Assembly: GCA_946185495.1 (NCBI GenBank)
Contig: CAMHJT010000008.1
Span: 1 to 35,915, forward strand
Direction of reading: 5' to 3'
DNA: 35,915 bases
Source of the DNA: an uncultured Clostridiaceae bacterium
GTDB taxonomy: Bacteria > Bacillota > Clostridia > Lachnospirales > Lachnospiraceae
A program made the translations under genes and the position numbers. This document shows positions 1 through 35,915 of this stretch, in pieces. Each line of letters starts with the position of its first letter. Position 1 is the first letter of the stretch. Below the pieces are notes generated by a model. The model saw only the letters and a program-made list of their open reading frames with translations. It was not told where the DNA came from and did no database searches.

Positions 1-64
1 CTTCGTTGTAAATGAACCAGCCGACGGGAGCCTGTGTATTGGCTGATATGAAATTTCCATCCCG

Positions 65-178
65 TTATACTCTATCAGAAAGTAAATCCAACAGCGTCTG
101 TAAGAAACTGAAAGAATCATTCTCAACCCGCTAGATTTTATCAGACAGTAACTCAACAAGTGTCTGCTTCAGGTGGAA
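65..178 (-). repeat. Imperfect duplication of the methyltransferase C-terminal coding end
   Basis: The last 16 codons of the methyltransferase (131-178, peptide FHLKQTLVELLSDKI then TAG) are followed in the same frame by a degenerate copy at 65-112 (FSFLQTLLDLLSDRV then TAA). Six sense codons separate the amber stop from the second copy. About 30 of 48 nucleotides match by eye. It may be an old tandem duplication or the remains of the ancestral C-terminus. Confidence 0.55.
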
Positions 179-1357
179 GGCCTCCTGCAGGCGCGTGATC
201 TCCTGCCAGGCCTGCTGACGTTTCTCCTCGGGGCGGCTGCCTTTGACTGCGCGGATCATGATGTTTTTGGGGGAATGCGCCATGTCGATGAATTCGAGGA
301 GCTGCGTCTTATAGCCGCAGCATTCCAGCACATTGGCTCGGATCGCGTCCGTCATCAGCGCGGACACACGCTCCTTCACAATGCCGTAGCGGGTGAGCAG
401 GGAAAATTCATCACTGGCGATCTGGGCGTTCAGCTCATGTTGGCAGCAGGGTACGGACAATATAATGGAGGCGTCCCATGTGACGGCATTATAGAGCGCG
501 TAGTCCGTTGCCGTGTCACAGGCATGGAGCGTGATCACCATGTCCACCGGTTCCGATGTGCTGTAACCGTTGATGTCGCCCTGCTCAAAGTGAAGATTGT
601 CATAGTGATATTTACGGGCTGTCTCATTACACTTTCTGATCACATCGGCCTTTAAGTCCAGCCCTGTCATATGCACCTGCATGCCCCGGCACTCCACCAG
701 ATAATAATAGAGGATAAATGTCAGATAGGATTTGCCGCAGCCAAAATCAATAATATGGAAGGGCCGGCCCGAAGATGCCGGAAGCACATCCTCTACAAGC
801 TCCAGAAAACGGTTGATCTGCCTGTACTTATCATACCTGGATTGGATCACCCTGCCCTCTTTGGAAAATATCCCCAGATCCACCAGCGGCGGAACCAGCG
901 TGCCCTCCTGTAACAGGTAATTCTTTTTGCGGTTATGTCCCCCGGAAAGTTCTCCTTCATATGAAAAATCATAAATCCCCGCCACCCTTTTCCCATCAGG
1001 AGCAGCACCTTTTCCGGCTGGCTGCGTTCTGTTTTGCACATGCGTTAACAGCTTTCCCTTTTTTGTGATCCTGTAATCCCACTGCTTCGACGCGCCAAAA
1101 ATATGAAGCTGGCCGTAAATATCCGGAAACATGGCGCAAATCGCCTCAGGCAGCTTGTCAGCCCCAATGTTTTCGTGAAAGGCCTGTTTGTCGGTGAACC
1201 GTTCGATCTGATAGGAAAGGCCTCCCTTCCGCGCGACCCTTGAAATCACAGCTTTCCGGTAGGGACAGCCCTGATCCCGCAGGCTGCTGCATACGATCTT
1301 TTCCGGCAACTCCCGAAGCGCTTCTGATAACGCGTTTTCAATCTCCTGCTTTTCCAC
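131..1357 (-). CDS. SAM-dependent methyltransferase (Methyltransf_32-like)
   Basis: A 408-residue cytoplasmic class I methyltransferase. The AdoMet-binding motif IIDFGCGKSYLTF lies near residue 202, followed by an acidic strand end (GLDLKADVI), a DMVITLHACDTATDYAL stretch and SVPCCQHEL. The ACDTATD and CCQHE signatures resemble the Methyltransf_32 family (GSTCD/METTL25-like), whose bacterial members have no established substrate. The first 190 residues have no recognised domain. The start is GTG: AAGGAAGG lies 8 nt upstream and no ATG is better placed. It is the last gene of the leftward series, 181 bp after the ybaK-like gene, and its leader holds a purine-rich tandem repeat. The end is unusual, with an in-frame partial duplicate after the TAG stop. 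Methyltransferase activity is likely; the substrate is unknown. Confidence 0.85.
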   Translation of the reverse strand: MEKQEIENALSEALRELPEKIVCSSLRDQGCPYRKAVISRVARKGGLSYQIERFTDKQAFHENIGADKLPEAICAMFPDIYGQLHIFGASKQWDYRITKKGKLLTHVQNRTQPAGKGAAPDGKRVAGIYDFSYEGELSGGHNRKKNYLLQEGTLVPPLVDLGIFSKEGRVIQSRYDKYRQINRFLELVEDVLPASSGRPFHIIDFGCGKSYLTFILYYYLVECRGMQVHMTGLDLKADVIRKCNETARKYHYDNLHFEQGDINGYSTSEPVDMVITLHACDTATDYALYNAVTWDASIILSVPCCQHELNAQIASDEFSLLTRYGIVKERVSALMTDAIRANVLECCGYKTQLLEFIDMAHSPKNIMIRAVKGSRPEEKRQQAWQEITRLQEAFHLKQTLVELLSDKI

Positions 1358-1366
1358 TGTCTAAAC

Positions 1367-1442
1367 CTTCCTTTCCAGCTCTCTTTTCCAGCCCCCGCCT
1401 TTCTTTCCAGACTTCGGCCTTCTTTTCCAGCCTCCGCCCTTC
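1367..1442 (-). repeat. About 20-bp purine-rich tandem repeats in the methyltransferase leader
   Basis: Read on the minus strand, about 3.5 imperfect 20-bp copies share a CTGGAAAGAA-like core preceded by GGC-rich bases, and end just before the GTG start. The last partial copy supplies the ribosome binding site. There is no coding role, and copy number could alter leader length and translation. Confidence 0.55.
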
Positions 1443-1538
1443 CATCACGCTTCTTCTTATAAAAAGAGAGACTATTTTAGCATTTATGGTTGGCAAAAGA
1501 GTTGTAACCCGCTGCGCGCATTTTTCAAAAATCCGGAC

Positions 1539-2012
1539 CTATACGATATCTGCCGTCCTGCATCCGGCAACCTGAATCAGGTCTTCCGGCGCAAGCTCAA
1601 TCTGAAAACCGACCTTTCCCGCACTGACAAAGACACGGTCAAACTCCACCGCTGTCTCATGAATAAATGTGGGAAACTGCTTCTTCATTCCGATTGGCGA
1701 GCATCCACCGTGGACATATCCGGTCAGCGGAAGCAGTTCCTTCTGCCTGATCATGCCGACAGCCTTCTCCCCAGACGCCTTCGCAGCCTTCTTCAGGTCC
1801 AGCTCCTCTTTTACCGGCACCACAAAGACATAGTACGCTCCGCTCTTTCCCTGTGTCACAAGCGTTTTGAACACCTTTGCCGGATCCTCTCCGAGGATGC
1901 CTGCTATTTCCTCTCCGCTCATCGTCGCATCGGGTTCATAGCTGTGCTTTTCATAAGAAATCTTTTTTCCGTCAAGCACCCGCATGACATTGGTTTTTTC
2001 TTCCTTCTTCAT
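1539..2012 (-). CDS. ybaK: Cys-tRNA(Pro)/Cys-tRNA(Cys) deacylase, YbaK/EbsC family
   Basis: A 157-residue single-domain protein of the YbaK/ProX-like trans-editing family, which removes cysteine mischarged onto tRNA(Pro). Typical features are the N-terminal NVMRVLDGKKISYEKHSY segment, the lysine in AKVFKTLVTQG, and the C-terminal YVHGGCSPIGMKKQFPTFI loop characteristic of YbaK. The length is normal for a free-standing editing protein. The ATG at 2012 was chosen because it overlaps the TGA of the upstream DUF2156 gene (ATGA) and follows GGGAGAG; an ATG 27 nt further upstream lies inside that gene. It is translationally coupled to its neighbour and is probably a housekeeping passenger at the end of the operon. 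Confidence 0.92.
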   Translation of the reverse strand: MKKEEKTNVMRVLDGKKISYEKHSYEPDATMSGEEIAGILGEDPAKVFKTLVTQGKSGAYYVFVVPVKEELDLKKAAKASGEKAVGMIRQKELLPLTGYVHGGCSPIGMKKQFPTFIHETAVEFDRVFVSAGKVGFQIELAPEDLIQVAGCRTADIV

Positions 2013-2878
2013 CCCTGCTCTCCCTTTCCCGACCAGCATGCCGTATAGCTGTCCAGCATAAACTGCGGCTTATATAACGTCTTCATTGTGCGAAGCCCGG
2101 CAATCCCCATATCGTCCTCGAGGTTGATATACCGGCAACTTCCGCTGACGAGCCTGGCAATTTCGCTGATCAGATACGGAACCACATCCGGGGACAGCTT
2201 GTCACTGTACTTGACCATGGCCATGTCATAAATATCCGGCGTGCTCTGATACCCGATCATGAAGGCCCAGCCGCCTGTCTCCGCCTCCAGACAAACGCCG
2301 GACATGGACAGCGCTATAAACGAATCCAGCGCCGCGCGGACTGCCCCGATATCATCCTGCGAGCCGTCTATCTCCATCCGCTCCCATTCCGACACATGAT
2401 CGTGGAGCAGCGTCAGCTCCTGCCCCGTGATACAGCGAGTCCGGAACACATTGTTTTTACTGAAATTACGGCATTTTCGCCTGTAATTTCTGGACGCGCC
2501 GGGATCCAGCAGCGCCATCATACGGGTATCATAGACATATTCCGAGGTATCCCTGTCCAGCATGACTATAAAGCCCAGCTTTTCAAGAAATTCCCGTTCC
2601 TGCTCCGGCACATATACAAACTTAAGCCTGCGCCCAGCCTGCAGCTCCTCCTTCACAAACTGCCGGCATCGCTTCCTGCTACCACAGGGATAATAGTAGG
2701 CCTGATCCGCGTCACTGTGAAGCACAAAGAATTCTCCGTCTCCGCAGATCTTCAACCCGAACATATTCTGCCAGGTATAGATCCCCTGGAAAGAGAGCAC
2801 CGACATAGAATTTATTTCTGTATCCCGCAGCCCCTCAATCCACGGGCGGTCGGAAAGCTCTATTTTCCTAAACTTCAT
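2009..2878 (-). CDS. DUF2156 (phosphatidylglycerol lysyltransferase C-terminal-like) protein
   Basis: A 289-residue protein with no signal peptide or membrane segment. The N-terminal FRKIELSDRPWIEGL, the NSMSVLSFQGIYTWQN region and the FVYVPEQEREFLEKLGF segment match the DUF2156/LPG_synthase_C family. This is a tandem GNAT-like fold related to the catalytic domain of MprF aminoacyl-lipid synthases and found free-standing in many clostridia. Family membership is fairly clear, but the acceptor substrate is not known. The ATG at 2878 follows AAGGAAGGAAG; longer in-frame starts lack a ribosome binding site. It overlaps the downstream ybaK-like gene by 4 bp (ATGA) and lies 95 bp after the propeller-MFS gene. 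A role in tRNA-dependent modification beside a tRNA-editing enzyme is an attractive but unproven reading. Confidence 0.75.
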   Translation of the reverse strand: MKFRKIELSDRPWIEGLRDTEINSMSVLSFQGIYTWQNMFGLKICGDGEFFVLHSDADQAYYYPCGSRKRCRQFVKEELQAGRRLKFVYVPEQEREFLEKLGFIVMLDRDTSEYVYDTRMMALLDPGASRNYRRKCRNFSKNNVFRTRCITGQELTLLHDHVSEWERMEIDGSQDDIGAVRAALDSFIALSMSGVCLEAETGGWAFMIGYQSTPDIYDMAMVKYSDKLSPDVVPYLISEIARLVSGSCRYINLEDDMGIAGLRTMKTLYKPQFMLDSYTACWSGKGEQG

Positions 2879-2973
2879 CTTGTTTTCTTCCTTCCTTTGC
2901 GTTATCATTTTCAAACACATTTCCCTGCCGGCCGGAATCCTCATCCACCGCGTCCCGTGTCATATCAGATGCC

Positions 2974-5898
2974 TTAAGCGGAAACCTTCTTTTCCTTTCT
3001 CCACCCCGACATAGCCATCAGCGAGAAAAGCAGGATCGTCACGAGCAGTACGCCTGACACCATCAGCAAGCCACGCTTCACGCCGATCAGCAGCACGTAA
3101 CTGAACACGAAGGAGCCTGCCGCCTGCGCGCCGTTTTCAAACAGGCTGTAGATTCCCATCGCGCGGTCATATCCGTATCGCTCCACCAGCTTTTCGTCTG
3201 TAAAATAGCTCGTAAGCAGCGGCAGGCCGAAGCTGTCGGAAACGCCCAGAAGCACGAGCGCGGCAAACAGCGCCGGAATGCTCTGAAGCTGCGCCACGAT
3301 CACAAAGGCCATAACGTACAGGAGCACAGACAGCACCAGTCCCTGCCTCTTTTTCGTGTGGAACGCGTTAGTCAGCGTTCCGGAAAGCAGCATCACGCAC
3401 AAACCGTTGAGCAGGTAGGAATAGCCGATATTTGTCTCAGACAGGCCCCACTCCGCGCCGATGATGGGATACATATAATTAAGATAATATCCGCAGGCGA
3501 TCACCGGAACCAGCAGCAGCATAAAATATCCGATGATCCTCGGCTGAAAGAGGAACCGCACGGTACCGATCTCGCCAGCCCCGCCTTCTTCTTCCTCCGC
3601 CTGCCCGTTCTCGTCAGACAGATATTTTTTTGCCAGCACCAGCACTAAAAGACTCAGGACCGCCGTGACGATAAACAATGTCCGGTAGGAAATCCATTGC
3701 ACCAGGAATCCACCAAATACAACGCCGCCATTCACTCCATTTAAGCCCGCTGCGTTGTAGTGGGAAAAGCCCTCGTCCTTCATCCCCTCCGGCATCATCG
3801 CGATCTTTGTGTTGACTAACAGCAGAATGATTCCCCAGCCAAGGCCAAGAAGCGCGTTGCCCAGCGTCAGGATCCAGATATTAGGGACCACCCTGAGCCC
3901 GAAGCCTGCCGCAAACACCAGCCCGGCCAGGACTACTGCCTTTCCATTGCCAAGCTTTTCGCAGATCCCGACTCCAAGGATGGAAAATACCGCGCCGGAC
4001 AGCACCTCTGCCGAGATGGGAATTGCCGCCAGCACCTCCGCGGGAATCCCGAAGGTCTCCGCGTTGCTTGAAATCTTCATCGCGTATACCGGCAGGAAGG
4101 ATGTCGCCAGATTCGTCAGGAAGAAGATCAGGAAGGTAATCATACGAAGCACCTCAGGCTGCACAAAAGGCGTTTTTCCCTGCACCTGTTTCTCGCGCAT
4201 CTCGTTTCTTCCCTTCGAGAAATAGATCACTTCCATGACAAGCAGGATCACGGCAACCATCATGGCAAGAATGGTGATAAACATGTCCAGCATCATGCTG
4301 TAGTTTTCCCGAACTACCGTATCCAGATCTGTGCCGACCTCGATCAGGCCGACCACCTCTCCCTTCTTGTTTATAAGCGGATTCAGTATAAACTGGTAGC
4401 TGCCCTCAGTGGCCTGATAAATAAATGTTTTGCCCTCTCTGGTCGTAATCACATTCTGTTCCTCAGACCCCTCATACTCCCAGTCATACGGATAGATCGC
4501 ACCCGTGTTTTCCAATGTATAGCTGCAGACGATCAGGCCGTCGTCCTTGACACTGTACATGGTACAGTAGAGGTCGTCAATGCAGTCATCATCCATCAGA
4601 AAGATCTCCTCTACACAGTCCTTGACAGCGCGGTAATCCTCCTTCATATAATCTGACGGACGGTCCAGCCTCTCGAACGAATCATACGGAAAACGCTGTG
4701 CTGTCAACGCTGCCGCAAGCTGAGCCTGACGGAACAGAGAATCCGTGATCTGCTTCATGAACTTCGGAAACAGCACGCTCATAAACAGCAATCCCACAGT
4801 CAGGACACCCGCCACCATCGCCACCACAACTCTGGTGAATTTTGTCGCACGTAGAATCACATGGCGAAGACCCAGGACAGTCCCGATCAGAAGCAGGATG
4901 GAAAGGACAACCACTGATAACCTGAATCCTATATAAGCAGCCCTGAAACGGGTCGCCGGATGAGCTGAACTGATATAGGAAACCTCATCTCCCTGCCATA
5001 CCTTGACCGCATAGTTGGTGCATGCCGTAATCCCATTATTGACATCCAAAGAATATGCGATCTGGGCATCCTTTTCCGGATCTATTCCTCCAACCTCCTC
5101 TGCCGCCCCCGTTTGCGGGTCGATCCGGAGCAGCCGGCGTTTCCCCACATCCGTGACGAAAATGTTTCCGGACGCGTCACAGTCAAGATCATAGGGAATA
5201 CTCAAGTCCTCCGAAGTGTCGCTGTCATACAGCACTCTGCTCTTCCCCTCCGCTTCCCAGACGCATACCTTTCCGTCATAGGTGACATAACACGGAAGCT
5301 CCAGCAGGGGATTCCAACTCACACTCCTGACATACAGTCCTGCATCCTTCAACTCATAGGTTTTCATATCCTGCCGGTCCGCCTCTTTCAGCGTAGAAAA
5401 GCTGTCATTCTCAATGACACACTCCAGTCTTGCGATGTCGTCCTTTTCTTTCAAAAAACAGGTCACACCGTTTTTTTTCGGTGACATTCCCACAATAGAA
5501 CTAGACAGCGGCGGTTCATCGTATTCAAAATAGATCGCGTCTCCCAGATACTCTCCCTCCGGGCTGTACACAGCAATCCGCTCGTTCACGACACGGATAC
5601 CTCGCTCAATCTGCGTAACATGTACATAAATATTGCCCTGCCCGTCACAGACCAGCCTCACTCCCCTTAAAAAACCCTGTATTCTCCATTGAAGTGTTCC
5701 GGAAGGATCCACCTTCAGCAGGTTTTCCCCAGACTGCTCGGCCACATACAGATTGCCTTCCCCATCCTTTGCCGCGCATAGCAGCTTGTCCATCTGGTAC
5801 TCTCCGGACAATCCCAGATTTCTCCAGTCCTTTCCCCAAAAAATACCTGCCGCGCAAAGCAGCATCACAATCATGACGATAATCTGCTTTCCTTTCAT
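2974..5898 (-). CDS. Beta-propeller (NHL-like) / sensor / MFS transporter fusion membrane protein
   Basis: A 974-residue membrane protein with an unusual order of parts. Residues 1-23 form a signal anchor. Residues 24 to about 310 hold NHL/six-bladed-propeller-like repeats (AKDGEGNLYVAEQSGENLL, CDGQGNIYVHV, CDASGNIFVTDVGKRRLLRI). Transmembrane helices lie near 327-350 and 357-380. An extracytoplasmic region of about 160 residues follows, ending in a Cache-like GEVVGLIEVGTDLDTVV segment and a helix near 541-565. From about 585 to 965 there is a full MFS permease. No kinase, HAMP or cyclase domain is present, so sensing may gate transport directly. The start follows GGATGGAGGG. It lies 121 bp after the second NHLP ABC gene on the same strand, so co-expression with the exporter is likely. 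The substrate and ligand are unknown. Confidence 0.82.
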   Translation of the reverse strand: MKGKQIIVMIVMLLCAAGIFWGKDWRNLGLSGEYQMDKLLCAAKDGEGNLYVAEQSGENLLKVDPSGTLQWRIQGFLRGVRLVCDGQGNIYVHVTQIERGIRVVNERIAVYSPEGEYLGDAIYFEYDEPPLSSSIVGMSPKKNGVTCFLKEKDDIARLECVIENDSFSTLKEADRQDMKTYELKDAGLYVRSVSWNPLLELPCYVTYDGKVCVWEAEGKSRVLYDSDTSEDLSIPYDLDCDASGNIFVTDVGKRRLLRIDPQTGAAEEVGGIDPEKDAQIAYSLDVNNGITACTNYAVKVWQGDEVSYISSAHPATRFRAAYIGFRLSVVVLSILLLIGTVLGLRHVILRATKFTRVVVAMVAGVLTVGLLFMSVLFPKFMKQITDSLFRQAQLAAALTAQRFPYDSFERLDRPSDYMKEDYRAVKDCVEEIFLMDDDCIDDLYCTMYSVKDDGLIVCSYTLENTGAIYPYDWEYEGSEEQNVITTREGKTFIYQATEGSYQFILNPLINKKGEVVGLIEVGTDLDTVVRENYSMMLDMFITILAMMVAVILLVMEVIYFSKGRNEMREKQVQGKTPFVQPEVLRMITFLIFFLTNLATSFLPVYAMKISSNAETFGIPAEVLAAIPISAEVLSGAVFSILGVGICEKLGNGKAVVLAGLVFAAGFGLRVVPNIWILTLGNALLGLGWGIILLLVNTKIAMMPEGMKDEGFSHYNAAGLNGVNGGVVFGGFLVQWISYRTLFIVTAVLSLLVLVLAKKYLSDENGQAEEEEGGAGEIGTVRFLFQPRIIGYFMLLLVPVIACGYYLNYMYPIIGAEWGLSETNIGYSYLLNGLCVMLLSGTLTNAFHTKKRQGLVLSVLLYVMAFVIVAQLQSIPALFAALVLLGVSDSFGLPLLTSYFTDEKLVERYGYDRAMGIYSLFENGAQAAGSFVFSYVLLIGVKRGLLMVSGVLLVTILLFSLMAMSGWRKEKKVSA

Positions 5899-6019
5899 AT
5901 TCCCTCCATCCTCTCATGTCCCTCTGCCCACAGCGATCCCTCCACGCCTGTAACCCGGCAAAGAAAACAATTTTCAAACCGGCGTGTCTGCCCTGACGGG
6001 CTCCACGCTGACGTACAGC

Positions 6020-8164
6020 CTATTCCGTAAGCTGCCGGGCCGCCATCCGGGCAAACCGGCCGTTTTTCGCCATCAGCTCCTCATAGGTGCCCTCCTCGAC
6101 CACCCTGCCTCCATCCAGAAACAGGATCCTGTCACAGTCCCGGATCGTAGACAGCCTGTGGGCGATCACCAGCCTCGTACAGGAAAGCGCCTTCAGCGAC
6201 TGCACCACGATAGACTGCGTTTTGTTGTCCAACGCCGAGGTCGCTTCATCAAACAGCAGAATATCCGGATTCGCCGCAAGCGCCCTGGCAATCAGCAACC
6301 TCTGTTTCTGCCCGCCGGAAATGCCTCCGCCGTCCTCCGAGAGCATGGTGAACATTCCCATAGGCATTTTCTCAATATCCTCCTTAAGTCCCGCCCTTTC
6401 GACCGCATTCCAGGCCTCCTCCATCGTAAGCATCGGTGCGCAGATGGACAGGTTGGTGATAATGTCGCCGGAAAACAGGCTTCCGCTCTGCAGCACCACG
6501 CCGATCCTGCGCCGCAGGGAGCTTATGTCCATACGCGTGATATCCTTGCCGTCATAGTACACGGAACCGCTCTCCGCTGTCTCAAAGCCGAGCAGAAGGC
6601 GGAACAGGGTGGATTTGCCGCAGCCTGAATTGCCCACGACGCCCACATATTCCCCTTTGCGGATATGCAGGTTCATCCCGTTGATCACATAGGGCATATC
6701 GTCCCTGTACCGGAAATATACATTGCTGATCTCAATCTCGCCGCTGATCTGCCTAACCTCATCCCGGTCGCCGTAAATCTCAGGCCTGGCCTCCAGAATG
6801 GGTCTTAGCATCTCCGCGAACACACGCAGCGCGCCAAGCTGGAATCCCACCGCAGACAGGGACAGGATTGCCGCCTGAAAGGAGCCGAAAGCCGTCGTAA
6901 ACGCGATGAAATCAGATGCCGAAAGCCCGTTCTTCCAGGCAAGCTGATACAGCACGATGCTTCCCGCAAACGGAAGCATCGTACCCACCACGCCGGACAT
7001 CCTAAGTATATATCCCGGCATTACCGGCATATCCTTCCTTACCCTGGCCCAGCGCTGGTAAGCACGGATCTCCGCGCCGGCTGTCCGGATCTGCACGATA
7101 CCGCCGATCAGCTGGTACAGGATACTGGTACCCCTGCTGCACTCCTCAATGCATTTCCGGTTGTACTTGACCTGCAGTACGCCTGACAACAGCACATGGG
7201 CGAGCAGTATGCCGAGAATCGCAAGAGACGGCAGCACCAACGGCTTTGCAAACCATGAAAGCTGAAAGATATAAATAACAGACAGCAGCGTTCCCAACAG
7301 GGCAGGAATGAGCTGGCCGCCCACGATCTGGCAAATCTGTGTCACAGCGTTAGCTCTGTTGTAGATCTCACCCGCCTCATATTCTTTGAAAAATGTGACT
7401 GGAAGGGAAAACAGCCTGTTCCATATCGCGCTCTGCCCCTCCACCTGCATTTTCTGACCGATCCTCGCCACCGAAATATTTCTGGTCAGCCCGATCAGCG
7501 CCGTAAACAATGCCGAGCTGATCACCATGATCAGAATGCCCGGTATCATCCGGACCGTACCGGACGGGACCACCGAATTATACACCAGGCTGTTGATATA
7601 AGGCATCAGAAGCCCGCAGAATTCCAACAATACGCTGACCAGCAGGATCTGCCACAGATCCGCCATTTTGATCCTCCCCAGCAAAAAGCGCAAAAATCCG
7701 GAAAAATCCGCTGTATCCACCGGCAGGCACCTGTAAAAACAAAACGCGTCCTCCCCAATGGAGCGGGCCTCCTGTTTTTTGATCCTGACCGGCCTGCCGT
7801 TCTCCATCCTGACATAATATCCGGTCGCGTCCGGAAGCAGGATCTGCTCCTCCCCGTTTTCAAGGCTGACCAGAATGGGAAGGCCGGCCTGGCGCCACCA
7901 TTGTCCCTCAAGACGGATCTTCCTTATGAGCAGGCCGCCCTTTCTCAGAATATAGGACAATACCTTGTCCTCCGGCAGATGCTCAGGCAGTTCAAGATCC
8001 CTGATGCCGTAGTAGGCCAGCAGGTCATGATAGGTTCTGTAGGCCGCATCCTCCTGCCTGAATTCCTTCATCCCCATCTCATCAGCAATCCCCTGGTACA
8101 ATGACCCGACAGATTCCCTGAGCAGCTCCTGCTCCTTTTTTTTCTTTTCTAATATAGACTGCAT
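6020..8164 (-). CDS. NHLP/NHLM-type bacteriocin export ABC transporter, permease/ATPase without peptidase (ABC2 type)
   Basis: A 714-residue ABC half-transporter. About 150 soluble residues of unknown fold come first, then six predicted helices (about 160-430), then an ATPase domain with Walker A GNSGCGKST, signature SGGQKQR, Walker B ILLFDEATSALD and H-loop IAHRLST. The layout and length match the second ABC subunit of NHLM/NHLP (nitrile-hydratase-leader peptide) systems, which lacks the C39 domain and pairs with a peptidase-bearing partner. The neighbouring genes supply that partner and the HlyD adaptor, which supports the call. The ATG follows AGAGGTGG and lies 39 bp after the C39 exporter gene. 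Together the two ABC proteins probably form one inner-membrane peptide exporter. Confidence 0.9.
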   Translation of the reverse strand: MQSILEKKKKEQELLRESVGSLYQGIADEMGMKEFRQEDAAYRTYHDLLAYYGIRDLELPEHLPEDKVLSYILRKGGLLIRKIRLEGQWWRQAGLPILVSLENGEEQILLPDATGYYVRMENGRPVRIKKQEARSIGEDAFCFYRCLPVDTADFSGFLRFLLGRIKMADLWQILLVSVLLEFCGLLMPYINSLVYNSVVPSGTVRMIPGILIMVISSALFTALIGLTRNISVARIGQKMQVEGQSAIWNRLFSLPVTFFKEYEAGEIYNRANAVTQICQIVGGQLIPALLGTLLSVIYIFQLSWFAKPLVLPSLAILGILLAHVLLSGVLQVKYNRKCIEECSRGTSILYQLIGGIVQIRTAGAEIRAYQRWARVRKDMPVMPGYILRMSGVVGTMLPFAGSIVLYQLAWKNGLSASDFIAFTTAFGSFQAAILSLSAVGFQLGALRVFAEMLRPILEARPEIYGDRDEVRQISGEIEISNVYFRYRDDMPYVINGMNLHIRKGEYVGVVGNSGCGKSTLFRLLLGFETAESGSVYYDGKDITRMDISSLRRRIGVVLQSGSLFSGDIITNLSICAPMLTMEEAWNAVERAGLKEDIEKMPMGMFTMLSEDGGGISGGQKQRLLIARALAANPDILLFDEATSALDNKTQSIVVQSLKALSCTRLVIAHRLSTIRDCDRILFLDGGRVVEEGTYEELMAKNGRFARMAARQLTE

Positions 8165-8203
8165 CTATCCACCTCTATCATGAATCTCCTTTATAGATCC
8201 GGG

Positions 8204-10351
8204 TCAATCACTTCTGACCAGCGACGCGTAAGCCCCGTTCAACGCCATCAGTTCCTCATGGGTTCCCCGTTCGATGATCTCTCCGTCTCCGAGCATCAGG
8301 ATCTCATCCGCGTCCCGTATCGTAGACAGGCGGTGCGCCACAATAAAGCAGGTAACGCCACGCTTTCTCACGGCATCCATGACATTTTTCTCTGTCACGA
8401 CATCCAGAGCCGAGGTTGCCTCATCCATGATCAGCACAGAAGGAGACGACGCCAGCGCCCGTGCGATCTCAATCCTCTGCCTCTGTCCGCCGGAAAGATC
8501 TCCCCCGCCCTCGCTCAGCACATACTCATATCCTCCGGGGCGTTTCATGATCTCCTCATGAATTCCCGCATCCTTGCACGCATTGATCACTGTCTGCTCA
8601 TCAATCTCATCATTCCACATGGTAACGTTATCCCGGAAGGTTCCGGCAAACAGGGCAATATTCTGTTCCACCACCGCCACGGAATTCGTGAATACATAAT
8701 GATCGATCTCATCCCTGGGGATTCCGTCAAACAGCACCTGTCCGCCGCTTTCCCGATAAAGCCCGGACAAAAGCTTGGTAAAGGTTGACTTGCCGCTTCC
8801 GCTGGCACCCGTGATGGCAATAACCGATCCCGGTTTTGCGTGTACCGAAAAATGCTTCAGAAGCGGCGGCGTCACCGGGCTGTAGGAAAAACTGACATCC
8901 TCCACGTCTACCTTGCCCGTCAGGTGCTCCAGCTCCGGCTTTTCACCGCCGAACATCTGCTGCTCTGAAACAGCCTCTTCGTATTTCATGACATCCTGCA
9001 CCCGATCCACGCTGCCCGAAACCTCCTGCACCGCCTGCACGCAGGACACAAGGCTTTGCAGCGGTGAAAAGAAAATCTGGATAAAGGACTGGAACGCGAC
9101 CAGAAGCCCTACCGTGATCTCCCCGCGGAAAATCTGAAAGACCCCCATGATCAGCACAACCGCATTGCCAATTCCCTGGATCAGGCTGGAAAGCATGTCC
9201 GTATACATCCTTTTTTGCTGAAGCTCCGCCATGGAATTATTGTATTTCGTCTGGTATCCCAGAAGCTTCTCCACAAGCCCGTTCTCCGCCCCTGCCGACT
9301 TCACCGTCTCGATCATGGAAATGCCGGAAAGCATGGCGCCCGACAGCTTGCCCTGATCCCTCGCAATGCTCCTGGCTGCGTTTTCATCTCCGGCCATCAC
9401 CTTAAACAGCAGGGCAAACTCCAATACGCCGATCTCCGTCACCACAATGCCGATGGACGGCTTTAAGCAGATCAGAAGGACAGACAGGATGAACAGGAAC
9501 AGCCCCTCCATAAACGCGGGAATGATCTGTCCGAACAAAAGAGACGCGATATTCTCCTGATTATCCACTCTGGAGACGATATCACCGTCAAAGCGCTGCG
9601 CATAAAAGCTCGCAGGCAGCCGCAGGATCTTCCAGACCAGCTCCGAGGTGCGGCCGGTCACAAACCTGGCCCTCATGCGTGTCAGCAGAAGCGCCTGCAG
9701 ACAGCCGCACAAAAGACCCACCACAAACACAATATCCATCGCGGCGACCAGCGGCGCCATCCACTCCGACAGATGGCCCAGCAGCACCTTATCTGTAAAG
9801 ATCTTATAAAAGATCGGCGGCAAAATCCTGGCACAGCCGTACACCAGTCTGGACATGACCACCATATACACCGGCAGCTTCATGGAAGCCAGCACCTCTC
9901 CGAGATATCCGCCCGTACTGGAAGGCCTACCCTCCGGCACAAAGGATTCCCCCGGTGAAAAGGTCATGACAATCCCCGTAAAAGAAGTCTCAAAGGTATC
10001 CCAGTCCACCTTCACCCGGCCCTCCGCCGGATCATGCAGCACAGCAAAGCCCTTTTCAAATCCGGTCAGCACTACAAAATGGTTGAAATTCCAGTGAATG
10101 ACCATCGGAAAATCTTCCCTGTCCCGCAGCGCCTCCGCCTTCATTTTAAATCCCTTCGCGACAAGGCCGTGCTTTTTCGCGGCCAGCAGTATGTATTTTG
10201 CCGTACTTCCATCCCTTGTCACATTGCAGTCTACCCGCATCCGCTCCAGAGGGATATATCTTTGATAATATCCGAGGATCATTGCAAGGCTGGCAGCGCC
10301 GCACTCCACTGCCTCCATCTGCAATATCACCGGAATCTTGTTTTTCTTCAT
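8204..10351 (-). CDS. NHLP/NHLM-type peptidase (C39)/ABC peptide exporter (ABC1 type)
   Basis: A 715-residue bacteriocin exporter. The N-terminal C39 peptidase domain has its triad visible: Cys17 in EAVECGAASL, His91 in FNHFVVL and Asp107 in LHDPAEG. It should cut leaders after a double glycine. Helices at about 165-430 are followed by an ATPase with ITGASGSGKST, LSGGQRQR, VLIMDEATSALD and VAHRLST. Length and order match the peptidase-containing ABC subunit of NHLM/NHLP systems. The ATG at 10351 gives 7-nt spacing to AGAGG; an ATG at 10354 is possible, and the upstream TTG overlaps the HlyD gene and is unlikely. The gene follows the HlyD-like gene by 23 bp. No precursor peptide lies beside it; the double-glycine peptide at 23185-23328 is the only candidate cargo in the window. 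Confidence 0.93.
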   Translation of the reverse strand: MKKNKIPVILQMEAVECGAASLAMILGYYQRYIPLERMRVDCNVTRDGSTAKYILLAAKKHGLVAKGFKMKAEALRDREDFPMVIHWNFNHFVVLTGFEKGFAVLHDPAEGRVKVDWDTFETSFTGIVMTFSPGESFVPEGRPSSTGGYLGEVLASMKLPVYMVVMSRLVYGCARILPPIFYKIFTDKVLLGHLSEWMAPLVAAMDIVFVVGLLCGCLQALLLTRMRARFVTGRTSELVWKILRLPASFYAQRFDGDIVSRVDNQENIASLLFGQIIPAFMEGLFLFILSVLLICLKPSIGIVVTEIGVLEFALLFKVMAGDENAARSIARDQGKLSGAMLSGISMIETVKSAGAENGLVEKLLGYQTKYNNSMAELQQKRMYTDMLSSLIQGIGNAVVLIMGVFQIFRGEITVGLLVAFQSFIQIFFSPLQSLVSCVQAVQEVSGSVDRVQDVMKYEEAVSEQQMFGGEKPELEHLTGKVDVEDVSFSYSPVTPPLLKHFSVHAKPGSVIAITGASGSGKSTFTKLLSGLYRESGGQVLFDGIPRDEIDHYVFTNSVAVVEQNIALFAGTFRDNVTMWNDEIDEQTVINACKDAGIHEEIMKRPGGYEYVLSEGGGDLSGGQRQRIEIARALASSPSVLIMDEATSALDVVTEKNVMDAVRKRGVTCFIVAHRLSTIRDADEILMLGDGEIIERGTHEELMALNGAYASLVRSD

Positions 10352-10374
10352 CATCTTACCTCTTGCGTATCCTA

Positions 10375-11286
10375 TCAATCAGAAAACAGAAGCTCATATG
10401 GATGGTATTCCTTTTTGATGATCCTGACCGAACAGCGATCCCCTGATTTGACCTTCAGGGAGCTTCCTTTGGGATTCGACCACACATATCCGCCCGCCTC
10501 GTCGGCGGACACATCGAGCTGAACCACAATCTCCACGCAGTTGCCTGACTCCCGCAGGCCATCCACATAGTTCAGGGTTCCCATATGCTTTAAGATATAA
10601 TTATCCGAAATCAGGTAGGGAGAGATCGCCGAGATCACGCCCTCCATATATCCGTATTCCTCCCGCGAAACAAAGGATGGCGTGATCTGCGCCTCCATGC
10701 CCGGCTCAAACGCGCCGGCCTCCTCCTTGGGCATATAGAGAAAAACCTCATTATAGCTGCCAAAGCTCTCCGGCACCACCGTTGCCACTGTATCGCCGAC
10801 TGAGATGACCGTTCCCTTCATCTGCACGCTCTGTACCAGTCCCTCGATCTCGCTGCGCAGCACCATTCTTCCGTTCAGCGTGAGCAGCTCATTGGCGATC
10901 TCCCTGTATTTCTGCGAGGTGGCCTCATACTTTTCCTGCTCCTCCCGCAGCTCAGCGATCTGATCCATGATTTCCTTGTTATAGAGCGTTGCTATGATGT
11001 CTCCCTTGTTGACGTGATCCCCCTCCACAACCAGAATGTCATGAATGATGCAGTCAATCTTTGTATTGACGCATACCACGTCATCATGGCTGTAGATCAC
11101 TCCTGTATAATCCTCACCATAGGATATATTTCCAAAAATGACCCACAAAATAGCCGCAACCACGCCTACCATTACCGCGGCATACTGCGCCAGAATCGCG
11201 GGAGAGACCAGCTTGACCTGCTTGTCCAGCTTCTCCGGCGTGGACAGGCGCTCCATAGCCGACTCATTAAACAGATTTGACTTCAT
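10375..11286 (-). CDS. NHLP-type secretion adaptor, HlyD/membrane-fusion family
   Basis: A 303-residue periplasmic-adaptor-like protein. The N-terminal ERLSTPEKLDKQVKLVSP segment is typical of the NHLM/NHLP HlyD subfamily, followed by one membrane helix near residues 34-52. A split biotinyl-lipoyl-like hairpin follows (GVIYSHDDVVCVNTKIDCIIHDILVVEGDHVNKGDIIATL, then GLVQSVQMKGTVISVGDTVATVVP) around a short coiled coil (IAELREEQEKYEATSQKY). In Gram-positive cells such proteins couple the ABC exporter to the outside of the membrane. The start overlaps the stop of the binding-protein gene (ATGA), which indicates translational coupling, and the two ABC genes follow directly. Confidence 0.9.
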   Translation of the reverse strand: MKSNLFNESAMERLSTPEKLDKQVKLVSPAILAQYAAVMVGVVAAILWVIFGNISYGEDYTGVIYSHDDVVCVNTKIDCIIHDILVVEGDHVNKGDIIATLYNKEIMDQIAELREEQEKYEATSQKYREIANELLTLNGRMVLRSEIEGLVQSVQMKGTVISVGDTVATVVPESFGSYNEVFLYMPKEEAGAFEPGMEAQITPSFVSREEYGYMEGVISAISPYLISDNYILKHMGTLNYVDGLRESGNCVEIVVQLDVSADEAGGYVWSNPKGSSLKVKSGDRCSVRIIKKEYHPYELLFSD

Positions 11287-12437
11287 CTTGATCCCCCTCC
11301 GTTGTAAACCTTGAACTCGGAATTATGGCAGCGGAATACCGGACAGTCCTCTTCTATCAGGCGGCCGTTCTCATCAAACCGGAGCAGCCCTCCCACGCCA
11401 CGGTAGCCATGCTCTGACTTTAACTCCTCCATCAGCTGATACCCTGTGACTTTTCTGCCCTTACAGCACTCTGACAGCATCATGAAAAGGTCATAATACT
11501 GGATGGCTGTCGTCGTAAAGGATTCCTTGCTCCGCTCCTCATACCGCTTCTTAAAACGTTCCATCTCACTGTTTTGCGCGTAAGGATAATTCGGAATAAT
11601 ATACACGCCCTCCAGAAAGGAACCGTAATTCTTCAGCACGCCGGAATTATCCAGCACATAATCACCAACCCGCACAAGCCCCGGCATATTCTGCACCAGC
11701 TTCTTGAGCAGCCATTCACTGTCCTCCTGCGTATAGAAGTTCGCGACCACTGTGTCCACTCCCAGCAGCTTGTACTGTGTCAGCATATCGCCGAGCTCCG
11801 CGTCATTGAACGGGCCCGTCTCTGAATAGCAAACCCTGCAGTTCGGTGAATGATCCAGAACGGAAAGGATGCCCCGGATCGTATCGCGTTCAAACATCGT
11901 ATCGGAATGACACAGCGCGACATTTCTGGCGTTATTTTTAACCAGCAGCTCCCCGATCTTCTCTCCCATCACCCGCGCGCTCAGGAAATCAGCGATCAGG
12001 TAGTCATATTCCTGCTCCGCCACCTGGTCATAACAGCCCATGGTGACGATAAATGGTTTTCCGGCCTCCTCAAAATACGGCATCTCCGCATCGATGGAGT
12101 CAAAGTTCTGAAGCGAGATCACCACATCAACCGTAGGATCCTCCGCCAATTGCTTCGCGATAGATATTCCCTTCACATAACTTCCCTCATCCTCGATCAG
12201 CTCATAGGTGACCGGAAACCCGCCCTTCTCTCCGATATCCTCAAGCGCTGTCTGAATGCCCTGCTCAATTCCGGCCTCGGAATAATAAAACCCCTCGCTG
12301 TCCAGAATCACGACATGCAGGCTGTTATAATCAATCTTCCCGATCAGATGCTGCATATATAACACGATAAATGCAGCAAACAACAGCACTGCTAAAAAAA
12401 CGATCCCAATTCCAATTTTCAACCTCTTGTTTATCAC
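11283..12437 (-). CDS. Membrane-anchored periplasmic-binding-protein-like (type I fold) receptor
   Basis: A 384-residue protein with an N-terminal hydrophobic anchor (residues about 7-28). There is no lipobox cysteine, so it is probably an uncleaved anchor. The rest resembles the Peripla_BP_6/LIV-binding superfamily: VVILDSEGFYYSEAGIEQGI, DVVISLQNFDSI, KPFIVTMGCYDQ, NVALCHSDTMFERDTIRGI and GVDTVVANFY form the expected two-lobe alternation. No cognate small-molecule permease is nearby. It is instead coupled by an ATGA overlap to the NHLP secretion adaptor, which suggests an accessory or ligand-sensing role for the exporter. The start is GTG, 8 nt after GAGGAG. A short perfect palindrome lies just upstream. 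The ligand is unknown. Confidence 0.75.
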   Translation of the reverse strand: MINKRLKIGIGIVFLAVLLFAAFIVLYMQHLIGKIDYNSLHVVILDSEGFYYSEAGIEQGIQTALEDIGEKGGFPVTYELIEDEGSYVKGISIAKQLAEDPTVDVVISLQNFDSIDAEMPYFEEAGKPFIVTMGCYDQVAEQEYDYLIADFLSARVMGEKIGELLVKNNARNVALCHSDTMFERDTIRGILSVLDHSPNCRVCYSETGPFNDAELGDMLTQYKLLGVDTVVANFYTQEDSEWLLKKLVQNMPGLVRVGDYVLDNSGVLKNYGSFLEGVYIIPNYPYAQNSEMERFKKRYEERSKESFTTTAIQYYDLFMMLSECCKGRKVTGYQLMEELKSEHGYRGVGGLLRFDENGRLIEEDCPVFRCHNSEFKVYNGGGSR

Positions 12438-12450
12438 GTTTCTTCTCCTC

Positions 12451-12468
12451 TATAAACCATAGTTTATA
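12451..12468. promoter_or_regulatory. 18-bp palindrome upstream of the binding-protein gene
   Basis: A perfect inverted repeat, TATAAAC-CATA-GTTTATA, lies just 5' of the ribosome binding site of the gene starting at 12437. It could be an operator or a small hairpin separating protease and exporter expression. No adjacent -35/-10 pair is convincing. Confidence 0.35.
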
Positions 12469-12522
12469 TTTGACCAAATCCGGCCTAATGCTTCTGACAC
12501 ATGTTTTCCCGCCATGCCGTTT

Positions 12523-14202
12523 TCACAGCTTCAGGCGTATCTTCCTGGTCCTTTTGATCCGGCTGCCTCCCCGCTTCCATTCCAGGCGGAGCACCGCCTT
12601 CCCGCTCTGGAATTTTTTCGCCTTCAGCTTTCTCCAGGTTACCTCCGCCCTGCTGCCCTTTACAGACAGCCTGCAAGCGCGGGTCCGTTTTTTCCCCTTC
12701 CCGTATGCCTGCGTAAGCGTCACCTTGAGTTTTCCCTTTTCCGGCACCTTCTTAATGACAACGGCCAGCTTCTTCTTTCCGGAGCTCACCCTTCCGAAAC
12801 AGAGGGCTTCCTCCGTTTTTTGCTCCGTTGTCACAGCCGCGTCCGGTCTCTCCTCCGTCGCTGCGCCCGTGCCCGTCTTTTGCTCCGTTGTCGCGTCCGC
12901 GCCCGGTCTCTCCTCCGTCGCTGCGCCCGTGCCCGTCTTTTGCTCCGTTGTCGCGTCCGCGTCCGGTCTCTCCTCCGTCGCTGCGTCCGCACCCGTCTTT
13001 TGCTCCGTTGTCGCGTCCGCACCCGTTTTTTGCTCCGTTGTCACAGCCGCGCCCGGCATCGGCTCCTCCGCCCCGGACAGCTCATTTAAAATTCCTTCCA
13101 TCGTGAGAGCAGGATAGGCAAACTCCCTGCCCGCGCAGTAAAACTCCGTCTTCTGTGTCATGGTGGCAAGAAACCGGTCTGTCAGTTCAGGAGCCTCCAT
13201 CTCTTCACCAAGACATCCCATATACACCGCCACCGCGGCAGATACCAGAGCCGTCGCGTAAGAGGTTCCCTTCACGGTCGTGTACCGGTTTCCCTTAGAT
13301 ACAGTATACAGCATTTCTCCCGGCGCAACAATATCGTATTTTCTTTCCCCGTCCTGTTCCTGATCCCAGTTTGTAAACTCTGCCAGGCCTCCGCCAACAC
13401 TGCCCGCCATCACGCCGATGCAGCAGTCCCAGGCAGCGGGATAGGCGTCCATGCAGGTATAACCCATGTCCCTGACCTCCTGCCGGCTGAGTTTTCCCTG
13501 CGTGACAAAGCCCTCGTTTCCGGCTGCCGCCACCATCACGCAGCTTTTGGCAGCTTCCCTCACCGCCTCTTCCAAAAGGTCCGAGGGATCGTAGGTGGCA
13601 AAGGACATGTTGATCACGTCCGCTCCCATTTTCACGGCGTACCTGATCCCCTCAACCACAGAATCCGTATCATAGTTCGTATCCTGGCTGACCTTGATCG
13701 GCATGATCCTCGCCCCGTACGCAAGCCCGGCTCCGCCGCCGTCCCCCGGCTGCATGCCGATGAGCCCGGCTATCTCCGTGCCATGCCCCACGCTGTCTGT
13801 CTGATATGCGTACCGGTTTGCCAGATTCAGCCCGTAGACATCGTCCACATAACCATTCCCGTCATCATCCACGCCGTCTTTCCCGTTCAGTTCCGCCTCA
13901 TTGCACCACCTTGCGTCATTAAGGCAGGTCGCGGAAGAGGCCAGCCCGGTATCGATCACCGCGATCACGATCCCCTCCCCGGGCTGCCTGCCCTCCGCCT
14001 CCAGCTTCTCCCAGACAGGCCGTATTCCAACCTTGTCCAAATACCAGCTCGACGAGATTCCGGGATCCGCCTCCTCAGACGGCAGCGCCTGTGTCTGCAT
14101 ACGCCCCCTGCCATCCAGCGCCGCAGCAGAAGCACCATCTTCAGTTGTAAACAATATGCCACACAGCATGACCGGCAGCAACCATTTCCATCTCAACCGC
14201 AT
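12523..14202 (-). CDS. Secreted S8 (subtilisin-like) serine protease with Thr/Glu repeat linker
   Basis: A 559-residue secreted protease. A signal peptide (RLRWKWLLPVMLCGILF, cleavage near ASA) precedes an S8 domain with Asp84 (VIAVIDTGL), His140 (GHGTEIAGLIG), the oxyanion Asn in AAAGNEG and Ser314 (KGTSYATALVSA). A Ca-binding-like DGVDDDGNGYVDD loop is present. Eight decapeptide repeats form a linker (about 387-466) before a very basic C-terminal domain of about 90 residues that may bind the cell wall. The ATG at 14202 was chosen. The longer frame begins with GTG at 14253, has no ribosome binding site and would leave only about 15 nt after the predicted transcription start. The gene heads the NHLP operon and shares its promoter type with the giant surface protein, so it may mature or shed exported or surface products. 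Confidence 0.88.
   Translation of the reverse strand: MRLRWKWLLPVMLCGILFTTEDGASAAALDGRGRMQTQALPSEEADPGISSSWYLDKVGIRPVWEKLEAEGRQPGEGIVIAVIDTGLASSATCLNDARWCNEAELNGKDGVDDDGNGYVDDVYGLNLANRYAYQTDSVGHGTEIAGLIGMQPGDGGGAGLAYGARIMPIKVSQDTNYDTDSVVEGIRYAVKMGADVINMSFATYDPSDLLEEAVREAAKSCVMVAAAGNEGFVTQGKLSRQEVRDMGYTCMDAYPAAWDCCIGVMAGSVGGGLAEFTNWDQEQDGERKYDIVAPGEMLYTVSKGNRYTTVKGTSYATALVSAAVAVYMGCLGEEMEAPELTDRFLATMTQKTEFYCAGREFAYPALTMEGILNELSGAEEPMPGAAVTTEQKTGADATTEQKTGADAATEERPDADATTEQKTGTGAATEERPGADATTEQKTGTGAATEERPDAAVTTEQKTEEALCFGRVSSGKKKLAVVIKKVPEKGKLKVTLTQAYGKGKKRTRACRLSVKGSRAEVTWRKLKAKKFQSGKAVLRLEWKRGGSRIKRTRKIRLKL
12805..13044 (-). repeat. Eight 30-bp (paired as 60-bp) coding repeats in the S8 protease linker
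   Basis: Eight consecutive 10-residue units alternate between types like ATTEQKTGAD and AATEERPDAD. In DNA the paired units form nearly perfect 60-bp tandem repeats between 12841 and 13020. Being multiples of three, gain or loss of units would keep the frame and change linker length. Confidence 0.95.
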
Positions 14203-14277
14203 TTGCTTCAAAGCCTTCCCTTTTTCAGCCCACCGGTTTTTATCCGGTTTCACATAAAAAAAAATAATCCACTATCC

Positions 14278-14338
14278 ATTATAATGCATAACACGCCTCG
14301 CCGTCCAGCATTTTACACCAAAATACATACACTTGACG
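14278..14338 (-). promoter_or_regulatory. Activator-type promoter of the S8/NHLP operon with shared 31-bp element
   Basis: The minus-strand -10 box TATAAT is at 14278-14283. A 31-bp element occupies 14308-14338 (plus-strand start GCATTTTACACCAAAA, end TTGACG) and lies exactly 24 bp from the -10 box. The hexamer 17 bp upstream of the -10 (GGACGG) is not a -35 box, so an activator is probably needed. The same element at the same spacing lies before the giant surface-protein gene at 31640-31700. Confidence 0.8.
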
Positions 14339-14370
14339 CATCAGGCTGGTGTCAATAAAAAGCCGAAGAA

Positions 14371-14386
14371 AAAACGTCTGCGTTTT
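14371..14386 (-). terminator. Weak intrinsic terminator after the deaminase gene
   Basis: On the minus strand AAAACG-CAGA-CGTTTT is followed by further T residues (TTTTTTCTTC). The stem is short and AT-rich. It lies about 140 nt past the deaminase stop and just upstream of the S8 promoter. Confidence 0.35.
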
Positions 14387-14399
14387 ATAACACTATCGC

Positions 14400-14481
14400 A
14401 ACTGCCCGGCAGGCGCTGAACAGCAAACTATACTGTTTTGACGCGGTCGGTGCAGTGAATGCGCAGACCTGCCAAGCAGTT
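14400..14481 (-). repeat. Inverted repeat with 14-bp arms in the deaminase 3' region
   Basis: The arms AACTGCCCGGCAGG (14400-14413) and CCTGCCAAGCAGTT (14468-14481) pair across about 54 nt. The only two differences become G-U pairs in the minus-strand transcript. Each arm is itself nearly palindromic. It may be a 3' UTR structure or a relic of a small mobile repeat. Confidence 0.4.
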
Positions 14482-14523
14482 ACAAAATATCAACCATTTG
14501 TTGTCAGACAGCCAACCAATATG

Positions 14524-14967
14524 TCAGTAGATGGTCTTGTCCCAAATCGCCGCATACTCCTCAAACACCTTCAGGCATTCCTCCCTGTCAAGCTCAGAGG
14601 AAATATTTCCCGCTTCCCCGTAAAACACCTGATCGCGGAACCCGATCTTATCCGTATCTGAAACGCGGCAGCCGTAATAGACCTTACGGATGTTCGCCCA
14701 CTGTATCGCCCCGGCGCACATCGGACAGGGCGCCGCAGTCGTATACAGCTCGCAGCCGCTTAGATCATATGTCCCAAGCGTCCTGCAGGCATCCCGTATC
14801 GCCATCATCTCACCGTGGCAGGTGGAATCCTGATTTTTCAGCACCTCATTGTGCCCTTTTCCAGCCACTGTGCCGTCCTTTACGATCACGCATCCAAACG
14901 GCCCGCCATGTCCTGCCCGGATTCCCGTCCGGGCTTCCTCTGCGGCCAGTTTCATATAAAAATTCAT
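14524..14967 (-). CDS. Nucleoside/guanine deaminase, cytidine deaminase-like zinc family
   Basis: A 147-residue protein of the CDA/guanine deaminase fold. Zinc-site residues are His51 and Glu53 in TCHGEMMAI (glycine instead of the usual alanine between them) and Cys81/Cys84 in APCPMCAGAI. The following WANIRKVYYGC and DTDKIGFRDQVFYGE segments resemble Bacillus GuaD-type guanine deaminases more than the tRNA adenosine deaminase TadA. The probable reaction is hydrolytic deamination of a purine base or nucleoside; guanine is the best guess. The ATG follows AAGGGAAT. It lies 60 bp after the zinc-ribbon gene and may share its transcript. Confidence 0.85.
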   Translation of the reverse strand: MNFYMKLAAEEARTGIRAGHGGPFGCVIVKDGTVAGKGHNEVLKNQDSTCHGEMMAIRDACRTLGTYDLSGCELYTTAAPCPMCAGAIQWANIRKVYYGCRVSDTDKIGFRDQVFYGEAGNISSELDREECLKVFEEYAAIWDKTIY

Positions 14968-15027
14968 ATATTCCCTTCCCCTTAATCTCTTTCAAAGCAC
15001 GGCTTTTCCGGCAATTTATACATATCA

Positions 15028-15711
15028 TTACACAAGTCTTATGCGCTCCCGGTCCGGATCATTTTCAAAAGACAAAAGGCATATTATGGCAATTATCGCG
15101 CCTACCAGTTTATAATTTGTACAATTGGACGTGATTGTCTGCTTATAATCTCCATTTAATTGCCAGTACGGCATTCCAAGTGATGTACCAACCTTGATTT
15201 CCACAATATCCTTGTGTTTGATCTGCACATAATCCTTCTTGTTAACGAAGAAGCATCTCTGGTCGGTAATAACATTGAATTCTTTGCGTCTGGCAAACAC
15301 GCCATTTTCGGTATACAAAATAATACGTTCATCCGGCTTTAACTCGCCGGCAAGCCTGGCTCTCGCGACATCAGCAAGCTCCTTATTCACTCCTTCCATG
15401 CCATCAGCGCCGACACTGTCTACATTCATCATGCTCTTTCTCATATACGCCTCTATTCTCTCAGGCGTTTTAAGCTCATTCAAACAATATTTTAAAGAAC
15501 TCAGAAGCTCCTTTGTATCCTTCTTGAAATTGTCCTCAGCCATGCTCTTTTCAAGATAGAATATATTAAGCGGCAGACCATCCTGATAATCCACATTAGC
15601 CTCCTTGACATCATTTTCAATTTCCGTATCGCAATACGGACATATCCATTTCCTACCCGTTTTGGAAAGCTCCATGGTTCCCAAACAATTGGGACATTTT
15701 TTCTCATTCAT
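15028..15711 (-). CDS. Zinc-ribbon protein with PH-like domain and C-terminal membrane segment
   Basis: A 227-residue protein of unknown function. It starts with a zinc ribbon (CPNCLGTMEL...WICPYCDTEI, two CxxC pairs within residues 5-29). The middle is helical and charged. A region with PH/GRAM-like features follows (DERIILYTENGVFARR, FNVITDQRCFFVNKKDYVQIKHKDIVEIKVG), and a hydrophobic helix lies near the end (KLVGAIIAIICLLSF). Similar zinc-ribbon plus PH-like proteins are common in Clostridia but uncharacterised. The ATG at 15711 is preceded by GAGGAGG; a longer frame to 15795 has no such site. An upstream promoter leaves a leader of about 285 nt with a terminator-like hairpin, so expression may be attenuated. 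Confidence 0.7.
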   Translation of the reverse strand: MNEKKCPNCLGTMELSKTGRKWICPYCDTEIENDVKEANVDYQDGLPLNIFYLEKSMAEDNFKKDTKELLSSLKYCLNELKTPERIEAYMRKSMMNVDSVGADGMEGVNKELADVARARLAGELKPDERIILYTENGVFARRKEFNVITDQRCFFVNKKDYVQIKHKDIVEIKVGTSLGMPYWQLNGDYKQTITSNCTNYKLVGAIIAIICLLSFENDPDRERIRLV

Positions 15712-15892
15712 GTTATCATCCTCCTCATATCCATGATCTGCCCGCTGCACGGCTTCGTACGCTGTTTTGACCGGCCTGCACAGCAAACGCGCCAAACCGC
15801 CTGATCGCTACAAAGCATTATTGCCAGCGTCAGCATTTTCATCTGATCTTCACCTTATATTTATCCGGACCACTTCATGTCCGATATTCTTA

Positions 15893-15998
15893 CAAAACAA
15901 AAACCGACGGATAAAGGAGCCTGGTATCCCAGTATCCGTCTCTAAAGCTTTCCGCTTTCCCGAAAAAAAGCGCACTAAGTAATACGCATACCAATACA
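15893..15998 (-). promoter_or_regulatory. Candidate structured leader / small RNA with terminator-like hairpin
   Basis: The 512-bp gap 15712-16223 holds no convincing gene. Within it, on the minus strand, a predicted transcript starting near 15998 forms a nested hairpin: outer arms GACGGATA (15933-15940) and TATCCGTC (15906-15913), inner arms CTGG and CCAG around GATA, and a 7-nt 3' bulge. GGTTTTTGTTTT follows, so it resembles an intrinsic terminator about 60-100 nt after the start site. It could be an attenuator or riboswitch for the zinc-ribbon gene, or the end of a roughly 100-nt small RNA. A second stem (CGGAC/GTCCG, about 15865-15883) follows. It matched no riboswitch class I could recall. 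Confidence 0.4.
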
Positions 15999-16003
15999 TA
16001 TAT

Positions 16004-16032
16004 AGTATAATAAAACCCTTACCGGATTGCAA
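16004..16032 (-). promoter_or_regulatory. Sigma-A-type promoter for the zinc-ribbon gene transcript
   Basis: On the minus strand TTGCAA (16027-16032), a 17-bp spacer and TATACT (16004-16009). It lies just past the terminator of the preceding operon and points at the structured leader and the zinc-ribbon gene. Confidence 0.6.
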
Positions 16033-16051
16033 CGAATTTCTGAAATAACAA

Positions 16052-16092
16052 AAACAGGACAGCATACCACCCTGTTACAGTCGTATGCTGCC
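16052..16092 (-). terminator. Intrinsic terminator of the clostripain-NRPS-Lgt operon
   Basis: Minus-strand arms GGCAGCATAC and GTATGCTGTC pair over about 10 bp, with a 15-nt loop, followed by CTGTTTTTGTT. It lies about 130 nt downstream of the Lgt-like stop codon. Confidence 0.7.
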
Positions 16093-16223
16093 CGTATCCA
16101 TCACTCCTCACATCCGGGCTTACGCATGTTTTCTGTTTGCCAGCGTCAGACGCACTGATCTGATCGTCACCTTTTTGACAATCCCTTTTTCCGGCTCGCT
16201 TCATCCGTTTATCTTAACCAAAT

Positions 16224-17003
16224 TCAAGAAGCTCTTTCTCTTCTCCGCCTGACATAATACCCCCACGCCGCCGCAATGACCAGCAAAACGCTTGTGATCT
16301 GGATGGCCGTCATCCCCAGGTACATCACGGTTCCCCGCTTATCCATCATGCACTCCGAGATCAGGATGCACAGGCCAAAGGCAGCCATAGACGGATAAAA
16401 TATATGCTTTCCCTTCCAATACGCGACGCACAGGCCCACGAACAGAATCAGCATCAAAGCCGCCTCGAAAAGCTGGGATGGAAATACGGAATATGTTATC
16501 TCATTTTTCGGAAACCTTACGGATAACGGCCCGCTCATCGGGATTCCATAACAGCAGCCCTCCATGAAACAGCCGATCCGGTTAAATACATGCTGAATCG
16601 GAAAAAAGAACGCCATGATGTCCAGCATTTTATCCGCATCCGCCTGATAGACCCACCGGTACAGACAAGGCAGCAGGCAGGCCGACGCGAAGACTATGCC
16701 GATAAAATGGCTTCCTCCTACCTCCCTGATCAGGGAAAGCTCTGCCGTCAGGCTCTCCGCAAACGAAAAAGTGAGCCCCCTGACCACCATGGCAAGCGCG
16801 TTGCCGATCGTGCCCACGACCAGCAGCTCCAGAAGAACCGGCAGCGCCACCAGCTTCATCACGCCTCCCCGGTTCTCCGGATGATTCCGGTATGCCCTGT
16901 AATACATCACAAGTAAAAACACGATTGCGATCGCGCTTCCCAAATTAATAAATAAATCCCTGCTGTTGATGGTGTGTTCTCCCACAAACAATACCGGACA
17001 CAT
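16224..17003 (-). CDS. Divergent prolipoprotein diacylglyceryl transferase (Lgt) family membrane protein
   Basis: A 259-residue integral membrane protein with about seven hydrophobic segments. The central motif NRIGCFMEGCCYGIP corresponds to the Lgt signature (usually GRIGNFxNGExxGxxT). Here it carries the cysteine-rich GCFxxGCCYG variant seen in a subgroup of Lgt-like proteins. GGSHFIGIVFAS may correspond to the conserved histidine region. Canonical Lgt transfers diacylglycerol from phosphatidylglycerol to lipobox cysteines; whether this variant does so is uncertain. The ATG is 8 nt after GGAGG. It lies 22 bp after the NRPS stop and before a strong terminator, so it belongs to that operon and may act on its product or on a partner, rather than being the housekeeping Lgt. 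Confidence 0.75.
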   Translation of the reverse strand: MCPVLFVGEHTINSRDLFINLGSAIAIVFLLVMYYRAYRNHPENRGGVMKLVALPVLLELLVVGTIGNALAMVVRGLTFSFAESLTAELSLIREVGGSHFIGIVFASACLLPCLYRWVYQADADKMLDIMAFFFPIQHVFNRIGCFMEGCCYGIPMSGPLSVRFPKNEITYSVFPSQLFEAALMLILFVGLCVAYWKGKHIFYPSMAAFGLCILISECMMDKRGTVMYLGMTAIQITSVLLVIAAAWGYYVRRRRERAS

Positions 17004-17025
17004 TTTACATTCCTCCTCTAAAACT

Positions 17026-20000
17026 CTAGTATGTTATTATCCGATCGGCCGCCACCTGTTCCGCGATCTCTCCCGCATGGGAATGCAGACAGAAATGATA
17101 TGCCCCGCCAAGCCCGGTCACGCTGACAGGCCCTGCCAGATAGCGGTTCCACAGCGCGTATTTGCGCTGAAATCCAGCCGTCAGCACATCCCTGTCCCCG
17201 AAAAACAGATGTGTCTCCACCTTTACCGGCGGCTTTGGATGATCCGTCATCCACTGCACATATTTTCTCGCGTCCGTCCGGAGCCGGCACCGCATTTCCT
17301 CTGTGAGCCGAAGCCGTCGCCCCTGCAGCGCGCTCAGGCACAGGTTTGCAGCCGGACCCGGAATCAGATCCCACAAAAGCTTCCTCCGGTCTGCCGCTCC
17401 CAAAAAGGAAACCGGCAGGCTGCCGATCAGCGCAAGCCGTACCCGTCCCTCCCATTTCCGGTTCAAGCGTTCCACCAGCGAAATGGCCAGGGCAGAGCCT
17501 ACACAGCAGCCGATGACCACAATCTCATCCTCTTTCTCCGGCAGCGCCTCCAATTCCGCGAAAATGCGTCCCGACATACAGGAAACACTATCCCGCCTTC
17601 CACTCACGTCACAGGCCAGCAGCTCGTAGCCCCTGTCCCAAAAAGCATCTGCCAGCAAAGAAAAGCAATGGATCCCCATCCCCGCGTAAGGCACAGCCAA
17701 CACAAAGCCCCGCCTCCGGCTGCGCGGCACAGGATCCGTCAGGCGGCACAGCAGCTTCCGCTGCGCCGTGCGAACACGCGGCTTCTCTCTTTCAGGGCGA
17801 ACGCCCTCACGCTTCCCTGCCAGAATGCCAGCCAGCTCCCTGACTGTCTCTGCTCCGGCAATGTCCTCATAATCCGCCTTGACCCCCTGCTTTTCCAGGG
17901 CAAGCATCCACTCGACAATGGAAATGGAATCCAGGCCGCACTCCCTGAGGCTCTGATCCGGTCCTGCAGGCGCCATCCGGCCCAGCACCTTGCGCGCCGT
18001 GCCCCACAGGATCTGCTCCAGCCTGTCCCCTTCAACGCCATTTCTATTCATTCCGGTTTTGTGTCCATTTATTCCTCCTTCGCATCCATTCATGCCGTTT
18101 TTACGCCTGTTCGTTCCTGCTTTGCATCCACTTATCCCACTTTTGCATCCATTCACACCGTTTTTACGCCTGTTCGTTCCTGTTTTGCGTCCGTTTATTC
18201 CACTTTTACATCCATTCACGCCGTTTTTATACCTGTTCGTTCCTGCTTTGCGTCCATTTATTCCTCTTTCGCATCCATTCATGCCGTTTTTACATCTGTT
18301 CATTCCGGTTTCACATCCACTCGTTCCCATGTGTTGTGTGGAAAGCAGCGCGTAATCACATTTTCCATTCCTGTTATATGGAAGCTGCGCCAGGCACTGG
18401 ATCACATCCGGCATATAATGCGGAGCCACCCTCTTTGCCAGCTGTGTCCTGACTTCAGCAGAAGACATTGCCGTCTCCGCAAACAGGATCAGGCGATTGT
18501 CCGAAACCAATGCCGCCGCTCCCCCTATACCGGAAATCATTGAGGTTTCCTGCTCCAGCACAGAAAGGCTGACCCGCATTCCCCGCAGCTTCACTTCCCG
18601 GTCAATCCGGCCCGCATACACCAGCTCGCCCGCATCGGAATAATACCCGAGATCACCGGTGTGGTAGGCTCTCCTTCCATTCCACTCCACAAAACGCGCC
18701 GCTGTCTCCTCCGGATTGTTCACATATCCCTCTCCGACCAGCGTCCCGGTCACCAGGATCTCTCCGATATAACCCTGCGGCAGCTCACGCCCTTTCGGGT
18801 TCACCACATGAAGCCCGGTGCCCCATACCGGCTTTCCGACAGGCACAACCCTCTCTCCCCTGCTGCAGGCATGCCATGACACGTCAATCGTGCACTCGGC
18901 AGGCCCGTACAGGTTGTAGAGCTTTGTAAATGGAAACAACGTGTAAAAACGGTCCACCATGGCAGGCGTAAGTGCCTCCCCGCTGGAAAATACCCGTTTG
19001 ACCGCAGTTTTCTCCTTCTTTCCAGACTGCTCCGCCCATGACAGGTACACTGAAAGCATGGATGGCACAAAATGCAGGGTATCCACCTGATACCGCTTTG
19101 CAACCTGCCGGATCTTTTCCGGCTCCCGCTCCCAGCCATCCGGCAGCATCACCAGCGATCCCCCGCAGGCAGCAGACAGCAGCAGTTCCCAGACCGATAC
19201 GTCAAAGGTATTTCTGGTCTTCTGTAAAATCCGGCATCCGGAAAGTCCGAAATGTTCTTTCATCCATGCAAGGCGGAGGTTCAGAGCATCACGGTACAAT
19301 CTGACCAGCTTCGGCTTCCCGGTGCTGCCGGAGGTGTGAATCCCGTAAGCGACCTGACGTCCATACGCGCTGACAGGGGCATATGCCCCGCATGCGTTCT
19401 GGCTGCCGGGTTTCCCCCGGCTTGCCACAGTATTACCGCCGAGGGCAGACGCAGCCCAGTCATCCGTCAGAATCACGTCAAGCTGCTCTGACAGGGCGGT
19501 CAGCCGCTCGCAGGTCTCTCCAAGAGCAACCGGAACAAAAATGGTTCCGGTCTTCAGGCATGCCATCATGACAAGCGGCATCAGCATGGTTCTGGAAAGC
19601 CGGAGCCCTGCCATCAGGGGTTGCGGCTGTTTTTCCATTCCCTGTCCGCCACCGTCCCTCTTCAGGTGTTGTTCCCGCAGCAAAACCAGCCTGTCAGCGA
19701 TCCTGTCCACAAGCATTCCCGCCTCCCGGTAGCTGACTGTTCTTCCGTGATCTGTCACATCAATGATGTATGCCTGATTCCCGTGTTCGCGCACATTTCT
19801 GTCGAAGGCAGCCGCCACATCCTCCACTTCCAGGCCTGCCTTGTCCGCATTGCTGCCAAAACAGCCTCCATCCGGCGCCTGCGCATCACAGGACATGGTG
19901 CTGCCTGCCGGGCGATGATTTCCGTCCTCTTGCAGCCCCTCCCGGATCACTTCAAAAAGCGAACGGTCCAGCTCCTCAATCTCCCTTCTGGAATACCGGT

Positions 20001-21240
20001 CTGACATATACTTATAGGTCAGGCAAATGCCGTCCGCCTGCTCGTCGATCAGAAACCGCAGCGGCACCTCCACCGCGCTGCACTCCGTCTCCCACATAAA
20101 ATCAGCGTGCTGCAGCGGAAGCCGCTTGAGCGGGCGGTAGGTGACACAGGTGTCATACAGCCTGCCTGTCAGGCGGTTTTCCGACCTCAGCTCACGCACT
20201 GTGTAATCCCCGCATTTGAGCATCAGGTATTCCTGCCTCTTGATCTCGCCGCAAAGCTCCGGAAATGTTTTTTCCTCCGAAACCTGTACGACCAGGGGCA
20301 GCACATTGGTAAACATGCCCGCCGTATCCATATATTTCTTTTTCCGGTTAATCATTACCCTGCCAAGGCTCGCCCATTCCGCGCCGGTGATCCTGCTGTC
20401 ATGAATAGCCAGCGCCGCCTCAAAGACATGCTCTGCCGTCAGTCCATTGCCGTCACACCATGCAGATATCTGTCCGCATACTTCCCGCTCCACTTTCTTC
20501 TGAAATACCTCCGCCCTCTCGGAGGTACTCTCCCGCCGGTCCGGAAACACAAAATGCTCCTGCGCACACAAACTTTTGTAAGCCTCCGGAACCGGCTTCG
20601 CCGTCCTTGCCTCCATCTCCTCCAGATATGCCAGAAATCGGCCATCCGGCAAAACGTCACGCCACAGCGGGCTGTCAGACCGCATTCCAAGCTCCCAAAG
20701 CTCCCTTGTCACCTTCATCAGGCCGATCCCGTCACAGATCAGATGATGGTAGATACCTGCCAGATACAGGTATTCCTCCGTTTCTATCACGAGATAACGC
20801 ACCAGACAGGCATCATAGGCAAACACCGGAATATCGGACCATTCCCCGATCCGCCGCCTGACCTTTTCCTCCGTCTCTCCCCTGCCGTCAACCACATCAA
20901 AGAAAACCGCGCACTCCTCAGACAGGTACAGCCTTCCCTGCCGGCTCACCCTGAGCCTGAGCGCAGGATTCAGCTCCTGCACCCTGCAGGCCGTCTCATA
21001 GATGCGCCGCGCGCACATTTCCTCCTCCGCATTCCGCGCAGTATTCCCGGCATAGCGTGCCTGCCCGTCAGCATCCGCCATCCCGCCCTCTTCCGCAGGG
21101 CCATCCACACAGCCTTTCCCTGCCTGCGCCAACGGAAAGCGGATCACTCCGCCGATATTTCCCAGGCACGAGCCCGGATACCGCCTGACCATGTCATAAA
21201 TATTCTGCTGCTGGGGCGTCATTCCATACTCTCTCGTCAT
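17026..21240 (-). CDS. EntF-like nonribosomal peptide synthetase: condensation-adenylation-carrier-thioesterase
   Basis: A 1404-residue NRPS. The condensation domain (about 1-440) has an intact HHxxxDG motif (His165, His166, Asp170). The adenylation domain (about 477-960) carries HTSGSTGKPK, NLYGPAECT, YHTGDLG and NGKCDY. Reading its pocket against GrsA by eye gives D-V-W-H-F-S-L-I-D-K, essentially the serine code of EntF. A heptapeptide-repeat linker (978-1066) precedes the carrier domain (phosphopantetheine Ser1105 in GLDSIS) and a thioesterase (about 1160-1404). The thioesterase nucleophile motif is GCCVG, so Cys1246 stands where serine is usual; likely partners are the Asp of FFGDRD and the His of GGAYHF. 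The ATG at 21240 follows AGAGGGATGG; the longer frame begins with an unsupported GTG. No PPTase or MbtH gene is visible. The product is probably a small serine-containing acyl or peptide compound. Confidence 0.9.
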   Translation of the reverse strand: MTREYGMTPQQQNIYDMVRRYPGSCLGNIGGVIRFPLAQAGKGCVDGPAEEGGMADADGQARYAGNTARNAEEEMCARRIYETACRVQELNPALRLRVSRQGRLYLSEECAVFFDVVDGRGETEEKVRRRIGEWSDIPVFAYDACLVRYLVIETEEYLYLAGIYHHLICDGIGLMKVTRELWELGMRSDSPLWRDVLPDGRFLAYLEEMEARTAKPVPEAYKSLCAQEHFVFPDRRESTSERAEVFQKKVEREVCGQISAWCDGNGLTAEHVFEAALAIHDSRITGAEWASLGRVMINRKKKYMDTAGMFTNVLPLVVQVSEEKTFPELCGEIKRQEYLMLKCGDYTVRELRSENRLTGRLYDTCVTYRPLKRLPLQHADFMWETECSAVEVPLRFLIDEQADGICLTYKYMSDRYSRREIEELDRSLFEVIREGLQEDGNHRPAGSTMSCDAQAPDGGCFGSNADKAGLEVEDVAAAFDRNVREHGNQAYIIDVTDHGRTVSYREAGMLVDRIADRLVLLREQHLKRDGGGQGMEKQPQPLMAGLRLSRTMLMPLVMMACLKTGTIFVPVALGETCERLTALSEQLDVILTDDWAASALGGNTVASRGKPGSQNACGAYAPVSAYGRQVAYGIHTSGSTGKPKLVRLYRDALNLRLAWMKEHFGLSGCRILQKTRNTFDVSVWELLLSAACGGSLVMLPDGWEREPEKIRQVAKRYQVDTLHFVPSMLSVYLSWAEQSGKKEKTAVKRVFSSGEALTPAMVDRFYTLFPFTKLYNLYGPAECTIDVSWHACSRGERVVPVGKPVWGTGLHVVNPKGRELPQGYIGEILVTGTLVGEGYVNNPEETAARFVEWNGRRAYHTGDLGYYSDAGELVYAGRIDREVKLRGMRVSLSVLEQETSMISGIGGAAALVSDNRLILFAETAMSSAEVRTQLAKRVAPHYMPDVIQCLAQLPYNRNGKCDYALLSTQHMGTSGCETGMNRCKNGMNGCERGINGRKAGTNRYKNGVNGCKSGINGRKTGTNRRKNGVNGCKSGISGCKAGTNRRKNGMNGCEGGINGHKTGMNRNGVEGDRLEQILWGTARKVLGRMAPAGPDQSLRECGLDSISIVEWMLALEKQGVKADYEDIAGAETVRELAGILAGKREGVRPEREKPRVRTAQRKLLCRLTDPVPRSRRRGFVLAVPYAGMGIHCFSLLADAFWDRGYELLACDVSGRRDSVSCMSGRIFAELEALPEKEDEIVVIGCCVGSALAISLVERLNRKWEGRVRLALIGSLPVSFLGAADRRKLLWDLIPGPAANLCLSALQGRRLRLTEEMRCRLRTDARKYVQWMTDHPKPPVKVETHLFFGDRDVLTAGFQRKYALWNRYLAGPVSVTGLGGAYHFCLHSHAGEIAEQVAADRIITY
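18043..18309 (-). repeat. 21-bp tandem coding repeats (heptapeptide linker) inside the NRPS
   Basis: Twelve full heptapeptides plus a partial thirteenth, of the type xG(M/V/I/T)N(G/R)xK: TGMNRCK, NGMNGCE, RGINGRK, AGTNRYK and so on. A higher-order 21-residue (63-bp) period is visible. The block joins the adenylation and carrier domains, is basic and contains several cysteines. It looks like a minisatellite that keeps the reading frame. Confidence 0.95.
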
Positions 21241-21297
21241 TTTCCATCCCTCTAGTACATGATTCACAAAATCGCAATCCCAATGGCGTTCCTATCC

Positions 21298-22968
21298 TCA
21301 ATCCTCCATCAGATGCCAATCATCATCCGTTTCGTCATAATAGTAAATCTGATCCTCTTCCTCATCGTAATAGCACATGGTATCGGTCTCCTCATCATAC
21401 AGATACAGGACATCATCCTCGTATAGATACCAGATTTCCTCCTCGTAATCGTAGATCCAGTCGTCCGACTGCTCGTCCTCATACCCGTAATAATCACCGG
21501 TATCATAATCATAAGCGTATTCACAGGAGCCGTCCCCGCTTGTATTACAGCCGTACTCATCCTCATAATCTCCCCAGCCCCCCCAGAGATCATCAAAGAA
21601 GCTGAAATCGAAAAAGTCATCGCTGTCTTCAGACACAAATCCACCGAGCCACTCAATATACTCCTTGTCCAGGCCAATTCCCTTGTACACCTTTTTCAAA
21701 CGGTCATAGAATTCGGAATCCCCATAGGGCAGGGACACCGCAAGCCCTGTCAGCTCGTTTTTATCCGAGGTGTGTCCGTAATACGCCACCGCCGCCTTCA
21801 GCGCGGAGGTCAGGCTCTTCGCCTCATCGCTCTTGTTGTCAATGCTCTCCACCAGGGCAAGAATATCGCTGATATAATAATCCGACAGCGTCACATCGCT
21901 GTCATCCAGCCCCCACAGGTCCCAGAAGCCCTTGTTCTTCCGCCCTCTGGCTTTATGCATCCTGCTGTAATTTTTGTTAAGCAGGCTGCTCTCGTTCTTA
22001 TACGCAAACGCCTTCCACGCCTTGAACAGATTTTTTGCCGTAGACTCGTTAAACAGACCGACACAGGCGGAATCTCCCTCCGAGCTGGTCTCATTATCCT
22101 CAATGATGGCATCCACAACGCGCTTGCCCAGAAGGGGCGTGGATATGCCTGGATTCTTTTCAAAATCCCTCATCCATGCCGTATAGTTCCAGCCAAGTCC
22201 CGACTCAAAATCCTCCGAGAGCAGGGTGTATTTACAAAAGGGAGCCAGCGCGTAACAGGTCTCTAAATTGGCCATGATGCAGCAGTCCATCCCGATGATG
22301 TCAAAACGGATGTCCTTATGCTCCGAAAACGCCTTCACCATTTCCGCAATCGTCAGGCTCTGCTGTTCATCCTGCCACTCGTCATACCCGAAGCCGTACA
22401 CCGGACCGCCGCCATGATTCCAGAAAATAAACATGTATCTGTCCGCCGGAAAATCAGATTTACAGTATCCGATAAATTCCGACAGGGTATCTGCCGAGGT
22501 ACAGTCGAGCTGCCCGAGCTTATCCCTCACCAGTGAAAGCTTTCCATCCTGAATCCTGTAGGTCTGGGAGGTCTTGGCGGAAATGCCGTAGTCCTGCCAT
22601 TTTTTTGTTCCCATAGTCTGAATCACCACATTGACGTTGCCGCCGATTCCGGAATCAAGCATCTCAGCGATATCCCTCGTCGCCTCTCCCGCCTTCGTCT
22701 CCAGGTCGGAACCGTTCATATAGATCATGATGGTAGCAGATTTCGCGTCTGTTCCAACTGACGCCGTCTCCACGGCAGCGACAGTTTTTGAAGACGTGCT
22801 TTCCGGTTTATGTACGGACATCTCCTGGCGATCCGATTCCTCCGGCATATCCTCCTCATCATCCGGAATGAGCAGAATGATAATAAACAACGCCAGCACA
22901 ACCGCAACAATTCCGATCAGGCAGCTATTCAGCCTGACGGTTTTCCTCTTCTCAGTTTTTTTCTCCAC
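21298..22968 (-). CDS. Membrane-anchored clostripain-like (C11) cysteine protease with acidic Tyr-rich tail
   Basis: A 556-residue protein. One N-terminal helix (LIGIVAVVLALFIIILLI) follows a basic stretch, so the rest should lie outside the membrane. The C11 core has TIMIYMNGSDLE, DVNVVIQTMG-type strands, catalytic His185 (FWNHGGG) and Cys230 (GMDCCIMANLE). These proteases cut after arginine or lysine in characterised members. The last 90 or so residues are very rich in Asp, Glu and Tyr, with periodic YLYEDD/YYDEE motifs. The GTG at 22968 is preferred because AAGGAG lies 7 nt upstream; the ATG at 23022 overlaps the predicted -10 box. It is the first gene of an apparent operon with the NRPS (57-bp gap) and the Lgt-like gene. 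Its link to peptide synthesis is unexplained. Confidence 0.85.
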   Translation of the reverse strand: MEKKTEKRKTVRLNSCLIGIVAVVLALFIIILLIPDDEEDMPEESDRQEMSVHKPESTSSKTVAAVETASVGTDAKSATIMIYMNGSDLETKAGEATRDIAEMLDSGIGGNVNVVIQTMGTKKWQDYGISAKTSQTYRIQDGKLSLVRDKLGQLDCTSADTLSEFIGYCKSDFPADRYMFIFWNHGGGPVYGFGYDEWQDEQQSLTIAEMVKAFSEHKDIRFDIIGMDCCIMANLETCYALAPFCKYTLLSEDFESGLGWNYTAWMRDFEKNPGISTPLLGKRVVDAIIEDNETSSEGDSACVGLFNESTAKNLFKAWKAFAYKNESSLLNKNYSRMHKARGRKNKGFWDLWGLDDSDVTLSDYYISDILALVESIDNKSDEAKSLTSALKAAVAYYGHTSDKNELTGLAVSLPYGDSEFYDRLKKVYKGIGLDKEYIEWLGGFVSEDSDDFFDFSFFDDLWGGWGDYEDEYGCNTSGDGSCEYAYDYDTGDYYGYEDEQSDDWIYDYEEEIWYLYEDDVLYLYDEETDTMCYYDEEEDQIYYYDETDDDWHLMED

Positions 22969-23020
22969 GGTTTTTCTCCTTCTCTTTTCCACATTTCTGT
23001 AAATCAGTATCACTTTGCTC

Positions 23021-23049
23021 ATTTTATCACAGTTTCATTTTTCAGACAA
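23021..23049 (-). promoter_or_regulatory. Promoter of the clostripain-NRPS-Lgt operon
   Basis: On the minus strand TTGTCT (23044-23049), a 17-bp spacer and TAAAAT (23021-23026). The predicted start site supports the GTG start at 22968. It lies directly after the terminator of the double-glycine peptide gene. Confidence 0.6.
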
Positions 23050-23053
23050 CCAG

Positions 23054-23094
23054 ACAGAAAAAGGGCAGTCCCATCCAAATTGAGACTGCCCCTT
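23054..23094 (-). terminator. Strong intrinsic terminator after the double-glycine peptide gene
   Basis: On the minus strand AAGGGGCAGTC pairs with GACTGCCCTTT (about 11 pairs, 13-nt loop) and runs into TTTCTG. It lies about 90 nt after the peptide stop codon and probably ends the giant-protein/peptide transcript. Confidence 0.85.
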
Positions 23095-23184
23095 ACCATA
23101 TATGTAGAAGAAATTTGCCTGCTGCCTCATCCGCGCTTTCCGCGCACAGCATATCTTAATGAAACTACCGGATCTCAGGATTCC

Positions 23185-23328
23185 TTAGAATCTGTTCGCC
23201 ACGTCGTCCGTGATATCCTTTGTCTTCTGTTTCTTCACATTTGCCAGAGAGCCGCCACTCACCTCATCCAGATCATCAAGGTCAAGTTCTACAGCCTCTT
23301 CCGCCTCTTTCTGCTTGTTCTCCTCCAT
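23185..23328 (-). CDS. Double-glycine leader peptide (bacteriocin/pheromone-like precursor)
   Basis: A 47-residue peptide. The leader ends ELDLDDLDEVSGG (residues 14-26), a typical ELxxV-GG processing site for C39 peptidase exporters. The remaining 21 residues, beginning SLANVKK and ending DDVANRF, contain no cysteine and only one serine and two threonines. They therefore offer few sites for lanthionine or thiazole chemistry. The core mixes a basic first half with an acidic second half. The ATG at 23328 has a near-perfect AAGGAGGTGA site 5 nt upstream, while a longer frame to 23388 has none. It lies 190 bp downstream of the giant surface-protein gene and just before a strong terminator, so it is probably on the giant gene's transcript. 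The C39 exporter at 8204-10351 is the only processing exporter in the window. Confidence 0.8.
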   Translation of the reverse strand: MEENKQKEAEEAVELDLDDLDEVSGGSLANVKKQKTKDITDDVANRF

Positions 23329-23441
23329 TCCTGTCACCTCCTTCCAAATGAAAGCACTGCTCAGCCGCAGGCCATGTCCGGATGCCATATCCCTTCAGGA
23401 CGGCCCGGCTCCAATGGCTGATACGGCTGCTTCAGCGGTAA

Positions 23442-23473
23442 TCTCCAGCAGGCTGGCTACTGCCTGCCGGAGA
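23442..23473 (-). other. Stable hairpin between the giant gene and the peptide gene
   Basis: Twelve-base arms TCTCCAGCAGGC and GCCTGCCGGAGA with an 8-nt loop (one mismatch, which is G-U in the transcript). No T-run follows on the minus strand, so it is not a standard terminator. It may be a processing or stabilising structure that adjusts the peptide:giant-protein ratio. Confidence 0.5.
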
Positions 23474-23518
23474 CTTCCCCATTAACTGTATCAGATATTC
23501 TCTCATTTAGCAATGCTA

Positions 23519-26500
23519 TTATTTGATTTTCATGGTTTTCTTGTAGCCCGTTGATGACTTGAAGAGCTTCTTCACTGCTGCTTTCTGCTTCTTGTTGCCT
23601 GAAAGCTTGAATACAGCCTTGCTGTTGATCTTGTTAAATGCCTTCTTGCCGATCTTTTTCAGCTTCACAGACTTAATGGTTACAGTCTTCAAGCTGGTAC
23701 ATCCGGCAAATGCATTCTTCTCGATCTTGGTAACATTCTTCGGAATTGTCACCTTTTTCAGCTTCTTGCAGTTTGCGAACGCGCTCGCGTCGATCGTCGT
23801 CAAAGCCGCGTCAAGCGTTACGGATGTCAGCTCGCTGCATCCTGAGAACGCGTTCTTGCCGACTGTCTCCACATTCTTGCCAAGCGTCACCTTCTTGATC
23901 TTCTTGTTGTTCTTGAATGCGTTTGCCGCAACTGCTGTTACCTTATACTCTGTTCCGTCTGCTGCCTTCACAGTTTCCGGAACCGCTACTGTAGCCTGCT
24001 CTGCATCTGCCGGAGCGGTATAGGTCACCTCGCCGTCAGCGCTTACCAGATACTCAGCATTCTCAATCGTCACCTTCTCGCCAACCTTAGCCGGAGCCTC
24101 AGTGGTAGCACCCGCGGTCGGTTTCTCTGTGGTTGCCGCTGCCGTCGGCTTCTCTGTAGTCGCCGCAGGCTTCTTAACCTCAGTGGTTGCTGCCGGCTTA
24201 ACCTCAGTGGTTGCCTGCTGTGCAGCCTTGTCAACAACCTTCACCTTGAATTCCTTCTCGATGACTGCGCTGTGCGGCGTCTTCAGGTACTCACTCTCGT
24301 AATTACCCAGAACGCCAGTCGCGTCATTGCCAGCCTGATTCTCAGCCACGAACTGGGAATCCTTCGGGTAAGCATACATCTTCACTGTTGCCTCGCCCTG
24401 CTTCATACCGGTTGCCATCTCTCCGTTCTCCACGGATACGATGCTTTCATCCTCTGATACGAAGTGGTACTGCAGGCTCTCAGCGCCCGAAATGCCATTC
24501 TCCTGATCCGCAAGGTCTGATGTAAATGCCGGCGCAAGCAGTTTGGAATCACCTGTCTCAATCTGAAGTACTTCCTGCTCAGCACCCTCCAGCGCTACAT
24601 TCTTGACAGCCTTCACTGCCTTCATCTGCTCCTCGCTCGCTGTTCTTGTCACAGCCTTGTCTTCATAGCCTTCCTCTGCCTTCACGTAAATGTCAGCAGT
24701 CTCGGTCACTGCGCCGTCCTCGTCTGTCTCAGCGGTAAACGCCGCGTCATCTACGGTAACGATCTCCTCAAATGCAACCTCATCATCCGGACTAAGGGCA
24801 GCGTAGTCAAACTCTGCGATCTTGTTCTCTCCATCCTTCACAAAGCCGATCTGAGCCTTTCCTGCCTCAGCCTTCTGTCCGCCCAGGTTGGTCAGCGTTC
24901 CGCTTACCTTGAACTTGCCTCTCTCGTCAGTCTGCGTTACCGCAAGATTGCTTACAGCCAGTTCACTCTTCAATGTGTCGCTCAGCTTCTCAGTTGCGAT
25001 CACCTTGCCATCCTTATCCTTTACGGAAATGGTGATCTCTGTATTTTCAGCATCCTCCGGAATTGAGATCTGGCAGCCTGCCTGTCTGTTGTCACCGCCG
25101 ATCATGCCATCCAGCGCGATGCTTTCAACATTTGTAAGCTCAAATGTCGCTCCGTCATCCTCGCTGCCTTCTGCATTCTCTGCCAGAACACTGTCTGTCA
25201 GCACGCTGTTGCCCTTGGCATCTACTGCCGTCACAGTCAATCCGGATACCGTGTCAATACCGTCATTTAAGATCTCAAATGTAGCGGTTGCGTCATGTCC
25301 CGCGATCAGGCGGTCTGTGAACGCTGCGTTCTTGATCTTCACTACGCTCTTCGGATCCACAACAAACGCGCACGGAATTGCATTTTCATAATCCGTAACG
25401 GAATACGGAACAAAGGTCTCCTCTGTCGCGAGCTCTACGGTCTCATTGTCCGCAATGCCCTCGCCATTGCTGCCTTCTCCTCTTGCCGCGTTCTTATTGT
25501 TCTCCTCAAGCATCTTGTTGTACTCTTCCAGCGTTACGATCCTGGATTCTGCCTTGTAAGCAAGACCCAGCATCTTGTCTCCCTCTACCGCGAGGGCCAC
25601 ATTGCTGTAATTTGCGCCCAGGCCGCTGGTAACCTGTACCGGCTTCGTCACAACGCCATTCTCCACATCGTATCTTGCTGTGTAAAGCTGTGACTCTGTC
25701 ACTGAGTTCGCAGGATCCAGTGCCTCATAGGTTTCCTCCTTCACGCCATCCTTAAGCTGCACGCCGCTCTGCGTCCAGATGAAGTATGCGTAATCGTCAG
25801 AAGCCTGCACATCAAAGTCACCAATTGCGCTGACCGCGTTGTCCGCCTCAGCTACCTCTCCCTTGACAACCGTAAGTGCCGGCACGTACATTGCCTCCAC
25901 GTCCGTGGACTCCGGTTTTGTCTTGTTCACATAGTAATAATCTCCGTCACCCTTTATGAGCAGCGTCTTGTAATTCTTCACGATGTTGCCCATGTCAAGT
26001 ACCTGAATATCGCCGCCATGCAGCCATGCCAGGTAAGTGGTCTCTCTTACTCTCACAAACCGGACATTCTTATCCTCTACCGAATCACTGTTCACAATGA
26101 TCGGATGCAGGAATGAATTAGTCTTAAAGTCATAGATCTGCATGCAGACATCCCTGTCCGCTGCAGTGTTCAGATTGCCGTCATGGTCGATCGTATAAGC
26201 GAATACGCCAAGGTCATTGTAGCTCATAGCGTCCGTATCCACGATCAGTGCCTTGTTGGCATCCTTCTCATCCAGCGGTGTCGCTGTCGGCTGCTCTGTC
26301 CAGAAGCCTTCCTCGTCTAACTTCTCATCCAGCATGATCTGCGGCAGGAAGTCAAAGAATACCTGTCCATAGAAGCCCTTGTTGTACTGTGCGAATTCCT
26401 CATCGCTAAACTCTGTGTAATCATTCTTGTCAAAGGAATCTGTCCACTTGCCGTCCTTGAAGCTGTAGGTTCTTGACGCCATCAGCGTTACAGACGGGAA

Positions 26501-29500
26501 GAGCAGGTCACCGAGGTACTCCGTGCCATCCTTCTGCGGTGTGTACTCCTTCTTCTGATAGTAAACAACCATGCTGTCCTCATTGTAGGATACATTGGCT
26601 GCCGCATCTGCCGAATAATCATTGTAATCTCCAGCATCAAGCGTGCTCTTCGTAATCTCCTGAACCTTTGAAAGCTTGCCTGTCTTCTTGTCCACAAACG
26701 CGCAGTGCAGGTTCAGTGAATTCTGCATGTCAATCTTGCTGGTCTCATCCGTAAATTCCTTATCTGCGGATACCCATGTCACAATGGCTCCGTGCTCGCC
26801 AAGGTCAAAGATGTTCGGCTCCTGATCCAATGTGCCGTCGTCCTCAATGAGAACCGGCGTAGACCACTTGCCATCCTTGTAGATCGCATAATAAGCTGCC
26901 TTCGCATTCAGCGCGTTTTCACGCATCATATCCACATTGAGGAATACTGCAGCGTAACGTCCCTCTCCGAGCTGGATCATCCTGAAGCCCGGATTCTCAG
27001 CGATCTTGTCACCGATGGATTTCTCCACATATCCGTTCTCACTCTCATCAATGCTCTTCGCGCTGATGGAGCCTGATTTCCAATTGGTTCCACCCTTCAT
27101 GTAGCTGATATCCTGTGCCGTCATTACATCGGCCGGATCATACAGATGTGTTGTGTTTGCAGCGTCAGCAGAAGATCCTCCATTGTTGCCGAACAGCGGC
27201 ACATTCACGCTTGCCAGATTCCATGAATGCTTGATCATCAGCACCTTCACTGTCAATTCCGCTGACAGGTTCACAGAACCATGATTCATTCCCTTCTTGG
27301 TGTAGAAGGTCATATCGAACTGAGCTGTACCGCTTACAGAAACCGTCACGTACTTGGAGCCCAAAATACCCGCGCCCACAGAGAGCTTGATATACGGCTT
27401 CAGGTTGAACGCACCATACGCGTCAAACTTGCGGTCCGCCTTCTTCATGTTGCAGTCAAAGATGTTGATGTTGCCCTCTCCCTCATCCTTGAGCGTTGTA
27501 ATATAGTATTTTGTCGGATGCTTCACATCCTGTCTCTCCTCGACTACGAAGGACGCGGAACCCTCTCCACCTGCTCCAAAGCCAAGGATGATCGCGATAC
27601 CGATCTGTGTCTGGTATTCCACCTCCACATACACGCCGCCGGCCACGCTTGCTGTCAGCGTCATGGACTTGAAGTAGAACTTACCCTGATCCTTTCCGAA
27701 TACCATCATGAAGCTGAAACCGATGGACAGGTTGGCGCTTGCCGTCATGTTCATCTTGGTCTGCTTCGGATCCTTCATATCCTTTACAGCATCGTCGTAT
27801 TTCTTCTTAGCAACCTTTTCATCATTGTAAGCCTTCTCAATAGAACTCTGTAATTCAGCCTTGCGCTTGGGATCTATCTTTGAGCCCGGCTTGCTCATGT
27901 CTTTGACATAATCGGAGAACGCCTTGTTTGCGTCCGCAACCGCCTGTGTCTTCTCGGTAAGCTCTTTATTTGCCTTTGTCGCCTTGTTGCGCTCTGTTGA
28001 CTTGTTGAGCACTCCGATGGTGAAGCCGACAGAGATCACCTTGTCTCCGGTCTCCGGATCATTGCTCACATACTTGCCCGCTACATCGTCAAAATCTCCA
28101 TTCCATCCAAGGTTCAGAGCGGAGTCTACCTTGCCGATCAGCTTCACAACCGTGTTAGCGCCGCCAAAGGTAAAGCTGTTAACAATATCCAGTGCGCCGA
28201 TTGCCTCACAAAGAGACATGCCCACTTCACGCTGCAGGTACTTGTGATCCTGATTGTCGGTAAATACGACTCTCAGTGTCGCGCCTGCCGGAATCTGCAA
28301 TTTCTCCGGAACAAAATCAAACTGGAAGTAGCCGCTGTTCTTGTCTCCGCTCGGCTTGCCATCTACCTTTATCGGCAGCTTCATGCCTTCCACGTCATAG
28401 AACTGAAGCTCGGCGCTCTTCATGGAAACGCCCGGATGATCTGCCTGCATCTCCACACGGATCTCCTTCTTGCCGTTAGAAAGCTCTGAGTACAGGCCGT
28501 CCTTATCCAGCACGATCTTCTGCTGCTCAAACTTGCCGTCCTTATTCTTCAGGTAAACCTTCGGGTTTCTGATCGTTAAGTCATCCTGTGTATCGATGAC
28601 GCACTCGCCCAGCATGCCCGGATTCATGACAAAGGAGGTATTCACAGCGCCCTCCTCGCCATAGGCGTTGACATTTACAAGATAGTAGTTAAGTACGGAG
28701 AAGGAATTGTCACTCACGCGGAAGAAACCGTCTGCCTGGCTCTTCTTGTTGAGGCCTCCTGTCTCTGTCTGTACCTGATTGCCATTTACCGTAATATTGG
28801 CGCCGTTCACACCCTTGTAGAAGGGCTCGCCGCCAAAGATCGCGCGGTCGCGGATCTTGACATAACCATAGATATCAGACGGGCTTCCAACCTGCTGCGC
28901 CTTCTGGAAGGTGTAATATACACGTCCGATGGAAAGCTTGGTAGTATACGGAAGCACACCGCCCTGTACCGGTGTAAAGGACTTATAATAGCTGTTGGAA
29001 ACCGGGAAGCCCTCACCCTGCTCCTTGTCATCCAGTGTACCGTCTCTCCATACCGGAGCATAGCCCTCCTGGGCAGTTCCGATCAGGGAGTAGGTCTGGT
29101 TCATGCTGACACTGTCGATCACGAAGTTATCCTTCGTCTTGCTGTCTCCCGTCAACGACGGATCCAGCGAAGCCTTGTAGAGATTCTTGTTCTCATCCAT
29201 GTAGAGCACGAAGCCCTGCTTGGAATCTGAATTTTTCTTGGTCTTCGGATCTGCCATAACCTTCAGCTTGGCGGTCTCATAGTTGAGCGTTACCGTATAT
29301 TTGGTTGCCGGATTATCTCCGAGACCAGTCTTAAAGGTCGACTTGTCCGCTTCACCGTTGCCGACATTGTTGAACTTGTACTTGCCGTCGCTTGACTTCA
29401 CTTCCATAGAGGATACCGCGTATCCCTGGTTGGAGGACGCCGCGAAGATGATGCTGTCAAGCTTCTTCGGATGGGCATCCTCGCCGTATCCCTTGAAGCT

Positions 29501-31594
29501 GCCCTTGACATTCGCTTTATTGCCAACCCTCGCGTTATTGTTGTTAAAGGACACCGTCGTGCTCTTAACCTCAAACCATGGCGTGATCACAAAGGTCTTG
29601 TCCTTGAACATATACTTACTCTTGAATTTTTTAACCAGGTCATAGGTCAGGCCGCCTTCGAGCTTATCCGGATCTGACCACCTGTTGCTGTTGGGTTCCT
29701 GGAACCGGTAGCCCTTGAACTCAACCGTGTTGCTGTTCGCCGGAACACCGACAGAGTTCGTCTTTTTGGAAAACTCACAGCTTAATCCCATGTTGCCCTG
29801 GCTGACCGTCTTCTGAATATTCTCGGCCTTGCCGTCAAAATATGCCTTGCCGAGCAGGATCTCATCATCCTCCTTGCCCACCATGGTAGACGTCTTGGAG
29901 CCCGTGAACTGCATCTCATGATAGTAATTGTAATTCGTGTCATTGTTGATGACAAACTTGTACTCCGCATACTGCACAGTAATGCTCTTCACCTTCATCG
30001 TCGAGCTGTTATTTCCATTGATCGGGCTGGTCTGGATCCACAGATACGCACTGCCCAGGCTGCTCCAGCCCTCAAAGTTCTTGTCGATATCTCTGGAATA
30101 CTCGATCGTTCCGTTCGCGCTCTGACTGCTGTGCGTCTTTCTCGCGCCGGTCAGGACATCTCTGTCCCTGCTGGTGGTATTCTTTGCTACAACCAGCCTG
30201 ACCTCTTTATCCCTGTAATAATCATACACCGTATGCTTCTTCTTACATTTTCCTTCTGTATGGGAGCCGACTCTCTGTCCCCATACCTCGTAATTCACCG
30301 TGATCTTCGTTGCAAGGCGGAGATCGATGGGACCTGCGATCCATGAGCCTGTAAGATTACCGGTATTGGTAATATTAACAGATGTAGCTCCTGCCGCGGT
30401 GATCTCTGCTTCATTGCCGGAAGCCTCTGAAGCTGCCGCCGCAATGGTGACAACCGCAGCCCTGCTGTCTTCCTCACAGACCACGCCATCATCACTTAAG
30501 CCCACATAAAACTGCTTTGCCTCTGAGCGGTCGCCGGTGATCGGAATCTCAACCGTCTTCTCCTCTACGCCCGGAGCAAAGATCAGCTCCTGTGTCACAG
30601 CCTCATAATCCGTATTCGGCACAGCCGTGATCGCCTTGGTTCCCACTGTCACAAACGCCATCTGATCCACGCCGCTTGTACGTACAACCGTCACCTTGGC
30701 CGTATCCTCATCCGCGCCTACTACAACCTGCTGATCCTTGATCGCAAACACATTGTCAACCGCTTCCTCATCATCCTTGATGTTGACATAGCCGTTGTAG
30801 TTCGCGCTCAGCTCTGCGCCCTCAGCGCCATAGATTGCGAATACCATCTGCTCCTCGGACTCGGACTTGTCATCGTCTAAGGTCTCAACGATGATCTCCT
30901 TCATGTACTCGCCCTTCTTGAAGGTCAGTACCGTCTCCTCGCCCTCTGCCTGCTCGAAGTACGCCAGGGACTGCTCGCTTCCGACCTTCATGGCCTCCTT
31001 CACATCCTCCGGCGCCGTCTCCGGATTCGTCTCGGTCCAGTCGTTGGACGGAGCCTCCTCCTTCACCTGCATCTTGTAGGCTGCCTGCAGACCGCTTGGC
31101 TTCTCAGCTGTCACCAGCTCCTCAACAGAATCAGCAGCCTCTTCCTCTGCTGCTGCAGCCTCCGTGGAAACCTCCGTGGAGACGATCATCGTCTCACCGT
31201 TCAGATCTCCCGCTGCTGCGGACTGCTCCATCAAAGGAACAGCGTTCTCATTTACATCCAGCTGCTCTTTCTTAAGCCCTGAATGCACGACGGTCAGCAG
31301 GTAATCCTGTCCATACGCTGCTGATACGTCAATGGCTTTGAAGTGGACGGTCGCTTCGCTGTCCGTATTACCCTGACGGCAGACCTTGATCGTCGTCTTC
31401 TCGCCCTCGTTCACGGTCAGCTGTGTCTCGCCGATTCCGATGAGTCCGTTCGGATATTGCTCATCGCTGACAGAGTTACGCAGCTGATCCTTGAGGTCTG
31501 TGCCTGCCGGAGCCGCTGATACCGGATAAGATGTCAGCACCATGCTGCCCGCCAGCACAAGACTGAGTATTTTTTTCAAATACTTCTTTCTCAT
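23519..31594 (-). CDS. Giant secreted surface protein: Calx-beta domains, propeller-like and CARDB-like regions, LRR_5 (BspA-like) C-terminus
   Basis: A 2691-residue secreted protein. It has a signal peptide (MRKKYLKKILSLVLAGSMVL, cleavage near VSA) and Calx-beta-like domains near 45-105 and 270-385 (FVTVGTKAITAVPNTDYEAV). Long beta-rich regions follow, with a coiled coil at about 1198-1276. Propeller-like repeats lie near 1530-1900 (YYAIYKDGKWSTPVLIEDDG, ARYDVENGVVTKPVQVTSG). Two CARDB-like domains lie near 2083-2135 and 2207-2265, then a Thr/Pro linker (ATTEKPTA type, about 2465-2505) and BspA-type LRR_5 repeats (KKVTIPKNVTKIEKNAFAGC type, about 2550-2660). There is no LPXTG motif. The start at 31594 gives 8-nt spacing to GGAGG. 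It is divergent from the LytTR/GHKL pair. It is probably an adhesin or surface-layer component, perhaps held by its basic C-terminus. Confidence 0.88.
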   Translation of the reverse strand: MRKKYLKKILSLVLAGSMVLTSYPVSAAPAGTDLKDQLRNSVSDEQYPNGLIGIGETQLTVNEGEKTTIKVCRQGNTDSEATVHFKAIDVSAAYGQDYLLTVVHSGLKKEQLDVNENAVPLMEQSAAAGDLNGETMIVSTEVSTEAAAAEEEAADSVEELVTAEKPSGLQAAYKMQVKEEAPSNDWTETNPETAPEDVKEAMKVGSEQSLAYFEQAEGEETVLTFKKGEYMKEIIVETLDDDKSESEEQMVFAIYGAEGAELSANYNGYVNIKDDEEAVDNVFAIKDQQVVVGADEDTAKVTVVRTSGVDQMAFVTVGTKAITAVPNTDYEAVTQELIFAPGVEEKTVEIPITGDRSEAKQFYVGLSDDGVVCEEDSRAAVVTIAAAASEASGNEAEITAAGATSVNITNTGNLTGSWIAGPIDLRLATKITVNYEVWGQRVGSHTEGKCKKKHTVYDYYRDKEVRLVVAKNTTSRDRDVLTGARKTHSSQSANGTIEYSRDIDKNFEGWSSLGSAYLWIQTSPINGNNSSTMKVKSITVQYAEYKFVINNDTNYNYYHEMQFTGSKTSTMVGKEDDEILLGKAYFDGKAENIQKTVSQGNMGLSCEFSKKTNSVGVPANSNTVEFKGYRFQEPNSNRWSDPDKLEGGLTYDLVKKFKSKYMFKDKTFVITPWFEVKSTTVSFNNNNARVGNKANVKGSFKGYGEDAHPKKLDSIIFAASSNQGYAVSSMEVKSSDGKYKFNNVGNGEADKSTFKTGLGDNPATKYTVTLNYETAKLKVMADPKTKKNSDSKQGFVLYMDENKNLYKASLDPSLTGDSKTKDNFVIDSVSMNQTYSLIGTAQEGYAPVWRDGTLDDKEQGEGFPVSNSYYKSFTPVQGGVLPYTTKLSIGRVYYTFQKAQQVGSPSDIYGYVKIRDRAIFGGEPFYKGVNGANITVNGNQVQTETGGLNKKSQADGFFRVSDNSFSVLNYYLVNVNAYGEEGAVNTSFVMNPGMLGECVIDTQDDLTIRNPKVYLKNKDGKFEQQKIVLDKDGLYSELSNGKKEIRVEMQADHPGVSMKSAELQFYDVEGMKLPIKVDGKPSGDKNSGYFQFDFVPEKLQIPAGATLRVVFTDNQDHKYLQREVGMSLCEAIGALDIVNSFTFGGANTVVKLIGKVDSALNLGWNGDFDDVAGKYVSNDPETGDKVISVGFTIGVLNKSTERNKATKANKELTEKTQAVADANKAFSDYVKDMSKPGSKIDPKRKAELQSSIEKAYNDEKVAKKKYDDAVKDMKDPKQTKMNMTASANLSIGFSFMMVFGKDQGKFYFKSMTLTASVAGGVYVEVEYQTQIGIAIILGFGAGGEGSASFVVEERQDVKHPTKYYITTLKDEGEGNINIFDCNMKKADRKFDAYGAFNLKPYIKLSVGAGILGSKYVTVSVSGTAQFDMTFYTKKGMNHGSVNLSAELTVKVLMIKHSWNLASVNVPLFGNNGGSSADAANTTHLYDPADVMTAQDISYMKGGTNWKSGSISAKSIDESENGYVEKSIGDKIAENPGFRMIQLGEGRYAAVFLNVDMMRENALNAKAAYYAIYKDGKWSTPVLIEDDGTLDQEPNIFDLGEHGAIVTWVSADKEFTDETSKIDMQNSLNLHCAFVDKKTGKLSKVQEITKSTLDAGDYNDYSADAAANVSYNEDSMVVYYQKKEYTPQKDGTEYLGDLLFPSVTLMASRTYSFKDGKWTDSFDKNDYTEFSDEEFAQYNKGFYGQVFFDFLPQIMLDEKLDEEGFWTEQPTATPLDEKDANKALIVDTDAMSYNDLGVFAYTIDHDGNLNTAADRDVCMQIYDFKTNSFLHPIIVNSDSVEDKNVRFVRVRETTYLAWLHGGDIQVLDMGNIVKNYKTLLIKGDGDYYYVNKTKPESTDVEAMYVPALTVVKGEVAEADNAVSAIGDFDVQASDDYAYFIWTQSGVQLKDGVKEETYEALDPANSVTESQLYTARYDVENGVVTKPVQVTSGLGANYSNVALAVEGDKMLGLAYKAESRIVTLEEYNKMLEENNKNAARGEGSNGEGIADNETVELATEETFVPYSVTDYENAIPCAFVVDPKSVVKIKNAAFTDRLIAGHDATATFEILNDGIDTVSGLTVTAVDAKGNSVLTDSVLAENAEGSEDDGATFELTNVESIALDGMIGGDNRQAGCQISIPEDAENTEITISVKDKDGKVIATEKLSDTLKSELAVSNLAVTQTDERGKFKVSGTLTNLGGQKAEAGKAQIGFVKDGENKIAEFDYAALSPDDEVAFEEIVTVDDAAFTAETDEDGAVTETADIYVKAEEGYEDKAVTRTASEEQMKAVKAVKNVALEGAEQEVLQIETGDSKLLAPAFTSDLADQENGISGAESLQYHFVSEDESIVSVENGEMATGMKQGEATVKMYAYPKDSQFVAENQAGNDATGVLGNYESEYLKTPHSAVIEKEFKVKVVDKAAQQATTEVKPAATTEVKKPAATTEKPTAAATTEKPTAGATTEAPAKVGEKVTIENAEYLVSADGEVTYTAPADAEQATVAVPETVKAADGTEYKVTAVAANAFKNNKKIKKVTLGKNVETVGKNAFSGCSELTSVTLDAALTTIDASAFANCKKLKKVTIPKNVTKIEKNAFAGCTSLKTVTIKSVKLKKIGKKAFNKINSKAVFKLSGNKKQKAAVKKLFKSSTGYKKTMKIK

Positions 31595-31639
31595 GTCCAT
31601 TTCCTCCTTTTTGTTTTTTTGGACTTCTAACCATATTCC

Positions 31640-31700
31640 ATTATAATACAAATCACCCCCGTTGGATTTGCATTTTACACCAAAACCCATACATTTGACG
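31640..31700 (-). promoter_or_regulatory. Activator-type promoter of the giant surface-protein gene with shared 31-bp element
   Basis: The minus-strand TATAAT is at 31640-31645, and the 31-bp element at 31670-31700 is exactly 24 bp upstream of it. The element differs from the copy at 14308-14338 at only three positions. There is no -35 box (AATCCA at the expected place). The remaining intergenic stretch 31701-31886 shows no gene. Confidence 0.8.
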
Positions 31701-31886
31701 AAAATTGTGAAAAAAATTTGTCCTGTCTCAGAATTTTTTGTGCCCTGACCTGTACAGATTCTTGTAGTGATCCACCTTCTTTTAGCTAAATATTGCGGTA
31801 TAGGTAATTGTGAAACCCAAAATCAACACTGCCGCAGCCCCGAATTGCCGTCTCTGTTCAACAGTCGCCAAACAGGTACGAAGCAA

Positions 31887-31915
31887 TTGCCTTCTATTTG
31901 AAATTCTGCTATAAT
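31887..31915 (+). promoter_or_regulatory. Sigma-A-type promoter of the LytTR/GHKL operon
   Basis: TTGCCT (31887-31892), a 17-bp spacer and TATAAT (31910-31915), about 70 nt upstream of the AGGAGG site and ATG of the regulator. It does not contain the shared 31-bp element, so the regulator is probably made constitutively. Confidence 0.7.
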
Positions 31916-31991
31916 GACCGAAACAGAGCGGAGGCTCCACGCTTACAGCGGCACGGGATCCGCACACACGTTACATAGGAGGACGCGCGCA

Positions 31992-32720
31992 ATGAAATTA
32001 ACCATAGCGGTCTGTGATGACAACCGGACTGAACGGGAACAGCTTAACCGTCTGCTGGATGACTGCCTGTACCCCCTGCAGGTTTCCTTCCGCATTGAAG
32101 CCTTTCAGGACAGCAGCTCTTATCTGGAGGCCTGTGACAACACCATATTTGACATTACCTTCATGGATGTCTATATGAATGATTTAGACGGCATCGAGAC
32201 TGTCCGGCTTGCCCGCGGCAAGGGACAGCGCCAGTTTGTGTTTACGACCACGAGCCGTGACCACGCCATCGAGGCCTTTTCGCTGGACGCCGCGCATTAC
32301 CTTCTGAAGCCGCTCACCGTGGAAGCGGTCGGAGAAGCGCTCAGCCGATGCCTGAAGCGCGCAAGCGAAAAAACCACCTCTTACCTGAATGTCAAGTCCC
32401 AGCAGGGACAGGTTCCGGTTCCCACAGACAATATCATCTATATCGAAGTGCACAACAAGCTGAGCGTGATCCATACCGGCAAAAACGAGTTTTCCACCTA
32501 TTCCTCGCTTGATACGCTGTATGAACTGCTGAATGAGGAGGAATTCATGCGGGCACAGCGAAGCTTCATCGTCAATATGAACTATATCGAGGCCTTTCAT
32601 TACGACCATATCCTATTAAAGGGTGGAAAAGAGATCGTGCTGTCCAGAAACAAGCGCGCGGAGCTCAAAAGCAAATATCAGCATTTCTTATTTCAGATGG
32701 CAAGGAGGGGCGCGCTATGA
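31992..32720 (+). CDS. LytTR-family response regulator (AgrA/VirR type)
   Basis: A 242-residue DNA-binding response regulator. The receiver domain (1 to about 120) has the acidic pocket in AVCDDN, phospho-acceptor Asp59 in FMDVYMNDLDG, and Lys106 in YLLKPL. The LytTR domain (about 140-238) has NIIYIEVHNKLSVIHT, FMRAQRSFIVNMNYIEAF and IVLSRNKRAELKSKY. Such regulators bind direct repeats just upstream of -35-less promoters and respond to AgrC-like kinases. The ATG at 31992 follows AGGAGG by 9 nt; a longer in-frame start at 31914 overlaps the -10 box. It overlaps the kinase gene by 4 bp (ATGA). Its divergent position makes it the likely activator of the giant surface-protein gene and, through the shared element, of the S8/NHLP operon. 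Confidence 0.93.
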   Translation: MKLTIAVCDDNRTEREQLNRLLDDCLYPLQVSFRIEAFQDSSSYLEACDNTIFDITFMDVYMNDLDGIETVRLARGKGQRQFVFTTTSRDHAIEAFSLDAAHYLLKPLTVEAVGEALSRCLKRASEKTTSYLNVKSQQGQVPVPTDNIIYIEVHNKLSVIHTGKNEFSTYSSLDTLYELLNEEEFMRAQRSFIVNMNYIEAFHYDHILLKGGKEIVLSRNKRAELKSKYQHFLFQMARRGAL

Positions 32721-34102
32721 CCATCAAAAATATCGCAATCCCTGTTTTCCTTCGTCTTTTTACAGGCTGCATGCTGCAGTTCCTCCCCTATTCCGTCCTG
32801 TGCATGCTGCCCTTCCGCGGTTCTTTCCGCCATTCTGACAAAAAAACCGGAATCCTCACCGTCCTGCTGACAGGCACAGTGTGCTGCTGTTTCGGGATCA
32901 TCGGCAGCCTGATCGCCTCCTGCATACCTGACAGCCAGGCGCTTTACCAGCTCGTCAATATCGCTTTTATGGCCGGCGTCATCCCCTGTCTGGCCTGGTA
33001 TATCTACGAAGTGCGCGCCGCGTGGCAGAAGAAGCTCTTTCTCTTTTCCTTCTCCCTCACCAGCGCCCTGTTGATCACCTCCGTCTCCAACAGCGTCGTT
33101 ACCTGGTACTACGCCGGAAAGCCCTACGAGTACCTTCCCTACTACGGCATTTACAACCTGTTAAACCTCACCGTAACCGCCGTCTTCCTTCCCATGCTCT
33201 GGCTGATTCTTAAGAAATGGTTTTTGCCCGTCAGCGAAGGGCTGAGCAACCGGGAGACAGGATACCTTTCCGTCCTGTCCCTTCTGCTGTTCCTGCTCCT
33301 GTCCAGCGGGCTCGCGTTTATCGACTACAGCTATCTGTTGAAAAATCCGATGGCTCTCTTTTTATACGGCGCCGTCATCCTCCTCGTTTTTCTGGTTTAC
33401 GCGATCGCGTTCTACCTGTACCGCCTCGCGCACGAGCGCAACCAGTTCCAGCTTAAGAACCTCCGCATGGAGCAGCAGCTTGTCCTGCGCGACGAACAGT
33501 ACCGGCGCATCCATGACAGCATTGAGATCAACCGCCAGCTCAGGCACGACTTAAGGCACCACATGCTCACCCTGCGCGGATATCTGCAGTCCGGGGAGAC
33601 AGGACAGGCGGAGGAATACTTAAGCGCGTATCTGGAAAAAGCAGACCGGTATGAGATCCGGAAGCTATGCCATGATCCCGTTGTCAACATGGTAGTCAGC
33701 CACTATCTCGACATTGCCGCGCAGCAGGACATCCGGTTCACCACCCGCATCGACCTGCCGGACGAGCTTCCCGTGGCCGCGCCGGACCTTTCCGTCCTGC
33801 TCGGCAATATGCTGGAAAATGCCATCACCGCAGCAGCCCGGGCGCAGGGCAGCAACCGCTTCATCCGCTTCCATATGCTCTGCTCCGGCAAGATGCTGGC
33901 GCTGACCTGCGACAACGGATTTGACGGGGCTATCCGCATGAAAGGGGATCAATACCTCTCCACGCGGGAGGGGCATACGGGACTGGGACTCAAAAGCCTT
34001 CACTTCATCGCCGAAAAATATGACGGAGGCGTGGAATTTACCCATGAGGGCAATGTCTTCCATACCTCCGTCATGCTGCTGACACCTGAGAACGTCCGGT
34101 AA
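32717..34102 (+). CDS. GHKL-family sensor histidine kinase (AgrC/VirS-like)
   Basis: A 461-residue membrane kinase. About six hydrophobic helices fill residues 1-225, with short loops and no large extracellular domain, as in peptide-sensing AgrC-type receptors. A short coiled coil precedes the H-box (LRHDLRHHM, His277 the likely phospho-acceptor). The ATP-binding domain has the N-box LLGNMLENAITAA and the G-box GHTGLGLKSLHFIAEKYDGG. The HD-HH arrangement and the missing second G-box are typical of the HPK10/GHKL_5 group. It is coupled to the LytTR regulator by an ATGA overlap. No agrD/agrB-like genes are near, so the signal is unknown; the double-glycine peptide is one possible ligand. Confidence 0.92.
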   Translation: MTIKNIAIPVFLRLFTGCMLQFLPYSVLCMLPFRGSFRHSDKKTGILTVLLTGTVCCCFGIIGSLIASCIPDSQALYQLVNIAFMAGVIPCLAWYIYEVRAAWQKKLFLFSFSLTSALLITSVSNSVVTWYYAGKPYEYLPYYGIYNLLNLTVTAVFLPMLWLILKKWFLPVSEGLSNRETGYLSVLSLLLFLLLSSGLAFIDYSYLLKNPMALFLYGAVILLVFLVYAIAFYLYRLAHERNQFQLKNLRMEQQLVLRDEQYRRIHDSIEINRQLRHDLRHHMLTLRGYLQSGETGQAEEYLSAYLEKADRYEIRKLCHDPVVNMVVSHYLDIAAQQDIRFTTRIDLPDELPVAAPDLSVLLGNMLENAITAAARAQGSNRFIRFHMLCSGKMLALTCDNGFDGAIRMKGDQYLSTREGHTGLGLKSLHFIAEKYDGGVEFTHEGNVFHTSVMLLTPENVR

Positions 34103-34103
34103 C

Positions 34104-34125
34104 AGGCTGCCGCCTTCTTTTTGTT
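34104..34125 (+). terminator. Weak intrinsic terminator after the sensor kinase gene
   Basis: AGGC-TGCC-GCCT followed by TCTTTTTGTT, directly after the kinase stop codon. The stem is only 4 bp, but position and T-run are right. It faces the convergent NusG-II gene. Confidence 0.35.
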
Positions 34126-34158
34126 CCTGATTTTTGGGGGTAACCGCTGTGAAGCGGG

Positions 34159-34530
34159 TCATCTCGCGACCGCGTCCGGCACGTCTTTCCTGGCGCTGTT
34201 CCCCTCCACCTCCACCACCAGGCGGTGCGGAAGGCAGATCAGGCTCTCGCCCTGACGGGAAATGCTCCCCTGCCTGACACAGTACCGGTCCGGACAATCC
34301 GCCTCCCTGATGCAGGCCTGTCCCCCTTCGATCACCAGGACATTGGTTCCCCGCGCTGTCCTGATCTCTATCTCCTGATCTCTTGTCAGATCATATCTTC
34401 CATACTCCTCCTGATCCACCGTCACCACGACGCTGCCCCCCGCAGGATTCTCCCTGCCCCGTAAAAGCAGGGCAAGCAGGCCTGCAAGGAGCAGCAGGGC
34501 AAGGATCAGGATGCTATCCGTTTTTTTCAT
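34159..34530 (-). CDS. NusG domain II-containing small exported protein
   Basis: A 123-residue protein. An N-terminal signal anchor (ILILALLLLAGLLALLL) is followed by a NusG_II-like beta domain (VVVTVDQEEYGRYDLTRDQEIEI, NVLVIEGGQACIREADCPDRYCVRQG, LICLPHRLVVEV). The C-x6-C-x4-C spacing and the CLPHRLVV ending are hallmarks of this free-standing extracytoplasmic family, which is often near thiamine/FMN-type or RnfG-like genes. Here it follows a ribbon-helix-helix gene by 31 bp on the same strand. The ribosome binding site is GAGAGGTG. Function is unknown; it is not the transcription factor NusG. Confidence 0.85.
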   Translation of the reverse strand: MKKTDSILILALLLLAGLLALLLRGRENPAGGSVVVTVDQEEYGRYDLTRDQEIEIRTARGTNVLVIEGGQACIREADCPDRYCVRQGSISRQGESLICLPHRLVVEVEGNSARKDVPDAVAR

Positions 34531-34561
34531 TCAACAACACCTCTCATTTCGCCGCCTGTCC

Positions 34562-34759
34562 TTAATGAATATCCAGCTCCGGCGGCTCGTCCAGGTGCTC
34601 TGACACATATTTCCCGTTCTTCTTCCTCTGCCGGACGCACTCCGTCAGCAGATACTCGATCTGTCCGTTGACAGACCGGAAATCATCCTCCGCCCATGCA
34701 GCAATGGCGTCGTAGAGCTTCGCGTTGAGACGGAGCGGAACCTGCTTCTTCTCAGCCAT
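34562..34759 (-). CDS. Ribbon-helix-helix (Arc/CopG-like) protein
   Basis: A 65-residue protein. KKQVPLRLNAKLYDAIAAWA gives the strand and first helix, and FRSVNGQIEYLLTECVRQRKK the second helix with the SVNGQIEYLL pattern common to Arc-family proteins. The C-terminal tail (EHLDEPPELDIH) is acidic. Its ATG directly abuts the TAA of the SPFH gene (no intervening base), so translation is probably coupled. No toxin gene is adjacent. Similar SPFH plus Arc-like pairs occur in Lachnospiraceae, from memory, so an accessory or autoregulatory role with the SPFH protein is more likely than a toxin-antitoxin function. Confidence 0.8.
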   Translation of the reverse strand: MAEKKQVPLRLNAKLYDAIAAWAEDDFRSVNGQIEYLLTECVRQRKKNGKYVSEHLDEPPELDIH

Positions 34760-35851
34760 TTAATACAGGCTCCCTGAATTGACCACGGGCTGCGCATCAT
34801 GGTTACCACAGAGCACCACCAGAAGATTGGATACCATTGCCGCCTTGCGCTCCTCATCCAACTCCACGGTATTACCCTCCTTCAAGCGTTCAAGCGCCAT
34901 CTCGACCATGCCGACCGCGCCGTCCACGATCATCTTCCGCGCGTCGATCACCGCTGCCGCCTGCTGCCTCTGCAGCATGACAGCCGCAATCTCCGTCGCG
35001 TAAGCCAAATAGGTGATCCGCGCGTCCACGATCTCCAGGCCCGCGTCCTTCACCTTCTCCTGAATCTCCGCCCGGATCTGGCTGGCTACCAGCTCAGTGG
35101 AACCCCGCAGACTGCCGTCATCCGCCTGTCCGTCGCCGGTCGTGTCCACATTATCCGTCACGTCATAGGGATAAATCTTCACCACATTCCGAACCGCGGC
35201 GTCGCACTGCAGGGACAGGTACTCCTTGAAATTGTCAACAGCGAATACAGCCTTCGCCGTATCCTGTACCCTCCACATCACCGCAACGGCAATCTCCACC
35301 GGATTGCCCAGCACGTCATTTACCTTCTGGCGGCTGTTGGACAGCGTCATCACCTTCATGGAGATTTTTTTGGAGACAACCTGCGTCCCATCCTGCCTGG
35401 CCTGCGTGGCCAATACCTGCGCGCCCGCAATATCACCGCTCTGTCCAAGCCTTGTATTCGCCGCCGGATTAAACGCGGTTGCGAACGGGTTGACATAAAA
35501 GAATCCGTCGCCCTTGAGCGTTCCCACATACCTGCCAAACAGGGTGAGCACCAGCGCCTCATTGGGCTTTAACACTTTCAATCCCAGAAACAGGATCCAG
35601 CCAAAGCAGATATAGATCAGGCTGACCGCCATGACCAGGCCTGCCGTACCCGAAGAGGAATCCTCAGCCGGAAAATGGAGCTCCTCGTCCATGTCCACCA
35701 CAATCTCCGTCTCCCCGCCATCAAGCCTCGGAGCCGCGTAAATGCACCCAAAAACCGCGAGTACATACAGCCCAAGGATCACCACCAGCATCAATCCGCC
35801 GATTTTCCTTCCCTGCAATACCTTCTCCTGAATGTTCTGTTTCTCGCTCAT
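34760..35851 (-). CDS. SPFH/Band 7 (prohibitin/stomatin-like) membrane protein
   Basis: A 363-residue protein. Two N-terminal hydrophobic segments (about 14-36 and 69-88) flank a short acidic extracytoplasmic loop. The SPFH domain follows: [108 protein letters not shown] helical end contains [31 protein letters not shown] proteins organise membrane microdomains and scaffold proteases and other complexes. The ATG follows AGGAGGAG and a good promoter lies at 35877-35905. It is followed without a gap by the ribbon-helix-helix gene. Confidence 0.92.
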
Positions 35852-35876
35852 AACTACTCCTCCTTTTGAAATACTT

Positions 35877-35905
35877 ATTGAATGCTAAATAATATACTTT
35901 GTCAA
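35877..35905 (-). promoter_or_regulatory. Promoter of the SPFH-RHH-NusG_II operon
   Basis: On the minus strand a consensus TTGACA (35900-35905), a 17-bp spacer and TTCAAT (35877-35882, four of six to consensus), about 25 nt upstream of the SPFH ATG. Confidence 0.55.
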
Positions 35906-35915
35906 CCGGCTCCCG

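Follow-up and report, generated by a model that had tools for sequence, protein, structure and literature searches.

Regulatory systems of the LytTR type are described as carrying 9-12-9 repeats upstream of their promoters, with low conservation of the repeat letters (PMC6193735). For PlnC/PlnD of Lactobacillus plantarum, the cited report places 9-12-9 repeats immediately before the -35 (PMC2714321). SilA sites are given a 10-11-10 geometry (PMC2766830), and the gallocin regulators BlpR/BlpS of Streptococcus gallolyticus are described with a 30-bp motif confined to their own regulon (PMC8545106).

The locus described here lies in a stretch of 35,915 nucleotides (the window), in which two promoters 17 kb apart carry a common 31-bp element. 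One promoter precedes genes for an S8 protease and an exporter, the other the gene of a giant surface protein. Judging from sequence, we propose with a probability of about 0.7 that a LytTR two-component system co-activates the surface protein, peptide and exporter genes via this element.

The window resembles PlnC/PlnD, as described, in its 9-bp tandem repeats with 12-bp spacer close before the promoter (directly upstream of -35/-10 in PlnC/PlnD) and in having several promoters per regulon, a putative one in the window. It differs in that the box is TACGTTAAT there and CGTCAARTG/TGTAAAATG in the window, and in that one of the window targets is a giant surface protein. By eye, the published TACGTTAAT box is matched only in part (5/7 for CGTCAAR in shifted register, 4/7 for TGTAAAA), which counts against the LytTR reading. 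HdrR/BrsR sites are likewise reported as 9-12-9 repeats just upstream of promoters with weakly conserved box letters; unlike in the window, the regulator is there described as paired with an inhibitory membrane protein (PMC6193735). According to the same source, the repeats lie 4-11 bp from the -35 in S. mutans and mostly 10 bp elsewhere, as compared with 1-2 bp from the nominal -35 in the window, where the proximal half-site is 25 bp from TATAAT; this difference, too, is a point against the LytTR reading.

The gallocin system shares with the window a kinase/regulator pair and a LytTR site found only before operons of its own regulon, close to the promoter and in gallocin just upstream of the -35; unlike in the window, it controls bacteriocin genes, and activation by a secreted peptide is shown there (PMC8545106). 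At agr P2/P3, AgrA is described to use LytTR direct repeats located ahead of promoters whose -35/-10 spacing is poor, a similar situation, with the promoter-proximal repeats centred at about -60 as compared with about -52 for the window site (PMC4227749). The locus was not named in a literature search made without the peptide or the element as query, and we do not claim it as unpublished.

Two promoters with a common element

An earlier note on this DNA had claimed that the two promoters share a 31-bp element at the same distance from TATAAT. Direct comparison bears this out. Positions 14308-14338 and 31670-31700 are identical at 28/31 positions, and exactly 24 bp separate the element from TATAAT in both cases. 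Both promoters are located on the minus strand (Table 1), where they read CGTCAAGTGTATGTATTTTGGTGTAAAATGC-N24-TATAATGGA (S8/exporter) and CGTCAAATGTATGGGTTTTGGTGTAAAATGC-N24-TATAATGGA (giant gene). The bases directly after TATAAT, also claimed to be alike, are GGA in both. The supposed absence of a -35 is borne out at the giant gene, where no hexamer at spacers 15-19 exceeds 2/6; the S8 promoter has a poor one, TGGACG (4/6, spacer 18).

The window has 20 TATAAT sites; when their upstream 31-mers were compared in all 190 pairs, this pair reached 28/31 and the runner-up 15/31. A 29-bp core with up to three mismatches matches the own genome twice, at both window copies, and its reversed control not at all; a 79-bp sequence model returns the same two matches at E<=10. 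Likeness by chance and without function has, on these counts, a negligible probability. Random occurrence throughout the genome, which according to the earlier note would speak against the element, was looked for, and only the two copies were found. The absence of a third copy, first noted for the window, thus extends to the own genome (2.91 Mb, 257 contigs, 92% complete, so a copy could be missed).

Parts of the element taken alone are not special: its first 16 bases have six matches at up to two mismatches (two of them exact) versus three for the control, and the 13-mer TTTTGGTGTAAAA has four at up to one mismatch versus 13. The exact core together with TATAAT was found in 0/59 relatives. 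A regulon search with the sequence model in the 298 other sampled genomes of the family gave a best E of 0.0018 and background only; at E<=0.1, matches occur in 28/298 of them, about chance level.

The element consists of two 9-bp direct repeats, CGTCAARTG-N12-TGTAAAATG, at a step of 21. This agrees with the structure expected of LytTR-regulated promoters, two direct repeats of about 9 bp with a spacer of 11-13 bp. When the element was slid along itself at steps 9-22, step 21, which was tried with LytTR geometry already in mind, scored best (13/18 paired matches over both copies), followed by step 14 (11/18). Column shuffling gave P of 0.003 for step 21 and 0.009 for steps 20-22, values that speak for the LytTR reading, with the reservation that they are moderate. 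With 8-mer scoring, one copy peaks at step 21 alone (7/8); in the other, step 4 ties with step 21 (6/8), which counts against the repeat reading. The GTGTA half-site at a 14-bp step, favoured earlier, is present in one copy and is outscored by step 21, and we have replaced it by CGTCAARTG/TGTAAAATG. A possible third half-site, another 22 bp along (GTGTTATG/GTGATTTG), was rejected as too weak (pair scores 15.75 and 13.79).

A second block of likeness, GTGnTnTGYATTATAATGGA, spans the -10 and is common to both promoters. The 10 bases between the two blocks match at 1/10, and the flanks outside them are dissimilar. Could the likeness stem from recent copying of a promoter stretch of about 75 bp, that is from common descent with no specific activator site? 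It does run through the -10, and the 12-bp spacer between the half-sites is identical at 10/12 positions across copies, a point for copying rather than for selection acting on the half-sites alone. Two kept blocks around 10 mostly unlike bases, with unlike outer flanks, are nevertheless expected if functional blocks were kept, and copying is compatible with function. A similar site before the peptide gene of a relative (G161, see below) also argues for an activator site, so that we regard copying as the sole source of the likeness as improbable.

Table 1. Features of the two promoters, the genes behind them and the proposed regulatory pair, in window coordinates
Feature	Position	Strand	Remark
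Distal half-site CGTCAAGTG, S8/exporter promoter	14330..14338	-	
Proximal half-site TGTAAAATG, S8/exporter promoter	14309..14317	-	
-10 TATAAT, S8/exporter promoter	14278..14283	-	N25 from proximal half-site; putative start ~14271
Distal half-site CGTCAAATG, giant-gene promoter	31692..31700	-	
Proximal half-site TGTAAAATG, giant-gene promoter	31671..31679	-	
-10 TATAAT, giant-gene promoter	31640..31645	-	N25 from proximal half-site; putative start ~31633
LytTR response regulator (receiver + LytTR), proposed activator	31992..32717	+	Pfam LytTR 1.5e-19, Response_reg 1.8e-12
GHKL histidine kinase, proposed partner	32717..34102	+	Pfam HATPase_c_5 1.8e-13
Giant surface protein (Calx-beta, BspA-type LRR)	23519..31600	-	
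Double-glycine-leader peptide MEENKQKEAEEAVELDLDDLDEVSGGSLANVKKQKTKDITDDVANRF, candidate exporter cargo	23185..23328	-	ribosome site AAGGAGGTGA
Clostripain-family (C11) protease	21298..23022	-	
Single-module NRPS-like protein (C-A-PCP)	17026..21267	-	
Lgt-family protein	16224..17003	-	
S8 protease, first gene behind S8/exporter promoter	12523..14253	-	start codon probably ATG near 14202
Periplasmic-binding-protein-like protein	11283..12437	-	
HlyD-type subunit, NHLP-type exporter	10375..11286	-	TIGR03794 158.6 bits (cut-off 156.2)
C39 peptidase/permease/ATPase exporter (NHLP ABC1-like)	8204..10378	-	TIGR03796 831 bits, below cut-off 853; Peptidase_C39 3.1e-33
Second exporter permease/ATPase (NHLP ABC2-like)	6020..8164	-	TIGR03797 673 bits, below cut-off 709

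The regulator and its relatives

A LytTR regulator, as expected near LytTR-regulated promoters, is present in the window: its gene and that of a GHKL kinase are divergent from the giant gene and adjoin one copy of the element. The regulator has FMRAQRS where the motif of the LytTR family is quoted as FhRhHRS (PMC4227749). Its own likely promoter (31887-31915, +) reads TTGCCT-N17-TATAAT with TG before the -10; by eye, the twin repeat is absent there.

The own genome contains 11 matches to this regulator, itself included, so another LytTR protein could bind the element. A non-LytTR factor might do so as well, for example on the GTGTA repeat, whose step 14 stands at 11/18 versus 13/18 for step 21. 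Against a different regulator of either kind speaks the position of the window regulator, which adjoins one target and keeps its synteny with giant-gene homologs. Such a regulator is, in our view, unlikely.

No regulator ortholog was seen in 25 other genomes of the genus (best-scoring match 28%, highest identity 34% among the matches listed). Among the 298 other sampled family genomes, four contain matches at E<=1e-38. The two best homologs (45% in genome G161, 41% in G334) are both divergent from giant-gene homologs and adjoin them; no such homolog was found in the vicinity of the other two (36%). A regulator search over named genomes by six short peptide patterns gave 46 loci, none of them like G161 or G334, with identities that did not exceed 32% over near full length or 39% over short pieces.

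Giant-gene homologs (E<=1e-30) occur in 7/298 other sampled family genomes and in G003, which is of the same genus. A divergent LytTR gene is found at four of the six giant loci with enough upstream DNA (window, G003, G161 and G334), the contigs of G101, G281 and G288 ending too soon to be counted. It was not found at the giant loci of G206 and G078, which counts against the LytTR reading. Gene synteny is kept in two other genera. The kinase beside the giant gene of G334 is 35% identical to that of the window over 452 aligned positions. The G161 regulator is followed by an S8 gene with no kinase directly after it; this counts against the LytTR/kinase reading and suggests that the sensing arm may vary.

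In G003, the gene divergent from the giant gene (L084:8247-9107, -) encodes a different LytTR protein with no receiver match in Pfam. An initial by-eye reading of it as a non-regulator was discarded because Pfam gives a LytTR domain. The N-terminal part of the protein is NTF2/SnoaL-like, by eye only.

Promoter regions of relatives were scanned with a half-site matrix built from the window's own four half-sites only. The matrix was run on 11 regions; it recovers both window sites by construction, and the informative regions are the nine from relatives. Only one of these nine has a good site, and it belongs to G161, the genome with the closest regulator homolog. The candidate site precedes the peptide gene and reads CGTGAAAAG-N11-CGTAAAATG-N25-TAAAAT (0/400 shuffles). 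Its pair score alone has P of 0.001, or about 0.01 after counting nine tests. The distance from half-site to -10 equals the N25 of the window, although any value from 23 to 27 would have been accepted. Another half-site with top score, TGTAAAATG, is located 150 bp further up.

The matrix finds no site in the other eight regions, G334 and G003 included (P 0.12 to 0.96). The result for G334, which has the second-best regulator homolog (P 0.17), counts against the LytTR reading. In 190 loci (1.38 Mb, with overlapping loci included and element-bearing loci left out), 15 pairs reach a score of 18.9 or more when 32 steps are taken together, which is about 0.5 for each step; they include the G161 site and one in G298. 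The latter (L203:6557, score 21.24) falls within a reading frame of 599 aa and was counted as chance. Elsewhere on the same G298 locus (L203:10240-10290), a distant regulator homolog has as its divergent neighbour a repeat-rich, surface-like frame of 1346 aa, and the gap between them holds CGGCTTAGG/CGGCTTACG at step 20.

The G003 promoter has GTCATATAA-N12-GTCATACAC, followed after 10 bp by TTGATT-N17-TATAGT. This fits the LytTR rule, and an arrangement of this type arises in 7.4% of 1000 shuffles; as a LytTR site, the promoter is suggestive only. The same rule applied to G161 and G334 gave no site.

The arrangement of genes differs among relatives. In G161, the giant gene and a 449-aa frame are followed on one strand by genes for PBP, HlyD and both exporter proteins, the two exporters being 61% and 57% identical to those of the window. 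In G003, an Lgt-family domain and the S8 protease are fused in one frame of 837 aa (L082:6091-8604, +), which are separate genes in the window. There is thus no separate S8 promoter in G003, and the window S8 promoter may be secondary, a point in favour of promoter copying. GGDEF, NRPS-like and SpoIIE-type genes lie between S8 and exporter in G003, so gene order is not fixed; this counts against co-regulation by LytTR.

The proposed switch and its peptide

According to our main reading, the 31-bp element would be a site for an activator of the LytTR (AgrA/ComE) type, with half-sites separated by two turns of the DNA and its centre about 52 bp ahead of the putative start. The GHKL kinase would phosphorylate the LytTR regulator, which would occupy one face of the DNA as a pair, recruiting RNA polymerase to a TATAAT promoter with poor or missing -35. 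Switched on in this way would be the giant surface protein and the double-glycine peptide, probably with the following genes, and at the other promoter the S8 protease and C39 exporter genes. Genes that share a strand in G161 would be reunited into a regulon by the pair of promoters. In the simplest history, the genes would have been separated, the promoter module copied and the parts kept in step; we infer that copying followed the separation. Binding, activation, operon extents and the kinase's signal are each putative.

The earlier proposal named a shared activator site and, as candidate activator, the LytTR regulator encoded beside one copy. It gains support from the 9-12-9 repeat, from an element found at no further place in the genome sequence and from the conserved neighbourhood; its GTGTA half-sites were given up. 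With the switch, an uncharacterised LytTR regulator would have a DNA site defined to the letter, and an exporter would be tied by regulation to its probable cargo peptide as well as to a giant surface protein whose gene lies 17 kb off.

Two genes separate Lgt from S8 in the window, one of cytidine-deaminase type and one that matches bPH_3 weakly. By eye, degenerate tandem peptide repeats are seen in the S8 protein (ATTEQKTGAD-like) and in the NRPS-like protein (NGMNGCK-like).

The peptide gene is unlisted among the reading frames of the window. It is flanked by the genes of the giant protein and the C11 protease, has a strong ribosome site and encodes 47 aa with a double-glycine leader (MEENKQKEAEEAVELDLDDLDEVSGG / SLANVKKQKTKDITDDVANRF). 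Exporters with a C39 peptidase are the sort that cuts and exports double-glycine peptides, and the small peptide may be cargo of the C39 exporter of the window. A C39 peptidase exporter and a GG leader are also described for C39/PCAT systems (PMC6363468, PMC12184118); unlike there, the window peptide has no match in Pfam, NCBIfam or PHROGs. In three relatives, the peptides weakly match leader models of bacteriocins or RiPPs, with no score reaching the cut-off.

Peptide homologs adjoin giant-gene homologs in G003, G161, G288, G334 and G078 (two copies), and K-x-x-T-x-x-I after GG is present in 7/7 aligned rows of the family. When 299 sampled genomes of the family were searched (own genome included, G003 not), the peptide family was found at E<1e-19 in five, all among the eight with a giant gene; a weak match (3.7e-5) occurs in G178. 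No peptide match was found in G101, G206 and G281, which have the giant gene. With a family that is short and conserved after GG, and a window member without library match, the switch could serve as a handle on what is secreted from such loci and at what time.

Features typical of ComCDE/Blp/Pln-kind systems are found together in the window. A GG-leader peptide gene lies behind the giant gene and a C39 exporter behind the S8 promoter, each on the same strand with putative co-transcription, and GHKL kinase and LytTR regulator are both present. It is possible, if rather doubtful, that an undescribed autoinduction circuit is made up of the GG peptide, the C39 exporter, the GHKL kinase and the LytTR regulator. 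In bacteria that are presumably Clostridia-like, such a circuit would drive the giant surface protein, the protease set and the single-module NRPS, its promoter module having been copied after gene separation so that cargo and exporter share a switch. In G078, two near-identical double-glycine peptide genes are arranged in tandem before the giant gene (L195:5275-5433 and 5904-6062, +).
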